Counted from the stretch's first letter, positions 1-64,000 are shown. The stretch is DNA of 64,000 nt from Halioglobus sp. (GCA_020443345.1 JAGRIH010000022.1:1-64000), one strand, 5' to 3'. Notes: generated by a model from the sequence alone, not told the origin. Translations and numbers: made by a program.

Positions 1-540
1 GGGATTTTGGGTGGCCGCCGGGGCTTTTTTGTTTACTCTGTGTCCAGAGGCATCCAATGCGTCCGACCACATACCGTCATAATTAGCGGTACAAAAGGCG
101 GTATTTCTGGTGCTTTCAATATCGATGGCGGGTTGGTTGCGAATGCGCCGGACCTGGTGGCACTGACACAGACCCTGAGCAGGACAACGCACGCTCTCCA
201 GGACTGCTGGATGGCAAGTGTGGGCACTGTGTCGCCGGATATCGCCAAAGCCGCGGCCGAGGCGTCTTTCGGGATGGGCGCCCTGGGCTGGATGACGACC
301 CAAAAGCTGTTCAATCTGACGCTGGCAGCCCAGGAATAGCTCGCTGTCACCCAGGCGGGACAGCTATTGGGCAATCGCTACCTGCGTATCGACCCGAAGT
401 CCAGTGCCCGCCAGGCAGGTGCCATCGCACTGGACAAGGCCGACAGAAAGGCTACCGACACGCTGGCGTTGCTGGCCGGGGAGGCATTGGATGCCGTGTC
501 CGCCAAGCATGGACCACTGCTGCGTCAGTTGCTACATTAG
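1..540 (+). pseudogene. Patatin-like phospholipase, C-terminal remnant with internal stop
   Basis: The reading frame that ends at the TAG at 538-540 contains a patatin-type DGG motif (IDGGLVANAPDLVAL, about 120-164), which carries the catalytic Asp of the Ser-Asp dyad. Patatin-like text such as GNRYLRIDP follows further on. The frame is broken by an in-frame TAG at 337-339, and the N-terminal GxSxG nucleophile region is not visible: the sequence before the DGG motif does not read as patatin. The family hydrolyses phospholipids. This copy lacks half of the dyad and has a stop, so it is very likely dead. No CD-NTase or other defence partner lies beside it. The left window edge prevents seeing whether an intact 5' part exists elsewhere. 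Confidence 0.6.
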
Positions 541-620
541 TGTGAGTGAAAGCCCGCGACGCGGCAGCGTTTGGGTCGCGGCTATGTGGTGCCTGGAATA
601 GAGACGAGACAGTGCGCGGG

Positions 621-842
621 ATGCGGCAGGTGAAAGACACACACGGCGCGGGCGCGCGGATCAGCGCGCTGGTGGGCTACCAGACGAAACTCTCGCTAGA
701 GCGTCTTGCGGCAGCCCACGGCGTCACCCAGCGCGCCATGCTGGAGCGCATGATAGGCGAGACAGAGAAAAACCTGCTGGGCGGGTTGTCTAGCAACAAG
801 CAAAGCCTGTACTTTGCAAAACGGCTTGGACTGCACGATTGA
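621..842 (+). CDS. Small possible ribbon-helix-helix/DNA-binding protein
   Basis: A 73-codon frame (ATG 621, stop 840-842) encodes a short basic protein with the pattern 'LSLERLAAAHGVTQRAMLERMIGE'-like helices, cut here to key words: LERLAAAHGVTQR then MLERMI. That arrangement resembles short ribbon-helix-helix or plasmid/phage regulators in which an alcohol-rich turn (GVTQR) starts the second helix. The ribosome site before the ATG is weak, and a longer start at 546 is possible. It follows a decayed patatin gene and precedes the DUF3604 gene, so it may itself be a relic. Function is not known. Confidence 0.4.
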   Translation: MRQVKDTHGAGARISALVGYQTKLSLERLAAAHGVTQRAMLERMIGETEKNLLGGLSSNKQSLYFAKRLGLHD

Positions 843-958
843 CTGATATGCACTGCCGCGACGTGGACGGACCAATTCAGGCAGGCAATTGCAGCGCCTG
901 GTAGGGTCCACACAAGGTCGCACCCCATTCATCGAGCCCTGCATCGAGGTACGCCGGT

Positions 959-2824
959 ATGAAAACAACGTCACTGGCATTGGCGATAGCAGGTGCAAGC
1001 CTGCTCGGCTTCCCCGCTTTGGTGGGCGCCGCGGACAATTATCCCAGCCAGCTGCTGTGGGGCGATACCCATGTGCACACCAGCAACTCTTTTGACGTCT
1101 ATCTGTTTGATACGCCCACCGCTACACCCGACAGCGCGCTGCGTTTTGCCCGCGGTCAACCCATAATCAGCCCCACCACCGGATTGCGCTGGCAGCTGCG
1201 CGAGCCGCTGGATTTTGCGGTGGTGGCCGATCACGCCGAAATGATCGGTTCGATTAGCCGCCTGTTTGCCGATGCCCCCGACATCGCCAACACCAAAACC
1301 GGCAAAACATTTAAAAAGATAAGTCCCGACCAGAGCGCCGCGCAACTGCAGGCGATCTATGAGGAGATTGCCAGGCTGGGCTCTGGCCTGGCGGGGACCA
1401 CCGGCCTCACCATCACCGACGTGATAGCCGACCTGCACAGCGGCGACCGGCGCAGTGCCACCTGGCAGGACTATATCGACACCGTGGAGCGCCACAATAC
1501 ACCGGGTGAATTCACCGCCCTGGTCGGCTGGGAGTGGAGCTCACAACCTCGCGGCTCCAATCTGCACCGGGTAGTATTCACCCCGGCAGCCAGTGAAATT
1601 ACCCGCCAGTTTCTGCCCTACAGTGCTCTGGAAAGCCAGAACCCGGAAGATCTGTGGCAGTGGCTCGGCGACACCCGTGAAAGCACCGGGGCCGACTTTA
1701 TCGCCATTCCCCACAATGCCAATCTCAGCATGGGTTTGATGTTCGCCACCGAGACCCTCGAGGGCAAGCCGCTGGACGCGAACTACGCCAGGGTGCGCAG
1801 TCGCTGGGAACGCGTGGTAGAGGCTACCCAGATCAAGGGGGACAGCGAAGCTCACCCCCTGCTCGCACCCAACGATGAGTTCGCCGACTACGAGACCTAC
1901 GGCTTCGTGCTGACCCCCAATGGCGGCAGCCCGCCACCGACCGAGGGAAGTTACGTTCGCAACGGCCTGCAACGCGGCCTCGCGCTGGCTGCGCAACTTG
2001 GCACCAACCCTTTCAAAGTCGGTATGATCGGCAGTACCGACAGCCATACCGGCATGTCGGCAGTGGAGGAGGACAACTTCGCCGGCAAGGGACAGCACGA
2101 CGCCCGCCCGGAACAGCGCCCCCACCTCACGGGTATCGGATCCTCGCGGGGCTGGGATATGGGCGCCGCAGGCTACGCCGGCGTCTGGGCCACTGAAAAT
2201 ACCCGCGAGGCCATTTTTGCGGCCTTCAAACGGCGCGAAGTCTACGCGACAACCGGCCCGCGCATTACCCTGCGCTTCTTCGGCGGCTATGGCTTCGAGG
2301 CCGCGGATGCCGGGGCCCCCGACCCGGCCAGCGTCGGCTATCGCAAGGGTGTACCCATGGGCGGCGAGCTGATCGCCAGCGGCGCAAAGGCCCCCAGCTT
2401 TCTGGTCGCCGCCATGAAAGATCCCAACGGGGCCAATCTCGACCGTATCCAGATCGTCAAGGGCTGGCTCAAAGCCGACGGCTCAACAGATGAAAAGGTC
2501 TATGATGTCGCCCTGTCGGATGAACGTGAGGACGGCTCGGTCAAGGTCGGCAATACAGTCGATCTGCAAACCGGTCGATACACCAATACCATCGGTGCCA
2601 GCACCTTGAGCGCGGTCTGGACCGATCCGGATTTCAAGCCCTCCCAGGCGAGCTTTTACTATGTGCGCGCGCTGGAAATTCCGACACCGCGCTACTCACT
2701 GCTCGACGCTATTGCCCTGGGCATCGATGTGCAGCAGACCGGCCGCCCGGCCACGATCCAGGAGCGGGTCTATAGCTCACCCATCTGGTACAGTCCGCCG
2801 CAGAGCAAACAAAGTGAACAGTAA
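959..2824 (+). CDS. Secreted DUF3604 family protein
   Basis: This 621-residue protein begins with a clear Sec signal peptide (residues 1-24, cleavage near ALVGAAD). The mature part opens with a PHP-like metal motif, GDTHVHTSNS, at about 34-43, and contains further His/Asp sites (VVADHAEM near 95; GSTDSHTG near 355) that are typical of DUF3604. The family is predicted to be a periplasmic metal-dependent hydrolase of the amidohydrolase/PHP fold, and no substrate is established. Length matches the family's usual 600-660 residues. The gene stands alone, with the convergent amrS ending 91 bp downstream. Start chosen because the ATG directly precedes the signal peptide. Confidence 0.85.
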   Translation: MKTTSLALAIAGASLLGFPALVGAADNYPSQLLWGDTHVHTSNSFDVYLFDTPTATPDSALRFARGQPIISPTTGLRWQLREPLDFAVVADHAEMIGSISRLFADAPDIANTKTGKTFKKISPDQSAAQLQAIYEEIARLGSGLAGTTGLTITDVIADLHSGDRRSATWQDYIDTVERHNTPGEFTALVGWEWSSQPRGSNLHRVVFTPAASEITRQFLPYSALESQNPEDLWQWLGDTRESTGADFIAIPHNANLSMGLMFATETLEGKPLDANYARVRSRWERVVEATQIKGDSEAHPLLAPNDEFADYETYGFVLTPNGGSPPPTEGSYVRNGLQRGLALAAQLGTNPFKVGMIGSTDSHTGMSAVEEDNFAGKGQHDARPEQRPHLTGIGSSRGWDMGAAGYAGVWATENTREAIFAAFKRREVYATTGPRITLRFFGGYGFEAADAGAPDPASVGYRKGVPMGGELIASGAKAPSFLVAAMKDPNGANLDRIQIVKGWLKADGSTDEKVYDVALSDEREDGSVKVGNTVDLQTGRYTNTIGASTLSAVWTDPDFKPSQASFYYVRALEIPTPRYSLLDAIALGIDVQQTGRPATIQERVYSSPIWYSPPQSKQSEQ

Positions 2825-2915
2825 ATAGCGCTCACCGGTCGACATACCAGAACAGCGACACGGCCTTCACCCAGCGGTGCGATGAAAACCCCGATCAGCC
2901 GGGGCGGCGAGCGAC

Positions 2916-3989
2916 TCAACTGAGTCGCACGCGCAGCGGCCGGGTCTGCAGGTGCTGCGGCGGGCCCTCGAAATACCCCGGCACCGCGCTGCCGCAGCGC
3001 CGGCAGCGGCCGGCGTCGTCCAGTTCCCAGGCCCCGAGGCGGTACCAGTCGCGCTCGATGAGCCGTTCCCCGCAGTTGTGACAGAATGTGCTGGACCCGG
3101 CCGCATCGTGCACGTTGCCGGTATAGGCGTAGCGCACACCGTTGGCGAGCGCGATTTCGCGTGCCCGGCGCAGGGTGGCGGGTGGGGTCGGGGGCACGTC
3201 GCGCATCTTCCAGTCGGGGTGAAAGGCGGTGAAATGCATGGGCACGTCGGGACCGAGCTGCGCCACCACCCAGCGGGTCATCGCGTCCAGTTCGGCCTCC
3301 GCGTCGTTGCGACCGGGAATCAGCAGGTTGGTGATTTCCAGCCAGCAGCCGGTTTCGTGCCGGATATACTCCAGGGTCTCCAGGACCGGCGCCAGGTGGG
3401 CGCCGCAGATTTCGTGGTAAAACCGCTCCGTGAAGGCTTTCAGGTCCACGTTCACGGCGTCCATCCCGGCGAAGAACTCGCGGCGCGGTTGCGGATCGAT
3501 GTAGCCCGCGGTCACCGCCACGGTGCGGACATCGCGCTCCCGGCAGGCGGCGGCGATAGCCAGGGCGTACTCCATGAAGATGACCGGATCGTTGTAGGTG
3601 AAGGCCACGCTGCGGCAGTCCAGCTCCCGCGCGGCCCTGGCCAGTCGTTGCGGGCTCGCGTCGTCGGACAGCGTGTCCATCTCGCGGGACTTGGACATGT
3701 CCCAGTTCTGGCAGAACTTGCAGGCGAGGTTGCAGCCGGCGGTGCCGAACGACAGCACGCGGCTGCCCGGATAGAAGTGATTGAGGGGTTTTTTCTCGAT
3801 GGGGTCCACGCAGAAGCCGCTGGAGCGGCCGTAGCTCACCAGCCTCACCTCGCCGTCCAGGCGCTGGCGCACGTAGCACAGACCCCGCTGCCCCTCGTGC
3901 AGGCGGCAGTGGCGCGGGCACAGGTCGCACTGTACCCGTCCGTCGGGCCGCCGGTGCCAGTACCGGGTGGGAACGATCGTGTGGTCCAT
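2916..3989 (-). CDS. amrS: AmmeMemoRadiSam system radical SAM enzyme
   Basis: The protein is a radical SAM enzyme of the AmrS family. An N-terminal Cys-rich segment (Cys 21, 24, 28, 38) precedes the radical SAM cluster motif C-x3-C-x2-C in GCNLACKFCQNW (Cys 86, 90, 93). The C-terminus has two rubredoxin-like CxxC pairs (CHNCG, CRRCG). The family always travels with MEMO-like AmrB and AMMECR1-like AmrA; the chemistry of the system is not established. Here it is transcribed divergently from amrB-amrA across 137 bp. A start 36 bp upstream (4025) is also open, but the ATG at 3989 fits the family N-terminus (MDHTIVPTRYW). Confidence 0.9.
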   Translation of the reverse strand: MDHTIVPTRYWHRRPDGRVQCDLCPRHCRLHEGQRGLCYVRQRLDGEVRLVSYGRSSGFCVDPIEKKPLNHFYPGSRVLSFGTAGCNLACKFCQNWDMSKSREMDTLSDDASPQRLARAARELDCRSVAFTYNDPVIFMEYALAIAAACRERDVRTVAVTAGYIDPQPRREFFAGMDAVNVDLKAFTERFYHEICGAHLAPVLETLEYIRHETGCWLEITNLLIPGRNDAEAELDAMTRWVVAQLGPDVPMHFTAFHPDWKMRDVPPTPPATLRRAREIALANGVRYAYTGNVHDAAGSSTFCHNCGERLIERDWYRLGAWELDDAGRCRRCGSAVPGYFEGPPQHLQTRPLRVRLS

Positions 3990-4126
3990 ACTCTTGTAAT
4001 TATGGCAAACATGTCCATATTTCAAGTGTGGCTAAAGCCATGGTTCGGCGAGTGGTGTGATTTCGATGCCGGCAGCGGCGCGCAAGCGGCATTCGGACTG
4101 CAGGTACGGGAGTTCAGGGTAGAATC

Positions 4127-4909
4127 ATGAAGGTGCGTAAGGCCGCCGTTGCCGGCCTGTTTTACGAGGCTGGGGCCGACCGGCTGCAGCAGCAGGTGGA
4201 CCGGCTGCTGGCTCAGGCGAGCGGTGAGCAACAGTGCGTTCCCCGGGTGTTGATCGTGCCCCATGCGGGCCACATCTATAGCGGCAGCACGGCGGCGCGA
4301 GCCTATCGCTGCCTGGTGCCGGTGCGCGCCGCAATCCGGCGGGTGGCGCTGTTCGGCCCCGCCCACCGGGTCTACCTGCAGGGCATGGCGGTGCCCTCGG
4401 TGGACGCCTTCGCCACGCCCCTGGGCGAGGTGCCGCTCGACCGGCAGGGTATCGATTCGATCGCGGCGCTGCCCGGTGTCTGCGTGTCCGATGAGGCCCA
4501 CCGCGAGGAGCATAGCCTGGAAGTGCAGCTTCCCTTCCTGCAGCGCGCGCTGGACGATTTTGCGCTGCTGCCGGTCGTGGTCGGGGACTGCCCCCCGGGT
4601 ACGGTGGCGGCGGTGATGGACGCCGTGTGGGGCGGGCCGGAGACCCTGGTGGTGGTGAGCACCGACCTGTCCCACTTCCACCCCTACGAAGAGGCGGGCC
4701 GGCGGGACCGGCGTACCTGCGAGCGGGTGCTGCAGCGGGCCGGCGATTTCAGCGGTGAGGACGCCTGTGGTGCGCGCGCGCTCAATGGGCTGATGCGCAC
4801 CCGCCACTGCCGCTCCCTGACGCTGGAACTGCTCGCGCTGTGCAACTCGGGAGATACCGCCGGCGACCGGCGCCGGGTCGTGGGTTATGGCGCCTTCCTC
4901 GCACATTGA
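4127..4909 (+). CDS. amrB: AmmeMemoRadiSam system protein B (MEMO1 homologue)
   Basis: This 260-residue protein matches the MEMO family, which is related in fold to class III extradiol dioxygenases. Visible family motifs are VPHAGHIYSG near residue 44-53, FGPAHRVYL near 80 and STDLSHFHPY near 180-189; the histidines are the presumed metal ligands. Human MEMO1 binds metal and acts in signalling, but the bacterial role is undefined. The 3' end overlaps the start of amrA by 23 bp, implying translational coupling. The divergent amrS completes the three-part system. Confidence 0.9.
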   Translation: MKVRKAAVAGLFYEAGADRLQQQVDRLLAQASGEQQCVPRVLIVPHAGHIYSGSTAARAYRCLVPVRAAIRRVALFGPAHRVYLQGMAVPSVDAFATPLGEVPLDRQGIDSIAALPGVCVSDEAHREEHSLEVQLPFLQRALDDFALLPVVVGDCPPGTVAAVMDAVWGGPETLVVVSTDLSHFHPYEEAGRRDRRTCERVLQRAGDFSGEDACGARALNGLMRTRHCRSLTLELLALCNSGDTAGDRRRVVGYGAFLAH

Positions 4910-5471
4910 ACTGACCCCCTGCCACCGGGCGAGGCTGCTGGGCATCGCCCGCGAGGCCATTGGCGGCGCACTGCGGGGCGTTCCCGCACCGCAGATCGAA
5001 GCGCTGGAGGCTCACCCGGCGCTGGGCGCCTCGCGGGCAGTGTTCGTGACCCTGACCCAGGCCCGGCAGTTGCGCGGCTGTATCGGCACTCTCGAACCGG
5101 TCGCGCCCCTGGCCCGGGCCGTGGCGGAATACGCGGTCGGCGCGGCCCTGCACGACCCGCGCTTTGCCCGCCTGCAGGCACAGGAGTTGGCCCGCACCGG
5201 GATCGAGATCGCCGTGCTGGGATCGATGGAGCCGCTGGTGGCGGATAGCCGGGACACGCTGCTGGCACAGCTCGAGCCCGCGGTCGACGGCCTCATGCTG
5301 GAAGACCGCAGCCACCGCGCAACCTTTCTGCCCAAGGTGTGGGTCCAACTCCCCGACCCCGCGCATTTCCTGGAGCAGTTGCTGGCCAAGGCGGGGTTGC
5401 CGGCAGACCACTGGTCCCCCACCCTGCGCTTCAACCGCTACCGCACGGTGACCTTCGCCGACACCGCATAG
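4887..5471 (+). CDS. amrA: AmmeMemoRadiSam system protein A (AMMECR1 homologue)
   Basis: The 194-residue product is an AMMECR1-domain protein. The family hallmark LRGCIGTL lies near residue 66-73, with conserved flanking text (FVTLTQ before it, AAxHDPRF after it). No enzyme activity is proven for the family. The invariant Cys in RGCIG is intact. It overlaps amrB, so the two products are probably made in fixed ratio, and both should work with the AmrS radical SAM enzyme encoded divergently. Confidence 0.9.
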   Translation: MAPSSHIELTPCHRARLLGIAREAIGGALRGVPAPQIEALEAHPALGASRAVFVTLTQARQLRGCIGTLEPVAPLARAVAEYAVGAALHDPRFARLQAQELARTGIEIAVLGSMEPLVADSRDTLLAQLEPAVDGLMLEDRSHRATFLPKVWVQLPDPAHFLEQLLAKAGLPADHWSPTLRFNRYRTVTFADTA

Positions 5472-5894
5472 GCCGGCGGCGCGACAAGTACAAACGCGAA
5501 GTTCCGCGAGACAGCGCGCAAGGTGTCCGGCAGCCACGGGCGGTGCCTGTATCATCTACTGCAGTGTCCGCCTCAGAAAGGCATCCGCTTGCCCGCAGGC
5601 AGAGTCGTCTGCAGAGCAAGCCTCGCGCAATCGATGCAAGGTATTTGGTATGCCTGCCTGTGCTACAGGTTGTTGGACGTAGCTGGTGCTGCTGGAAGTC
5701 AGGCCGTACAACTGGCCATCTCAACGCTGCAACTATTAGCTGGAGTAGGGCGAAGTTGACGATTCAAGACATCGACGATGGGGGCTTCGAGGACGTCGCA
5801 CTGGAGCCTGGTGCCTATTCCGATTCCAGGGATGAGCTTGCTGGAACCCATCAGATGTGGTCGAGGATTGGCCACCCTCCAATGAGAAAACACG
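5472..5894. other. 423-bp gap without a supportable gene
   Basis: Short frames cross this stretch on both strands, but none has a convincing start, ribosome site or family resemblance. The base composition looks more AT-rich than in the flanking amrBA genes. A readable tail of one frame (about 5757-5917, containing FEDVALEPG) may be a relic of a lost gene. It precedes the broken MT-A70 gene, so the whole 5.5-6.9 kb stretch looks like decayed acquired DNA. Confidence 0.4.
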
Positions 5895-6554
5895 ATGAGT
5901 TCAACAGTATCGGATGAGTTACTGACCAGAGTTGGCAAATCACGGTTTTCCACTGTATTGGTTGATCCGCCCTGGCAGTTTCAAAATCGGACAGGGAAGA
6001 TGGCGCCGGAGCATCGCCGCCTGTCGCGCTACGAGACCATGAAGCTGCAGGACATCAAGGATCTGCCTGTGGGGACGATTGTCGAGAGTACTGCCCACCT
6101 TTATTTGTGGGTTCCTAATGCGCTGCTACGTGAAGGCCTCGACGTCATGGAAGCCTGGGGGTTCACCTATAAGACAAACCTGATTTGGTACAAGATCAGA
6201 AAAGATGGTGGTCCCGACCGTCGAGGCGTGGGCTCTTACTTTCGCAATGTGACAGAGATGTTGCTGTTCGGAGTACACGGGAAAAATGCCCGTACACTGC
6301 AGGCCGGTCGAAGCCAGGAGAACCTCATTGCTACCCGCAAGTGAGAACACAGCAGGAAGCCCGACGAACAATACGACCTCATCGAGGCCTGTAGTCCCGG
6401 TCCTTACCTGGAGCTATTCGCACGGGGACCGCGTGAAAACTGGACGGTCTGGGGTAACGAGGCAGAAAAATACTCTCCGACGTGGAAGACCTATGCCAAT
6501 CATTCACAGACCGAGCTCAACGTGATGCAGTTGGAGATTGCTGGAACCGAATGA
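5895..6554 (+). pseudogene. MT-A70 family adenine methyltransferase, interrupted by one stop codon
   Basis: The first 149 codons give an MT-A70 N-terminus: DPPWQF catalytic motif at about residue 24-29, then YLWVPN and LIWYK. The frame stops at TGA 6342-6344, then continues in the same frame with excellent family sequence (REHSRKPDEQYDLIEA pattern, SPGPYLELFAR, WGNEA) to the TGA at 6552-6554. The expected residue at the stop is Arg in 'RKREHSRKP', so one C-to-T change in CGA explains it. Full length would be 219 residues, normal for a phage- or plasmid-type m6A methyltransferase. No cognate restriction gene is visible. It could be a recent pseudogene or a sequencing error. Confidence 0.85.
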
Positions 6555-6866
6555 CGCCGGACACGGCCTCTGCCGCGTGTGCACGGCTCGAAATTCTGCT
6601 TCTTTTTAACGACCGTCACACGGTGGTGCACGGATGTCTCCGTTGCACCGATTGGTAGCAGTGACGGAACTACCAGCATCCAGGCAAACCAGTGCAGCCG
6701 ACATGAGGCAGCACCAAACAGTTGGGTTGGGTATGCTGATCAACCACCACGCATCCGCAGCAGTTGCACAATTTGTTCGTTACTCGATGGTACCGTCTGG
6801 AGTATTATCGGTGCTGCCGGTCTGTGCACTTCGCAGCCGATTTGTACCGCACCAGGGAGCGAGGCC
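6555..6866. other. 312-bp gap without a supportable gene
   Basis: Nothing coding can be supported here. The stretch shares the lower GC of the preceding MT-A70 pseudogene and ends with the ribosome-binding region (GGAGCGAGG) of the MAPEG gene. Confidence 0.4.
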
Positions 6867-7259
6867 ATGGCAGTAGAACTCACAATGCTGGTATACAGCG
6901 CAATCCTGTTCCTGGTTATTATTCTGGTGCAGGCGGGGCTGGCCATTGGCCAGAATGGCGCGATGGCACAGGCGGGCAGCCGCGACAGCCTGCCGGAACC
7001 GACGGTGCTGCGCAAACGTCTGCAACGTCTCACGGCCAATATGCAGGAAAACCTCGTCTTATTTGCGATCCTGGTGCTCGTGGCTGACGCGGCGGGTGTC
7101 GCCAATGCCTCCACCGCACTGGGGGCGCGTGTGTTTTTCTATACACGCCTGGCACACGCCGTGGTCTACGCGTTTGGCTGGCCGATTATCCGGCCGCTGT
7201 TTTACTTTGCCAGTCTCTACGGCATGTTCCTTATCGCGCTGCAGATCCTGCGGGCCTGA
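6867..7259 (+). CDS. MAPEG family membrane protein
   Basis: This 130-residue protein has four predicted membrane helices and the MAPEG core: R(L)QRLTANMQENLVLFA near residue 48-64, which carries the glutathione-binding Arg/Asn/Glu pattern, followed by the FFYTRLAH..VYAFG segment. MAPEG proteins include microsomal glutathione S-transferases and eicosanoid synthases; bacterial members are mostly uncharacterised inner-membrane proteins. The ATG at 6867 has a good GGAGCGAGG ribosome site 4-5 bp upstream. Longer upstream extensions of the frame lack family sequence and are not adopted. Confidence 0.88.
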   Translation: MAVELTMLVYSAILFLVIILVQAGLAIGQNGAMAQAGSRDSLPEPTVLRKRLQRLTANMQENLVLFAILVLVADAAGVANASTALGARVFFYTRLAHAVVYAFGWPIIRPLFYFASLYGMFLIALQILRA

Positions 7260-7331
7260 ACACCTTGCCGCAGCGGCCGGAGAAACCCGCCGAACGGGTT
7301 GATTAATCGGCGCCATATCTGCTCCACCGCT

Positions 7332-7973
7332 TCAGCTCGCCGCCAACTCGGACAGTTGGAATTCCTGTATCCGTTGGCCGCTCGGAATCGACGCCACCCG
7401 TTGCTTTATCCCGTCAAAGTACGGTCGCGTCATGGCGTTATCGGCAATCACCTCCAGTACGATGCCGTAGCCCTCGGGAGTTCTCATGTACTGCTTTTCG
7501 TCCTCGCCAAACACATTCTTGTCGAAATTCACCGCCTCCGCGTAGTGCATTTGTGCGACCCCCTCGGCGCCCGATGCCACGACGAGCTGAAACCCGTTTT
7601 CCCGATAATACGCCACGGCCGCAGCGAAATCCTCGACGCAAACCCCGTAGTGCTGGAGATCGACCTGGCCGCGATCCAGTACTTCCTTGTACATGGACGG
7701 CACATCATTTTTCAGCGCGATCAGTTCGATTTGCAGATCGCCGACATAGGCAAAGGCCAGATCCAGCACCATCACTTCGCTGGGCTGCCCCCGGTAGCGC
7801 GCGTTGACGAAAGGCGTGGTGTCGCGCGCCACCAGGAACGGTCCGGTTGCGTACTGCGTATGCCAGCGCTCGATGGCTTCATCGATATCGTCTACGATAT
7901 AAGCCACCTGCACGATTCGCCCCAGTTCGGGGGCAATTGCCGGTAGATGTATCCTGAATTCTTTCCTGTGCAT
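7332..7973 (-). CDS. VOC (glyoxalase/bleomycin-resistance/dioxygenase) superfamily protein
   Basis: The 213-residue product has the paired beta-alpha-beta-beta-beta modules of the vicinal-oxygen-chelate fold. The first begins at RIVQVAYIVDDIDEAIERW (about 18-36), the second at HYGVCVEDFAAAVAYY (about 105-120), and a late EVIADN supplies a likely metal-ligand Glu. The arrangement resembles the glyoxalase_4 subgroup seen near degradation genes. No specific substrate can be assigned. It is convergent with the MAPEG gene and stands alone. Confidence 0.75.
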   Translation of the reverse strand: MHRKEFRIHLPAIAPELGRIVQVAYIVDDIDEAIERWHTQYATGPFLVARDTTPFVNARYRGQPSEVMVLDLAFAYVGDLQIELIALKNDVPSMYKEVLDRGQVDLQHYGVCVEDFAAAVAYYRENGFQLVVASGAEGVAQMHYAEAVNFDKNVFGEDEKQYMRTPEGYGIVLEVIADNAMTRPYFDGIKQRVASIPSGQRIQEFQLSELAAS

Positions 7974-8272
7974 GCCGTGTCACCGCCAGATCGTTGAATG
8001 CTCGCCGCGCCGGAGGATTGCAGAGGCAGAAACAATGCCGTGGAGAAACCCCAGTGGCTTTCTCAGCGAAGGTTCGCTGCCAGAATGTGTGGATTGGCTG
8101 CAACTGTCAAGGCGGCTGCCAGGCTTGCAGAGCTGTGGGCGGAACCATAAGCGTGAGAGTGGCGCCGGCTGCGCAAGTTTGCCCGTGCAGGGGCCGCACT
8201 GACAAAGACTTGGACAGCGGGGCAATCGACAGGCACTCTACGGCGCTGGCTAGTGTGATCGGAGTACCTGAC

Positions 8273-10189
8273 GTGCGGAGAGTCAATGCCCTGGTAATGT
8301 TTGGCGCAGTGTGCGTCACCAAGGCGGTGGCCGCGGCCGACAAAGCGGTCGCCGACTGGCCGCACTGGCGCGGCGGCGAAGGGGGCATGGGCTATTCCCC
8401 GCTGGCGCAGATTGCGCCCGACAACGTGCGGCGGCTGCGCCACGCGTGGACCTACCACATCGGCATGATCGATGCGCCGCCGCAGTCATCGCCCACCTTC
8501 GAGGCCACGCCGATCGTCGCCGGTGGCCGCATGTTCGTGTGCTCGGGCCTGGGCAAGGTGGCGGCGCTGGACCCGCGCACCGGTGAGGAGCTCTGGGCCT
8601 ATCGCTACACGGCGGACACCCGCGGCAGCTACCTGCTGAACTGTCGCGGGGTGACCTACTACGCCGACCCGCCGGATTACCGCGGCGAGTGTCCGGCGCG
8701 GGTGCTCGCGGGCACGCTCGACGGCCGCCTGCTGGCGCTGGATGCGGCCAGCGGCGAGCCCTGCGCGCAGTTTGGCGACGGCGGAGTGCTGGATTTGACA
8801 CAGGGGCTGGGGCAGGTACATCCCGGTGATTTTTCCCTCTCCTCGCCCCCGGTGGTCGTCGACGGCAAGATCGTGCTCGGCGGCCGCATTCCCGACAACA
8901 TGCGGGTCGATGTGCCGGCCGGTGTGATCCGCGCCTTCGACGTGCACAGTGGCGCGCTACAGTGGTCCTGGAATTCCGCGCCGCCCGGGGCCGCGGTGCC
9001 ACCGGCGGGCGAACCCTATGTGCGCGGTACGCCGAATGCATGGGCGCCGCTATCGGTGGACAGCAAACGCGGGCTGGTATTCGTGCCGACCGGCAACGCC
9101 GCGACGGACCACAGCGATATCGTGCGCGGCGACCGCGATTATTATGCCGCATCGATCGTGGCCCTGGATGCCGCCACCGGCACCCTGAAATGGCATTTCC
9201 AGACGGTGCACCGCGATCACTGGGACTACGACATCCCCTCGCAGCCGGTGCTGTTTCCCCTGCGCCGCGATGGGGTCGACATCCCGGCGCTCGCCCAGGC
9301 CACCAAGCAGGGGCATATTTTCATCCTGAACCGTGAAACGGGTGAACCGCTGTTTCCGGTGGAGGAGCGCCCGGTACCATTGACCGGCGCCATCGAGGGT
9401 GAGCGCTACAGCCCGACACAGCCCTTCCCGACCAATCCGGCCTTCATCGTGCGCCGCGAACTGAGCCGGGACGATATCTGGGGTTTCACACCCTGGGACA
9501 AGGGCAAATGCATGGATCTGTTCGAGGGTGCGAACTGGGAGGGCGTCTTTACGCCGCCGTCGCTGCGCGGCACGATTTACTTTCCGAGTTTCATGGGCGC
9601 AACCAACTGGGGCGGCGTATCGATCGACCCGCGCAAGGGTATTCTGGTCGCCAACACCACACAGGTGCCGGCCATCCTCCGCATGTACCCGCGCGCCACG
9701 GTCGATGCGCTGCTCGCGCGCGGCGAGTGGCGCGCGCCGCCCTCGCTCGGCGCACCCTACGCGCACACCATGGAACCCATGCTCTCGCCGCTGGGCGCAC
9801 CCTGTATCAGGCCGCCCTGGGGCACGCTGCTGGCAATCGACCTGACTACGGCGGAGCGGCTGTGGGAAGTGCCGCTGGGCTCGACCCGCGACATGGCGCC
9901 CTTCCCGCTGTGGTTCGACTGGGGCGTGCCGAATCTCGGTGGCTCGCTGATTACCGCCTCGGGCCTGGTGTTTATCGGCGCGACGACGGATAATTTTCTG
10001 CGCGCCTTCGATATCCGCAGCGGCGAACAACTGTGGAAGGCGCGCCTGCCCGGCGGCGGCCAGGCGACACCGATGACTTACCAGCTCGGCGAGGACGACA
10101 AACAGTACGTGGTGATTGCCGCGGGCGGCCACAAGTACCTGGGTACCGACATCAGCGATGCGCTGGTCGCCTACACGCTGGAACAGTGA
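8273..10189 (+). CDS. Periplasmic PQQ-dependent dehydrogenase
   Basis: The product is a quinoprotein beta-propeller of the glucose/quinate dehydrogenase type. Propeller W-motif repeats are visible (GEELWAYRY, GALQWSW, GTLKWHF, RLWEVPL, GEQLWKARL), as are family signatures HRDHWDYDIPSQPVLF near residue 313 and TPMTYQ near the C-terminus. No five-helix membrane anchor is present. Instead a short Sec-type signal peptide (MRRVNALVMFGAVCVTKAVAA) follows a GTG at 8273 that has GGAG 11 bp upstream; this start is preferred over the much longer open frame from 7994. At about 638 residues it is a soluble periplasmic enzyme oxidising an unidentified alcohol or sugar and passing electrons to quinone or cytochrome. 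Confidence 0.85.
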   Translation: MRRVNALVMFGAVCVTKAVAAADKAVADWPHWRGGEGGMGYSPLAQIAPDNVRRLRHAWTYHIGMIDAPPQSSPTFEATPIVAGGRMFVCSGLGKVAALDPRTGEELWAYRYTADTRGSYLLNCRGVTYYADPPDYRGECPARVLAGTLDGRLLALDAASGEPCAQFGDGGVLDLTQGLGQVHPGDFSLSSPPVVVDGKIVLGGRIPDNMRVDVPAGVIRAFDVHSGALQWSWNSAPPGAAVPPAGEPYVRGTPNAWAPLSVDSKRGLVFVPTGNAATDHSDIVRGDRDYYAASIVALDAATGTLKWHFQTVHRDHWDYDIPSQPVLFPLRRDGVDIPALAQATKQGHIFILNRETGEPLFPVEERPVPLTGAIEGERYSPTQPFPTNPAFIVRRELSRDDIWGFTPWDKGKCMDLFEGANWEGVFTPPSLRGTIYFPSFMGATNWGGVSIDPRKGILVANTTQVPAILRMYPRATVDALLARGEWRAPPSLGAPYAHTMEPMLSPLGAPCIRPPWGTLLAIDLTTAERLWEVPLGSTRDMAPFPLWFDWGVPNLGGSLITASGLVFIGATTDNFLRAFDIRSGEQLWKARLPGGGQATPMTYQLGEDDKQYVVIAAGGHKYLGTDISDALVAYTLEQ

Positions 10190-10211
10190 CAGTCCCCGAG
10201 GACGAAAGCCC

Positions 10212-10849
10212 ATGGCGAAAATGTTCTGCGCGACAATGGTTGCGCCGCAGCGTATTGAACTCGACGAGGTGGAGCGCCCCGAGGTCGACGGCGACACGGT
10301 TATTGTAAAACTGGCAGGGCTGGGTATCTGCGGCAGCAACCTGCATTTCTGGAATGGCCACAAGAGCGCTGCCTTCCCACTGCGCGGCGCCGGGGGGCAC
10401 GAGTATGCCGGCGTGGTACACGAAGTCGGCGACCAGGTGACCCGGGTGCAGCCCGGTGATCGCGTGGCGATCGACGCCTTTCACAGCACGTGGGTGAGGG
10501 GGCAGATGTGGTCATCGAGACGGTGGGCGGCGACGCGCCGACGCTGCAGCAGGCCGCGGCGGTCGTGCGGCCGATGGGGCAGGTCGCCGTGCTCGGTTTG
10601 TGGAACCAGCCCGTGGCCGTGGACTCATGGCAGGCTGTGTTGAAGGACATCACCTACCGCTTCTGTCTCACCTACGGCCAGCACGGCATGACGACAGACT
10701 TTGGCTATACCGTGGAACTGATGGGCACGCCACAGCTGCCCCTACAGTAACTGGTAACCCACGTCTATCCCCTCGGGGAAATTGGCAAGGCCTTTGCCGC
10801 GGCCAGTGACAAGTCCAGGGGCGCGATGAAGGTTATCGTGACGCCATAG
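10212..10849 (+). pseudogene. Zinc-dependent alcohol dehydrogenase remnant
   Basis: The 5' part (10212 to about 10490) encodes an MDR N-terminus with the zinc-site words CGSNLHFWNGH and GHEYAGVV. After RVAIDAF the sequence jumps, out of frame, to the C-terminal half (VGEGADVVIETVGG onward), so about 120 residues including most of the Rossmann fold are deleted. A further in-frame TAA (10748-10750) precedes the terminal text THVYPLGEIGKAF..KVIVTP, which ends at TAG 10847-10849. The gene follows the PQQ dehydrogenase by 22 bp and was probably its operon partner. It cannot make an active enzyme. Confidence 0.8.
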
Positions 10850-10973
10850 GCGGATGACTTCCCCGATAGCGTCGCGACCGCTGTATACTCTGGACACGTG
10901 CGTCGCCAGTGACGCCGGCCATCGAAACTGACAGGATAGCCCGGATTGCGACGGGCCAACGTAATGGAAGCCA

Positions 10974-11435
10974 ATGCACTGTTTGCAGAATAAAATACCG
11001 CCGCCTTTAGTGGCGCTATGCTTTGGTTTCGTCGTGTGGTTGTTCCATGAACGGGTATCGTGGGCACGCGTTGATAGCAACTACCTGCCTTGGTTGGCCG
11101 GATTGTTTTTCCTGATGGGGACGTGTTGCAGCATTGCGGGTATGCTGTCATTCAAAGCAGCGAAAACAACCGTTAACCCGCTGCAGCCGGCAACGGCATC
11201 CGCACTGGTCACATCGGGTATTTACCAGATCACCAGGAATCCAATGTACGTCGGTTTGATGTTCATTCTACTGGCGTGGGCTGCCTGCCTCGGCACCTTG
11301 CTGGGGCTTGTCGGTGCCGTTTGCTTTGTCCTGTATCTCAACTGGTTTCAGATAAAACCCGAAGAGCAGGCACTTACCGAGCTTTTTGGCGCAGACTATC
11401 TGGAGTATAAATCGCGCGTTCGCCGATGGCTCTAG
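10974..11435 (+). CDS. Isoprenylcysteine-carboxyl-methyltransferase-like membrane protein
   Basis: The 153-residue protein has about four hydrophobic segments. It carries the ICMT/phospholipid-methyltransferase signature: G-x-Y-x-x-x-R-N-P-M-Y (GIYQITRNPMYVGL, about 81-94) and a C-terminal EEQALTELFGADYLEYKSRVRRW. This class of small bacterial proteins is related to ICMT and phosphatidylethanolamine N-methyltransferases, with SAM as likely donor. The acceptor is unknown. A TATACT-like hexamer lies about 80 bp upstream of the ATG. The neighbours do not reveal a pathway. Confidence 0.82.
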   Translation: MHCLQNKIPPPLVALCFGFVVWLFHERVSWARVDSNYLPWLAGLFFLMGTCCSIAGMLSFKAAKTTVNPLQPATASALVTSGIYQITRNPMYVGLMFILLAWAACLGTLLGLVGAVCFVLYLNWFQIKPEEQALTELFGADYLEYKSRVRRWL

Positions 11436-11491
11436 TTCTTACAAGCCAATTGCTGTCTGGTTGACGTACAGTCCGCGGTTTCCAGCGCCAG

Positions 11492-13111
11492 TCAGGCGCT
11501 CTGCAGGAACGGGCCGTCCACGCACAGGCGCCGCCCGTCGGGCGCGGCACAGGCGCCGCAAATCCCCACGCCGCACTTGGTGAGGTAGTCGATGGAGCTG
11601 AAAATCTGCTCATCGCCGCAGAACTGCCGCTGTACCGCCACCGCCGCGTGTACCATGGGCGCCGGACCACAGTTGTAGAACACCAGTTGCGCGAGTTCCC
11701 GCGCGGACAGTTGCCGCAGGCGCTCGTGCAGCAGTTCCGTCACCACGCCGCGGTAGCCGGCGCTGCCGTCGTCGGTGGCCACGTACACCGTGGCCACGCG
11801 GCGGCACTCCTCCAGAAAATACAGGCGCTGCGCACTGCGCGCACCAGTGAAAATCTCGGCGTCGCCAAAGTCGCGCGCAATCTGGTACACGGCGGCCAGC
11901 CCGGTGCCCCCGGCCACGGCCATGATTTTCGCGCCCTCGGGGGGTGCGACCGGGATACCGTGTGGGCCGCGCACATAGGCCCGGGTGCCCGGCGGCAGGT
12001 CCATGAGTGCATGGGTGAAGGTGCCCACGTCGATAACCGCCAGCGTGAAGGGGTCGTCGGTGAGGGCGGAAAACGGCTTTTCACCCAGGCCGGGCAGCCA
12101 CAGGAACACGAACTCCCCCGCCTGTATATTGACCTTGCGGTCGAAGGTGAGCAGGGCGATGTCCCTGCACACGCGGGTGTTTTTGACCAGTTCCACCGGC
12201 GCGAAGCGCATGTCGATGTCGTAGCGGGTGTGTGTCCCGGCGCGGTCGTGCGCGCCGGCCAGGTCACTGGCCAGATCCCGGAAGTAATCGCCGATCTCGG
12301 CCGTGGTGAGACCGGTCAGCGCCGAACCAATGCCGACCACGGTGGCCCCGGCGTCGAAGAAGGCGCGCACATCGTCGGCGCTGCTGGCGCCGCCGCAGCC
12401 GATGACGGGGCAGTCGGCCACGGCGGCAATGTCGCGCACGCATTTCAGCGCGATCGGCAGCACGCCCTTGCCCGACATGCCCCCGGCGCCATTGCTCAGC
12501 ACCGGATGCCCGTGCGCGGAGGTATAGCCCGGACCGAGGGTATTGATGGCGCACAAGCCGTCGGCACCGCCGGCGATGGCGGCAGCCGCAATGCCGGCAA
12601 TATCCGGCGTGTTGGGGGTGAGTTTGGGGATCACGGGAATTGCCACGGCGGCCTTCACGGCGGCGGTGATCTCGCGCACCAGCTCCGGGTCCTGGCCCAT
12701 GGCCATACCGTAGCCCCGGGCGTGGGGGCAGGACAGATTCAGCTCCAGCGCATCGCAGACCGGTGCCAGGATTTGCGCCACCGCCACGAACTCCTCCACG
12801 CTGCCGCCGAAGATGGAAGCCAGCAGGAAACGGTCGGCGGGCACCCGCAAGTCGCCCAGCAGCGCGGCGGCTTCCCGCGCGCCAGGGTTGGTCAGCCCCA
12901 CGGCGTTGACGAAACAGCCCGGTGCGTACTGACTCAGCACCGGCTCGCGGTAGCCGGCGCGCGGCTCCAGGCCGATACTCTTGGTGGTAAGTACCCCGAT
13001 CTCGGGGATGTGATCGAACACGTACTGGATGATGGGTGCGGTGGTGGTGACGATGCCCGACGGAATGGTAAAGGGCCCGGAGAGGGTCTTGCCAAAGAAG
13101 TCTGTAGTCAA
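11492..13111 (-). CDS. Dihydroorotate dehydrogenase-like protein fused to a PyrK-type electron-transfer module
   Basis: This 539-residue protein is a fusion. Residues 1 to about 310 form an FMN-binding TIM barrel of the DHODB/PreA family (NLSCPHARGYG with the likely catalytic Cys, GQDPELV, KLTPNTPDI, and phosphate-binding IGCGG..AGATVVGIGSA). Residues of about 320-539 form a PyrK/ferredoxin-reductase module: FAD site, NAD site MAVAGGTGLAA, and a 2Fe-2S cluster C-x4-C-x2-C-x8-C in KCGVGICGACAAPDGRRLC. DHODB normally uses separate PyrD and PyrK subunits. The GMAMGQDPELV text resembles dihydropyrimidine dehydrogenase PreA, so the substrate could be dihydroorotate or another dihydropyrimidine. 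It is a single-gene unit. Confidence 0.8.
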   Translation of the reverse strand: MTTDFFGKTLSGPFTIPSGIVTTTAPIIQYVFDHIPEIGVLTTKSIGLEPRAGYREPVLSQYAPGCFVNAVGLTNPGAREAAALLGDLRVPADRFLLASIFGGSVEEFVAVAQILAPVCDALELNLSCPHARGYGMAMGQDPELVREITAAVKAAVAIPVIPKLTPNTPDIAGIAAAAIAGGADGLCAINTLGPGYTSAHGHPVLSNGAGGMSGKGVLPIALKCVRDIAAVADCPVIGCGGASSADDVRAFFDAGATVVGIGSALTGLTTAEIGDYFRDLASDLAGAHDRAGTHTRYDIDMRFAPVELVKNTRVCRDIALLTFDRKVNIQAGEFVFLWLPGLGEKPFSALTDDPFTLAVIDVGTFTHALMDLPPGTRAYVRGPHGIPVAPPEGAKIMAVAGGTGLAAVYQIARDFGDAEIFTGARSAQRLYFLEECRRVATVYVATDDGSAGYRGVVTELLHERLRQLSARELAQLVFYNCGPAPMVHAAVAVQRQFCGDEQIFSSIDYLTKCGVGICGACAAPDGRRLCVDGPFLQSA

Positions 13112-13204
13112 ATCAGCGGCCCGGACGGCAGGTGGATGATCGATCGCAACGTGGCGCGATTATACGGGCTTGCCGCGCCGGAGTCTAAGCCGCAGGGCGC
13201 GCTT

Positions 13205-13349
13205 GCTGCCGCCCGGTCTCACCTGCGCGGCCGAGATCGGCAAGGTTCTGAAAGCGCTGCGCACCTTGGGGCTGGAGGTCATTATCCAGCCGCGCGGCTA
13301 TGCCACGCTGGTTCATCGTACGGGCAGAACCCGTAGGGAAACGCTGTGA
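13205..13349 (+). pseudogene. Possible HipB antitoxin C-terminal remnant
   Basis: Only a tail of a small frame is readable: AAEIGKVLKALRTLGLEV, then the stop TGA at 13347-13349. This looks like the C-terminal helix and strand of HipB-type Xre antitoxins, which repress the operon and neutralise HipA. The stop overlaps the GTG of the hipA-like frame by the sequence GTGA, the usual operon arrangement. The DNA-binding helix-turn-helix part is missing, since the 13.1-13.2 kb stretch belongs to the promoter side of the divergent PyrD-like gene. Confidence 0.45.
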
Positions 13350-13612
13350 GCGATCCCGACATGCTCAACGTCTGGCACGAGCAGCGCCCGGTCGGTCAGC
13401 TCTGGCGCACTGCGACCGGGGCCATTGGGCTTCGCTACGACCCCGAGTGGATCAACGGCGGCGGTTTCGCCGTCTCCCGCTCCCTGCCGCTGTCGCGCCG
13501 GAGACATGTCTACGCGAATGTTCCGGCGGACGCGCGCCCGCGATTATCCCTCGCCGGCGCCCATGGCGAGGGCGGTGACCACGATGGGACAATCCCGTAC
13601 CGCGTACGATAG
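13346..13612 (+). pseudogene. HipA toxin N-terminal remnant
   Basis: The first 60 residues follow the HipA N-terminal subdomain: LNVWHEQRPVGQLWR, IGLRYDPEWI and GGFAVSRSLPLS. Full HipA kinases have more than 400 residues, phosphorylate glutamyl-tRNA synthetase and trigger growth arrest. Here the family sequence ends near 13,560, and the frame runs into unrelated sequence matching the end of the small repeat element described at 46.6 kb, then stops at 13612. All kinase motifs are absent, so the toxin is dead. The antitoxin just upstream is likewise reduced to a tail. Confidence 0.7.
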
Positions 13613-13649
13613 CTGGACGAGAATTCCAGCTATCGGTGAGAGTTGGCGG
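13591..13649 (+). repeat. Partial copy of the small TIR element (right-end half)
   Basis: These 59 bases align without gaps to 46718-46776, the right end of the inverted-repeat element at 46567-46780, with most positions identical. Shared words include AATCCCGTAC, AGAATTCCA, CTATCGGTGAGA and TGGCGG. No left end is visible here. It abuts the point where the hipA remnant loses homology, so the insertion (or a later deletion) may have destroyed hipA. Confidence 0.7.
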
Positions 13650-13655
13650 CGGGAA

Positions 13656-13994
13656 TCAGGCGGCAGTCAGGTCTTTTACAACAGTGCTCGGCCCGTTGCT
13701 CTTTACCGAGGCAATGCCCTTGGCGCAGCTCTCCTGACTGGCGTACATCTGGCTCTGGCCGATCACCTGGTGGTTTTTTGCCTTCAGCACGAAATAAAAC
13801 TTGTCGTTACCCGACGTGCGGCAGTCGTACCGGCTGTCATCGCCGCAATTGGTCTGTACGGACGCGATACCGTTCATCGCCGCGCTTTTCGACTTGTACA
13901 TCTCGCTTTTCAGAATGCCCTGGCCATTGGCCGCCAGCAGATTGAAAAAGAATTCGCCGTTCTTGGCCACTTTGAGTTCGTAGGTTCCCGCCAT
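13656..13994 (-). CDS. YegP family DUF1508 protein
   Basis: The 112-residue product contains two tandem DUF1508 repeats of about 45-50 residues: the first begins GTYELKVAKNGEFFFNLLAANGQ and the second DKFYFVLKAKNHQVIGQSQMY. Each has the FxLKAxNGxxIxxSExY-like pattern and a following GIxSVxxN. The family is small, cytoplasmic and of unknown role, and E. coli YegP has the same two-repeat size. ATG 13994 (MAGTYELK) is chosen because the longer open frame adds a non-family Arg-rich leader and reaches into the upstream promoter region. Confidence 0.85.
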   Translation of the reverse strand: MAGTYELKVAKNGEFFFNLLAANGQGILKSEMYKSKSAAMNGIASVQTNCGDDSRYDCRTSGNDKFYFVLKAKNHQVIGQSQMYASQESCAKGIASVKSNGPSTVVKDLTAA

Positions 13995-14093
13995 TGTTGT
14001 CGTCCTTTTTTTGTTTCGAGTGCGCCCGCGGGGGCGTCCGCCGTCAATACTAGCGGTATCGGCAGCGGATGCCACCCCGCCTGTCGGTTTTTT

Positions 14094-15569
14094 TCAGGTA
14101 CCGCAGAAGGTCTGGCGCACCACCTCCCCCGGCGCCGGTGGCCTCGCATAGCGCGCCAGCTTCGGATCGTAGCTCCAGGGCCTGGCCAGCACGTCCACCA
14201 GTTCGTTGAAAGGCGCGTAGTCGCAGCGGTCCTGGGCGGCGTCTATCGCCTGGGCCACCAGGTGGTTGCGCGGGATAAACACCGGGCTGGCGGCGTACAT
14301 GTCGGCCTGGCGGCTGGCGGTATCTGCCGGGTCGGCCGCCAGACGCACCCGCCAGCGCGCCAGCCACGGCAGCAGTGCATCGGGGAGTTCATGGACGGCC
14401 CTTATATCGTTTGCGGCAGCGCCGCTGTGCGACAGGTCGGCCAGGCGCCGGAACGTCAGCGTGAAGTCGCAGCGCTGCTCCGCCATGATCTGGAACAGGT
14501 CCTCGACCAGGGCGGTGTCCTGGCCGGTCAGCTCGCCCAGCCCCAACTTGCGGGCCATGCCCCGGTTGTGCGCCTGCTGAAACTGCGCGGGAAAGGTGTC
14601 GACGGCCTCCTGTGCCAGCGCCAGGGCCTGTGCGCCGTCCTCGTGCAGCAGGGGAATCAGGGTCTGCGCCAGGCAGGCCAGGTTCCAGTGGGCGATGCCC
14701 GGCTGGTTGCGATAGGCGTAGCGACCGCCCTGGTCGATGGAGCTGAAGACCCGGTCCGGGTGAAAATCGTCCATAAAAGCACAGGGGCCGTAGTCGATGG
14801 TCTCGCCACTGAGCAGCATGTTGTCGGTATTCATCACGCCGTGGATGAAACCCAGCAACTGCCACTGGGCCACGGTCCGCGCCTGGCGCTCGATAACGCC
14901 CTGTAGCAGTGCCAGGGCGGGATTGTCCGCCCCCACCCGGTCCGGGTAGTGGCGCGCCAGCACGTGCTCCACCAGCACTTGCAGGGCGTCGACGTCGCCG
15001 CGCGCGGCGAAAAACTGGAAGGTGCCGATGCGGACATGGCTGCGCGCCACTCGGGCCAGCACCGCGCCGGGCAGCAACTCCTCGCGCACCACCCGTTCGC
15101 CCGTGGTGACCGCGGCCAGTGCCCGGGTAGTGGGTACGCCCAGGGCGTGCATGGCCTCGCTGACAAGGTATTCGCGCAGCACCGGGCCGAGCGGGGAACG
15201 CCCGTCGCCGCCGCGCGAGTACGGGGTGCGCCCGGCGCCCTTGAGCTGCAAATCGAAGCGCCTGCCCTGCTGGTCCAGCACTTCGCCCAGCAAGATGGCG
15301 CGGCCGTCGCCCAATTGCGGATTGTAGCTGCCGAACTGATGGCCCGCATAGACGGTGGCGATGGGATCCGCACCGGCGGGCACCTGGTTGCCGGCCACGA
15401 CGGCAACGCCTTCGGGCGATGCCAGCCAGCGCGGCTCGATGCCAAGTTGCTGCGCCAGCGGGCGATTCACCCGTATGCCCGACGGCGCCTTGACCGGGTC
15501 GGGCCGCTGCCGTGTGTAGAACTTTTCCGGCAGGCGGGCATAGCTGTTGTCGAAGACAATGGCGTTCAT
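14094..15569 (-). CDS. selO: SelO/YdiU pseudokinase-fold protein adenylyltransferase
   Basis: The 491-residue protein matches SelO throughout. Visible motifs include YAGHQFGSYNPQLGDGRA (about 74-91), LQLKGAGRTPYSRGGDGR (about 107-124), and the metal-binding DNMLLSGETIDYGPCAFMDDF region (about 250-270). SelO transfers AMP from ATP to Ser/Thr/Tyr of target proteins and takes part in redox stress responses. The C-terminus (QTFCGT) keeps a Cys near the end, at the position where many eukaryotic SelO proteins carry selenocysteine. Length is normal. It stands alone upstream of yegP. Confidence 0.92.
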   Translation of the reverse strand: MNAIVFDNSYARLPEKFYTRQRPDPVKAPSGIRVNRPLAQQLGIEPRWLASPEGVAVVAGNQVPAGADPIATVYAGHQFGSYNPQLGDGRAILLGEVLDQQGRRFDLQLKGAGRTPYSRGGDGRSPLGPVLREYLVSEAMHALGVPTTRALAAVTTGERVVREELLPGAVLARVARSHVRIGTFQFFAARGDVDALQVLVEHVLARHYPDRVGADNPALALLQGVIERQARTVAQWQLLGFIHGVMNTDNMLLSGETIDYGPCAFMDDFHPDRVFSSIDQGGRYAYRNQPGIAHWNLACLAQTLIPLLHEDGAQALALAQEAVDTFPAQFQQAHNRGMARKLGLGELTGQDTALVEDLFQIMAEQRCDFTLTFRRLADLSHSGAAANDIRAVHELPDALLPWLARWRVRLAADPADTASRQADMYAASPVFIPRNHLVAQAIDAAQDRCDYAPFNELVDVLARPWSYDPKLARYARPPAPGEVVRQTFCGT

Positions 15570-15823
15570 CGGCTGTATATCTGTACGTGGACCACCAGCC
15601 TAGCACAGGTGTGATCTCTGTCGACTACCCGCGTTCTGCTCTTTGTATCCCGGCGCCGGGGCAGATAAACTGCGCGTGGTTTGCTAAAGTTTTATGGGGT
15701 GCGGGTCGCTACCCCTGGGGCGTATAGGGAATTTCTGGGGCAACACATGACAATCCGCCAATGCAGTAACTGGCGCCGGCTGTGCCGGCGTCATGGGGGC
15801 ATTATCGCCGCGGGGTGCGTAAC

Positions 15824-16399
15824 GTGAACATGGCGGCAAACAAGCTGGGTCGGTTTCTCGTCCACTCCGTGGAGCTGGAGTCGCAGGCGCAGGAGCGCTA
15901 TCTGGAACTGGCTGAAATCATGGCGGGCCACGGCAATCAGCCGGTGGCGGATTTTTTCCGGCGCATGGCCGGTGAGGCCAGTCTCCACCTGTTGGAAGTA
16001 ACCAGGATCGCGGTGGGAGTGCAGTTGCCACAACTCAAGGCTTGGGAGTTCGAGTGGCCGGAGGTGGAGGGGCCTGAGACCACCAGCTACGACGCGGTCT
16101 ACCATCAAATGAGTCTGCGCCAGGCCATGTTGCTGGCCCTGGACAACGAGCGCGCTGCCGAGCAGTACTACCGGTACGTTGCGCACAGCACCGACGACCC
16201 GGAGACCGCGCGCATCGCCAACGACTTCGCCGACGAAGAGCTGTCCCACGCCGCCTCGCTGCAGCGTCTGCTGGACAACCTGCCGCCGGATGAGAACCGC
16301 CAGCCCGACGACAAGGGCCCGCAGCACCGCCGGCGCAGTCCGTGGAAGCTCGCCTGGCCGCCGCCTCTGCCCCTGTTCCTGGCGCCAGAATGCGGATGA
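15824..16399 (+). CDS. Ferritin-like/rubrerythrin-type diiron protein
   Basis: This 191-residue protein shows a four-helix ferritin-like pattern: ELESQAQERYLELAE (about 15-29), FRRMAGEASLHLLE with ExxxH (about 48-61), ERAAEQYYRYVA (about 110-121) and DEELSHAASLQRL with ExxH (about 139-151). These supply the carboxylate and His ligands of a diiron site. The Pro/Arg-rich tail has no motif. Related proteins handle peroxide or iron, but the substrate here is unknown. GTG 15824 follows a GGGGTG ribosome site; ATG 15830 is an equally possible start. Confidence 0.7.
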   Translation: MNMAANKLGRFLVHSVELESQAQERYLELAEIMAGHGNQPVADFFRRMAGEASLHLLEVTRIAVGVQLPQLKAWEFEWPEVEGPETTSYDAVYHQMSLRQAMLLALDNERAAEQYYRYVAHSTDDPETARIANDFADEELSHAASLQRLLDNLPPDENRQPDDKGPQHRRRSPWKLAWPPPLPLFLAPECG

Positions 16400-16557
16400 A
16401 ATAGGAAAAAGGAATAGAAAGAGGGGATAATTAGCGCAAGGGAATAGCTCGATGACTGTCCCCTTTTATCTTTGCTGAGTTTTGAACCGGGGCTAATTCG
16501 GATAGCGTGAACAGGCCCTAGGGTTTATGCGAGTTTGATAACAACAGGAAACCAGCG

Positions 16558-18750
16558 ATGCTGCAACCACCCACCCGTATTCTAACTGCCGCTGCTTTCG
16601 CGGTCGGTGTTTTATTCGCAAGCTTTACCGCCAGCGCACAGGAGGCTGGAACGGCGTCCCGGGATGTCATCCTGGTGCTCGACGCCTCCGGTTCCATGTG
16701 GGGTCAGATCGAGGGCGTCAACAAGATCGTGATTGCCAGGGACGTGGTCGAGGGGCTGGTGCGGAGTCTGCCGGGAAATCAGCGCCTGGGCCTGGTTGCC
16801 TATGGCCACCGCAAGAAGGGCGACTGCAGCGATATCCAGACACTGGCCGAGGTCGGCGCGGATCGCAGCGGACTGATTGAACAGATCCGGGGCGTTACGC
16901 CAGTGGGCATGACACCGCTGAGCGGATCGGTCGAGCACGCCGCGGAGGAGCTCAACTACAAAGAAAACGCCGCTACCGTGATTCTCGTCTCCGACGGTCT
17001 GGAGACCTGCGATGCGGACCCCTGCGCACTGGCGCAACTACTGGAGGAGAAGGGGCTCGATTTCACGGTCCACGTGATTGGTTTCGATGTGACCGAGCAG
17101 GAGCGCAGGGGGCTGGCCTGCATTGCGCGTGAGACCGGTGGCGAATTCCTGGCCGCGGATAACGCCGATGAGCTGACGGCGGCGCTGAGCCAGGTCGCCA
17201 TGGGTGACAGTGCGCCAGCCGACGGTGGCAGCCAGCCACAGCCCCAGACGGTCGCGTTGAAGGCGACCATGCTGCGCAATGGTCCCGATATCCAGTCGCA
17301 GATCAACTGGGTCGTTACCCCCGGGGACGGCGGCGATCCGGTCTTCAGCAGGGACGACGCCGGCTATGTCGACTTCGAGGTTCCACCCGGCGACTATGTC
17401 GCCACCGCCACCTGGACCGGTTGGCCGCACTCGGGCGAGCGCGTGGCGGGCGACAAGGTGGGCTCCAGGGCGTTCACCGTCGCCTCGGCACCCGTGGTGG
17501 TCACGGTGCCGATCGATCTGGGTATACCGGTGACGCTGGAGGCCGATGCGGCAATTGTAGAGGGCAATCCTGTCAGTGTCGCCTGGTCCGGCCCGGACGA
17601 CCTGGGTGCCTCGATCACCGTAAACAGGCCCGATGACGGCCCGCGCGAGCAGATTTACTTCACCCCCACCCAGCGCGCCCGCGATGCCTACCACAAAGAG
17701 GCACAGCGCCAGGGCGCCACAGCGGCGAGCCTCGATACCAATGGCGACGGCCGTTTCGACCAGGACGACACGGCGCGCACGCAAATCGGCGGCCCCTCCG
17801 TGGAAGGCGACTACGAAGTGCGCTACGTACTGGGCCGCCCGCGGCTGATCCTCGCCCGCGCCCCGTTGCGGGTAAGCGACGGCGGGTACAGTGTCTCCGC
17901 GCCGGCCCAGGTAAACGCGGCCTCAAAATTCAAGGTGCAGTGGCGCGGCGCGCTGACACCGGGCGACTTCATTACCATGGAGAAGGCCGGTACCAGGGCG
18001 GCCTACACCCCCGGCGGTCATGCGCGCCTGCGCGACGGCGTGCCGGCCGAACTCACCGCCTACGCGGAACCCGGTGACTACGAGGTGCGCTATGTGCTGG
18101 CCAACGGCTACACCACCTATGGCGGCATGCAACACGCCGTGCAGGCATCGGCGCCGGTCAGGGTCATGCCGGTGGAAGCCGCCGTCTCGGGTCCGTCGGA
18201 GATTGTCGGGGGCTCTGTGATTGCGGTTGCCGTGACACCGGTGGCGGGCGATGACTGGGGCGATGACTACGTCTCGCTCATCGAGGCCGGTGCGAACAAA
18301 TACAATCGCGCCAGCTGGCAGGTCCTGTCAAAGGGCCGGGATGCCGGCACCCGCGTCGAGTTCCAGGTGCCGAATGTCGCGGGCGACTACGAGATCGCCT
18401 ATTTCCTCGCCCCCGGCAACAAGGTGCTCGCCCGCCAGCCGATCAGGGTCACGCGCGCTGCGGCCAGCGTCGATGCGCCGGACACAGTCAGGGTCGGCGA
18501 AAGTTTCAAGGTGGCGTATACCGGCCCGGGCTACCGCGGCGACCGCGTCGTTATGGTGCGTGCAGACAAGTCTGACAACAGCATGTTCAACGCCACCGTG
18601 GCCTACGGCTTTGCCGCTACTGGCAGCAGCGGCAGCGGGACAGTCAACGGTGCAAAGGCCGCCAACGCCCCCGGCGACTACGAGGTGCGCTACACCACTG
18701 GCCTGCAGCACCAGGTGCTCGCCCGCCACAAGGTCACGGTGGTCGAGTAG
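16558..18750 (+). CDS. Secreted VWA-domain protein with four Ig-like repeats
   Basis: A signal peptide (residues 1-28, ending SAQ) precedes a von Willebrand A domain at about 35-210. Its MIDAS metal site is intact (DASGS at 42-46, TPLSGS near 120, SDGLE near 145). The rest of the 730 residues holds four beta-rich units, each closing on a GDYEVRY-type signature (near 420, 507, 613 and 708; the third is GDYEIAY). An EF-hand-like DTNGDGRFDQDD lies near 395. The protein is exported and probably adhesive or envelope-binding. It is followed by a hairpin and a lipoprotein gene. No closer function is known. Confidence 0.85.
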   Translation: MLQPPTRILTAAAFAVGVLFASFTASAQEAGTASRDVILVLDASGSMWGQIEGVNKIVIARDVVEGLVRSLPGNQRLGLVAYGHRKKGDCSDIQTLAEVGADRSGLIEQIRGVTPVGMTPLSGSVEHAAEELNYKENAATVILVSDGLETCDADPCALAQLLEEKGLDFTVHVIGFDVTEQERRGLACIARETGGEFLAADNADELTAALSQVAMGDSAPADGGSQPQPQTVALKATMLRNGPDIQSQINWVVTPGDGGDPVFSRDDAGYVDFEVPPGDYVATATWTGWPHSGERVAGDKVGSRAFTVASAPVVVTVPIDLGIPVTLEADAAIVEGNPVSVAWSGPDDLGASITVNRPDDGPREQIYFTPTQRARDAYHKEAQRQGATAASLDTNGDGRFDQDDTARTQIGGPSVEGDYEVRYVLGRPRLILARAPLRVSDGGYSVSAPAQVNAASKFKVQWRGALTPGDFITMEKAGTRAAYTPGGHARLRDGVPAELTAYAEPGDYEVRYVLANGYTTYGGMQHAVQASAPVRVMPVEAAVSGPSEIVGGSVIAVAVTPVAGDDWGDDYVSLIEAGANKYNRASWQVLSKGRDAGTRVEFQVPNVAGDYEIAYFLAPGNKVLARQPIRVTRAAASVDAPDTVRVGESFKVAYTGPGYRGDRVVMVRADKSDNSMFNATVAYGFAATGSSGSGTVNGAKAANAPGDYEVRYTTGLQHQVLARHKVTVVE

Positions 18751-18762
18751 CGCTGTGCACAC

Positions 18763-18790
18763 CCACGGCGCAATCTGCGCGGCGCCGTGG
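18763..18790 (+). terminator. Hairpin downstream of the VWA gene
   Basis: A perfect 9-bp stem (CCACGGCGC at 18763-18771 pairing with GCGCCGTGG at 18782-18790) encloses a 10-nt loop, starting 13 bp after the VWA stop. There is no T-run, so it may be a factor-dependent terminator or an mRNA-stabilising hairpin. Confidence 0.45.
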
Positions 18791-18843
18791 TAGTCTTCAG
18801 GTGTGGCCATCACCGTCGCCCACTGCGCGGCCCGAGGTAAACC

Positions 18844-19230
18844 ATGAGTCACTGGATAGCCGTGAGCGGATTGAAAGCCATGAGCCAGTCGATAGCGCCT
18901 CTGGCCGTCGCCTTACTGCTCGTCGCCTGCACCACCACCGATGAGATCATTATCGACAAGAAGGGTGTGGACATGGCCCGCTACGCGCGGGACCTGGCGG
19001 AGTGCCGGGGCTATTCCGCCGAGGTCAAGACCGGGGAAAAGACGGCCAAAGGGGCCGCCTCGGGCGCGGTGGTGGGCGGCTTGATCGGCGCGGTGACCGG
19101 CGATGCCGGTACCGGGGCGGGCGTCGGTGCCGTCAGCGGCGGCGCCAAAGGCGCCAGCCAGGGTGAGCATCAAAAGGTGCAGGTGGTGAAACGCTGCCTG
19201 CGCGGGCGCGGTTACCGGGTGCTCAATTAG
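18844..19230 (+). CDS. Glycine-zipper outer-membrane lipoprotein
   Basis: The N-terminus has a lipoprotein signal with lipobox LLVAC (lipid-modified Cys at about 29). A glycine-zipper segment (GAASGAVVGGLIGAVTGDAG, about 70-89) could form membrane-embedded helices, as in the Rick_17kDa/YMGG families. Two further Cys (about 54 and 118) may form a disulfide. The start at 18844 has GAGG six bases upstream; ATG 18880 is an alternative that also keeps the lipobox. It converges with the AsmA gene across 9 bp. Confidence 0.75.
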   Translation: MSHWIAVSGLKAMSQSIAPLAVALLLVACTTTDEIIIDKKGVDMARYARDLAECRGYSAEVKTGEKTAKGAASGAVVGGLIGAVTGDAGTGAGVGAVSGGAKGASQGEHQKVQVVKRCLRGRGYRVLN

Positions 19231-19239
19231 TGCGCGAGA

Positions 19240-21072
19240 TCAGTCCAGCAGTTTCTCAAACAGCTTGCCGGCTTCTTTTTTCACCCGGCGCCTGGCTTCG
19301 TTTTTGGTCAGCTCCTCGATAATCTCGGCGGTGTCCACGGCGCACCACTGGCCCGGGTCGGTGTCGAGGTTGCCCTTGCATTCGACCGGCCAGTCGATGG
19401 CCGCCAGGCGCTCATTGACGCGACAGGCCGGGTCCAGTTGTTCCAGTGCCGGCGACAGGCGGGCCTTGAAGGTGGCCTCGAGGTCCTGGCTGAGCAGATT
19501 CAGGGTGCCGGTGCCGGTCAGGCCTATGTGTGGCATTTCTGCCCGCAGGGGGCTCAAGCGTACCTCGCCGTCCGCCAGTTGCAGTTGTGCGCCGAGCGCT
19601 GTAAATGCGCTGTCCGTGGGGAAACTGGCGGTCAGTTGTTCCCGGTTGACCAGTGCCACCGCCTGGCAGATCATCTGCTCGACCGCCACGTCCCGGAGCA
19701 CGGGGTTCTGCGTGTCCAGCTCGATCGGTCCGCTGAGGGCGGCTAGCAGCTCGTTTGCGGTGCGTCCTTTGCCGCTCAACTGCCAGTCGAGAGTGGCCCG
19801 GCCGCTCAGCAGTGCTTTGCTCTGCATGGCCTGCAGGGCCGCAGCGATCTCCACGCCGGCTACTTTGCCGGCCGTGTCGAGTACAGCGGTGTTGTGCTTG
19901 CCGTCAAAGGTGGCGCTCGCATCGATTTTGCCCTCGTATAACTCGCCGGTCAGGGTGGTGATCTTCACCACACCGTCCAGGGCGCGCAGCTTGGCGTGCA
20001 GGTTGTCGACCGTGTGTGGCGCAAACACGGCCCTCTCAATGGTGAGATCGGCGCGGGTGTCGATCAGGCGGATCGCATCCAGCGGCAGCGGTTCATCGCC
20101 GCTGGCCGGAGCACTGCGGGTGGAGGCGGCGGCCTCGGGACCGGCCAGCGCCAGCAGGGCGGGATTGAACAGGTTGAAATGCAGTTTGGCGTCGATCTGC
20201 GGGCTCTCGAAGCTGGCGTAGCGCAGGCTGCCCTGGCCGCTGATCTCGCCGGACTCGATGTCGAGGGTCAGATCCGCACTTTGGCGAGACAGATCGGCCT
20301 CGCCGCTGGCGCTCAATTGGAGGCGATCCTGCAGGACGCCCCCGACCCCCACCTGCAGTGGCTGCAACTGGACTTTTTGCGTGTCCTGGTCGATGCCAAA
20401 GCGGCCTTCCAGGGCGATATCCAGCGGCTGTTCACCGGGCAGGCGCAGCTCGGCCTCGAGCGGAATGGGCTCTCCGTGGAGGTTCAGGCCGGTGGCGTGC
20501 AGACGGATCAGTTCGATCACTGTGCTGGCCGTGCCGTCCGCGGGCACCATTTCAATGCGGGAGTCGGTGACCTCGAGGCGTTTCACGTTCAGCGCCAGTG
20601 GCACTGCCAGAGCCGCCCCGGTGGCGTCGCCCTGCTGTTCCAGCATCTTGCGTCGCTCGGCATAAAATGCGTCCAGTTCGGCATCGCTGAGACCGCTGGT
20701 ATCCACGGTTTTTTGCTGCGGCGCCGCGTGCAGTGTGGCCGACAGCCGGTCCAGGCGGATGCCGTCGATCTCCACGCTGCCCGACAACAGCGGCAGCAGT
20801 TGCACGCCGATATCCAGCGCGCCGATATGCAGGCTGGGCTGCTCCTCGCCGGGCATGGCCAGGCTGGCATCCGCCAGGGACACGCCCAGCTCGGGAAACA
20901 GGGACAGGCTGGTGTCTCCGGCCACCGACAGGGTGGCACCGGTCCTGTCGTGCAGCACGCGGGTGGCCACCGCGAGGATCTCGTCCTCGTCCAGCAACAG
21001 CGGCAGCAACAGCGCCGCGGCGACGACCAGAACCAGGGGAATGACGAGTAACAGCAGTATTTTCTTGGACAT
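19240..21072 (-). CDS. AsmA family protein
   Basis: The 610-residue protein begins with a single membrane anchor (LLLLVIPLVLVVAAALLLPL, residues 5-24), followed by a long beta-rich periplasmic body. The N-terminal AsmA text (SLFPELGVSLADASLA) and the C-terminal AsmA_2 region (LSGRATLDWQLSGKGRT, then GTGTLNLLSQDLEATFKARL) are both present. AsmA-like proteins bridge the periplasm and are implicated in phospholipid transport to the outer membrane. It lies just before the lipid island and could serve it, but that is inference. It ends in a short Lys/Glu-rich tail. Confidence 0.85.
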   Translation of the reverse strand: MSKKILLLLVIPLVLVVAAALLLPLLLDEDEILAVATRVLHDRTGATLSVAGDTSLSLFPELGVSLADASLAMPGEEQPSLHIGALDIGVQLLPLLSGSVEIDGIRLDRLSATLHAAPQQKTVDTSGLSDAELDAFYAERRKMLEQQGDATGAALAVPLALNVKRLEVTDSRIEMVPADGTASTVIELIRLHATGLNLHGEPIPLEAELRLPGEQPLDIALEGRFGIDQDTQKVQLQPLQVGVGGVLQDRLQLSASGEADLSRQSADLTLDIESGEISGQGSLRYASFESPQIDAKLHFNLFNPALLALAGPEAAASTRSAPASGDEPLPLDAIRLIDTRADLTIERAVFAPHTVDNLHAKLRALDGVVKITTLTGELYEGKIDASATFDGKHNTAVLDTAGKVAGVEIAAALQAMQSKALLSGRATLDWQLSGKGRTANELLAALSGPIELDTQNPVLRDVAVEQMICQAVALVNREQLTASFPTDSAFTALGAQLQLADGEVRLSPLRAEMPHIGLTGTGTLNLLSQDLEATFKARLSPALEQLDPACRVNERLAAIDWPVECKGNLDTDPGQWCAVDTAEIIEELTKNEARRRVKKEAGKLFEKLLD

Positions 21073-21196
21073 CGGCGCACCTTGTCGGGATGTGGGGAAA
21101 GTTAACGCTCCTGGCTGCTAATGATAGGTCAAGCGGCGGTGTATTGCCCGCCTGCGCCGCCACGCGGCACGACAGGAGCCACTGCAAACCCCATAG

Positions 21197-22453
21197 TCAG
21201 GCCGCGGCGAATACCCGGGCGAGCTCTGCGCCGATAATCTCCACGCCGCGCTGCACCGCCGCTGCGTCCCCCGCGTAGGACACGCGGATACACTGGTGGC
21301 GGTGCGCCCAGTCGTCCGCCAGACCCACGAAAAAGTTGTGTCCGGGCACCACCAGCACGCCGCGCCGTTTCAGGCGCCGGTATAATTCCGCACTGGTAAT
21401 GGGCAGGTCTGGAAACCACAGCCACAGGAAAAACGCGCCCTCCGGCCGGTGAATACGGTAGGGCAGATCGCCCAGTTTGTCGCGCAACCAGTGTAGGGTC
21501 TGTCGGGCGCGCTCGCGGTAGAAGGGTGTCACGTGGTCCCGGGTCAGGGACAGCATTTCACCGCTGTCAAAGAGGGCGCCCGTCAGGGACGGCCCCAGGT
21601 TGCCGCAGGCCAGGCTGACGATGGTATTGGCGTTGTTGTAGGCGCGAATAATGTCCTCGTGCGCCACAATGATGCCGGTGCGCACCCCGGGCAGGCCCAG
21701 CTTGGACAGGCTCAGGACCAGTATGGTGTTGTCGTTCCAGTGCGCCGCGGCGGGTATGAACAGGATATCGGGAAAGGGCTGGCCGTAGGCGCCGTCGATA
21801 ATCAAGGGGATGTCGCCGGCCCGGGCGATGTCGTCCAGGTGGGCGATTTCCGCGTCGGTGAGGACATTGCCGGTGGGGTTGGTGGGCCGCGATACGCACA
21901 GTGCGCCAGCGCTGTCGCCGAGGTGCAGACGGGTGAAATCCACTTGGTACTTAAACAGCTTGTCGTCCAGCAGTTCGATGGTGGGGCGCGTGGCGCTGAA
22001 GAAATTCTCCATCAGCCCGAGGTCGCCGTAGCCGATGTATTCCGGAGACAGCGGCAGGTGAATGGTGCGCTGGCTTCCATCTGGCATGCGTCCGGCGAAC
22101 AGGTTGCACAGCACGAAAAACCCCGACTGGCTGCCGTTGCTGATGGCGATATTGTCGGCGCTGAGCTGCCAGCCAGACTGGCGCCTGAGAAAGCGGGCGA
22201 CCTGTTCCCTGAAGTGCCTGTCGCCCCGGGGCGACTGGTAGGCACCAAACAGGCTGTGGCGCCGTGCCGGATCCGCCAGGATAGCCTCCAGCTGCCGCTG
22301 GAATGCGCGCTCCAGAGCCGGTACGCGGCCGGGATTGCCGCCGCCCATGAAGATCATGTCCGGATTTTCGTCCAGCGCCTCGCCGAGGTCGTCCATTAAC
22401 GCCACGATCCCCGACTCACCCGCGAACTTTTCGCCGAAAGCCGATAGCTTCAC
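21197..22453 (-). CDS. avtA: Valine-pyruvate aminotransferase
   Basis: The 418-residue fold-type I PLP enzyme matches AvtA, which makes valine or alanine from 2-ketoisovalerate and pyruvate partners (transaminase C). Visible are the family start MGGGNPGRVP (about 36-45), the substrate/PLP site SRPTNPTGNVL (about 198-208), the aspartate in IIDGAYGQPFP, and the Schiff-base lysine in LSLSKLGLPGVRTG (about 260). Length is usual for AvtA. It precedes the lipid island on the same strand, with 83 bp upstream to the last gene of the CerR operon, and no functional link is evident. Confidence 0.88.
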   Translation of the reverse strand: MKLSAFGEKFAGESGIVALMDDLGEALDENPDMIFMGGGNPGRVPALERAFQRQLEAILADPARRHSLFGAYQSPRGDRHFREQVARFLRRQSGWQLSADNIAISNGSQSGFFVLCNLFAGRMPDGSQRTIHLPLSPEYIGYGDLGLMENFFSATRPTIELLDDKLFKYQVDFTRLHLGDSAGALCVSRPTNPTGNVLTDAEIAHLDDIARAGDIPLIIDGAYGQPFPDILFIPAAAHWNDNTILVLSLSKLGLPGVRTGIIVAHEDIIRAYNNANTIVSLACGNLGPSLTGALFDSGEMLSLTRDHVTPFYRERARQTLHWLRDKLGDLPYRIHRPEGAFFLWLWFPDLPITSAELYRRLKRRGVLVVPGHNFFVGLADDWAHRHQCIRVSYAGDAAAVQRGVEIIGAELARVFAAA

Positions 22454-22536
22454 TAATTTGACCTTCGCTCTACAGCACAGTGGGCACTATAGCGCAAGTG
22501 GCGGCCGGTAGATGCCCTCGCACCAATGCCGTCGCA

Positions 22537-23469
22537 CTACAGTTTGTGTGCCTTGGGCCAGCGCCGCTTCAGGCAGATCCACTGCTGCGGCGTCTGTCGA
22601 ATCCACGCTGCAAAAATCTCGTTGATGCGCGCGGTGAGTTCGACGGCCTGCTCGTCGACTAATGCGTGCGGGTCGCCGGGTGTCAGCGGATCGTCAACGG
22701 TGATGCGAAACCGTCCCCGCGGCAGCCGCTCGCCGCGAATGGGCAGCAGCGCGGCGCCGGTGCGCAGGGCCAGCCGCGCAGCCGTGGTGTTGGTCAGCGC
22801 CTCGCGTCCGAAGAAGGGAATCAGCGTACCGGTATCCAGGCGTGTGTCCATCGCCATACCGATGCTGTTGCCCGCCGTGAGTTCCCGGATCAGCGGCCGC
22901 GCCCCGGCATCGGAAGCGATCAACTTGACGCCGAAGGACTGGCGCAGCTCCAGCATCACCTCGCGCAGTGCCGCGTTGGATTCGGCGGCATAGATGGTGC
23001 TGATGCGGAGCCCGTACTGGAGTCCGATGAGGTTGGTGACCTGCCAGGCGCCGACGTGTGCGGTGACATAAACAGCGGGCTTCTTGGCCTCGATGTGGGC
23101 GCGCGCCTGCGGCTGCAGCACGAAGTCGAGCCGCTGCGCGCGCTGTTCCCAGATCTGCTCCAGCTTGATCAGTTCGGCCGTGGACCTGCCCAGGTACTGA
23201 AATATCTGGCGCGTGGTCTGCTCCCGCCACTGCGGCGACGCATCGGGGAAGGCGATGGCGAGATTGGTGCGCGCCTTGCGCGCCTTGTCGCTGTGCGGCC
23301 CCACCAGCCCAAAGACCAAGGCCGCCAGTTGGCTGGCCCGCTCCACCGACAGACCGCGCATCCCCCAGAACACGCATCGAAAAGCCAGCGCCTCGATGCG
23401 CTGGGCGAGGGCGACCAGCAGCGGCGCCCGGCGTGCCAGCCGTTTGGGGATAAGGTAGAACTGCGGCAC
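22537..23469 (-). CDS. LpxL/HtrB-like lysophospholipid acyltransferase (second copy)
   Basis: This 310-residue inner-membrane protein has the LABLAT acyltransferase core: catalytic H-x4-D/E-like block TAHVGAWQVTNL (about 135-146), GMAMDTR and PFFGREALT (about 208-228). LpxL-type enzymes transfer acyl chains to lipid A. Here it is the last gene of a same-strand run (acyl-AMP ligase, CerR-like reductase, acyltransferase, hydroxylase, this gene), 12 bp after the hydroxylase, so the acceptor may be the island's own lipid. In the HVGAWQ motif the usual acidic residue of HxxxxD/E is Q, unlike its paralogue at 24.1 kb, which has HLGNWE; activity is therefore less certain. Confidence 0.78.
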   Translation of the reverse strand: MPQFYLIPKRLARRAPLLVALAQRIEALAFRCVFWGMRGLSVERASQLAALVFGLVGPHSDKARKARTNLAIAFPDASPQWREQTTRQIFQYLGRSTAELIKLEQIWEQRAQRLDFVLQPQARAHIEAKKPAVYVTAHVGAWQVTNLIGLQYGLRISTIYAAESNAALREVMLELRQSFGVKLIASDAGARPLIRELTAGNSIGMAMDTRLDTGTLIPFFGREALTNTTAARLALRTGAALLPIRGERLPRGRFRITVDDPLTPGDPHALVDEQAVELTARINEIFAAWIRQTPQQWICLKRRWPKAHKL

Positions 23470-23481
23470 GCCCGCCGCTGC

Positions 23482-24114
23482 TCAGCGCGTGCCGGGGTCG
23501 GTGCCGAACACCCAGTCCCACAGTGGGGAACTCACCCCGTAGCGCCCTTCCTGCTTTGAGTAGTGATGCCGCAGATGGTAGTGCTTCAGGTACTTGGCCA
23601 GTCGGCCGCGCATCGGGAAGTGGTGCGTCCAGTAGTGAATGTAGTCGTAGATCAGGTAGCCGACGATGAAAAACGCGGTGAAGGGCTCGATCCATGGCGC
23701 CGGTACCAGCAGCCCGAACAGCAGGTAGATGACGGCCATGATGGGAATGGCACCGGCGGGCGGCATCACCAGGCGCGTCTTGTCTTTGGGGTCGTCGTGA
23801 TGGTTGCCGTGAAACAGGTACACCAGCCGCTTGCCGATCCTGCTGCGGGCGGGGTAGTGAAACAGGAAACGGTGCAGGCAGTACTCGGTCAGCGACCAGG
23901 TGACGAGCCCGGCCAGCCCCACCGCCAGCACCGGCAGCAGCGGCAGGTGATGCAGGGCAAACGTGCGCCACAGCAGCCACAGCGAGACGGGCGCCCACAG
24001 CAGCAGCGGCGTTACCGGGTGCACGTGGGACAGTCTTTCGAGCACGTCGTTCTCGAACAAGCGTATCGACTGGTGTGGTTTGTCAGGCTGCATAGGAATC
24101 GACGGCGGCGTCAT
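23482..24114 (-). CDS. Sterol desaturase/fatty acid 2-hydroxylase superfamily membrane protein
   Basis: The 210-residue protein has four hydrophobic spans and the full His-box set of membrane diiron hydroxylases: EYCLHRFLFHY (about 82-92), FHGNHHDDPKD (about 105-115), HYWTHHFP (about 165-172) and HYHLRHHY (about 183-190). The spacing resembles eukaryotic and bacterial fatty acid 2-hydroxylases, which hydroxylate the N-acyl chain of sphingolipids. In this operon such a role on ceramide is likely but unproven. GGAGG sits nine bases before the ATG at 24114, supporting that start although it overlaps the upstream acyltransferase by 32 bp. Confidence 0.82.
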   Translation of the reverse strand: MTPPSIPMQPDKPHQSIRLFENDVLERLSHVHPVTPLLLWAPVSLWLLWRTFALHHLPLLPVLAVGLAGLVTWSLTEYCLHRFLFHYPARSRIGKRLVYLFHGNHHDDPKDKTRLVMPPAGAIPIMAVIYLLFGLLVPAPWIEPFTAFFIVGYLIYDYIHYWTHHFPMRGRLAKYLKHYHLRHHYSKQEGRYGVSSPLWDWVFGTDPGTR

Positions 24115-25072
24115 TGCCGTTCACCTCCGCTGTTGGGTTGATTGTACTCTTTGACCACAGGCGTTTCGAGCAGAACCAGTCCTGCGGCTGCTGGCGTATC
24201 CAGTCCTCGAACAGGGCGTGAACCTGCCGCGTCATGTCCGCGGCCTGGGTGTTTTCATCGGCGCTGCTGTCACTCGGACGCACCGGTGCGTGCAGGGTCA
24301 CCCTGAAATGCGCGTCCCCGAGGCGCTCCACCCGGGCCGGCACCAGATGACAGCGGTGCTTCAGGGCGAGCTTGGCCGGCATCAGGGTAGACAGCTTGTC
24401 GCGGCCGAAGAAGGGCACCGGCCGGCCTTCATCCACCCGTCGGTCGATGATCATGGCGACCGTGCGGCCCTCGTGCAGGGCGCGCAACAGCCCTCGGGCG
24501 CTGTTGTCCCGGGGCAGCAACTGGCAGTTCAGGGCGCCGCGCGAATCCAGCAGCATGCTGTCCAGCAGCGGATTGGTGGGCGGCGAATACAGAGTGGCGT
24601 TGGGTATCCCCATGCGCGCCAGTGCCAGGCACGCCACCTCCCAGTTGCCCAGGTGGGCGGAGACGCCGACGAAGGGCTCGGCCGGATTGGTGTAGGTCTC
24701 GATCGCCTCGTGGATCACGATCTCCAGGCGCTGCTCTTCGCGCAAGATGGTATCCAGGTGGGTATATTCAGCCAGCACCCGCCCGGCCTGTCCCCAGGCC
24801 TGTACAATCAGTTCTTCGCGTGCAGCTGCATCCAGTTCCGGCAGCGCCGCGGCCAGGTTGTCGCGAAAAATCGCGGACTTTTTTTTCAGTCGCGGGCCGA
24901 TCCAGGTCCCCACGCGCTCGCCACAGCGCGATGCCGCGTCGATGGGCAGCGCGCGAAAGCCTTTGACCAGCAGCCATATCAGCACGAAATCCAGCCGCCA
25001 CAGCACCTGCCGCAGCGCCCGGTTGCGGCGCGCCAGCCTGCGCAATGCGTTGCCCACGATAAATTCAGCCAC
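24083..25072 (-). CDS. LpxL/HtrB-like lysophospholipid acyltransferase (first copy)
   Basis: The product is a roughly 329-residue membrane-associated acyltransferase with the catalytic block SAHLGNWEVACL (about 150-161), a Pro-rich YSPPTNPLLD, AMIIDRRVDEGRPVPFFGR (about 225-243) and the family tail DWFCSKRLW. HxxxxD/E is intact, so it should be active. The usual substrate is acyl-ACP, with lipid A as acceptor; its place between CerR-like and hydroxylase genes suggests a sphingolipid or precursor acceptor instead. The open frame extends upstream to 25531 but that part shadows the CerR gene. GTG 25072 is chosen where family sequence begins. Confidence 0.78.
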   Translation of the reverse strand: MAEFIVGNALRRLARRNRALRQVLWRLDFVLIWLLVKGFRALPIDAASRCGERVGTWIGPRLKKKSAIFRDNLAAALPELDAAAREELIVQAWGQAGRVLAEYTHLDTILREEQRLEIVIHEAIETYTNPAEPFVGVSAHLGNWEVACLALARMGIPNATLYSPPTNPLLDSMLLDSRGALNCQLLPRDNSARGLLRALHEGRTVAMIIDRRVDEGRPVPFFGRDKLSTLMPAKLALKHRCHLVPARVERLGDAHFRVTLHAPVRPSDSSADENTQAADMTRQVHALFEDWIRQQPQDWFCSKRLWSKSTINPTAEVNGNDAAVDSYAA

Positions 25073-25154
25073 GACGGATCTGTCTGAAAAACCTACTGGA
25101 ATCAGCGGGATAGTATAGCGCAAGCGGGATGTGGGGCGCGGCGCGGATTTGCTG

Positions 25155-26117
25155 TCAAAGTGCCGCTTTGCCGCTCTGCCGGGTCTGTACCCCGATAGTG
25201 GCCAGCCCCTGGCGCAGGCCGAGCGAGGGTACCCAACCGGTGAGAGCGGTAATCTCCTCGTTGTCGACCACCCAGTCGTCGTGGCGCATTTCGCACAGCT
25301 TGGGGGGAGTGAGCATGGGTGCCCTGCCGGTGAGGCCCGCCAGGCGCAGGTTGATGCTCGCCGCGGCATCGAGCAGCCACGCGGGAGGGCGCCACAGGCG
25401 CACCGGCCGATCCCAGGTCGTCGCTGCGGTGGCAGCCAGCTCGTGCCAGTCGTAGCCCCCGGGTCTGCCGTCGCACAGCGCCAGCGTGCGGTGGCGGGTG
25501 GCGGGGCTGAACAGGCAGGCGATGATCGCACGCGCCAGGTCGTCGACGTGCAGCAGCGACAGCCGTGCGCCGGCGCTGCCCGGCACCACGGCGATACCGC
25601 GCGCCATCCACTCGAACAAGGGCTGCATCTCCCGGTCTCCCGGGCCGTATACCGCCGGTGGCCGCAGCACCAGCCAGTCCAGTTCTGTCGTTGTGTGTTC
25701 CAGCAGCCGTTCCGCCGCGCGCTTGCTGCCGGCGTACCAGGACAGGTCCGGTTCGCGCGCGGCGAGTGAGGAAAGCAGTAGCAGGCGCGGGGGGGCGGGC
25801 TGTGCCTGCAGGGCGGCGAGCAGTGCCGCGGTACCGGCGACGTTGATGCGCTCGAACTCGGCCCGGGAGCCGCCGCGCACCGCTGCGGCGGCGTGAACGA
25901 CCGCGGCGCAACCGCCGCTGAGCTGGCGCAGAGCGCGCTGGTTGTCGAGGTCGCCGGCGACCACGCAGACCCCGGCGCGGGACAGATCCGCGGCCCTGGC
26001 GGCGTCCCTCGCCAGCGCGCGCACAGCGAAGCCCTGATCCTGCAGTGCGGCGCACAGCCGCCTGCCGATAAAGCCCGTGGCGCCGGTGACGGCGATAGTG
26101 CTGCCGGGTGCTGTCAG
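25155..26117 (-). CDS. CerR-like NAD-dependent epimerase/reductase
   Basis: This extended short-chain dehydrogenase has the Rossmann motif TGATGFIG at about residues 11-18, and the later Y-x3-K (SWYAGSKRAAERLL) with RPPAVYGPGD, which marks the atypical SDR class. In Caulobacter crescentus the comparable gene cerR lies beside the acyl-ACP synthetase gene and acts in ceramide formation. The only frame start that keeps the dinucleotide motif is CTG 26117, overlapping the TGA of the acyl-AMP ligase as CTGA; GTG 26024 would delete that motif. A non-ATG, coupled start is therefore inferred. Length would be about 320 residues. Confidence 0.78.
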   Translation of the reverse strand: MTAPGSTIAVTGATGFIGRRLCAALQDQGFAVRALARDAARAADLSRAGVCVVAGDLDNQRALRQLSGGCAAVVHAAAAVRGGSRAEFERINVAGTAALLAALQAQPAPPRLLLLSSLAAREPDLSWYAGSKRAAERLLEHTTTELDWLVLRPPAVYGPGDREMQPLFEWMARGIAVVPGSAGARLSLLHVDDLARAIIACLFSPATRHRTLALCDGRPGGYDWHELAATAATTWDRPVRLWRPPAWLLDAAASINLRLAGLTGRAPMLTPPKLCEMRHDDWVVDNEEITALTGWVPSLGLRQGLATIGVQTRQSGKAAL

Positions 26118-27895
26118 CCTGAACCGACCTTCAGGCGGGGCTGGTCAGCGACGGCCTCCAGCGGTGCCGTGCCGTGGGAATTGATGAAGTCCAGGCGCGC
26201 CTTGGCGCGCGAGAGCTTGCCCGACGAGGTGCGCGGGAGGGAGTGGACGGGAACCAGCTCGACATAGCAGTCCAGGCTCAGCTCCATGCGCAGCAGCGCC
26301 GTCAGTCGCCGAATCAGGTTGTTGCGCCGGCTGGCGTCGGTGTCACGGCACTGCACCAACAGGACGCAGCACTCCTGCCCCTCGTGATCGGGGACCGCAA
26401 AAGCCACGGCATCTCCCGAGCGCACTTCCATCTGTGATTCGGCGATGTGCTCCAGGTCCTGCGGCCAGATGTTGCGGCCGTGAATGATGATCAAATCTTT
26501 TTTCCGCCCGGTGATGGTCAACACACCGTCCGCCAGGTAGCCGATATCGCCGCTGTTGAGCCAGCCGTCGGGAGACAGGGCGTTGCGGGATTCTTCGGGC
26601 AGGTTGAAATACCCGGACATGACGCTGGGGCCGCGCAGATAGATCACCCCGCTATGCCAGTCCGGCAGTACCCGGTCATCGTCGTCGCGAATCTGTACTT
26701 CGAAATCCGGCAGCAGTTTGCCGCAGTTCACGAAATGGCGGCCGCGGCCGCCGCGGTCGTTTTCGTCCAGCAATACCGCCTGGTGGTGGTCGGCCAGGTG
26801 GTCGCTGTCGATACAGTGGGTGGTAAAGCCCGTCCACAGAGGCGAGAAGCTGACGCCCAGGGTGCACTCGGCCATGCCGTAGCAGGCTAAAAAAGCGCGC
26901 CGGTCGAAGCCACAGGGCTCCAGCAACTCAGAGAAATAGGCCAGGGTTTCGGGGCGGATCATTTCCGCGCCGATGCCGGCGACGCGCCAATGGCGCAGAT
27001 CGTAACTGCCCAGATCGCTGCTGCGCACCCGGCGGGCGCACAGGTCGTAGCCAAACGAGGGTGCGAAGGAGATCGTCGCGCGGGTCTGTGTCATCAGGTG
27101 CAGCCACTGTCGCGGCCGCATGGCGAACTCGCGCGTGTCCAGATAGTCTACCGACACCTGGGCCGCCATGGGCACCAGCACGAAGCCCACCAGCCCCATA
27201 TCGTGGTAGAAAGGTAGCCAGGACAGCATGCGGTCCCGCGCATTCATCATCAGGCCGTGCGCGATCATGCCGCGCAGATTGGCCATGGCCGACTGGTGGG
27301 TGATCACCACGCCGCGGGGAAAGCGGGTGCTGCCCGAAGTGTACTGTATGTAGGCGATGTCCCGGGGCTCGATCTGCGGCAGCGCCTGCGCCGCGGCGGG
27401 CAGTGCGTCAAAGGCCTGCGGCGCATCCACCATGCGCATGGACAGTCCGGCGCTGGCTTCGCGCAGGAAGGGCAGGTAGCCCGCAGACGCCACGCCCACG
27501 GCGGCATCACAGGCCTCCAGCAGCAACTGTAACTGCGCCACATAGGCGTGGTGGGCGCCCACCTTGACCGAGGCCGGCAGCGCCACGGGCACCAGGGCCG
27601 CGTACTGGCAGGCGAAGAAAAAGCGGATGAAGTCGGGGTCGGTCTCTGCCACCAGGGCCACGCGATCGCCCGGCTGCAGGCCCAGGCCCAGCAGCTTGCC
27701 CGACAGCGCCAGCGCCTGGCGGCGCAATTCGGCATAGGACACGGCGGCATACAAGTGGCCGCGGCCGGTGTAGAAGTTGGTGCCGGTGGCGCCCTGTGCG
27801 GCGTAGTCCAGGGCGGTGGTCAGGGTATCGAATGCGGCGGGACAAAAAGGGAGTTCGTGGCGTGTCGGCGTGGCGATGACGTCTGGCTGTGACAA
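26114..27895 (-). CDS. Fatty acyl-AMP ligase / acyl-ACP synthetase
   Basis: The 593-residue ANL-superfamily enzyme has the ATP-loop YTSGSTRFPRG at 185-195, SWLPFYHDMGL near 228, ACYGMAECTLG near 340, NSGDIGYL near 455, GRKKDLIIIHGRN near 470 and a C-terminal catalytic Lys in RTSSGKLSRAK. The FAAL type activates fatty acids as acyl-AMP and loads them on an ACP. In Caulobacter an equivalent acyl-ACP synthetase is one of five genes needed for ceramide. Here it heads the operon with CerR and could charge the ACP at 33.8 kb. Confidence 0.85.
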   Translation of the reverse strand: MSQPDVIATPTRHELPFCPAAFDTLTTALDYAAQGATGTNFYTGRGHLYAAVSYAELRRQALALSGKLLGLGLQPGDRVALVAETDPDFIRFFFACQYAALVPVALPASVKVGAHHAYVAQLQLLLEACDAAVGVASAGYLPFLREASAGLSMRMVDAPQAFDALPAAAQALPQIEPRDIAYIQYTSGSTRFPRGVVITHQSAMANLRGMIAHGLMMNARDRMLSWLPFYHDMGLVGFVLVPMAAQVSVDYLDTREFAMRPRQWLHLMTQTRATISFAPSFGYDLCARRVRSSDLGSYDLRHWRVAGIGAEMIRPETLAYFSELLEPCGFDRRAFLACYGMAECTLGVSFSPLWTGFTTHCIDSDHLADHHQAVLLDENDRGGRGRHFVNCGKLLPDFEVQIRDDDDRVLPDWHSGVIYLRGPSVMSGYFNLPEESRNALSPDGWLNSGDIGYLADGVLTITGRKKDLIIIHGRNIWPQDLEHIAESQMEVRSGDAVAFAVPDHEGQECCVLLVQCRDTDASRRNNLIRRLTALLRMELSLDCYVELVPVHSLPRTSSGKLSRAKARLDFINSHGTAPLEAVADQPRLKVGSG

Positions 27896-28293
27896 TGTCT
27901 GTTCCTCGTTTTCGGACGGCCTGCGTGCTGGCGCCAGGCGTCGATAAACACGTGCTCCCGATGCCCCGGGGGGCAGCCACAGAGCCGCATGCAGGCAACC
28001 TGCACGTTGTACAGCAATCAGGTGCGCTCACAGGCAAATGCGGTTGCCACGAGCAGGTTTGGCTTCCCGGGCCGCGCCGTTATTTTCTGCACACTGGTGC
28101 TGTATCTGTTTGCGCCCTGGCTCAGACCTGTACAGTGACAGTGGGCTGGCTAATGTCCCGGGATAATAGCATTTTAAACCCTGTGACCTAAAGGGAATAA
28201 TACCAAAGCCTCCGGGGAACCCCGGGCTGCCGAGCGCTGCCGTGCCCTGTATACTGACTGCGAACGTTGGGACAGTGCGTACAAGGGGCGGCG
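27896..28293. promoter_or_regulatory. 398-bp divergent intergenic region
   Basis: This gap separates the FAAL operon (minus strand) from the ceramide synthase-like gene (plus strand), so it must hold promoters for both ceramide-forming operons. On the plus strand a TATACT hexamer at 28250-28255 lies 38 bp before the ATG, but its -35 match is poor. No clear operator palindrome or terminator stands out. Confidence 0.5.
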
Positions 28294-29436
28294 ATGAGCG
28301 ACGGCGGGGCTTCGGCCATCTCATTGGACGCGGTGGCGCATAGCGGCCAATTGCGCCGCTTCATCGCGCTGCCGAAACGCCTGTACGCCGCTGACCCGGC
28401 GTGGATTGCACCGCTGGATTTCGAGCAGCGCCAGCGCTTTTCGCCGTCCAATCACTTTTTTGATCACGCCCGCTGGCGCGCCTGGATCGCCTGCCGCGAC
28501 GGTGTGCCGGTGGGCCGCATCAGCGCGCAGATCGACGAACTGCATCTGCGGCAGTACGGCGACCGCACGGGCTATTTCGGCATGCTGGAAGCCGAGGACG
28601 ACCCAGCGGTATTTGCCGCTCTGTTTGGCGTGGCCCACGAGTGGCTGCGCAGCGAGGGCATGCAGCGGGTGCGCGGCCCCTTCAACCTGCACATCAACGA
28701 AGAGGTGGGTTTGCTGGTGGAGGGCTTTGCCAAACCGCCCTTCATCCTGATGGGCCACGGCCGTCCCGGGTATGGCCCGGCGGTCGAGGCGCAGGGTTAT
28801 CGCCCGGTCAAGGACCTGCTGGCCTACCGTATTCGCCCGGATTTCGCGGCGCCGCGGGTGATGACGCAACTGGCCGCGCGCGCCTCCGGGCAAGTGGTGG
28901 TGCGCCCGTTGAGGCGCCGGCAACTGGCGGCGGAGGCCGCCACTATGCGCGACATCTTCAACGATGCCTGGCAGCACAACTGGGGCTTTGTGCCGCTGGC
29001 CGAGGCCGAGTGGCTGGAGACAGTGGCGACTTTGTCGAAACTCATGCCCGACGACTACATACAGATTGCGGAATACGACGGCGAGCCGGTGGCGTTCATC
29101 GTGGCCCTGCCCAACGTGAACGAAGCGGCGCGCGACCTCGGGGGCAGGCTGCTGCCCTTGGGCTGGGCCAAATTGCTGTGGCGCCTCAAGGTGCGCCACC
29201 CGCGCTCCGCGCGCATCCCACTGATGGGGGTGCGCCAGAGCTACCAGCATTCGCGGCTGGGCCCCACCCTGGCGTTTATGGTCATCGATGCGGTGCGCCG
29301 GGCGCTGCACCGGCGCGGGGTCACCACGGTCGAGATGGGCTGGATACTCGAGGATAACGCGGGGATGCGCAATATCATCGAAACCATCGGCGGGCAGGCG
29401 TACAAGCGCTACCGCATCTACGAGAGGAAACTGTAA
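28294..29436 (+). CDS. Bacterial ceramide synthase-like GNAT protein
   Basis: The 380-residue protein is a GNAT-fold acyltransferase of the long type found beside bacterial serine palmitoyltransferases; in Caulobacter such a protein (bCerS) N-acylates the sphingoid base. Visible landmarks are an N-terminal domain (FIALPKRLYAADPAWIAPLD), the middle GPFNLHINEEVGLLVEGF (about 130-147) and a C-terminal GNAT region (MGVRQSYQHSRLGPTLAFM, then VEMGWILEDNAGMRNI). No signal peptide is seen. ATG 28294 follows GGGGCGGCG. The 3' gene is a nucleotidyltransferase 32 bp downstream. Confidence 0.75.
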   Translation: MSDGGASAISLDAVAHSGQLRRFIALPKRLYAADPAWIAPLDFEQRQRFSPSNHFFDHARWRAWIACRDGVPVGRISAQIDELHLRQYGDRTGYFGMLEAEDDPAVFAALFGVAHEWLRSEGMQRVRGPFNLHINEEVGLLVEGFAKPPFILMGHGRPGYGPAVEAQGYRPVKDLLAYRIRPDFAAPRVMTQLAARASGQVVVRPLRRRQLAAEAATMRDIFNDAWQHNWGFVPLAEAEWLETVATLSKLMPDDYIQIAEYDGEPVAFIVALPNVNEAARDLGGRLLPLGWAKLLWRLKVRHPRSARIPLMGVRQSYQHSRLGPTLAFMVIDAVRRALHRRGVTTVEMGWILEDNAGMRNIIETIGGQAYKRYRIYERKL

Positions 29437-29468
29437 GGACTATGCCAGTGTCTGCACGACAGGAACGG

Positions 29469-30260
29469 ATGAGCGCGATTGTACTGGCCGGCGATCGCAC
29501 CAAGGACGATGCGCTGATCGATCACGCGCAGACCGGCTGCAAAGCCATGATCGATATCGACGGCCTGCCCATGGTGCGCCGCGTACTCAATGCGCTGCGC
29601 GCCTCCAATGTCGTGGCGAAAATCACCCTGGCCGGGCCGGAGGCCGCGGCCCTGAGCACCGACGGCCCGTTGTCCGGATGGCTTGCATCCGGCGAGGTGG
29701 CCTGGCGGGCGCCCGCCGCCAGTCCCAGCACCAGTGCCTACGAGGCCATGCAGTCACTGGACCCAGACGCCGCGGTGCTGCTGACCACGGCGGATCACCC
29801 GCTGCTGAGCGCCGAGGTTGTCGATGCCTTCGGCAGGCAGAGTCTGGCCGCCGATGTCGATGTCACCGTGGGCCTGGCGCCCCACGCGCTGGTCAGTGAG
29901 GCCTATCCGGGGATTAAAAAAACCGTGCTGCGCTTCAGCGACGGCGACTTCTGCGGGTGTAACCTGTTTGCCTTCCTCACGCCCGAGGGGCGCCACGCGG
30001 CGCGCTTCTGGCGCCGCATCGAGCAGGAGCGCAAAAAACCACTGCTGGTGATCGGCCTGCTGGGGTGGTCGGCAGTGCTTCGCTACCGGCTCGGCCTGCT
30101 CTCCCTGGAGGAGGCCCTGGCCAGGCTCGGCAAGCGCCTGGGCCTGCGCATGCGCGCGGTGATCCTGCCCTACGCCAATGCCGCTATCGACGTGGATTCC
30201 ATCGCCGACCTGATGCTGGTCAAGGGTGCGCTGGCACAGGCCGCGGCACAGGACGCCTGA
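29469..30260 (+). CDS. MobA-like NTP transferase
   Basis: The 263-residue protein has a GT-A-like nucleotidyltransferase fold: start MSAIVLAGDRTKDDAL, then KAMIDIDGLPMVRRVLNAL (about 27-45), and a DxxxP metal region TTADHPLLS near 105. The usual GGxSxRMG phosphate loop is changed to GDRTKDD, so the nucleotide or donor sugar is unclear. It shares a transcript with the ceramide synthase-like gene and may make an activated head group. ATG 29469 has AGGA six bases upstream; an alternative ATG lies at 29442. Confidence 0.7.
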   Translation: MSAIVLAGDRTKDDALIDHAQTGCKAMIDIDGLPMVRRVLNALRASNVVAKITLAGPEAAALSTDGPLSGWLASGEVAWRAPAASPSTSAYEAMQSLDPDAAVLLTTADHPLLSAEVVDAFGRQSLAADVDVTVGLAPHALVSEAYPGIKKTVLRFSDGDFCGCNLFAFLTPEGRHAARFWRRIEQERKKPLLVIGLLGWSAVLRYRLGLLSLEEALARLGKRLGLRMRAVILPYANAAIDVDSIADLMLVKGALAQAAAQDA

Positions 30261-30276
30261 ACGCTACCCGGTAGGT

Positions 30277-30294
30277 CAGCGCCCAGCGGCGCTG
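30277..30294. terminator. Hairpin between convergent genes
   Basis: A 7-bp stem (CAGCGCC / GGCGCTG) with the 4-nt loop CAGC lies in the 43 bp between the convergent nucleotidyltransferase and metallophosphoesterase genes. Being symmetrical it could serve both strands. No T-run follows, so termination is only probable. Confidence 0.45.
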
Positions 30295-30303
30295 GTATGG
30301 TGT

Positions 30304-31263
30304 TCAGCGGCGCAGGCTGATCTTTTGGGTTGCGCCCGGCACCACAGTCTGTCCCTCCCTCCGATAGAGGCGCGGCATCACCTCCAGCAGCCAGCCGGTG
30401 TCACTGCGGCGGACCCGATAGCGATTGTAGCCGGCGCAGTCGTTGCCACGGTTGCCCACCGCGGAAGCGGAGGGCACGGCGATGACCGGCGCCACGCCGT
30501 GGACTGTGTCCAACTCGTGGCAGTGGGTGCGGTGGCCGTGGCCGTGCAGCACCAGCTCAGCGCCGTGTGCCTGCAGCACGGCCTGGACCCGGGGCGCGTC
30601 GGTCAGTCGCTTGCGCCAGGGTTCCAGCCCCGGCAGGGGACAGTGGTGCAGGTACACCACCCGGAACAGGCCCTGTGCCGCGCTGCACTCCAGCAGCGCG
30701 GGCAGCCGCGCCAGTTGTGCGGCGCCCACGGTGCCGGTGGCCATGAAAGGCGGCTTGGGACAGGCGGTGGACAGCCCGATAAAGGCGATGTCGCCGCGCA
30801 CCCGCACACTGGGGTAGATGCTCGCCAGGCTGTTTTCTCCGGCGGCCCCGTCCCCGGCCATGTACTGCCGCCACCGGGCAAAGGTGCTCTCCCAGGGCGC
30901 GCGCACGCTGGCGTCGTGATTGCCCGGCACCACGGCGACCCGGTCCGGCTCGCCCAGTTGCTGCAGCCAGGCGCGCGCCTGCTCGAACTCCTGTGGCAGG
31001 CCGACGTGAGTCAGATCCCCGGTCACCAGGAGCTGGACCAGCTCTGTGCCGTGCAGGTCCCGCTGCAGGGCGTCGAGTATGTCGCGGCGGTGCTCGAAAC
31101 GCCGCCGCTGGCGCCACGACAGGTAGCCCAGCGCGCGCTTATTGAGCAGGTCCGCGGCGCGCACGCCGCGCAGTGAGCTCAGGTGCGGGTCGGACAGCTG
31201 GGCAAAGGTGTGATACGTGCTCTGGCTGCCGATCGGTGAGATAGGGCGGCTTGGCTGGTGCAT
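30304..31263 (-). CDS. Calcineurin-like metallophosphoesterase
   Basis: The 319-residue enzyme has the dimetal phosphoesterase motifs in order: SDPHL near 25, VTGDLTHVG near 80, VPGNHD near 108, LHHCPLPG near 205 and LHGHGHR near 240. Members cleave phosphomonoesters, phosphodiesters or UDP-lipid intermediates (LpxH type). It is the last gene of the ACP-SPT-MurA operon, 36 bp after murA, so a lipid-phosphate substrate is plausible. Its 5' end carries an end of the small TIR element, so the N-terminal residues before TYHTFAQLSDPHL are likely element-derived. The ATG at 31263 is chosen over GTG 31275. Confidence 0.82.
   Translation of the reverse strand: MHQPSRPISPIGSQSTYHTFAQLSDPHLSSLRGVRAADLLNKRALGYLSWRQRRRFEHRRDILDALQRDLHGTELVQLLVTGDLTHVGLPQEFEQARAWLQQLGEPDRVAVVPGNHDASVRAPWESTFARWRQYMAGDGAAGENSLASIYPSVRVRGDIAFIGLSTACPKPPFMATGTVGAAQLARLPALLECSAAQGLFRVVYLHHCPLPGLEPWRKRLTDAPRVQAVLQAHGAELVLHGHGHRTHCHELDTVHGVAPVIAVPSASAVGNRGNDCAGYNRYRVRRSDTGWLLEVMPRLYRREGQTVVPGATQKISLRR
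31226..31249 (-). repeat. TIR-element end inside the 5' end of the metallophosphoesterase gene
   Basis: Read on the minus strand this is CCGCC, C, TATCTCACCGATCGGCAG: 23 of 24 bases match the left end of the element at 46571-46594. A further ATATCAC/GTATCAC similarity follows after a short insertion. The interior of the element is absent because the gene's conserved domain begins there. Confidence 0.6.
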
Positions 31264-31299
31264 GCTCTGGTTCACGATAGGTCCGGCGGCGCACCGGGC

Positions 31300-33761
<2,462 letters not shown>

Positions 33762-33800
33762 CTGCTCTCCTCGGGATGCGGCCGACTGCCGGCGGCAGTC

Positions 33801-34043
33801 TCAGGGGTTCAGTTCGCGGACCTTGCGCGCCAACTCACCGATGGTGTTGACATCCGGCAGGATATTGAGCGGGATGGAAATGTCGAAGTGGTCCTCGATT
33901 TTCTCGATAAACTCCATGACCTCCAGTGAACTCAAGCCGATATCGGCGACCAGTTCGGTGGACTCCGACAACGCCAGAGCCTGTTTGTTGTAGGGTTCCA
34001 GTGCCCGGTAGAGGAAGTCCAGGTAGTCTTGGTAATCGGTCAT
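33801..34043 (-). CDS. Acyl carrier protein of the sphingolipid locus
   Basis: This 80-residue acidic helical protein has the phosphopantetheine site in DIGLSSLEVMEF, where Ser 39 of SSL takes the place of DSL. It should carry the acyl chain used by the serine palmitoyltransferase encoded just downstream. Loading is probably by the FAAL at 26.1 kb and activation by the transferase at 60.2 kb. ATG 34043 (MTDYQDYLDFL) is preferred over a longer frame whose leader overlaps the divergent promoter region. Confidence 0.85.
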   Translation of the reverse strand: MTDYQDYLDFLYRALEPYNKQALALSESTELVADIGLSSLEVMEFIEKIEDHFDISIPLNILPDVNTIGELARKVRELNP

Positions 34044-34154
34044 TTGCTTGCTACCCTTGCGCTGCTGCTCCAGTCCCGCCATCGGCCCGATGGCTGCAGC
34101 GCTGGTCCGGCGCCCATTTGCAAAGGTTGGAACTATACCCATGGTACACGGCTA

Positions 34155-35231
34155 ATGCCAGTCATTTGGCTGCTGGACGCCTACCGCGCGGGGGAGCGAG
34201 GGCAGGTGCGGGCGCTGGCCGAGGCGCTGTGCGCGGAGCTGGACTGCCCGCTGGAAACGAAAGCCCTGAGCTACCGCAAATGCGTCGTGCTGCCGCATGT
34301 GCTGGGCCAATCCTCGCTGCGCGGCCTCACCGCCGCTGCCGCGGCCGGCCTGCGCCCGCCGTGGCCGGACCTGGTGATTTCCTGTGGGGTGCGCAACGAG
34401 CCGGTGTGCCGCTGGCTGCGCGAGCGCTCCGGCGGGCGCACCCGCTATGTTCACGTGGGGCGCCCGTGGGGCGCACTGAGTTCCTTCGACCTGGTGATCA
34501 CCACGCCGCAGTACCGCGTGCCGGCGGCTCCGAACGTGCTGCACAATACCCTGACCCTGCACGGCATAACGCCGCAGCGCCTGCAGCGGGCGCAATCCCG
34601 GTGGGGGCCGGCCTTCGCCGGACTGCCGCGACCGCTGACGGCGGTGCTTGCCGGCGGCGACAGCGGCCCGTTCACCTTTGGCCCGCGCGCCGCGTCGCGG
34701 CTGGGCCGGCAGGTCTCGCGCAGCGCCGCCGCCAGCGGCGGCGCGCTGCTGGTGTCCACCAGTTCGCGCACCGGTCGCGCCGCCGCGACGGCCCTGCGCG
34801 CGGCGCTCGACGCGCCGCACTACTTCTACCAGTGGCGCGCCGGCGATGACGACAACCCCTATCTGGGCATGCTGGCCTGGGCCGACCGGGTGGTGGTGAC
34901 CGGCGACAGTATCGCCATGCTGTCGGAGGCCTGCGCCACCGGCAAGCCGGTGCAGATGTTCGACCTCGGCGGGATGCGCGAGAACACGCGGGCGGCGCGC
35001 GACTGGCGGCTGGGGGCCACATTGTACGCCGCGCTGCTGCGCTGGTGCTGGCGGCCCCTGAGTCGCGACATCACTTTAGTACACCGGCAGTTGCGCTCAT
35101 CCGGGCGCGCGGTGTGGCTGGACGAGAAGCCGCGCGCGGCAGCGGTGCCGGTAGAGTCGGCGCTGCGGCGCTCGGTGGCGGCAGTGCGCGCCCTACTTGA
35201 GCAGGGTGGAGCGGGCGGCGGCGTCCAGTAA
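34155..35231 (+). CDS. ELM1-family protein, copy 1
   Basis: The 358-residue product belongs to the mitochondrial fission ELM1 family (PF06258), a GT-B-like fold whose bacterial role is not established. Family words are RAGERGQVRALAEAL (about 10-24), PPWPDLVISCGVRNEPVCRW (about 68-87), VGRPWG, PNVLHNTLTLH, and the C-terminal half LAGGDSGP (about 165) and VVTGDSIAMLSEACATGKPV (about 252-271). Copy 3 at 52.4 kb shares most of these motifs. The gene is divergent from the ACP-SPT operon by 111 bp, so a glycosyltransferase role on sphingolipids is a reasonable guess. Its 3' end overlaps the convergent ABC gene by 39 bp. Confidence 0.78.
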   Translation: MPVIWLLDAYRAGERGQVRALAEALCAELDCPLETKALSYRKCVVLPHVLGQSSLRGLTAAAAAGLRPPWPDLVISCGVRNEPVCRWLRERSGGRTRYVHVGRPWGALSSFDLVITTPQYRVPAAPNVLHNTLTLHGITPQRLQRAQSRWGPAFAGLPRPLTAVLAGGDSGPFTFGPRAASRLGRQVSRSAAASGGALLVSTSSRTGRAAATALRAALDAPHYFYQWRAGDDDNPYLGMLAWADRVVVTGDSIAMLSEACATGKPVQMFDLGGMRENTRAARDWRLGATLYAALLRWCWRPLSRDITLVHRQLRSSGRAVWLDEKPRAAAVPVESALRRSVAAVRALLEQGGAGGGVQ

Positions 35232-36935
35232 CAGGGCCCTGCCGCCAGTCATCCGGTAGACGTGATCGGCGGCCTGTACCAGGGCGCGGTTGTGGGAGAT
35301 GGCCAGGATGGTGAGCTGTCCCTTGAGTCCCTCCATGGTCTGGCGCACCGCCTCTTCGCTGTCCGGGTCCAGGGCGCTGGTGGCCTCGTCCAGGATCAGC
35401 AGCCGCGGGCGGTTGACCAGCGCCCGGGCAATCACGATCCGCTGGCGCTGGCCGCCGGACAACTTGCCGCCGCGCTCGCCCACCACGGTGTCCAGACCGT
35501 CTGCCAGTCGCGCCACGAACTCCCAGGCGCCGGCGGCGCGCAGCGCCCGCTCTGCATCCTGCGCGCCCAGCCGGGGGTCGCCCAGGGTGACGTTGTGGGC
35601 AATACTGTCGTGCAGCAGTACCGTCTCCTGCGGCACGTAGCCGATCATGCTGCGCCACTGCCGGATATCCATGTCGCGCAGCGGCCTGCCATCCAGCAGG
35701 ACCTCGCCGCGTTGCGGCTGCAGCAGGCCGATGGTCAGGTCGATAAGGGTGGTCTTGCCGGAGCCCGAGGGCCCTACCAGGGTGGTCAGCCTGCCCGCCT
35801 CCACGCGCAGGCACAGCTCCTCGAACACCGCGTGCCCGTCGTAGGCGAAGCCCACGCGGTCGAATTCCAGGCTCTGTTCGAAACGCGGCAGAATACCGCC
35901 GCCCAGGCGCTCGCGCGCGGCATCGGCGGCGTGGATGGCCTCCATCATCGCCCAGTAGGCGCTCTCGCCCTGGGCCAGTTTCTGGTACTGTTTCTGCACC
36001 TTGCCGAAAAATGAGAAGGCGCGCCCCAGCGTCACCACCAGCACCATCACGGTGGGCAGGTCCATGTCGAACTGTGCCAGCGCCAGGTAGACGCCCAGGC
36101 AGATAAACGCGGTGAACATCAGTTCCTGCGCCGAGTCCAGCACCGCCGCACTGAGCACCTGGCGGCGCAGCGCGCGGTTCAGGCGGTTGGTGTCGCGGGC
36201 CAGAACCTGGTCCGCCAGGTGCTCGCGCGCCATGGCCTTGAGCGGTTTGACCGAGCCGAGGGTGTCGGTCAGGTTGGCCATCAGCGCGGTCATCAGGCGC
36301 GTCTGGCGCCTGCCCGCACGCCGGGTGATGCGCACCAGAAAGTGGGACAGACCGATGACGATGGCGCCGGCGACGATGGCGCTCAGCGAGGCGCGCCAGG
36401 ACAGGGCGAAGGCCACGGCGCCGTAGACCAGTGCCTGAATCAGAAAGGTGATGGCGGTGGCGCCGTTGACGAAGGCGGTGGAGGAGCGCTGCGCCTCGGT
36501 GGCCAGCGCGTTGGTGAGTCTGCCCACCGGCTGGTGCAGGAAGTACTCCCACTTGCTGCGCAGTACCGCGCGCAGCATCTGCAGGCGCAGGTCGGTGCCC
36601 ACCTGCGCCGCGGTGTAGCCCACCTGGCGCTGGGCGAGCAGCAGGAAGGCGCTCTTGAGCACCACGCCGGCCAGCACGATGCCGAGCATGTTGCCCAGCG
36701 TGGGGGCGATGTGCAGCCGCTGCAGCAGCGCCAGCACCGCCTGCTCGAACTGGCTGCTGTCGGCCCCCGCCATGCCCGGCACCATGTCGCTGGTGCGCGT
36801 GTCCAGGGCTATGTTCAGCAGTGGCAGCAGGGCGGACAGCCCCACCCCCTCGGCCATACCGGACAGCAGCAGCGCCAGCAGCATGACCACCGTCTGCCAG
36901 CGGTAGGCGCGGAAAAAACTGAGCATCAGCCCCAT
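35193..36935 (-). CDS. MsbA-like ABC transporter (fused permease and ATPase)
   Basis: The 580-residue half-transporter has an N-terminal six-helix domain (about 1-310) and an ATPase with Walker A GPSGSGKTT at 388-396, Q-loop VPQET, signature LSGGQ at 492-496 and Walker B LLILDEATSAL just after. The layout is that of type IV exporters such as MsbA, which flip lipid A across the inner membrane as homodimers. It ends an operon that also encodes LptF, LptG and a PbgA-like protein, so lipid substrate is likely; sphingolipid export is an inference. It overlaps the 3' end of the ELM1 gene on the other strand. Confidence 0.82.
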   Translation of the reverse strand: MGLMLSFFRAYRWQTVVMLLALLLSGMAEGVGLSALLPLLNIALDTRTSDMVPGMAGADSSQFEQAVLALLQRLHIAPTLGNMLGIVLAGVVLKSAFLLLAQRQVGYTAAQVGTDLRLQMLRAVLRSKWEYFLHQPVGRLTNALATEAQRSSTAFVNGATAITFLIQALVYGAVAFALSWRASLSAIVAGAIVIGLSHFLVRITRRAGRRQTRLMTALMANLTDTLGSVKPLKAMAREHLADQVLARDTNRLNRALRRQVLSAAVLDSAQELMFTAFICLGVYLALAQFDMDLPTVMVLVVTLGRAFSFFGKVQKQYQKLAQGESAYWAMMEAIHAADAARERLGGGILPRFEQSLEFDRVGFAYDGHAVFEELCLRVEAGRLTTLVGPSGSGKTTLIDLTIGLLQPQRGEVLLDGRPLRDMDIRQWRSMIGYVPQETVLLHDSIAHNVTLGDPRLGAQDAERALRAAGAWEFVARLADGLDTVVGERGGKLSGGQRQRIVIARALVNRPRLLILDEATSALDPDSEEAVRQTMEGLKGQLTILAISHNRALVQAADHVYRMTGGRALLLDAAARSTLLK

Positions 36936-37011
36936 GCGGTCACCGCCTGGTGGCGATTGCCGCAGGGTGCGCGGCGCGCCGGGCCGGACGAGCGCTGCCC
37001 ACCCCCGGGGC

Positions 37012-38082
37012 TCACCAGCGCATGCGCCGCAGCAGGACCAGTGCGCACAGGGTGACGATCAGCGCCGGTGCGGCGGCCACCAGTGGTATGTTCAGGTGCA
37101 GTAGCTGGCCCATGGCGAAGGTGATCTGTGCGCCGAGATAAAACAAAATGCCCAGCACCGCCCCCAGGCCGATCCGCATGCCGAAACTGCGGTCGCGGCG
37201 CGCTCCCAGGTTGGCGCTGAGCGGCGTGGCCAGCAGCACCATGGCGGCCACCGTCAGCGGCATCAGCAGGTGCTGCCAGAACTGGTTGAGGTAGCGGTCT
37301 GCCGGCTGCCCGCTGTCGCGCAGGTACTGGCTGTAGCGGTGCATTACCGACAGGGGCATGCCCTCGCTGGAGGTGGACAGCGTGGGCAGCTCGTCCGCCG
37401 CCCACAGGTTGTCGATCTCCAGCTCCTGGTGCCAGCCGGTGATCAGCTCACCGTCGACCAGCCGCTTTTCGCGCACCTTTTCAAACAGCCAGCGCCGCTC
37501 GGGGCTGACCTGGGCGGTGCGTGCGGTCAGGGCGCGGGTCAACTGGCGCGACTCGTCGAATTCGTAGAGGCTGATATCCCCGGGAATGCCGCCCTTGTAC
37601 AGTTTGTCCAGGTGGATATAGCGGTGGCCGGTGGCGGACCACAGCCCGCCGTTGGGAATCTTGGCGTCGTTGCGGTAGCGCAGCAGGTGGCGCTCGCGCT
37701 CCGCCGACTGCTGCAGTTGTGGCGCGACGTATTCCATGGCGCCCCACAGCAGGGCCATCAGCACCAGGGTGGGCAGAGCCACGGCGCCGAGCAGTTTGCG
37801 CAGCGGAAACCCGGTACAGCTGATGATGGTGAGCTCGTTGCTGCGGTCCAGTCCGGACAGCGCCACCATGCTGCCCAGCAGCACGATCACCGGCGCCAGG
37901 CCGATCAATTGCTGTGGCAGGGTCTTCAGTATATAGCGCGCCACCTCGATGGCGTCGTACTCGAACCGGGTGTGACCGATTTCCTCGATGAAACCGATCA
38001 GGCCGAACACCGTGGCCAGCACCAGAAACACCATGATCCAGCCGCGCACCAGGTGGCTGGCGATATAGCGTTGCAGGATCAT
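37012..38082 (-). CDS. lptG: LptG-type permease
   Basis: This 356-residue protein is an LptF/LptG-family permease: two N-terminal helices (YIASHLVRGWIMVFLVLATV), a periplasmic beta-jellyroll of about 150 residues and four C-terminal helices. ELTIISCTGFPLRKLLGAV (about 85-103) is the coupling helix that contacts LptB. The family extracts LPS from the inner membrane. The ATG overlaps the lptF stop by 4 bp (ATGA). Location in a lipid-island operon, rather than beside pepA, suggests either relocation or a dedicated copy for another lipid. Confidence 0.85.
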   Translation of the reverse strand: MILQRYIASHLVRGWIMVFLVLATVFGLIGFIEEIGHTRFEYDAIEVARYILKTLPQQLIGLAPVIVLLGSMVALSGLDRSNELTIISCTGFPLRKLLGAVALPTLVLMALLWGAMEYVAPQLQQSAERERHLLRYRNDAKIPNGGLWSATGHRYIHLDKLYKGGIPGDISLYEFDESRQLTRALTARTAQVSPERRWLFEKVREKRLVDGELITGWHQELEIDNLWAADELPTLSTSSEGMPLSVMHRYSQYLRDSGQPADRYLNQFWQHLLMPLTVAAMVLLATPLSANLGARRDRSFGMRIGLGAVLGILFYLGAQITFAMGQLLHLNIPLVAAAPALIVTLCALVLLRRMRW

Positions 38083-39185
38083 CGTCGCCACAACCTGGGC
38101 TGGACAACGAGGATAACCAGCAGCAGCGTCTCGATAATATAGGCGGTCCACATGCCGGGCACGGCGCTCAGCTTTTCCTGCTCTATCCAGGTGCGAATCA
38201 CGCTGGTCATACTGAACAGGCCGACGTAGACCGCCAGCGCGATAAAAAAGTTGCGAAAACGCGATTCGCGCGGCGCCGAGCGAGCCAGCGGTACGGCGAT
38301 CAGCGCCAGTAAAACAGTGGCCAGCGGCGTGGTCATGCGCCACTGGTACTCGGCGATATCCCGGGGCTGGTCGGACCGGCCCAGGCTGAGTGTGCTCTCT
38401 GCCTTGCGGCGGTAGCGCGCCTGGGCCTCCTCGTTGGGCAGATGTATCACCAGCTCCCCGAATTTCAGCGTCACATCCTGGCGTTTGGCGTCGTCCAGCA
38501 GGTAGTTGTAACCGTTATAGAACGTAGCCTGGGTGGCCAGGTCCGGATTGAGCGTGGGCAGCGTGGCCGTCTCGGCCACGATTATTTCAGTGCGGCGCTG
38601 TTTGGGGTGTTTCTTGCGCAGGAAAACATCCCGGTGCAGCCCCTGCTCCGGGTCGACACCCCCGGCGATAAATACAAAGTCGCTGCCATCGAGGTTGACA
38701 AATTCCCCCGTGGCCATCTGCCTCAGGTCGAAACGCGCCTCCGCTTCTGCCTCCAGTGCGTAGCTGGTGCGAAAGGCCCAGGGGCGGCCCTCGATGGAGA
38801 TAAAACCGGTGACCAGGGAGATGGCCAGGGACAGCTTGAGCACCGACTCCAGCACGCGCGCGCGACTGACCCCGGCGGCGTAGTAGGCGGTCATCTCGGC
38901 ATCGCGGTAGAGGCGTCCGATGGCCGCCAGCACGGAGAAAAACAGCGCCGACGGCAGCAGTATTTCAAGGGTGATGAGGGTGTTCAGGCCGATCAATTTG
39001 AACGCCGTGGACATGTCGAGCTGACCCTGCGCCGCCGCAGACAGTTGGCTGGCGGCCGAAAAACCGATGAAAATCAGTACCAGCAGACCCAGTCCCATGC
39101 TGAAAGGGCGCAGTATTTCCCAGCTGATGTGGCGGTCGATAATCAATGGCGGGGACCCGGTTCGAAACTGGCGGCCATTGTACAT
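38079..39185 (-). CDS. lptF: LptF-type permease
   Basis: The 368-residue protein begins with the LptF first helix (IIDRHISWEILRPFSMGLGL) and has the coupling segment RDAEMTAYYAAGVSRARVLE (near 90-110), a periplasmic jellyroll and C-terminal helices (TPLATVLLALIAVPLARSAP). It pairs with LptG to form the inner-membrane part of the Lpt bridge. No lptB, lptA or lptC is visible in the window. ATG 39185 is chosen; the frame is open to 39215. Confidence 0.85.
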   Translation of the reverse strand: MYNGRQFRTGSPPLIIDRHISWEILRPFSMGLGLLVLIFIGFSAASQLSAAAQGQLDMSTAFKLIGLNTLITLEILLPSALFFSVLAAIGRLYRDAEMTAYYAAGVSRARVLESVLKLSLAISLVTGFISIEGRPWAFRTSYALEAEAEARFDLRQMATGEFVNLDGSDFVFIAGGVDPEQGLHRDVFLRKKHPKQRRTEIIVAETATLPTLNPDLATQATFYNGYNYLLDDAKRQDVTLKFGELVIHLPNEEAQARYRRKAESTLSLGRSDQPRDIAEYQWRMTTPLATVLLALIAVPLARSAPRESRFRNFFIALAVYVGLFSMTSVIRTWIEQEKLSAVPGMWTAYIIETLLLVILVVQPRLWRR

Positions 39186-39244
39186 CATGCCCGCGTTGTC
39201 CGTGAGCGCGCGCACTACCGCGCGCGGCCGGGCCAGCGCGGAAA

Positions 39245-41155
39245 CTAGCGGCGGTGCGATTGTGCGGCGAGTGCGGCCTCGGTCGGACGGCCGCGACGAG
39301 TATCCGCGCGCTGGCGCGGCAACTGGGCATGGGAGCGAAAAGCGGGCGAATCGCGATAAAATCGGGGCAGTTCCTGAATAAAGTCTGCCAGCAGTTGCCT
39401 GTCTGCCGGCGGCAGATCGGCCGCCGGCAGTGGTGCGTCATCGAGTGTGGTCAGCGCCGCACCGTTGCGCGCGCCCTTGAGGCTCAGCACCAGCTTCGCG
39501 CGGGGTGTTATCAGAACATCGCCATGCCAGTCACCGGCCACTGTGTAGTTGCGTTCGTAGGTGCTCGCGAACAGGTCTTGACCAAAGCTGTACCAGTCGG
39601 GATTCTGGCGGTACCCGAGCGCACTGAGCACCGTCGCCGGCAGGTCCAGGTGGCTGGTCATGCGGTGGAAGACGCGCGCTGCTCGGCCGGGGATGTGAAT
39701 TACCAGCGGCACCCTGATCTGTTCCTGCACGAAGGTCGAATTATGACCCCAGCGGCCCTTCTCCATGAATTCCTCTCCGTGGTCGCCGGTGACGATGACG
39801 ATCGTGTCGTCCAGCAGGTCGTTGGCCTCGAGCGCATCGAACACCAGGCCCAGGCGGGAATCCAGGTAGTGGCTGGCGTTGATGTAGCGGTTCTTGATCA
39901 GGTCGATGTTGGCGGCGATATCCACCGACAGGTAGTCGAAATCATCCAAAAATGGCTCGGCAATGGTGTAGTCGCTGGGGAAGTAGTAGTTGGCGTGCGA
40001 TGACTCGAAAAACATGAAGGCGAAAAACGGCCTGCCGGTTGTTGCCGCTTTCGAGATGTGTGCGATCAGGCTGGTGGTATTTTCCCGATCCCGTTCCCAG
40101 CCTTTCCCCCGGTAATACTCGTGCAGATTTGCCGCGGGCACGCGCGAGAATATGGTCTTGTCAAACTCGGGATAGGTAAACCTGGCGCTGGTGAAAGCGG
40201 TGACGTCATAGCCGTTGGCGAGCAGGGTGTCGATCAACAGCGGTGACCGCCTCCTGTCCAGCACGTCAAACCAGTAGGAGCCGTACAGTCCGTAAAACTG
40301 GCTGAACATGCCCAGCCTGGTGCCGTTGCCGCCGCTGTAGTGGTCAGTGAACCGGCTGTTTTTCTCGCTGAAAGCCCAGGTCCTGGGCATGATCGTGGCA
40401 TTCAACATGTCCGCCCTGAGGGACTCGGCTGTCAACCAGATGATATTGAAGGGCTTTTCGGCAGTTGCGGACAACAGATCTGTGGGCGGGTAGGCCAGGT
40501 CGCCCGCATGGCGCGGTGACGCATCCGCGAGTTGGCGCCCGGCCTCTTCGACGCCCAGGCGCCTGTAGAAGCTGCGCGCCGATACCGGTATATGCCACAC
40601 GACGCGATCGGCAATCGACAGGATCTGCGCATTCGATGTGTAGGCGGCATGGGAAAACACCGCCGTCTCGCCAGCCAGCACAAGCAGCGCCAGGGCTGCC
40701 AGTCGGCCCTTGGATGGCAGCCTGCCGAGCGGCAGTTCCAGGGGAACCCAGCGCACCAGACCCGCGTAAAGCAGCGCCGAGACACCGATGAGCACTGCGC
40801 ATGAGCGATAGAAGGAAGGCGATAGACCGAGCGCATCGATGCCCCCCGGTGTCATCATCAAGTTGATTACAAAACCGTCGATAAAATAGTTGTACATCGA
40901 ATGCAGTTTGTAATTTGCGATCAGCACGACCAGCGAGGTGAGGGCGACGCTGTGAAAGACGATCGCCATGATTTTACTTTTTGTGAGCCTGCTCAACTGG
41001 TAGACAATCAGCGCGGGGATTAACACAATGCAAGTCTGCAGTGTCGCCAGGATCGCCAGATAAAAAAAACCGGACGGCCCTTCCACGCGGGGGCTGGCGT
41101 AAACCACTATCGTGCCCGCGACAATACTGGCGCAGAGCACCAGTGCCCGCTTCAT
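39245..41155 (-). CDS. PbgA/YejM-like inner-membrane protein with sulfatase-fold periplasmic domain
   Basis: Five membrane helices occupy about residues 1-190, followed by a periplasmic alkaline-phosphatase/sulfatase fold. Its opening NIIWLTAESLRADMLN (near 250) has Glu-Ser at the nucleophile region, and VIVTGDHGEEFMEKGRWGHNS (near 470) has the metal ligands. The domain order is that of YejM/PbgA (DUF3413), which controls LPS level via LapB in enterics, although some relatives are phosphoethanolamine or phosphoglycerol transferases. The SSGGNG..R..GMFSQFYGLYGSYW text is close to PbgA. It sits 59 bp upstream of lptF on the same strand. An alternative TTG start lies at 41167. Confidence 0.78.
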   Translation of the reverse strand: MKRALVLCASIVAGTIVVYASPRVEGPSGFFYLAILATLQTCIVLIPALIVYQLSRLTKSKIMAIVFHSVALTSLVVLIANYKLHSMYNYFIDGFVINLMMTPGGIDALGLSPSFYRSCAVLIGVSALLYAGLVRWVPLELPLGRLPSKGRLAALALLVLAGETAVFSHAAYTSNAQILSIADRVVWHIPVSARSFYRRLGVEEAGRQLADASPRHAGDLAYPPTDLLSATAEKPFNIIWLTAESLRADMLNATIMPRTWAFSEKNSRFTDHYSGGNGTRLGMFSQFYGLYGSYWFDVLDRRRSPLLIDTLLANGYDVTAFTSARFTYPEFDKTIFSRVPAANLHEYYRGKGWERDRENTTSLIAHISKAATTGRPFFAFMFFESSHANYYFPSDYTIAEPFLDDFDYLSVDIAANIDLIKNRYINASHYLDSRLGLVFDALEANDLLDDTIVIVTGDHGEEFMEKGRWGHNSTFVQEQIRVPLVIHIPGRAARVFHRMTSHLDLPATVLSALGYRQNPDWYSFGQDLFASTYERNYTVAGDWHGDVLITPRAKLVLSLKGARNGAALTTLDDAPLPAADLPPADRQLLADFIQELPRFYRDSPAFRSHAQLPRQRADTRRGRPTEAALAAQSHRR

Positions 41156-41187
41156 GTACCGTTCCAAATGCGGCCTCTCCTGTCGAT

Positions 41188-41634
41188 TTATGGCAGCAAA
41201 ATGACTGACCAGACCAGGCAGATCAGTGCCAGTGCCAGAAACTGGGCGGCGCTTCCCATGTCCTTGGCGCATTTGGACAGCGGGTGGAGTTCCAGTGAAA
41301 TACGGTCTATCGCCGCTTCGATCGCTGAGTTGAGCAGTTCGACAATGAGCGCCAGGAATGGGGCGAGGATCAATAGCGCGCGTTCAGCCCTGCTGACGTC
41401 CAGGTAAAACGCCAGCGGTAACAGTACGGCATTGATCAGCACCAACTGGCGAAACGCCACTTCTGTGCGCCACACGGCCCGCAGCCCCGCCAGCGAATAA
41501 CCCGTGGTGACAAGGATGCCTGAAATGCCTTTGCGCTCCTTCAGGGCGCGGACACCCGGCGGATGCGGTACCGTGGATCGATGCACGAATCCGGCGTTCA
41601 CACTGAACCGGTCAGTGTCGACCGGAGCGCGCAA
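41188..41634 (-). CDS. dgkA: Diacylglycerol kinase (DgkA type)
   Basis: The small membrane kinase has the DgkA signatures RTEVAFRQLVLINAVLL (about 55-71), ELLNSAIEAAIDRISLE (about 97-113) and AKDMGSAAQFLALAL, which contain the catalytic Glu and ATP/Mg ligands. It phosphorylates diacylglycerol released when phosphoethanolamine or phosphoglycerol is transferred from phospholipids. That fits its position directly upstream of the PbgA-like gene and near an LTA-synthase-like gene. About 30 N-terminal residues before the family region suggest the real start may lie downstream of 41634. Confidence 0.88.
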   Translation of the reverse strand: MRAPVDTDRFSVNAGFVHRSTVPHPPGVRALKERKGISGILVTTGYSLAGLRAVWRTEVAFRQLVLINAVLLPLAFYLDVSRAERALLILAPFLALIVELLNSAIEAAIDRISLELHPLSKCAKDMGSAAQFLALALICLVWSVILLP

Positions 41635-41737
41635 GTAGCTGCAAGTTTAAACATGATGGGCTCTGTGGCAGCGCCGGGAAGCCGGCGAGTGGATTGCAAT
41701 TGTAACGATCAGAGGCCGACAGAATGTGAAAAAAACG

Positions 41738-43000
41738 TCAACGATCGCCTGTCAGTACGACCTTGAAACAGGTGCCCTGCGGGCTTCGGCTGTGCACGGT
41801 GATCGCCCAGCCCTGGTGTTGGCAGATGCGCTTGACCAGTGACAGGCCCAGTCCCAGGCCTTCGCCTCGTGTCCGGGGGCCGCGTGCAAACGATTCAAAA
41901 ATGCGCTCGTGCTGGTCGGCGGAAATCCCCGCGCCCGTGTCTTCCACCCGAAAGGCCTCGCGCTCCAGAATCAGACATACGCGCCCCCCTTCGGTGTAGT
42001 GCAGTGCATTGCGCAGCAGGTTGGCCATCACCGTGCGCAGCAGTGTGGGATTGTAACGCTGTGCAGCGCGCCCGGTTTCAATGCACTGGAAGTCGATGCC
42101 CCTGGCCTGCATCAGCGGCGCCCAGTGCTCACATTGTGTTCGGGCGATAGCGGCCAGGGTATGGGTGGCGAGATCGGCGTCACCGCTGGTGCCGCGCGCC
42201 AGCTCGAGAAATATCTGCACCAGATCGCGCATCTCGCCGGCGGCCCGCTCGATGCGTTCCAACTGCTCGCGTTGGCGCGTCGGCAGATCAGCCTGTGCGA
42301 GCAGTTCGCAGGAACTGGCGATAATCATCAGCGGGGTGCGCAATTCGTGGCTGACATCGCTGGTAAAAAGCCGTTCGCGTTCCAGCGCCTGTTGCAGTTG
42401 CCTGAACGCACTGTCAAAGGCCCGTGCGAGCTGGCCGATCTCATCGTCGGCGTAATCGCGTGCCAGCGGTTGCGAGTTTGCGGCGCATCCACCCCTGTCG
42501 CGCACCTGTCGTGCGAGCTGCCGCACCGGCGCCACGACCGCGCTGGCCATCGCCCAGCCGAGCCCGCAGGCGGCGACTACGGCAAGCAGAAAACCCATCA
42601 CCACCACATCGTACAGGGCGCGCTCGCGGCGCTCGAATTCTTCCTGCTCCTGTTCGAGCACATAGCGCTGACCATCGATCTGGCGCACGTAAACATAGAC
42701 GGCGCGGTCGCCACCGACTTCCGTGAAGCCCTCCCTGAAGCCGGCATAGCGTTGCGGAATCCCGCGGTCCGGGAGACCGCTTGCATACAGCCGCGTCCTC
42801 GCATCCAGGCGCGGCGGTTGCCCCTGCTGCAGATCGTTGCGGATGATGTTGCGCAGCTCGTGATCCATGTCTTCGGATATCAAGTGTTCTTCGATCATGT
42901 GCACGATGCCCACGATACTGAGGGAAAACACACCGCTGACCAGGACGGTCATCAGGGTAAAAGCGATGACGATGCGCCGCGCGAGCGGTTGCCTAGCCAT
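41738..43000 (-). CDS. Sensor histidine kinase
   Basis: The 420-residue kinase has an N-terminal helix, a periplasmic domain of about 130 residues, a second helix near 160-180, HAMP, then the phosphoacceptor DVSHELRTPLM (near 225) and an HATPase domain (NLLRNALHYTEGG; EDTGAGIS; GEGLGLGLSLVKRI). Overlap of 8 bp with the regulator gene shows they are a pair. The pair sits between the export operon and the LTA-synthase/PAP2 operon, much like PmrAB next to EptA, so it probably senses envelope stress or cationic agents. The signal is not known. Confidence 0.88.
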   Translation of the reverse strand: MARQPLARRIVIAFTLMTVLVSGVFSLSIVGIVHMIEEHLISEDMDHELRNIIRNDLQQGQPPRLDARTRLYASGLPDRGIPQRYAGFREGFTEVGGDRAVYVYVRQIDGQRYVLEQEQEEFERRERALYDVVVMGFLLAVVAACGLGWAMASAVVAPVRQLARQVRDRGGCAANSQPLARDYADDEIGQLARAFDSAFRQLQQALERERLFTSDVSHELRTPLMIIASSCELLAQADLPTRQREQLERIERAAGEMRDLVQIFLELARGTSGDADLATHTLAAIARTQCEHWAPLMQARGIDFQCIETGRAAQRYNPTLLRTVMANLLRNALHYTEGGRVCLILEREAFRVEDTGAGISADQHERIFESFARGPRTRGEGLGLGLSLVKRICQHQGWAITVHSRSPQGTCFKVVLTGDR

Positions 43001-43676
43001 TGTCGGTCGGCTCGCCCAGGCGATAACCGATCCCATGCACCGTGTGCAGCAGGTTGCTGGCAAACGGCCGGTCCACCACCTGGCGCAACTGATGGATGTG
43101 GCTGCGCAGGCTGTCGCTGTCGGGAAAGTCATCTCCCCACAGGACATCCTCCAGCGTTTCCCGGCGCACCACCGCCGGGCTGCTCTGCATCAGCAGGGCC
43201 AGCAGTTTCAGGCCGGCGGGCTTGAGTTTGAGCGGGCGATCTGCGCGTCTGACTTCCAGGGTGTCCAGGTTGTATACCAGGTCGGCCACTTGCAGCAGGC
43301 GCCTGGCGTTGCCTGTGCTGCGCCGCAGAATCGCCTCGATGCGGGCCGCCAGTTCAGACAGGGCAAAGGGCTTCACCAGGTAGTCGTCGGCACCCATGCG
43401 CAGACCCGCCACGCGGTCGTCCAGGGTGTCGCGGGCGGTTAGCATCAGTATGGGAACAGCGCTGCGGGCGTCCTGGCGCAGGCGCTTGCAGATCTGGTGG
43501 CCGTCGATACCCGGCAGCATGATATCCAGCACCAGCAGGTCGTAGCGATTGGCGGCCGCCAGATGCAGGCCGCTGAGTCCGTCCGCGGCGCAGTCCACGC
43601 GGTAGCCGTTGAGCTGCAGATAATCCGCGACATTGGTGAGGATGTCGGGGTTGTCCTCTATAACCAGAACACGCAT
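42993..43676 (-). CDS. OmpR/PhoB-family response regulator
   Basis: The 227-residue protein has a receiver domain (phosphorylation Asp in LLVLDIMLPGIDG, about 47-59; KPF near 101) and a winged-helix DNA-binding domain (about 130-225, ending HTVHGIGYRLGE). ATG 43676 (MRVLVIEDNP) is the family start. The divergent LTA-synthase-like gene begins 102 bp away and is a natural target for regulation. Confidence 0.9.
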   Translation of the reverse strand: MRVLVIEDNPDILTNVADYLQLNGYRVDCAADGLSGLHLAAANRYDLLVLDIMLPGIDGHQICKRLRQDARSAVPILMLTARDTLDDRVAGLRMGADDYLVKPFALSELAARIEAILRRSTGNARRLLQVADLVYNLDTLEVRRADRPLKLKPAGLKLLALLMQSSPAVVRRETLEDVLWGDDFPDSDSLRSHIHQLRQVVDRPFASNLLHTVHGIGYRLGEPTDNG

Positions 43677-43778
43677 TGGCACGACTTCTCGAATTGACGG
43701 TTTTTTCACAAACCGTCGACAGTTTTACGACACCGGCCGGCGCATACTGCGACCGGTTTATTGCCTCAGTGTGGTGTC

Positions 43779-45737
43779 ATGTTCCCGAATCATTACGCCC
43801 AGTACCGCTATTTGTCCATTGTCCTGTGTTGCTGGCTGCTTATTTTTCTTGTTACCCGCACGGTGCTTCTACTTACCCACCTGCACGAGGCCAGTGCCAA
43901 TCTGCCGGACCTGCTCCTTATCTTCGGTATCGGCCTGCTCTACGACCTGAGTTTTCTGGTGTATGCCGCCGTGCCACTGGCGGTTTATCTGGTACTGTGT
44001 CCCGGCTGTCTCTGGCGCCGACGGGGACACCGGCAGGCTCTGTACATTGCGTTCATCGTCAGCTTGTTCCTGATGTTGTTTACGGCAGTTTCCGAGTGGC
44101 TGTTCTGGAACGAGTTTGGTGTGCGCTTCAACTTCATCTCGGTCGACTACCTGGTCTACTCCGACGAGTTGATCGACAATATACTGGAATCCTACCCGGT
44201 CTATCCAGTGATGACGTTACTGTTCCTGCTGGCCGCTCTGTCAGGGTATGTGCTGCGGCATCGCGTTGCCGCGGCGCTGCGCGCGCCGCGGCTTTCCCAC
44301 GCGTCCGCCTGGGCGAGCCTCGCCGGTCTGCTGCTGGTGGCAGGTCTGGTAACGGCGACCGTGGGGCAGGGGTTTCCGCGCACCGTGCTGGGGAACGTCT
44401 ATCAGCGGGAACTGGCCAGCAATGGCCCCTTTCAGTTTTTTACGGCGTTTCGCAACAACGAACTGGACTACCCGCAGTTCTATGCCACATTGCCGCCGGG
44501 AGATGCGGGTAAACTGATGCGACAGGCGGTTGCAGAGTCCAATACTCGCTTCGTGTCCGCGGACCCCGAGGATATCCGCAGAGTGGTTGACAACCCCGGG
44601 CCGCCGCGCTTCATGAATGTCGTGCTGGTGACTATCGAAAGTCTCAGTGCCAGATACCTCGGGAGTTTTGGCAACCCCGACGGCCTGACACCAAATCTCG
44701 ACGAGTTGCGCCGGCACAGCCTGTCGTTCGAGAACTTCTACGCGACAGGCACTCGCACCACGCGCGGGCTGGAGGCGGTAACGCTGTCGATACCGCCCAC
44801 TCCCGGGCGCTCCATCGTCAAGCGCATCGGCCGCGAATCCGGTTACGCCAGTCTCGGACAGCAACTGCGGGCGGTGGGCTACGACAGTGTGTTTCTCTAC
44901 GGCGGGCGCGGCTATTTCGACAACATGAACGCCTTTTTCGCGGGCAATGGCTACCGGGTCGTCGACCAGAGCCGCATTCCCGACGCCGAGATCCACTTCA
45001 CCAATGCCTGGGGTGTGTGTGACGAAGACCTCTACACGCAGACGATCAAGGTGGCCGATGCGGATTACGCGCAAAGAACTCCGTTTTTTCTGCACGTCAT
45101 GACCACCTCTAATCACCGGCCCTATACCTACCCGCCGGGGCGCATCGACATCCCGTCCGGCGACGGCCGCAACGGCGCAGTGAAGTACACGGACTACGCC
45201 GTCGGCCGCTTCCTCGCGGCGGCGCGCAACAAACCCTGGTTTCACAACACGCTGTTTGTGTTCACCGCCGATCACACGGCCGGCAGTGCCGGCAAGGAAG
45301 ATTTGCCCGCAGCCAACTACCACATTCCGCTGTTTATCTATGCACCGGCGTTCATCGAGCCGCGAGAATTCCGGCAGATAGCCAGCCAGATCGACATAGC
45401 GCCTGTACTGCTCGGCCTGTTGAACGTCGATTACGTATCGACGTTCTTTGGGCGCAACGTCCTGCGTGACGAGTTCGGCCCGGAGCGGGCGCTGATAGCG
45501 AACTACCAGCACCTCGGGCTGCTGGAGTACGACAGCCTGGCCATACTGAGTCCGCGCAAGGTGCTGCGCAGGCACGAGGATGCGCGCGCGCTGAGTTATG
45601 AGACTGAAGCCGATATCGACGACTCCCTGATCCGGCGGGACATCGCCTATTATCAGGTGGCGAGCTATATGTTTGGGCACGGTCTGCTCGATTGGCGCGT
45701 CGTTGCGCCTGAACTGGCCCGGTTTCGTCAGCGCTGA
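43779..45737 (+). CDS. LTA-synthase family phosphoglycerol/phosphoethanolamine transferase
   Basis: Five N-terminal membrane helices (about 1-210) are followed by a sulfatase-fold periplasmic domain: nucleophile region VLVTIESLSARYLGSFG (near 290) with Thr/Ser, FYATGTRTTRGLEA (near 325), and metal ligands in VFTADHTAGSAGKED (near 510). Such enzymes move phosphoglycerol or phosphoethanolamine from phospholipids to glucans, LTA or lipid A. Here the acceptor may be lipid A or the island's lipid. It is divergent from the response regulator and followed by a PAP2 gene 7 bp downstream. Confidence 0.82.
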   Translation: MFPNHYAQYRYLSIVLCCWLLIFLVTRTVLLLTHLHEASANLPDLLLIFGIGLLYDLSFLVYAAVPLAVYLVLCPGCLWRRRGHRQALYIAFIVSLFLMLFTAVSEWLFWNEFGVRFNFISVDYLVYSDELIDNILESYPVYPVMTLLFLLAALSGYVLRHRVAAALRAPRLSHASAWASLAGLLLVAGLVTATVGQGFPRTVLGNVYQRELASNGPFQFFTAFRNNELDYPQFYATLPPGDAGKLMRQAVAESNTRFVSADPEDIRRVVDNPGPPRFMNVVLVTIESLSARYLGSFGNPDGLTPNLDELRRHSLSFENFYATGTRTTRGLEAVTLSIPPTPGRSIVKRIGRESGYASLGQQLRAVGYDSVFLYGGRGYFDNMNAFFAGNGYRVVDQSRIPDAEIHFTNAWGVCDEDLYTQTIKVADADYAQRTPFFLHVMTTSNHRPYTYPPGRIDIPSGDGRNGAVKYTDYAVGRFLAAARNKPWFHNTLFVFTADHTAGSAGKEDLPAANYHIPLFIYAPAFIEPREFRQIASQIDIAPVLLGLLNVDYVSTFFGRNVLRDEFGPERALIANYQHLGLLEYDSLAILSPRKVLRRHEDARALSYETEADIDDSLIRRDIAYYQVASYMFGHGLLDWRVVAPELARFRQR

Positions 45738-45744
45738 CCGCCGC

Positions 45745-46515
45745 GTGTACGTCGACGGTCCCGCGGCTGGATGTGTTGTGGATCGCGCGGTGCCGCGGCC
45801 GGTTTCGCGCCCCTTCGATTTTCGTCTCGGTATCGGTGTGCCGCTGTTGTTCATGGCACTGTTGTTGGTGCTGGATCCGGCCGCCGTGGATTTTCACCTG
45901 GCCAACCTGTTCTACCGCTCTGGTACCGGCTTCATCGGTCGCCACAATTTCTGGCTGGAAGACATTCTCCACCACCGGGCGAAACACGTGGTGATCGCGG
46001 GCGGCGCGGTCTTGATCGCGACCTTTCTCTACAGCCTGACACCGCGGGGGCCGCGTCACTGGCGCCGCCCCCTGGGCTATCTGGTACTGGCCATCGGTCT
46101 GTCTACCGGCGTCGTCACCCCCCTGAAAGCGCTGACGCAGGTACAGTGTCCGTGGAGCCTGCGCGAGTATGGCGGAGCCGAAAGCTACACCCGGCTTCTC
46201 GAAGCACGGCCGCCGGCGTTCAAGCCGGGACGGTGCTGGCCGGGAGGTCACGCCGCCACCGGCTTCTCCCTGCTGGCGCTGTATTTTGTCCTGCGCGATC
46301 GGCGCCCGCGCCGCGCCCGCCTGGCGCTGGCTTTTGCGCTCGGACTCGGTGGCATCTTCGCCCTCGGGCGGATAGTGCAAGGTGCTCATTTCTTGTCACA
46401 CAACCTGTGGACCTTGCTGCTGGACTGGTTGATCTGCGTCGTTTGCTACCGCTGGGTGCTCTGGGGCCCTGGCCAATCGCTCAGCTCTGGCCATACGGAT
46501 CGCTCTGGCGCATAA
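45745..46515 (+). CDS. PAP2-family membrane phosphatase
   Basis: The 256-residue protein has about five membrane helices and the PAP2/LpxE-type motifs: a degenerate first motif (PLKALTQVQCPWSL, about 130), GGHAATGFSLLA (second, about 168-179, normally PSGH) and GAHFLSHNLWTLLLDW (third, with active-site His). Such enzymes dephosphorylate lipid pyrophosphates, phosphatidate or lipid A. The start is uncertain; GTG 45745 just after the LTA-synthase stop is chosen. Related pairs of PAP2 and EptA-like genes occur under PmrAB-type control. Confidence 0.78.
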   Translation: MYVDGPAAGCVVDRAVPRPVSRPFDFRLGIGVPLLFMALLLVLDPAAVDFHLANLFYRSGTGFIGRHNFWLEDILHHRAKHVVIAGGAVLIATFLYSLTPRGPRHWRRPLGYLVLAIGLSTGVVTPLKALTQVQCPWSLREYGGAESYTRLLEARPPAFKPGRCWPGGHAATGFSLLALYFVLRDRRPRRARLALAFALGLGGIFALGRIVQGAHFLSHNLWTLLLDWLICVVCYRWVLWGPGQSLSSGHTDRSGA

Positions 46516-46566
46516 TCCCACGCTTTGCGCAGCCAGCGCGCCCGCTTCGCGAGTATCGCTACATGC

Positions 46567-46780
46567 TTAACCGCCATATCTCACCGATCGGCAGACATAT
46601 CACGAGCCTTGCCCTTCGTTTCACTGTAAACAGCCTATTTGGTTTCTCGCCGGATGTTGCACGCTGTACGGCATTTTTCTCCTGCGGCCATAGCTATGGC
46701 TATGCCCACAGTCGGAAAATCCCGTACAGCGCACGATCTCTCGACCAGAATTCCAACTATCGGTGAGATATGGCGGTTAA
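46567..46780. mobile_element. 214-bp inverted-repeat element (MITE-like)
   Basis: Perfect 22-bp inverted repeats bound the element at 46567-46588 and 46759-46780; the core is CCGCCATATCTCACCGAT. The outermost TTAA on each side could be a duplicated target. Inside, a second imperfect inverted repeat (GCTGTACGG..ATTTTTC near 46663 and GAAAATCCCGTACAGC near 46715) flanks the palindrome GCCATAGCTATGGC. No open frame is present, so it would be a non-autonomous element or hairpin repeat. Partial copies occur at 13591-13649 and 31226-31249. The right repeat supplies the ribosome site (GGTGAG) and the ATG of the following sulfotransferase gene. Confidence 0.7.
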
Positions 46781-47714
46781 CCTCAGTGACGGCGTCAAGA
46801 AGGCGCTGATCATCGCCCCGACCCAGCTGCTGCCCGCCAATGCCCGCGTCGCCCTGCGCCGCAGGTATCTGGCGCGACTGGAGCTGGCCAAGGCGCAGCG
46901 CGCCGGTTTCCTGATCATCGGCCACCCCAAGAGCGGCAATACCTGGCTCAAGGTGATGATTTCGCGGCTCTACCAGCTGCGCCACGGTCTGCCCGAGTCG
47001 AAGCTGATCAATACCGACGAGTTCGCGCGCAGGATTCCCGGGATTCCCCGGCTGGCCGCCACCAACGGCTATTACAGTTACGAGGGCGAGGTGGGCAAAC
47101 TGTTGGCCGCGGGCGCGCCGGACAATCCGCTGCGCCACAAGCCGGTGCTGTTCCTGGCGCGCCATCCCATCGACATCGCCGTGTCCTGGTATCACCAGTT
47201 CACCAAACGCCAGTCCCGAGCCAAGCAGGAGCTGATCAACCACTGGATCGAACACCCCATCGACCGCCGCAGCATAGGGATGTGGGACTTCGTGCGGCAC
47301 TCCGACATCGGCCTGCCCAGCCTGATCGAGTACCAGAATACCTGGGCGCGCAATGTGCAGGAACTGGAGCGCGGGATGCTGGTCAAGTACGAACAGTTGC
47401 GCGCCGAGCCGGTGCCCACACTGCAGCGCATCACCGAATTGATGGGCGAGCGTTTCAGCGAAGAGGAAATTCGCGCGGCGGTGCAGTGGGGCTCTTTCGA
47501 GAACCTGCAGAAGCTGGAGACCAGCGGCACCTTCCGGCAGGGCGGCATGAAGCTGGTCGACCCTGGCGACCCCACTACCTTCAAGGTGCGGCGCGGCAAG
47601 GTCGGCGGCTACCGCGAGGACTTCGACGAGTCGCAGGTGGCGGAGCTGGAGGCCCTGGTGCGCGACAACATCGCGCCGCAACTGGGCTATTGCCGGGACG
47701 GCGCGGAAAGCTGA
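46770..47714 (+). CDS. Sulfotransferase, copy 1
   Basis: The 314-residue enzyme has the PAPS 5'-phosphosulfate loop HPKSGNTWLKVMISRLYQL (about 52-70), the 3'-phosphate motif ARHPIDIAVSWYHQFTK (about 131-147) and the C-terminal GGYREDFDESQVAELE. The sulfotransferase_1 family moves sulfate from PAPS to hydroxyls or amines. It is the most divergent of four copies. The ATG lies inside the right repeat of the TIR element, so the first four residues (MAVN) come from the element. It is followed by an ELM1 gene after 2 bp, so both are cotranscribed. Confidence 0.82.
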   Translation: MAVNLSDGVKKALIIAPTQLLPANARVALRRRYLARLELAKAQRAGFLIIGHPKSGNTWLKVMISRLYQLRHGLPESKLINTDEFARRIPGIPRLAATNGYYSYEGEVGKLLAAGAPDNPLRHKPVLFLARHPIDIAVSWYHQFTKRQSRAKQELINHWIEHPIDRRSIGMWDFVRHSDIGLPSLIEYQNTWARNVQELERGMLVKYEQLRAEPVPTLQRITELMGERFSEEEIRAAVQWGSFENLQKLETSGTFRQGGMKLVDPGDPTTFKVRRGKVGGYREDFDESQVAELEALVRDNIAPQLGYCRDGAES

Positions 47715-47716
47715 GG

Positions 47717-48811
47717 GTGGCGCCGCGCACCTGGGTCATTCTCGGCGACAAGCGCGGCGACAACGGCCAGGTGCAGACCATCGTCGAGGCGCTGGGTTGG
47801 CCGGTGGAGTACAAGTACGTGCACATGTTGCCGCAGTACGTGCTGGGTAAACCGCGCTACCGGCCCTCCCTCGAGCACCTGGACATGGCGCGCTCCGATC
47901 CCCTGGAACCGCCCTGGCCGGAGCTGATCATCACTGTGGGCCGGCGCCCGTCCATGGCCGCCCTGTGGGTGCGCCGGCAGTCCGGCAAGCGCACTAAAAT
48001 CGTACTGGTCGGCAAGCCCTCCGGGTACATGCTGGACTTCTCCCTGGTGGTGGCCAGCGCCGAGAACCAGATGCCGCCGCTGGCCAATTTTCTGCCCACC
48101 ACCCTGCCGCTGATGCGCGTGGAGCCGGCGGATGTGGCCGCCGAGGCACGGGCCTGGCGGGCGCGTTTCGCGCCCCTGCGTAAACCGCTGATCGCCATCC
48201 TGGTGGGCGGGCAGACCAACCCGTTCGTGATGAACCGCAAGGTCGCCCGAAAACTGGCCGCCACCGCGCGGTGGGTGGTCGAGGAACTGGGCGGCACCCC
48301 CTATGTGACCACCAGCCGCCGCACCACGCCGGAAGTGGTGGCCGTGCTGCGCGATAGCCTGCCGCCGCAGGCGGTGTTTTATGAGTGGAGCGCGCAGGCC
48401 CCCGACAACCCCTACCGCGCGCTGCTGGGCAGTGCCGACGGCTTTATCGTCACCGCCGACAGCGTCTCGATGATGGTGGAGGTGATTTACCTGCATAAAC
48501 CACTGGCCATTTTTCCCCTGCCGGGCGGCTGGTTGGGCGGTGTCGACCAGTGGCGCCGCTCGCTGGCGCACTGGCTGTTCAATCCGCGCCAGGTGTCGCG
48601 CGCGGACCGCTGGCGCCACCGTCTGGCCCGGGGCGTGTTTTATGTGGATGTGTTCAAGGTGCTGTGCGCCACGCGGGATTTCCGCGCCTTTCACCGCCTG
48701 CTGGTGGAGCGCTCTCTGGCGGTGTGGTCGGGGCAGGCCTTTCGGCGCGATACAGTGGCATTGCCGGACGATGTCGGTGCGGTGGTCAGGCGTATTGAAG
48801 GACTGTTTTGA
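47717..48811 (+). CDS. ELM1-family protein, copy 2
   Basis: This 364-residue GT-B-like protein starts at GTG 47717, directly after the sulfotransferase stop. It carries GDKRGDNGQVQTIVEALGW (about 10-28), PPWPELIITVGRRPSMAALW (about 71-90), ILVGGQTNPFVMN (near 168) and FIVTADSVSMMVEVIYLHKP (near 250-270). It is clearly ELM1 family but less like copies 1 and 3 than they are like each other. A C-terminal hydrophobic stretch (RGVFYVDVFKVLC) may touch the membrane. It is a candidate sugar transferase acting with the coupled sulfotransferase. Confidence 0.78.
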   Translation: MAPRTWVILGDKRGDNGQVQTIVEALGWPVEYKYVHMLPQYVLGKPRYRPSLEHLDMARSDPLEPPWPELIITVGRRPSMAALWVRRQSGKRTKIVLVGKPSGYMLDFSLVVASAENQMPPLANFLPTTLPLMRVEPADVAAEARAWRARFAPLRKPLIAILVGGQTNPFVMNRKVARKLAATARWVVEELGGTPYVTTSRRTTPEVVAVLRDSLPPQAVFYEWSAQAPDNPYRALLGSADGFIVTADSVSMMVEVIYLHKPLAIFPLPGGWLGGVDQWRRSLAHWLFNPRQVSRADRWRHRLARGVFYVDVFKVLCATRDFRAFHRLLVERSLAVWSGQAFRRDTVALPDDVGAVVRRIEGLF

Positions 48812-48812
48812 G

Positions 48813-49439
48813 TTAACGTATACGCAGTACGTTCTTCATGAAGTGGGTGCCGAAGCGACTGATGCGCTGGGCCGCGACGGCCAGGGGGCTCTGGTCGAGG
48901 TAATTCAGTTGCACCATGCGGCGCTCGCCGACAAAGCGCGTGTGGCCGTGCCAGGAGTGATCGGTGCGGCGAAACGCCAGCAGGGTGCCGCCCAGCGGCG
49001 GCACCTGGGCCGCGTAGTCCTCGATATCGCCTTTGGAGCGCAGTATGCGCAGCTGCCCGTCGGGGCTGTCCCAGGTCTCGTTGAAATACACCAGCACGGT
49101 AATGACCTTGCTCCTGTGGTCCGTGTGGATATTGCCGTCGGTGCGCTCGCAGAACTTGCGCACGGTGATGGTGGTGGGCAGCGCGGCCAGTTCCATGTCG
49201 AAGCGCTCACCCAGGGTGCGGGCGAGAGCCCCGTCCTGCAGCTCGTCCATCAGCGCACCAAAGGCCGGGCCGTAACGCAGGGAGTCGAGCGTGTGATTGG
49301 CGGCGCTGTCGATGGCGGGATAGTCGGCATTGATGCGCGCCAGCGTCTGCGCATCGATAAACGCCGGCGCCACCAGGTAATCGAATGGCTCGGAGTGCAG
49401 TGCGGCGTCGCGCACGGCCTGGAGGTTGGTCAGCGACAT
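48813..49439 (-). CDS. 2OG-Fe(II) oxygenase, copy 1
   Basis: The 208-residue protein has the jelly-roll iron triad: His 105 and Asp 107 in NIHTDHRSK, distal His 164 in DHSWHGH, and Arg 173/174 for 2-oxoglutarate. Family members hydroxylate proteins, lipids or small molecules. It converges with the ELM1 gene (1 bp gap), which suggests local co-inheritance rather than co-transcription. In a sphingolipid context it could hydroxylate the base or acyl chain; this is not shown by sequence. Confidence 0.75.
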   Translation of the reverse strand: MSLTNLQAVRDAALHSEPFDYLVAPAFIDAQTLARINADYPAIDSAANHTLDSLRYGPAFGALMDELQDGALARTLGERFDMELAALPTTITVRKFCERTDGNIHTDHRSKVITVLVYFNETWDSPDGQLRILRSKGDIEDYAAQVPPLGGTLLAFRRTDHSWHGHTRFVGERRMVQLNYLDQSPLAVAAQRISRFGTHFMKNVLRIR

Positions 49440-49585
49440 GGCCGTATTTTAGTACGGTCAGCGCGCGACAGGCAACGCCCGGTGCGGCGGCATGATAATC
49501 GTTTGCAGCAGTGTCTGGCTTAATGCGGCCGCGGTGTTTTTGGGTTATTATCCGGCGCCTTCGGGGCATCGGGACCAATCCGCAC

Positions 49586-50497
49586 ATGGGCGACAAGGCA
49601 CGGGTTGCAGCACGCCACATTATCATGCTGCTCTGCTGTTGGCTGAGCGCCCCGCGCCGCAAGAAAATCGAGCGCTGGCTGCGCGGTCGGGAAGAGTTCA
49701 TTAAATTGCAGCGCAGCGACTGGGTACTGATGAGCTGGGGCAAGTCGGGTCGCACCTGGCTGCGGGTCATGCTGTCGCGAGCCTACCAGCTGAAGGGCGG
49801 TCTGGACGCCAGCGAGCTGCTGGATTTCGATAACCTGCGCCGGCGCAACGCGCAGCTCCCCGCCGTGTTCTTCAGCCACAACAACTACCTGCGCGATTAC
49901 ACGGGCAACCGCGAATCAAAGCGCCACTTCCGGGGCAAGCGCATCGTCCTGCTGGTGCGCGATCCGCGCGACGTGGCGGTGTCCCAGTTTTTTCAGTGGC
50001 AGTTTCGCATGCGGCCCAACAAGAAGTTCATCAACGACTACCCGCCGCACGGCGCGGACATCAGTGTCTGGGATTTCGTGCTGGACCAGGAGGCGGGCGT
50101 GCCGCGTATCGTCGACTACTTCAACGGCTGGGCGCGCGCGATACCGGAACTTGAAGATGTACTGGTGGTGCGCTATGAGGACATGCGCGCCGACCCGGCG
50201 GCGGCGCTGGAGCGCATCCTGGCGTTCACCGGCACGCCGGTAAGCCCCGCACAGGTGCGCGAGGCGGTGGAGTTTGCGGCCTATGACAACATGAAAAAAA
50301 TGGAACAGGAGCAATTTTTCAAGGGCAGCGGCGCCCGGGTAAAACCCGGCGACAGGGACAATCCGCAGTCCTTCAAGGTGCGCAAGGCAAAGGTGGGCGG
50401 TTACCGGGATTATTTTACCGACGAGCAATGTCGGCAGCTCGATGGCCTGGTGGTGCAGCTGGATCCCCTGTTCGGCTACAGCGGAGAGCGGGCGTGA
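49586..50497 (+). CDS. Sulfotransferase, copy 2
   Basis: The 303-residue enzyme has SWGKSGRTWLRVMLSRAYQL (about 49-68) as PAPS loop and RDPRDVAVSQFFQWQFRMR (about 125-143) as 3'-phosphate site. FSHNNYLRDYTG, the YFNGWARA helix and VGGYRDYFTDEQ follow. Copies 2, 3 and 4 share these words almost exactly. ATG 49586 (MGDKARVAARH) is preferred over the longer frame from 49511. The stop overlaps the GTG of copy 3 by GTGA. Confidence 0.82.
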   Translation: MGDKARVAARHIIMLLCCWLSAPRRKKIERWLRGREEFIKLQRSDWVLMSWGKSGRTWLRVMLSRAYQLKGGLDASELLDFDNLRRRNAQLPAVFFSHNNYLRDYTGNRESKRHFRGKRIVLLVRDPRDVAVSQFFQWQFRMRPNKKFINDYPPHGADISVWDFVLDQEAGVPRIVDYFNGWARAIPELEDVLVVRYEDMRADPAAALERILAFTGTPVSPAQVREAVEFAAYDNMKKMEQEQFFKGSGARVKPGDRDNPQSFKVRKAKVGGYRDYFTDEQCRQLDGLVVQLDPLFGYSGERA

Positions 50498-51432
50498 CGC
50501 TGGCGCTCCAGAGCCTGCGCCAGGCGCTGCAGACCGGGCGCAAGAAACTGTCGCGCAAACTGCTGCACTGGCGCATGCGCGGCCAGAGCGAGGCGGACAT
50601 TCTGGCCGCTGAACGCAAACTGCGCGGCGTGGAGCAGTTCGACAAACTGCGCCGGGCCGACATCGTGGTGGTCTCCTTTGGCAAGAGCGGTCGCACCTGG
50701 CTGCGCGTGATGCTCTCGCACCTGTTTCGGGTGCTGCACGGCCTGCCCGAGAACGCCATCCTGGGCTTCGACAACTTCCACAACCTCAACCGCGCCGTGC
50801 CGAGAATATTTTTTACGCACGACAATTACATCAAGGATTTCACCGGCGATTTTCACTCCAAGCAGCCCTTTTACGACAAGCGCGTGGTGCTGCTGGCGCG
50901 GGACCCGCGCGATGTGGCGGTATCGCAGTTTTTTCAGTGGAAGTTCCGCATCAAGCCCTCCAAGGTGGCGATCAACAACTACCCGCCGCGCGGCAGCGAT
51001 ATCAGCCTGTTCGACTTTGTGATGGGCGACAACGGCGGCGGCATGCGCTCGGTGATCGACTACCTGAATCTGTGGGCACAGGAGGCGAGCAAGGTGTCGA
51101 ATTTTCACCTGCTGCGCTACGAGGATCTGCGCGCCGACCCGGGCGGCCAGTTGCACCGGCTGCTGGATTTCATGCAGGTGGCTGCCGGCGAGGAACACAT
51201 CGCCGCGGCGGTGGACTACTCCTCCTACGAGAATATGAAAAAGATGGAGAGCAGGCAGCAGTTCCGTCTGGCCGGCGGGCGCATGATGCCCCGCGACAGG
51301 GACAACCCGGACAGCTACAAGGTGCGCCGCGCCAAGGTCGGCGGCTACCGCGATTACTTCACCGACGAGGAAGTCGCCGCCATCGATGCCCGCGTGAAAT
51401 CGGAGCTCGATCCCTTGTTCGGCTATGGTTGA
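50494..51432 (+). CDS. Sulfotransferase, copy 3
   Basis: This 312-residue paralogue starts at GTG 50494, coupled to copy 2. It has SFGKSGRTWLRVMLSHLFRV (about 61-80), ARDPRDVAVSQFFQWKFRIK (about 136-155), FFTHDNYIKDFTG and the tail GGYRDYFTDEEVAAID. The HDNY/HNNY segment, shared by copies 2-4 and absent from copy 1, likely lines the acceptor pocket. Tandem duplication of copies 2 and 3 suggests recent expansion to two sulfation positions. Confidence 0.82.
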   Translation: MTLALQSLRQALQTGRKKLSRKLLHWRMRGQSEADILAAERKLRGVEQFDKLRRADIVVVSFGKSGRTWLRVMLSHLFRVLHGLPENAILGFDNFHNLNRAVPRIFFTHDNYIKDFTGDFHSKQPFYDKRVVLLARDPRDVAVSQFFQWKFRIKPSKVAINNYPPRGSDISLFDFVMGDNGGGMRSVIDYLNLWAQEASKVSNFHLLRYEDLRADPGGQLHRLLDFMQVAAGEEHIAAAVDYSSYENMKKMESRQQFRLAGGRMMPRDRDNPDSYKVRRAKVGGYRDYFTDEEVAAIDARVKSELDPLFGYG

Positions 51433-51444
51433 GTCAGGGTCCGT

Positions 51445-52335
51445 TCATGCGGCGCGAACCAGATCCAGCGCGTCGGTGCGCAGATGTCCCCGCGACATCT
51501 CCTCGCGCAGGTCGTCTTCGCTGATCACGCCGTCGCGCAGGCAGCCTTTCACCAGGTCGAAAAAAAACTGCTCCTGCCTCGGGTCCGGGTGCCGTCCGTA
51601 GGTGCCGGCCAGGCCGTAGTCGCCGAACAGGGCGCGGCGGGCGCGGCGCAGCCAGTGGCGCGGCGGGAAAAATTGGAAGGTATCCGCCATGCGGTAATCG
51701 ACCTTGAGGCCGGTCTTCCAGGGCTGGGTCTTGCGCTTGGTGTTGTGCAGCAGTTTGGTCTGTGGCGAGAGATGGTCGAAATCGTTCCACTCGTTTTCAA
51801 ACAGGCCGATAGTGTCCGGGTCTTCCAGTTTCAGGGAGATCCAGTCCATGTAATCCCGCCTGGCGGGCCGGAACATGTCGGTGAAATTTTCTTCGAAGCG
51901 CCAGTGTTCGAGTTGTGAGCAGTCCAGCAGCATCACGCTGCTGGCATAGGCGCCCTTGCGGCCCTTGCGGCCCGACTTGGGGCGGCACATGATAGCCTTG
52001 CCCTGCATGTCGCGGTGCAGCAGTTCCCAGATATCGCCCAGGGCAAAGACGTCCGGGTCGATCACTACGGCGCGGCCGGTGTAGTTCATCAACTGCGGTG
52101 GGGCAAAGCGCAGCGGGGTGAACGACTGCAGGTCGTTGTTGAGCCAGGGGCGGTATTCGCCGTCGCGCAGGTAGAGCTGGCCCTCGCGCTGCTGCATGCA
52201 GGGGTAGTCTTTTGTCTCGATGAGTTTGACGTCGAACTCGGCGGCATGGCTGGAGTGTTTTTTAAGGGAATAGCGACTGACCACAGCGCCGAGCTTTTGC
52301 TTGTGGTTGGTGTGGATAAATACGGTTGGCTTCAC
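51445..52335 (-). CDS. GT8-like glycosyltransferase, copy 1
   Basis: The 296-residue protein starts TVFIHTNHKQKLGAVVSRYSL and has LRFAPPQLMNYTGRAVVIDPDVFALGDI, here listed as the DxD-like VIDPDVFA near 90. Near 210 comes LLHNTKRKTQPWKTG, which recalls the GT8 (glycogenin/LgtC) HxxGxxKPW element. I know no named family for it, so GT8-like is an inference from this pattern. Three paralogues occur in the window, always next to a sulfotransferase or ELM1 gene. It is convergent with sulfotransferase copy 3. Confidence 0.58.
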   Translation of the reverse strand: MKPTVFIHTNHKQKLGAVVSRYSLKKHSSHAAEFDVKLIETKDYPCMQQREGQLYLRDGEYRPWLNNDLQSFTPLRFAPPQLMNYTGRAVVIDPDVFALGDIWELLHRDMQGKAIMCRPKSGRKGRKGAYASSVMLLDCSQLEHWRFEENFTDMFRPARRDYMDWISLKLEDPDTIGLFENEWNDFDHLSPQTKLLHNTKRKTQPWKTGLKVDYRMADTFQFFPPRHWLRRARRALFGDYGLAGTYGRHPDPRQEQFFFDLVKGCLRDGVISEDDLREEMSRGHLRTDALDLVRAA

Positions 52336-52436
52336 GCAGCATCGCCCTTTCGCGGATTGGTGTGGTAGTTTACCGCTGGCGCAAGCGATGATAAACGGCC
52401 GGGTGTGGCCTTTTTCAAGGCGTGGTTGGAGTACGG

Positions 52437-53534
52437 GTGGGCGCGCGAATTATTGAAGTCTGGTGCCTGCTGGGCAGGAAAGCCGGTGATAATACCCAGG
52501 TGCTGGCCCTGGCCGAGGAGCTCGGCTACGGCTACCGCCGCAAGTACGTGTGCGCCCGGCCCTGGGAACTGCTGGTGCATCTGCGCCGCGCGCCGACCCT
52601 GGCCGGTATCGACCGCGTGGCGTCCTCTGCGCTGACCCCCCCCTGGCCGGATCTGGTGATCAGCGCCGGGCGGCGCAACGAGCCGGTGGCCCGCTGGCTG
52701 CGGCAGCGCTCGGGCGGGCGCTGCCGCCTGGTGCATATCGGGCGGCCCTGGGCGCCGCTGGAGGTCTGGGACCTGGTGGTGACCACGCCGCAGTACTTCC
52801 TGCCACGCCAGCCCAACGTATTGCACAACACGCTGCCGCTGCACCGCCTGGCAGCGGACGAGCTGGCGGCGGCCGCCGCCAGCCTGGAGAGCGCTGTTGC
52901 CCATCTGCCACGGCCGCGCATTGCGCTGCTGGTGGGCGGTGACAGCGGCCGTTTCGTCATGACGCCGGCCAAGGGCGAGCGCCTGGGCGCGCTGGCGAAC
53001 AGCCTGGCGCGCGCCGCCGGCGGTTCGCTGTTGGTCAGCGACAGCGCGCGCACGCCAGCGCTTGCCGGGGATGCGCTGCGGCGGCAGCTGAGTGCCCCCC
53101 ACTACGACTACCGCTGGGCCGACGGCGGCGACAACCCCTACCGCGCCTTTCTCGGTCTGGCGGATGCCTTCGTGGTGACCGGCGAGTCCATGTCCATGCT
53201 GGGGGAGGCGGCGGCCATGGCGCGGCCCCTGTTTATCTTTGATCTGGACGATCCCAGTGGTCCCTGGTGGCGCCTGCCCCACAACCATCGCTACAAGCCG
53301 CTGAGTCATCGCCTGGCCATGCGCCTCGGGCCGGCGCGCATGCGCCGGGACATCGGCAGGATCCAGAATGCGCTGGTGGCGCGCGGCGCAGCGAGCTGGC
53401 TGCAGCCGCAGATGATCGAGTCGGCGGGCACCGCCCTGCGTGCGTCCCCGCCGGCGCCGCCCTGTCGCGCGGCGACCAACGCGGAGTTACAGGCGGCGGC
53501 GCAGGCAGTCAGGCGGCTTTTGACACCTGACTGA
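52437..53534 (+). CDS. ELM1-family protein, copy 3
   Basis: The 365-residue protein is a close match to copy 1 in PPWPDLVISAGRRNEPVARW, VHIGRPWAPLE, TTPQYFLPRQPNVLHNTLPL and LVGGDSGRFVM, with VVTGESMSMLGEAAAMARPL near the C-terminus. GTG 52437 with GGAG five bases upstream is chosen; the family text ARIIEVWCLLGRKAGDN follows. It is flanked by two convergent GT8-like genes. Its 3' end overlaps the next gene by 26 bp. Confidence 0.76.
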   Translation: MGARIIEVWCLLGRKAGDNTQVLALAEELGYGYRRKYVCARPWELLVHLRRAPTLAGIDRVASSALTPPWPDLVISAGRRNEPVARWLRQRSGGRCRLVHIGRPWAPLEVWDLVVTTPQYFLPRQPNVLHNTLPLHRLAADELAAAAASLESAVAHLPRPRIALLVGGDSGRFVMTPAKGERLGALANSLARAAGGSLLVSDSARTPALAGDALRRQLSAPHYDYRWADGGDNPYRAFLGLADAFVVTGESMSMLGEAAAMARPLFIFDLDDPSGPWWRLPHNHRYKPLSHRLAMRLGPARMRRDIGRIQNALVARGAASWLQPQMIESAGTALRASPPAPPCRAATNAELQAAAQAVRRLLTPD

Positions 53535-54453
53535 GGGGGTGCAGCGGGGCCGGCGGCAGGTCCGGCGTGCGCTCCAGCACCTGCAGGGCGTCGTGGCGCA
53601 CGTGGTTTTGCGCCATCTCGTCGCGCAGAAATTCCTCGGTGACCTTGCCCTGCTCCAGGCACTCCTTGAGCAGGCCGAAGAAAAAGTTCTCCTGGTTTTG
53701 GTCCGGGTGCGGCTTGTAGTTGCCCAGGAAGGCGTATTCCCCGAACAGCCTGCGCCGCGCGCGCATCACCCAGGCGGCTGGGGGAAACAGGCGAAAGCGC
53801 TCGGCGGGGCGCCAGTCAGTGGGCAGGCCGGTTTTCCACGGCTGGGTCTTGCGGCGCGTGGTGTGCAGCATTTTGGTCTCGGGCGTAAACGTGTCGAAAT
53901 CGTTCCACTGCGCCTCGAAAAAACCGATGCTGGCGCGGTCCTCCTCCTTGAGACAGATCCAGGGCTGGTAGTCCTGGGTGAAATCGAACATGGCCTCGAA
54001 TTTGGCCTGCGCATCCCAGTGGGTCAGTTGCGCACAGTCCAGCAGCATCACGCTGCTGGCCATGCAGCGGTCGATCAGCCCCTTGGGTCCCGAGCGCATG
54101 CGGCACAGGACGGCCTTGCCCTGCATATCGCGGCTGAGCAGTTCCCAGATATCGGCGGCGGCGAAAATATCCGGGTCGATGACCACCGCGCGGCCGGCGT
54201 AGCCCATCAGTTTGGGGGGCATGAAGCGCGTCGGCGTGAAGGACTGCAGATCGTCGTTGAGCCAGACGCGTTTGACGCCGTCGCGCAGGTACTTCTGGCC
54301 CTCGTGGGCGGCGAAAAACGGGTAGTCCCGGCTGTCCATGATCTGCACATCGAACTTGTCGTTGTTGCTGGAATACCGGCGCAGGGCGTGCTCGGCCACG
54401 ATGGCCCCGGTGATCTGCTTGTGGTTGGTCTGGATAAATACGCCGGCTTTCAT
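53509..54453 (-). CDS. GT8-like glycosyltransferase, copy 2
   Basis: The 314-residue protein opens MKAGVFIQTNHKQITGAIVA and contains VVIDPDIFAAADIWELLSRD (about 93-112) and MLHTTRRKTQPWKTGLPTDW (about 205-224). GGAGG seven bases before ATG 54453 supports this start over the frame from 54486. The variation between copies lies mainly in the middle region that would face the acceptor. Substrate is unknown; the neighbours point to a lipid head group. Confidence 0.58.
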   Translation of the reverse strand: MKAGVFIQTNHKQITGAIVAEHALRRYSSNNDKFDVQIMDSRDYPFFAAHEGQKYLRDGVKRVWLNDDLQSFTPTRFMPPKLMGYAGRAVVIDPDIFAAADIWELLSRDMQGKAVLCRMRSGPKGLIDRCMASSVMLLDCAQLTHWDAQAKFEAMFDFTQDYQPWICLKEEDRASIGFFEAQWNDFDTFTPETKMLHTTRRKTQPWKTGLPTDWRPAERFRLFPPAAWVMRARRRLFGEYAFLGNYKPHPDQNQENFFFGLLKECLEQGKVTEEFLRDEMAQNHVRHDALQVLERTPDLPPAPLHPLSQVSKAA

Positions 54454-54525
54454 GGGGATCCTCCGCGTACGGGTTTTGGCTGACAAAAACTATAGAGGAA
54501 AGGGCTCCGTAGCGCCATGTTGCCG

Positions 54526-55464
54526 CTATTTGAACAGGCCGCGGCGGTAGAGCTTCCAGAAGAAGCCCCACAGGAACAGCAGTGGCGCCCGCCTGACCCG
54601 CGCGGGAATCACCACCGGTTCGCCGGTGTGCCGCTCCAGCTTCCACGCCACGTAGTCCAGCCCTCCACTGAAGGTAAACAGCCCCTTGAGCAGACGCGCC
54701 ACGGACAGCAGCTTGCCCTGCGCGCGGCGCAGCCCCCATGCCAGTGTGCACCAGCGGCGCCGCACCGGGCTGCACTGGCTGGCGTAGCACAACTGGCCGT
54801 CCTCGGCGTACACGGCGAACGGAAAGTTCAGCGTGCCGGCGCAGTGCCGGGTGAGCGCGGCATAAAAATCCGCGGATGAGCGCGCCAGCTCCGCGGCCCG
54901 CGCGCTGCGTTCCGTGCGCAGTTCGGTGGCGTAGCTAAGTGCCAGCGCGCGCTGCCACAGTTCGGTCACCGCGCCCCGTGCGGGCAGAGCGGGAACCGCT
55001 CGTGTCAGCAGAGTGTGCGCGGCTTGCAGCAGCGCCTGTGCGACCCGTTCCCGGGTCGCTGTATCGCGGCTGTACACGATGCGAGTGGGCTGGGCAAAAC
55101 GGCCCCAGATATAGGACTCAAACCAGGCCGGCGAACAGCCGCGCCGGAAGTCGCCCAGGGAGATCACGGTGACCTTGCTGCGCAGGGTGCGTGAGCCCGC
55201 CTCGACCTCGGCATAATAAACGTTGGGCGGCAGCAGCCAGTTGGCCGCCGCCGGCAGCGCGCGGCGGTAGGCGCAGCGATAGCTGTCGCAGATCAGGTAC
55301 ACATCCAGCAGCCCGTCGCAGATATCGCCGCTGCGCAGGCAGGAGCCGTACAGCAGTGCGCAGCAAATGGCCTGGTGGTGGCGCTCACGCAGTTGCAGCA
55401 GCAGTTGTGCCAGCAGGGGGTCGGCGTCGGGATCCGGCCCGGGCACCTCGGGATAGGCGCTCAC
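54526..55464 (-). CDS. Nucleotidyltransferase-like protein of the lipid-kinase operon
   Basis: The 312-residue protein begins at GTG 55464, overlapping the kinase stop by GTGA. An early nucleotidyltransferase-like segment, LLYGSCLRSGDICDGLLDVY (about 33-52), has GS followed by D..LDV as in pol-beta/Tam41-type enzymes. The rest has two Arg-rich stretches and a hydrophobic C-terminal segment (APLLFLWGFFWKLYR) that may attach to the membrane. I infer a CDP- or NDP-lipid forming role next to the kinase; Caulobacter ceramide-phosphoglycerate genes include a comparable kinase and nucleotidyltransferase pair. Weak evidence otherwise. Confidence 0.6.
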   Translation of the reverse strand: MSAYPEVPGPDPDADPLLAQLLLQLRERHHQAICCALLYGSCLRSGDICDGLLDVYLICDSYRCAYRRALPAAANWLLPPNVYYAEVEAGSRTLRSKVTVISLGDFRRGCSPAWFESYIWGRFAQPTRIVYSRDTATRERVAQALLQAAHTLLTRAVPALPARGAVTELWQRALALSYATELRTERSARAAELARSSADFYAALTRHCAGTLNFPFAVYAEDGQLCYASQCSPVRRRWCTLAWGLRRAQGKLLSVARLLKGLFTFSGGLDYVAWKLERHTGEPVVIPARVRRAPLLFLWGFFWKLYRRGLFK

Positions 55465-56429
55465 AGCCGCAGGAACTCCAGGGCGCGGCTGGCGCTGATG
55501 TCCACGGCGCCCCCCGGTGTGAGGATCTCGCCGTCCAGGTTCAATTTGCCGTCCAGGCTCAGGCAGACTCGGTGTGTGTTGTGGCTGCGATAGCCGGCTT
55601 CCGGAGTGGCGTGGCGGTTGGCGCGGCCGCGTAGTATCGACCCGAAGGTGCGGGCGAAGCGGGTACAGTGCTGCTCGATCAGCGTGACCCGGATCGGGCC
55701 CGGGCCGCTGCCCCAGAACGGTCGCATCCCGAAGGCCAGGCGCTGCAGGGTGCTGACGGCCAGAATCAGCGTGTCGTGGCGCGTGGCGCCGGCCCCGTCC
55801 AGCGCGATATCGACTGCCACGTGACGGTTGAAGGCGGGGTCGTCGCGCCACACCCCCCACACGGTGCGCAGGGTGCCCAGCGCCAGGCTGAAGTCGTCGC
55901 GCAGGCCCCGGGCGTGGATTTCCCGATGCGCGTATTCGGTACCCTGGATGATGGCCCCTGCGCCCAGGAACATACCGTAGTGAACAGTCTGCTCAGTGCG
56001 GCAGCTCACCCGCAACAGGGGGCGTCGCGCCAGTTTGCCGCGGGTCTCGCGCGGGCCCTCGCACCAGCGACAGAAGCGCTCGGTGGCCCGGGCCAGCGAA
56101 CCGCGAATGCCGATGTCGCCGGCGTTCATGTTGGCCGTGCCGCCGGGCAGCAGCGCGATCAGCGGCGTTTCTTGGAACAGTCCGCCGTCCAGGAGGTCAC
56201 CCAAGATGGCTGAACTGGTGCCGTCGCCGCCGTTGATGGCCAGCACCGCGATGCCGCGTGCGGCCAGTGAGGAGAGGGCGCCGCGGATGTCGGCGGGGCT
56301 GTGGGTGACGATGTGGTGAATGGCAGGGCAGCGCTCGATGCGTGCGCGGATGCGATCAAACTGGTCGCGGTTGTGGCCGCTGGCCGGGTTGCTGATCAGC
56401 CCGACAGGGTTCCCCTGCCCCGTAGTCAC
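55461..56429 (-). CDS. Diacylglycerol/ceramide kinase-like lipid kinase
   Basis: The 322-residue enzyme is a DAGK-catalytic family kinase: phosphate loop text NPASG (14-18), catalytic GGDGTS (67-72), and LLPGGTANMNAGDIG (about 92-106). A C-terminal beta-sandwich ends LNLDGEILTPGGAVDI. These kinases phosphorylate diacylglycerol, sphingosine or ceramide; a Caulobacter member (CpgB) is a ceramide kinase. Its GTG overlaps the upstream gene's stop and its stop overlaps the next GTG, so all three are coupled. In this island ceramide is the likely substrate. Confidence 0.82.
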   Translation of the reverse strand: MTTGQGNPVGLISNPASGHNRDQFDRIRARIERCPAIHHIVTHSPADIRGALSSLAARGIAVLAINGGDGTSSAILGDLLDGGLFQETPLIALLPGGTANMNAGDIGIRGSLARATERFCRWCEGPRETRGKLARRPLLRVSCRTEQTVHYGMFLGAGAIIQGTEYAHREIHARGLRDDFSLALGTLRTVWGVWRDDPAFNRHVAVDIALDGAGATRHDTLILAVSTLQRLAFGMRPFWGSGPGPIRVTLIEQHCTRFARTFGSILRGRANRHATPEAGYRSHNTHRVCLSLDGKLNLDGEILTPGGAVDISASRALEFLRL

Positions 56430-57376
56430 CTGGCGGGGTCGGGTGTGGCCGGCTGAGGTGTGGCCGGCTGAGGTGTGGCCGGCTGAGGTGTGGCCCGCTG
56501 ATCTATCGAGCCATCTTGCAAACGGCCGCCCCAGGTAAGGTCGTCCCGCATCTGCACCGCCCTCAGGTTGATATGGGCGGCACCCAGGCGCGGTGCGGTG
56601 CCGCGCAGTTGCAGCGGCAGGCCGGTGGCCTCGTCAAACAGTATGGTGATGCGCCCGTACAGCCCCAGCAGGCTGAAATCCGGCTCGTCTTGCTGCGTGC
56701 CAACCGGTGTAACCTGCAGGGTGACGGACTGCGTGGCGCGCTGTCCCGCGACGTGTTCGCCGCCGATTATCTGGAAATCGGCGTCCACGGTGATGCCGTG
56801 GCCCCGGCTCATCCGCACCCGGTAGAAATTCAAATCCGTGTGCACCAGAATCTCCGCGGACTGCGCATCGCCTGCATTGAAGCGATCGGCCAGCGGCAGC
56901 AGAGCGTAGTCAGCGGTGATGGCCGTCGCGTGGGCCGCCTCGGGATAGTCGATTTCCCTGCGGCTGCTCAGGGGCCACTCCCGCGGCGGGGCGGCGGCCT
57001 GTCCCCGCGGTTCGCGCCGTTCGCGCAGGATAGAGTCTGTCCGGTAGTCATAGAGCTTGTAGCGCTGCTCCTCGTTGCCGTGGCTGAGCCGCTCGCGCTG
57101 CAGCACGGCGCCGTTCCGCGCAGCCAGCAGCAGGGTGATCTGCTCGGAATTGTCGGCCACCGAACTGTCGGCGTGCAGCAACCAGCGGGACTGCTCGGGT
57201 CCGGCGGGGGTCAGCTCCACACGCGATGCGGCCGTGGCCCAGAACGCCCGCTGTTCAAACTCCAGCACCTGCCAGCGCGGCAGGTCGGGCACCCTTGTCT
57301 TCGCCAGGACACCGCCGATGTGTCCGCCCAGCAGCAGGCAGACCAGGACATGGTGCGGGCGCAGTCGGCCCGTCAT
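56426..57376 (-). CDS. Exported protein of the lipid-kinase operon (possibly DUF3108-like)
   Basis: The 316-residue product has a signal peptide (residues 1-24: MTGRLRPHHVLVCLLLGGHI.. to VLA) and a beta-rich body. Features include VLEFEQRAFWATAASRVELT (about 35-54) and ILFDEATGLPLQLRGTAPRLG (near 265), the latter recalling DUF3108 periplasmic proteins. It ends in four ATPQP-type repeats encoded by a 15-bp tandem repeat. ATG 57376 follows from the signal peptide; the frame is open to 57598. It is the first gene of the kinase operon and may bind or move the product in the periplasm. Function unknown. Confidence 0.6.
   Translation of the reverse strand: MTGRLRPHHVLVCLLLGGHIGGVLAKTRVPDLPRWQVLEFEQRAFWATAASRVELTPAGPEQSRWLLHADSSVADNSEQITLLLAARNGAVLQRERLSHGNEEQRYKLYDYRTDSILRERREPRGQAAAPPREWPLSSRREIDYPEAAHATAITADYALLPLADRFNAGDAQSAEILVHTDLNFYRVRMSRGHGITVDADFQIIGGEHVAGQRATQSVTLQVTPVGTQQDEPDFSLLGLYGRITILFDEATGLPLQLRGTAPRLGAAHINLRAVQMRDDLTWGGRLQDGSIDQRATPQPATPQPATPQPATPDPAR
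56443..56502 (-). repeat. Four 15-bp tandem repeats encoding a Pro-rich tail
   Basis: Units of gtgtggccggctgag (plus-strand reading) begin at 56443, 56458 and 56473 and are identical; the fourth at 56488 has two changes. They encode a TPQPA five-residue repeat at the C-terminus of the exported protein. Unit number could vary by slippage. Confidence 0.85.
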
Positions 57377-57668
57377 GACACGCAGCTCCCACGGGGGTAG
57401 GCCGGGCGATCGGGGTGCACGCTGGACCAGCCGCCACCGGCGGGACCGGGCCACAGCCCGGCCCGCTCCAGCAAAGCTTGGTGGACAATCCTGAATCCCA
57501 TATCGATGCCGTGTCTTGTAACGCGTGCCGAGTGGCCACTGTATAGCAGGACGCCGCTCTTGTGGTGAACACCGCTCGAAAGCTGTTAAAAATACCACAG
57601 AATCTTGAGCGTGCCGGAGTCATCCGCTACCCTGCTGCGATCGAGCTGCCCTGATCAGGGGAACCGGC

Positions 57669-58595
57669 ATGCATATCGTTCAAAAGCGGCTGACCAAGTG
57701 GCTGGTGCGCGCCATTTCCGTGTTTCTACCCGAAGCGAGGGCGCATCAGCTGGAGCGCTGGCGCCGCGGGCGGGAGGAGTTCTGGAAGTACAACCGCTGC
57801 CAGTACATTTTCGCCTCCTACGGCAAGAGTGGGCGCACCTGGGTGCGGGTCATGATCTCCCGTTACTACCAGCTCGTGTACCGATTGCCGGACAACATCC
57901 TCATGGGGTTTGACAACTACACGCACCTGAACCGTGAGATTCCACGGATATTCTTCACCCACGACAACTACCTGCGCGGCTACACCGGCAACATCAATTC
58001 CAAGAAAGATTTCTACCACAAGAAAACCATACTGCTGGTACGCAACCCCATCGACGTGGCGGTGTCGCAGTTTTTTCAGTGGAAGTACCGCATGCGACCG
58101 GCCAAGAAGGCGATGAACCGGTACCCGGAGCACGAGGCGGACATCGCAGTGTACGATTTCGTCAGGAATGAGGATCGGGGCCTGTCGCACATCATCGATT
58201 TTATGAACGACTGGGCTCGCGAGCTGCCGCACATCGAAACACTGCTGGTGGTACGCTATGAAGACCTGCGCGCCCATCCCGAGCGCGAGATGGCGCGCAT
58301 CGTCGAATTCCTCGGGCTGCAGGCTGACGGGGACTACCTGCGGGACACCGTGGAATTTGCGTCGGTGGAAAACCTGCGCAAGAAAGAGCGGGAAAATTAC
58401 TTCTGGCGCAGCGGCAGCCGGGTGCAGGCCCGGGACGTCAACGACCCCAACACCTTCAAGGTACGCAAGGCCAAGGTGGGGGGTTACCGCGACTATTTTG
58501 ACGACGCGCAGGTGGCCGAGCTGGACGCGATGGTCGAGGCCCGGCTGCAGCCGGTGTTCGGCTATACCCGCGCAGAGCTGGCAGAGGTCGGATGA
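57669..58595 (+). CDS. Sulfotransferase, copy 4
   Basis: The 308-residue enzyme has SYGKSGRTWVRVMISRYYQL (about 51-70), VRNPIDVAVSQFFQWKYRMR (about 125-144), FFTHDNYLRGYTG and GGYRDYFDDAQVAELD. AGGGG lies seven bases before the ATG. Its stop overlaps the GT8-like copy 3 start by ATGA, opening a four-gene coupled operon (sulfotransferase, GT8-like, 2OG oxygenase, phosphopantetheinyl transferase). It is the copy most tightly tied to the carrier-protein activating enzyme. Confidence 0.83.
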   Translation: MHIVQKRLTKWLVRAISVFLPEARAHQLERWRRGREEFWKYNRCQYIFASYGKSGRTWVRVMISRYYQLVYRLPDNILMGFDNYTHLNREIPRIFFTHDNYLRGYTGNINSKKDFYHKKTILLVRNPIDVAVSQFFQWKYRMRPAKKAMNRYPEHEADIAVYDFVRNEDRGLSHIIDFMNDWARELPHIETLLVVRYEDLRAHPEREMARIVEFLGLQADGDYLRDTVEFASVENLRKKERENYFWRSGSRVQARDVNDPNTFKVRKAKVGGYRDYFDDAQVAELDAMVEARLQPVFGYTRAELAEVG

Positions 58596-59515
58596 TGGAC
58601 AAGTGCGTATTCATTCACACCAATGAGCGCCAGTGGCTGGGCGCTCTGGTGGCGGAATATTCCCTGCGCCGCAACTCCCGCCACGCACAGCAGTTCGACG
58701 TCAGGTTTATCCACACCCGGGATCACCCCTTCCTGGCCGCGCGCGAGGGTCAGCGTTTTTTGCGCGGCGGCACCTCCCGTGTGTGGCGCATGGATGACCT
58801 GCAGTCATTTACCCCCCTGCGCTTTGCCGCACCGCAGCTGATGAACTGGCAGGGCCGGGCCGTGGTCATCGACCCGGATGTGTTTGCCGTGGGCGATATA
58901 TACGATCTGCTCACCCGCGATATGGGCGCTGCGGCGGTGATGGGTCGCCACCGCTCCGGCCGGGCGGAGAAAGGCTACCAGGTGGCCACCAGCGTGATGC
59001 TGATGGACTGTGCCCGCCTGGCACACTGGGACGTGGAACAGGAGTTTGGCCAGCTGTTTCGTGGGGAAAAGGACTACAAGGAATGGATGGTGCTGGCCTA
59101 TGAAGACCCGGCCCATATCGGCTACCTGGAGGACTACTGGAACGATTTCGACCACCTGGATGCCAACACGCGCCTGCTGCACAATACCAAGCGGCGCACC
59201 CAGCCCTGGAAAACCGGCCTGCCGGTGGATTTCACCCCCGCCGACAAGTTCAAGGACAAGCCGGTGCTGGCCTCGCTCAATCGCATGCGCGCCGGCCTGT
59301 TCGGTGAATACGCGCTGCTGGGGCGCTACCGCGAACACCCGGACCGGGCACAGGAGCAGTTCTTCTTCGGCCTGCTCAAGGAGTGCCTGGCCTGCGGCCA
59401 TGTCAGCGAGGCGCTGGTGCGCGCGGAAATGCGCAATAATCACGTGCGCCACGACGCCTTCGAGGTGCTCGAGCGCACCCCGGACCTGGCGAAGCTACCG
59501 GTGAAAGCGGCATGA
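58592..59515 (+). CDS. GT8-like glycosyltransferase, copy 3
   Basis: The 307-residue product has KCVFIHTNERQWLGALVAEY, VVIDPDVFAVGDIYDLLTRD (about 89-108) and LLHNTKRRTQPWKTGLPVDF (near 205-224). It lines up with copies 1 and 2 along the whole length. It overlaps the sulfotransferase upstream and the oxygenase downstream (ATGA each), so the three products are probably made together and may act in sequence on one lipid. Confidence 0.58.
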   Translation: MMDKCVFIHTNERQWLGALVAEYSLRRNSRHAQQFDVRFIHTRDHPFLAAREGQRFLRGGTSRVWRMDDLQSFTPLRFAAPQLMNWQGRAVVIDPDVFAVGDIYDLLTRDMGAAAVMGRHRSGRAEKGYQVATSVMLMDCARLAHWDVEQEFGQLFRGEKDYKEWMVLAYEDPAHIGYLEDYWNDFDHLDANTRLLHNTKRRTQPWKTGLPVDFTPADKFKDKPVLASLNRMRAGLFGEYALLGRYREHPDRAQEQFFFGLLKECLACGHVSEALVRAEMRNNHVRHDAFEVLERTPDLAKLPVKAA

Positions 59516-60228
59516 ACTACCTGGACATCGACACATTGCGCGCACTGCGCCGCGAGGAGTTCCTGGCGATCAGGCCCTACCCCTATTACAACACGCGGGG
59601 GGTGTTGACCGAGGCCGGGTTTCAGGAGCTGCTGGACAACATGCCGGCGCTGGAGCTGTTCGAGCGGAAATTCGGCTACGAGCGCCGCGCCGGGCAGGCG
59701 CCCCACGACCGCTACTCCCTGGAATACGCCCCGGGCATGGACGTGCCCGGCCCCTGGCGGGCCTTTATCGACGAGTTGTGCGGCGATGCCTACCGGGGTG
59801 AGGTCGCGCGTCTGCTGGGCGCCGACAAGGTGGAGTTTCGTTTTCACTGGCACTACACGCCCAGCGGCTGCGATGTCTCACCGCACTGCGATGCGCGCCG
59901 GGAGCACGGCTCGCACCTGTTTTATTTCAACTCCGAGGATGACTGGGACCCCGCCTGGGGCGGCTCCACGCTGGTGCTGGACGACGGCGGCCGCCTGAGT
60001 TACGACTCCGCGCCGGCACTGGAGGAATTCGACGCGGTGTACGAGTGCGACTCGATCGGCAACTACAGCTCCCTGATGTTGCGCACCGATCACGCCTGGC
60101 ACGCGGTGCGCGCCATCCAGTGCCCCGAAGGCCGCCTGCGCCGTGTGTTTATCGTGGTGGTAAACCCGGACAAGCTGTTCTGGAAAGTCCGTGACCGCCT
60201 TATCGGCAAGCGCATCCAGCGCTTCTGA
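59512..60228 (+). CDS. 2OG-Fe(II) oxygenase, copy 2
   Basis: The 238-residue protein has iron ligands His 125 and Asp 127 (SPHCDAR), a third His at 194/197 (RTDHAWHAVR) and Arg 210/211 for 2-oxoglutarate. YFNSEDDWDPAWGGST, with its WGG turn, is usual for the prolyl-hydroxylase-like 2OG family. The C-terminus is basic. Fixed in a coupled operon with sulfotransferase and GT8-like genes, it probably hydroxylates the same lipid or a sugar on it. It shares little text with copy 1 apart from the triad. Confidence 0.78.
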   Translation: MNYLDIDTLRALRREEFLAIRPYPYYNTRGVLTEAGFQELLDNMPALELFERKFGYERRAGQAPHDRYSLEYAPGMDVPGPWRAFIDELCGDAYRGEVARLLGADKVEFRFHWHYTPSGCDVSPHCDARREHGSHLFYFNSEDDWDPAWGGSTLVLDDGGRLSYDSAPALEEFDAVYECDSIGNYSSLMLRTDHAWHAVRAIQCPEGRLRRVFIVVVNPDKLFWKVRDRLIGKRIQRF

Positions 60229-60976
60229 CACGCCGCTGCGCCTGGCTGCCGACGAACTGCACCTGTGGCTGGGGGCGGCGACCACCGCCTCCGAACCCTT
60301 TGTCAGGCAGGTGCTTTCGCGCTATGCGGCGATCGCGCCGGCACAGTGGCGCTTTTGTCGCAACCGGCACGGCAAACCGGCCCCGCTACAGGCGCCGCGG
60401 CCACTGGCCTTTAATCTCAGCGACAGTCGCCACTGGCGTATCTGCGCGGTGAGCGCCGGCGCTGCCGTCGGGGTGGACCTGGAATACTGTGATCCGCAGC
60501 GCGATGTGTTGCGGCTGGCGCGGCGTTACTTCAGCGTGCGCGAAATGGCCGCGCTGGTGGCCTGTGACGAGAGCGAGCGCCGTCGCCGTTTTCACGACTA
60601 CTGGACGCTCAAGGAAGCCTGTATCAAGGCCCGGGGGGCGGCGCTGGGCGCCGAGCTGGAGCACACCGCCTTTCAATTGCGGCTGAGCGCGGCAGCGGGG
60701 GCGAGTGCGGGCGATGGAATCGGCACTATCCTTCGCGAGCCGCCCGGGTGCAACCGGGCCCACTACTGCCTGGCCGAGCCGCTGCCGGACTATCGGCTGG
60801 CCACCTGCTGGCTGCCCGCGGCCCGCCGCCGGCCGCACCTGCGCCTGCTGCACCTGTCGCCCGGTGGCGCCGCTACCGACCTGCCGCTGCGGGTGCGGGC
60901 CGTGTCGGCGCCGCTGGCAATACCCCGACACGCTCCGGCAAGAGAATCCCCGGTAGCGGCGGGACACGGCGTTTAG
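60191..60976 (+). CDS. 4'-phosphopantetheinyl transferase (Sfp type)
   Basis: The product has the Sfp/AcpT signatures GVDLEYCD (about 95-102, Mg ligands) and FHDYWTLKEACIKARG (about 135-150, W-x2-KEA). It transfers phosphopantetheine from CoA to carrier-protein serines. GTG 60191 overlaps the oxygenase by 38 bp, giving 261 residues. Its natural local substrate is the ACP at 33.8 kb. The C-terminal tail beyond about 225 is low complexity and may not be structured. Confidence 0.85.
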   Translation: MTALSASASSASDTPLRLAADELHLWLGAATTASEPFVRQVLSRYAAIAPAQWRFCRNRHGKPAPLQAPRPLAFNLSDSRHWRICAVSAGAAVGVDLEYCDPQRDVLRLARRYFSVREMAALVACDESERRRRFHDYWTLKEACIKARGAALGAELEHTAFQLRLSAAAGASAGDGIGTILREPPGCNRAHYCLAEPLPDYRLATCWLPAARRRPHLRLLHLSPGGAATDLPLRVRAVSAPLAIPRHAPARESPVAAGHGV

Positions 60977-61021
60977 CTGTTAGACTGTGCAGTAATATTC
61001 TGCCAGCGGTGACCCCGGCCA

Positions 61022-61756
61022 ATGACTTTCGTAGAGCGCTACTACCGTGCCCACGGTGACACCATCCGTTTTACCCGTGAGCAGGGCAGCGCCTTTGCCA
61101 AGGACATCGCGGGCGATTTCAACCCCCTGCACGATATCGACGCCAGGCGCTTTTGTGTCCCCGGAGACCTGCTGTTCGCCGTGGTGCTGTCGCGTTACGG
61201 CCTGAGCCGCCATATGGCTTTTGCGTTCAACGATATGGTTACGGCCGATATCGAGCTGGTATTGCCGCCGCCGGCGCCGCGCCTCGTTATCCGCGATATC
61301 GACGAGCGCCAGTACCTCACGGTGGAGCGCAGCAGTGATGTCTGCGCCGAGCCATCGCTGGTACAGAACCTGACGCGCAGCTATGTCGCGTTTTCCGGCC
61401 ACACCTTTCCCCATCTGCTGGTTCCGCTGCTGGCGGGCAAGGGCGTGATGTTCAATCCACAGCGCCCCATGGTGATTTACGAGAGCATGGTTATCGACCT
61501 GGACACCCTGGATATCAGCGCGCCCGCGCTGGCGTTCGATCACGGCGAGCTGGCCATCAGCGGCAAGCGCGGCGAGGTGCAGCTGGTGTTCAATCTGGTG
61601 GAGCACGCGCAGGTCGTGGGGCGCGGCTGCAAGCGCTTCATTGTCGGCGGCCTGCGCGACTACGACAGGACCGCCATGGCGCAGGCGGTGTCCGACTACG
61701 ACCAGCGCAGGCAATGCTACGTCGCCGGCGCGTCCCCTCCGCCGGCCGCTAGCTGA
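61022..61756 (+). CDS. DUF3581 family protein
   Basis: The 244-residue protein has the family text FTREQGSAFAKDIAGDFNPLHDIDARRFCVPGDLLF, cited here by AGDFNPLHD (about 30-38) and CVPGDLLF (about 46-53). The AGDFNPLHxD block resembles the hydratase motif of MaoC/hotdog dehydratases, so an acyl-thioester function is conceivable. DUF3581 is best known from gammaproteobacteria. It lies 45 bp after the phosphopantetheinyl transferase gene and may be part of that transcript. Confidence 0.85.
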   Translation: MTFVERYYRAHGDTIRFTREQGSAFAKDIAGDFNPLHDIDARRFCVPGDLLFAVVLSRYGLSRHMAFAFNDMVTADIELVLPPPAPRLVIRDIDERQYLTVERSSDVCAEPSLVQNLTRSYVAFSGHTFPHLLVPLLAGKGVMFNPQRPMVIYESMVIDLDTLDISAPALAFDHGELAISGKRGEVQLVFNLVEHAQVVGRGCKRFIVGGLRDYDRTAMAQAVSDYDQRRQCYVAGASPPPAAS

Positions 61757-61829
61757 GTCCAGTGGCGGCACCGGGCTCGCGGCAGCCGGAGGTGCATGGG
61801 TAATTACCCCGGCGGTGTCGCGCTAATGG

Positions 61830-62945
61830 CTACTGGGCGACCGCATCGCCGCAGAAGCTATGGTGCAGGCTGCACAGTTCATCCAGCAGGCCCGCGGGGT
61901 CTTCGACGGCGCAGTTTTCGCTGTGCAGTATGTCCAGTGAGTCGCCCCGACAGATCAGCTCCTCGCGGTCGCCCTCGACGACCTCGCCGTCCTCCAGCGC
62001 GACGGCCAGCACAAAACCGGTACCGGGCAGGTAGTATTTGTACTCGGAGCTGTCGGGCTCCAGCGGAGTGAAATCAAAGGTTTTCAGGCAGCCGCCGGCC
62101 GGCGCGCAGGGAAAGTCCGCGTTCTCGCCCCCCTCGTCGTCAGACGGCACGGCATCGGTGGCGAGGTATTTGACGATGTCTTCGGCCTCGCCCAGGGCGT
62201 ACTCCTGGCGGTGGATGTCCCCGGGCATGGGGAATGCCAGGGTCAGCAGTCCGCCCCGGGCCAGTTCCAGCCCCGCCTCGAAGGAACCGTCGAGGTCGCG
62301 CAGTACGCCGTCCTCGTAGTTGCGCGATACTTCGCCGCAATAGTACACGTTGCCTGTCGTGTCCTGTGCGAACCAGTCGTCAGTCACTTCCACCGCCGTG
62401 TACTCCCACTGCATCTCCTGTTCGTCGTACTCTTCTTCCACCACGACATCCGCCACCACGCGGCAGGCGACCCCTTCGATTTCACGCGCTTCGTCGGTGG
62501 CGTACACGATGACGATTTCTTCCTCCGCGCGCAGTACGTGGGTGTGCCCCGCCTGCAGTATGACATAGGGGTTGTTGGGCCAACTGCCGCCGATCTCGTC
62601 CGGGTCGATGAAATCGATAGTGCTGTCGGTCAATGGATCGCTGTAGCGCACTTCACCCAGGTCAGCGCAAGCCGCGTTGCGCGCATGCCGCTGGGCGGTG
62701 CAGGTCTCGAGCGCCTCGCCGCGCTCGCGACGGGCCGCCTCCTTGCAGCCGCGCCGCTCGGTCCCGGATCCAATGGTGGCGCAGCGCGCCATCGCGGCGT
62801 TGAACTCCTCGCCGGACTCCCACAGGCAGGAGCGCGACATCAGTGTCGCACTGAAATTGCACGGGGTGGCGGCTGCGGCCTGGTGTGCGGCCAGTGCCAG
62901 ACCGGCGGCGGCGCTCAGTATCAGACAGTTTCGCTTGGTTTGCAT
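61830..62945 (-). CDS. Secreted protein with DWFAQDTxGNVYYCGE motif
   Basis: A signal peptide (residues 1-26, ending AAA) precedes a Cys-rich segment (several Cys in 28-95). A conserved-looking domain follows: DDWFAQDTTGNVYYCGEV (near 187), SFEAGLELARGG, PMPGDIHRQEY (near 238) and YYLPGTGFVLAVALEDGE (near 315). Similar words occur in secreted proteins of unknown function from other bacteria, to my recollection. The final Cys cluster may form disulfides. No function is proposed. It lies alone, convergent with DUF3581. Confidence 0.7.
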   Translation of the reverse strand: MQTKRNCLILSAAAGLALAAHQAAAATPCNFSATLMSRSCLWESGEEFNAAMARCATIGSGTERRGCKEAARRERGEALETCTAQRHARNAACADLGEVRYSDPLTDSTIDFIDPDEIGGSWPNNPYVILQAGHTHVLRAEEEIVIVYATDEAREIEGVACRVVADVVVEEEYDEQEMQWEYTAVEVTDDWFAQDTTGNVYYCGEVSRNYEDGVLRDLDGSFEAGLELARGGLLTLAFPMPGDIHRQEYALGEAEDIVKYLATDAVPSDDEGGENADFPCAPAGGCLKTFDFTPLEPDSSEYKYYLPGTGFVLAVALEDGEVVEGDREELICRGDSLDILHSENCAVEDPAGLLDELCSLHHSFCGDAVAQ

Positions 62946-63017
62946 GACGTTCTCCTTGTGGACGTGCCCTCTATATAGAGGCCGCCGGTGGAGAAAATCT
63001 GTCGCAGCGCGTCCTGT

Positions 63018-64000
63018 TCAGTCGGAACCGACGGCGATCACGGTGTTTTTGCCGCGCCGCTTGCCCGCGTACAGACCATCGTCCGCGCGTTTCAGCAGTG
63101 TATTCAGGTCGCGGCCATCCCGGGGGAAGGTGGCGACACCCAGGGTGATGGTCAGGTTGCCGCCGGGCTGTTGCTCCTGGTGGGGAAATGCGGCCGATGC
63201 CACGCTCAGGCGCAGCGCCTCGGCCACTTCCAGGGCGCGCTGCTTGCCGCAGTCCGGCATCACGATAATAAACTCCTCGCCGCCAAAGCGCGCCGCCAGG
63301 TCGCCCCGGCGGACGTTCTTCTCCAGCAGTGCGGCGACCCCCTGCAATACGCTATCCCCCATCTGGTGGCCGTGGCTGTCGTTGTAGTGCTTGAAATTGT
63401 CCACATCGGCCATGATCAGGGAAAACGGTTTCCTGTCGTCCGGATAGACGGTCACCAGCGCTTCCAGGAACTGGTCCAGCCGGCGCCGGTTGGCCAGTCC
63501 GGTGAGGCGGTCGGTGTCGGCGTCACTCTCCGCTTTGTCCAGCTCCAGGTTCTTGTAGTACGACACCCGCACCTTGGCCACGACGTGGTTGAGATCGAAA
63601 CCTGTGCAGGGCTTGGCGAGCAGTTCGTCCGCGCCCGTGCGGATCAGGAATTCGCGGTGTGCGGCATCGCCACAGGAGCGGCTCAGGATAATAATGTGGG
63701 CGCCGCGCAGTTGCATGGCCTTGATCAAGGTGGAAACCCAGTTCCAGTCGCGCCGTATATCCTCGAAATAGTCGATATCCGCGATCATCAGATCGAAGCG
63801 CCGGGTGGTGGGATAGTCCACAAACTGCGGCGGGTCCTCGAACTCGGTGATGCTGGCCTCGGGCCAGCTGGTGTGTATCGCCTCGCGCACGCTCGCACGG
63901 TCCGCTGCGCTGGAATCGATGATGCCGACGTGGATTTCGCCCTGGGCGGTGACCCGTTGGTTCTTGCGGATCAGTGACTGCGCGGTGGTGATGCGCAGCT
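63018..64000 (-). CDS. Receiver-GGDEF diguanylate cyclase (partial at window edge)
   Basis: The frame stays open to the right edge without a start, so the N-terminus is cut. The visible part has a receiver domain (HVGIIDSSAADRASVREAI, then DLMIADIDYFED and a KP near 110) and a GGDEF domain with TDRLTGLANRRR, DVDNFKHYNDSHGHQMGD and RFGGEEFIIVMP. GGEEF is intact, so c-di-GMP synthesis is expected. Another receiver or longer leader may exist upstream, since LIRKNQRVTAQGE precedes this receiver. Its target is not evident. Confidence 0.88.
   Translation of the reverse strand, partial: LRITTAQSLIRKNQRVTAQGEIHVGIIDSSAADRASVREAIHTSWPEASITEFEDPPQFVDYPTTRRFDLMIADIDYFEDIRRDWNWVSTLIKAMQLRGAHIIILSRSCGDAAHREFLIRTGADELLAKPCTGFDLNHVVAKVRVSYYKNLELDKAESDADTDRLTGLANRRRLDQFLEALVTVYPDDRKPFSLIMADVDNFKHYNDSHGHQMGDSVLQGVAALLEKNVRRGDLAARFGGEEFIIVMPDCGKQRALEVAEALRLSVASAAFPHQEQQPGGNLTITLGVATFPRDGRDLNTLLKRADDGLYAGKRRGKNTVIAVGSD

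Follow-up and report, generated by a model that had tools for sequence, protein, structure and literature searches.

What does a dense array of sulfotransferase and glycosyltransferase genes contribute to a marine gammaproteobacterium? The array lies in the window, by which we mean the whole stretch of DNA analysed, 64,000 nucleotides from Halioglobus sp. (GCA_020443345.1, JAGRIH010000022.1:1-64000). A preliminary description had counted nine transferases in positions 46770-60228 and proposed that they glycosylate and sulfate one lipid, as a bacterial counterpart of sulfatide. We find that the array is one end of a sphingolipid locus of about 40 kb, akin to the ceramide-phosphoglycerate (CPG) cluster of Caulobacter. 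This locus probably makes and exports a family of anionic glycosphingolipids with an LPS-like role in the outer membrane, a lipid predicted from its genes. The genes at this end of the locus are as follows.

46770..47714, plus strand: ST1, PAPS-dependent sulfotransferase (PF00685, 74 bits; PKSGNTW, RHPIDIAVS and RRGKVGGYREDF motifs)
47717..48811, plus strand: ELM1b glycosyltransferase (PF06258, 170 bits)
48813..49439, minus strand: 2OG-Fe(II) oxygenase 1 (PF13640, above cut-off)
49511..50497, plus strand: ST2 sulfotransferase (PF00685, 88 bits; motifs; SULT-type PDB matches)
50494..51432, plus strand: ST3 sulfotransferase (PF00685, 90 bits; motifs)
51445..52335, minus strand: GT8a, GT8-fold glycosyltransferase (alignment with GT8b)
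52422..53534, plus strand: ELM1c glycosyltransferase (PF06258, 200 bits; predicted GT-B fold)
53509..54486, minus strand: GT8b, GT8-fold glycosyltransferase (DPDxFA and QPWKTGL motifs; LgtC fold; co-occurrence with SPT)
54526..55464, minus strand: candidate CpgC-like (Tam41-related) cytidylyltransferase (weak Tam41_Mmp37 match)
55461..56429, minus strand: predicted CpgB-like (ceramide) kinase (PF00781, DAGK_cat; invariant NGGDG motif)
56426..57400, minus strand: exported protein (no Pfam match above cut-off)
57669..58595, plus strand: ST4 sulfotransferase (PF00685, 85 bits; motifs)
58592..59515, plus strand: GT8c glycosyltransferase (aligned with GT8 members)
59512..60228, plus strand: 2OG oxygenase 2 (weak PF13640; PDB 9ei6, a prolyl 4-hydroxylase-type protein, E 5e-5)
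60191..60976, plus strand: 4'-phosphopantetheinyl transferase, possible ACP activator (PF01648)

The count of nine holds, with four PAPS-type sulfotransferases and two ELM1 proteins assigned above Pfam cut-offs and three GT8-like proteins assigned by predicted fold, and both 2OG oxygenases that had been described are likewise recovered. The four sulfotransferases score 74-90 bits against a Sulfotransfer_1 (PF00685) cut-off of 22, and each of them carries the 5'-PSB loop, the 3'-PB motif and the C-terminal RKxxxGxxxxxF motif. The Pfam match of ST3 was first called on a longer ORF (50428-51432); its start is probably the GTG at 50494, which overlaps the ST2 stop by 4 bases, and its counterparts in relatives are 308-321 aa long. 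The gene coupling by overlapping starts that had been noted is seen as 4-base overlaps at ST4/GT8c and GT8c/2OG oxygenase 2, and the CpgC/CpgB pair overlaps by 4 bases as well. Two ORFs without a family match were discarded, namely 45771-46766, which overlies PAP2, and 47687-48694, which overlies ELM1b.

All three GT8-like proteins fall under Pfam's GT8 cut-off. Structure prediction, which had been suggested as a check on the transferases, yielded a GT8 fold, and a GT-B fold for ELM1c. The best matches in the GT8 fold search were LgtC, WbbM, GlyE and glycogenin (Z 14-16.5), with GT8b aligning to LgtC over 222 residues at 3.5 A (VIA-align Z 16.5). Across 22 GT8-like members, D104-P-D106 (the DxD motif) is invariant, as is H208...Q215-P-W217-K218, a variant of the C-terminal HxxGxxKPW-like motif. 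For ELM1 (PF06258), the three members in the window score 170-207 bits against a cut-off of 27; a search of PDB sequences with the ELM1 profile returned nothing useful, and the GT-B assignment came from the fold search.

The remainder of the locus lies upstream of the array in window coordinates and supplies its lipid context.

22537..23469, minus strand: LpxL-like acyltransferase a (PF03279; kept in the locus of relatives)
23482..24114, minus strand: fatty-acid hydroxylase family protein (PF04116; kept in the locus of relatives)
24083..25072, minus strand: LpxL-like acyltransferase b (PF03279; start revised)
25155..26024, minus strand: CerR-like NAD-dependent epimerase/reductase (Rossmann/SDR-like, by position and homology; start uncertain)
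26114..27895, minus strand: AasR-like fatty acyl-AMP/ACP ligase (PF00501)
28267..29436, plus strand: CerS-like (bacterial ceramide synthase) GNAT protein (PF00583; 44-47% in plasmid SPT clusters)
29442..30260, plus strand: MobA/CofC-like NTP transferase, counterpart of CC_1153 (PF12804)
30304..31275, minus strand: metallophosphoesterase, counterpart of CC_1158 (PF00149; conserved)
31300..32550, minus strand: MurA (TIGR01072, 576 bits, cut-off 393)
32550..33761, minus strand: serine palmitoyltransferase, SPT (NCBIfam equivalog NF047599, 593 bits, cut-off 500)
33801..34043, minus strand: acyl carrier protein, AcpR (kept beside SPT; annotated ACP homologues in plasmid clusters)
34152..35231, plus strand: ELM1a, GT-B glycosyltransferase outside the array (PF06258, 207 bits; divergent from ACP-SPT)
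35193..36935, minus strand: MsbA-like ABC exporter (PF00664 and PF00005)
37012..38100, minus strand: LptG2-like permease (PF03739)
38079..39215, minus strand: LptF2-like permease (PF03739)

The locus thus unites SPT, ACP, AasR, CerR, CerS, CpgB/CpgC-like, MsbA-like and LptF2/G2 genes, and the further ELM1 gene that had been placed divergently from SPT is ELM1a. The genes of the Caulobacter-type ceramide pathway (SPT, ACP, AMP-ligase, GNAT protein and epimerase-like protein) are conserved together. The CerR-like gene, assigned by position and homology, keeps its place between AasR and LpxL b and is homologous to annotated SDR genes of plasmid SPT clusters, and the AasR-like protein matches the fatty acyl-AMP ligases of those clusters at 47-54%. 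A different ORF, 21197-22453, was taken for SPT in a first Pfam reading and is identified as AvtA by NCBIfam. The ABC exporter scores 244 bits against the MsbA equivalog, whose cut-off is 602, and the LptF/G-like pair of the locus is the only such pair found in the window's genome. Within the array itself sit the CpgC-like and ceramide-kinase-like genes (54526-56429), which the preliminary description had left unnamed. The CpgC-like protein had no match in the PDB, and of 12 orthologues 8 gave a weak Tam41_Mmp37 match, with E 3.5e-6 at best. Homologues of the exported protein adjoin CpgB in most loci.

Co-occurrence with SPT across genomes had been proposed as a check, and the link to sphingolipid synthesis passes it: of 78 relatives, 25 have a GT8-like gene and precisely these 25 have SPT, the two usually on one contig and syntenic over about 30 kb. 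Gene order of the cluster is conserved in Halieaceae, and since every relative read at this locus shows the same array in the same order, the array is not a chance assembly. Much of the cluster also occurs in Thiogranum, Thiohalobacter, Porticoccaceae and Roseovarius, and plasmids of Roseomonas and Diaphorobacter carry a simpler form, with GT8 and ELM1 genes inside annotated SPT clusters in which no sulfotransferase was found. GT8b is the most constant GT8 member among SPT-positive loci, and GT8b and ELM1c form a constant pair to which the other glycosyltransferases are accessory, with their reactions predicted.

One could suppose that the locus makes a Caulobacter-like CPG and that the sulfotransferases and glycosyltransferases serve a separate, neighbouring surface polysaccharide. 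The presence of CpgB- and CpgC-like genes fits this, as do some GT8-like or sulfotransferase clusters elsewhere that have no ceramide genes within the stretch fetched, and a lone Thiogranum GT8 copy (L121) among housekeeping genes, which is itself outside any capsule locus. However, the exact co-occurrence of GT8-like genes with SPT and the conserved placement of CpgC/CpgB between GT8b and ST4 speak against it, and the window ORFs scanned contained no polymerase, flippase or capsule-export family, the kind of linkage that would have pointed to a capsule or polysaccharide locus, and no Pfam match for CpgA (CDP-alcohol phosphatidyltransferase). We consider this explanation unlikely.

Alternatively, ELM1 and GT8 enzymes may glycosylate the sphingolipid while the sulfotransferases sulfate another molecule, such as a protein, the lipid A core or a small metabolite. 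Sulfotransferase genes are missing from the simplest clusters (the plasmids and fragment G031), and the window's genome has seven further sulfotransferase matches outside the locus, so that other sulfated products may exist. Against this, sulfotransferase genes, which overlap GT8c and adjoin ELM1b, are present in 18 of the 19 relatives read at the locus, and also in distant ones such as Roseovarius and Thiohalobacter. The sulfotransferases are an accessory part of the cluster, and a wholly separate target for them seems improbable to us. Of the pathway first proposed, the link to sphingolipid synthesis stands, and glycosylation and sulfation of one and the same lipid are putative.

LPS is the usual surface lipid, and sphingolipids are known to replace it in Sphingomonas and in laboratory mutants of Caulobacter. 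Lipid A loss was scored here by two proteins, LpxC and LpxK. Among the 25 SPT-positive genomes, LpxC is missing in 12 and LpxK in 13, with 12 common to both; in SPT-negative controls LpxC was missing in 0 of 3 and LpxK in 0 of 8. In all 11 lipid-A-less genomes read at that site, lpxK-msbA is gone from between kdsB and exbD in an otherwise intact locus. Because three genomes with lpxK (G006, G016 and G053) likewise showed no msbA there, the absence of msbA alone is not diagnostic. On a small tree the losses number about five, all within SPT-positive lineages. Of the 25 SPT-positive genomes, 23 retain LptD, and among the 12 that lack LpxC and LpxK the figure is 11. For 15 SPT-positive genomes, among them most of the 12, the only LptF/G pair found is that of the sphingolipid locus. 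KdsB (CMP-Kdo synthetase) is likewise retained in 11 of the 12, where it could serve a capsule.

These absences might be an artefact of metagenome assembly, with the lipid coexisting with LPS everywhere, given that most of the genomes are apparently MAGs (87-100% complete), that G022 and G034 are incomplete, and that no LptF/G at all was found in G002 and G034. This is very hard to credit, however, when 11 genomes lack lpxK and msbA within contigs that show no other gap, seven of the genomes are 98-100% complete, and lpxC and lpxK, although on different contigs, are jointly lost in the same 12 genomes. With the lipid A genes tested gone in about half of the SPT-positive genomes, the sphingolipid probably replaces LPS there. 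Replacement is not general, since 13 SPT-positive genomes keep lipid A genes, and the window's own is among them, with LpxC, LpxK and MsbA still present. The gene record suggests that a glycosylated, sulfated ceramide exported by Lpt replaced lipid A about five times.

Under our preferred reading of an exported anionic glycosphingolipid, SPT with ACP, AasR, CerR and CerS would make ceramide, by homology to the Caulobacter pathway; the CpgB-like kinase would phosphorylate it, and the CpgC-like enzyme would activate or extend the ceramide phosphate. ELM1 (GT-B) and GT8-fold enzymes would then add sugars. KdoT of A. baumannii, an ELM1 protein, is a CMP-Kdo transferase (PMC12856342), and CMP-Kdo is a possible donor for part of the ELM1 activity here. 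The four sulfotransferases would transfer sulfate from PAPS onto the added sugars, and the 2OG oxygenases may hydroxylate lipid or sugar. The MsbA-like transporter would flip the product, and LptF2/G2, judging from co-occurrence, would pass it to the Lpt bridge and LptD. A bolder version, which we offer tentatively as possible rather than probable, is an alternative form of LPS: a sulfated glycolipid that has ceramide as its anchor and contains Kdo by way of the ELM1 enzymes. It would have a flippase and LptF/G of its own, be exported through LptD, and have displaced lipid A repeatedly in Halieaceae and in one more family of Gammaproteobacteria.

Judging from the genes, free-living marine Gammaproteobacteria have lost lipid A repeatedly in nature, in connection with one defined cluster that carries glycosylation, sulfation and export genes of its own. 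Sister genera that have kept or lost the lipid A genes make a ready comparative system, in which one can ask what an outer membrane requires once LPS is gone and whether the Lpt machine is able to carry another lipid. The cluster further suggests what two little-understood families may do, the bacterial ELM1 proteins and the GT8-like family, and is a candidate origin of marine sulfated sphingolipids. In the open-access literature we found no description of sulfated proteobacterial glycosphingolipids, Roseovarius sphingolipids or naturally LPS-less Gammaproteobacteria with sphingolipids.

The closest known system is the CPG2 locus of Caulobacter crescentus (CC_1168-CC_1152), whose anionic sphingolipid can substitute for LPS and which includes LptC2/F2/G2 (PMC11324152, PMC13228409). 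As described there, both loci group together the same ceramide genes, a CpgB/CpgC-like pair, a metallophosphoesterase, an NTP transferase, a flippase and an additional LptF/LptG pair, whereas the present locus adds three ELM1, three GT8-fold, four sulfotransferase and two 2OG oxygenase genes and yielded no Pfam match for CpgA or CpgD among the window ORFs scanned, with its NTP transferase (29442-30260) left unassigned as to CpgD. Sphingolipids occur in some LPS-lacking bacteria (PMC11324152, PMC13028669). KdoT of Acinetobacter baumannii shares PF06258 and the GT-B fold and acts on the core of an outer-membrane glycolipid (PMC12856342, PMC10936431), whereas the ELM1 proteins here are tied to a putative ceramide anchor and occur in genomes without lpxC and lpxK. 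In Sphingomonadales, sphingolipids are glycosylated by glucuronosyl- and galactosylceramide synthases; for the sphingolipid glycosylation predicted here, our locus has GT8-fold and ELM1 enzymes instead, plus sulfation genes. Metalipidomics of the Black Sea has reported sulfated bacterial sphingolipids, namely 1-deoxyceramides that lack a sugar and bear the sulfate on their fatty acyl chain, with no sulfotransferase named (PMC11334938). The preliminary comparison with eukaryotic sulfatide proved loose: the two are alike in concept only, as sulfated glycosphingolipids, with no sign of 3-O-sulfogalactose here. The sulfotransferase of eukaryotic sulfatide belongs to a different family. With a likely ceramide-1-phosphate route and bacterial export machinery, the locus looks more like a ceramide-based LPS assembly and export system than a sulfatide route.

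The transferase array named in the preliminary description was borne out, with four Sulfotransfer_1 sulfotransferases (ST1-4), two ELM1 glycosyltransferases (ELM1b and ELM1c), three GT8-like glycosyltransferases (GT8a-c) and two 2OG-Fe(II) oxygenases (2OG1 and 2OG2) all lying within 46770-60228, and a further ELM1 gene was indeed found divergent from those for an ACP and serine palmitoyltransferase (SPT). All three ELM1 matches in the genome are inside the sphingolipid locus, as are 4 of its 11 Sulfotransfer_1 matches; the other seven are on contigs C3, C17, C29, C54 and C69.

Features of the sphingolipid locus
32550-33761: SPT (NCBIfam SPT equivalog, 593 bits, cut-off 500)
34152-35231: ELM1a, the third ELM1, divergent from ACP and SPT
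54526-56429: CpgC-like protein and DAGK-type CpgB-like kinase together, inside the array

PAPS-binding motifs are present in all of ST1-4, and ST2 resembles bacterial and eukaryotic sulfotransferases of known structure. As previously described, some starts overlap: 4-base overlaps occur in ST4-GT8c-2OG2, also in CpgC-CpgB, and between ST2 and ST3 as well should the GTG at 50494 be the ST3 start. The predicted structure of GT8b, built with 22 relatives (pLDDT 83), matches LgtC (Z 16.5, 222 residues, 3.5 A) as well as WbbM, GlyE and glycogenin, and its family has DPDxFA and an H...QPWK motif as invariants. The predicted structure of ELM1c (pLDDT 89) matches GT-B enzymes and UDP-GlcNAc 2-epimerases.

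Around SPT are genes for the ACP, MurA, an AasR-like ligase, a CerS-like GNAT protein and an epimerase-like CerR. Two LpxL-like acyltransferases, a fatty-acid hydroxylase, a metallophosphoesterase and an NTP transferase are also encoded there, as are an MsbA-like ABC transporter and an LptF/LptG pair. MurA, a peptidoglycan precursor enzyme, is encoded directly downstream of SPT (31300-32550), as in many related loci. The window's other aminotransferase (21197-22453) is AvtA. Of 12 orthologues of the CpgC-like protein, 8 weakly match Tam41. The stretch from the locus LptF (LptF2) to ST1 (39245-46515) holds DagK, two membrane enzymes of the alkaline-phosphatase fold (PF00884), a paired histidine kinase and response regulator, and a PAP2 protein whose top NCBIfam match, below cut-off, is lipid A phosphatase; this block seems to be an insertion, since LptF2 adjoins ST1 in relatives.

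Co-occurrence with SPT, the check proposed for the array, held among 78 relatives, which span 30 families within a single order: GT8b (E < 1e-60) and SPT (E < 1e-100) were found in the identical 25 genomes, patchily distributed within the family, and the remaining 53 have neither, save for two weak GT8 matches. The Fisher value of 6e-21 overstates independence, the genomes being related. Where contigs permit, the genes keep a conserved order that runs from the CerS end by way of SPT, ELM1a, ABC-LptG-LptF, ST1-ELM1b, 2OG1, ST2-ST3, GT8a, ELM1c and GT8b-CpgC-CpgB to ST4-GT8c-2OG2. Two minimal loci (G009 and G056) have ELM1a, ELM1c, GT8b and one sulfotransferase, and the locus fragment of G031 has no sulfotransferase. 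G056 belongs to another family of the order, and a record labelled Klebsiella pneumoniae (CAMAXE010000013.1, L096), apparently a mislabelled MAG, matches its locus. A second GT8a-2OG1 cassette lies at a separate site in SPT-positive genomes (loci L031, L034 and L035), with GT8b-FA hydroxylase also in L031 and L034.

The same genomes differ in their lipid A and Lpt genes. An LptF/LptG pair is present in 50 of 53 SPT-negative genomes, the three without it being 60-81% complete, while only 7 of the 25 SPT-positive genomes have a pair additional to that of the locus. In 15 of the 25, the window's own included, the locus pair is the only one found; no pair was found in G002 or G034, and G022, with a single pair on a contig other than that of the locus, was left unclassed. 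LpxK is absent from 13 of the 25 SPT-positive genomes versus 0 of 8 controls, and LpxC from 12 of these 13 versus 0 of 3 controls; the thirteenth, G004, has LpxC and is 81% complete. The 12 genomes lacking both are 87-100% complete (seven at 98% or more), and LptD and KdsB (CMP-Kdo synthetase) are each retained in 11. In lpxK-positive genomes the order is murB-kdsB-lpxK, usually then msbA, then exbD-exbB; in all 11 regions read from genomes without LpxC and LpxK, kdsB adjoins exbD-exbB, with lpxK and msbA gone and the contigs otherwise intact. The loss of lpxK is not an assembly gap. The absence of msbA alone is not diagnostic, because it was also not seen at the kdsB site of lpxK-positive G006, G016 and G053. 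In a FastTree phylogeny built from seven housekeeping proteins, which has several weak nodes, the losses fall in about five places, in SPT-positive lineages only. As the window's own genome retains LpxC, LpxK and MsbA, has only the locus LptF/G and is 96% complete, it may represent an intermediate state or be missing a contig.

Taken together, we infer that the ELM1, GT8 and sulfotransferase enzymes would share one lipid as acceptor, which would be carried by the MsbA-like and LptF/G proteins and would take the place of LPS where LpxC and LpxK are gone. KdoT, an ELM1 protein of Acinetobacter baumannii, transfers Kdo in vitro from CMP-Kdo to the lipooligosaccharide core (PMC12856342); given this precedent and the retention of KdsB, we hypothesize that the ELM1 enzymes may attach Kdo.

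In a scan of GTDB species genomes, the GT8-like family was found in Halieaceae, Porticoccaceae, Thiogranum, Thiohalobacter, Chromatiales, Methylothermaceae and the alphaproteobacterium Roseovarius, frequently adjoining SPT, CerS, CpgB and CpgC. A ceramide or CpgB/C marker is present in 37 of the 67 loci of at least 10 kb, 34 of them with a sulfotransferase too; the other 30 have no such marker within the fetched stretch, some being second loci of genomes that carry the main locus. Second clusters in Thiogranum and relatives (L126, L127 and L130) hold ST, ELM1b, LpxL-like and GT8-like genes, with no ceramide gene within the fetched stretch. On Roseomonas and Diaphorobacter sp. JS3051 plasmids, the GT8-like gene adjoins an "ELM1/GtrOC1 family putative glycosyltransferase", and in the two plasmid loci read (Roseomonas mucosa p1-AD2, L161, and JS3051 pDCB2, L162) this pair lies within an SPT cluster with CerS, ACP and ligase genes. 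No sulfotransferase was found in these two clusters, and GT8 with ELM1 therefore appears to be a general pair for glycosylating sphingolipids, to which sulfation is added. Since SPT clusters occur on plasmids, one of them IncP conjugative, sphingolipid synthesis may be mobile.

The open-access papers searched yielded no description of such a system, and one may exist elsewhere. The Caulobacter ceramide-phosphoglycerate region, CC_1168-CC_1152, includes a second LptF, a second LptG and a flippase (PMC11324152), and the parts list of our locus is that of this region, these included; no CpgA (CDP-alcohol phosphatidyltransferase) was found among the window ORFs scanned. In Caulobacter an anionic sphingolipid can stand in for LPS (PMC13228409, PMC12275187). 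Bacterial sphingolipid loci and substitution of a sphingolipid for LPS are already known in kind; what is new is the complement of sulfotransferases, GT8-fold and ELM1 proteins, together with how widely it is conserved and its association with lipid A genes that Gammaproteobacteria have lost repeatedly in nature.
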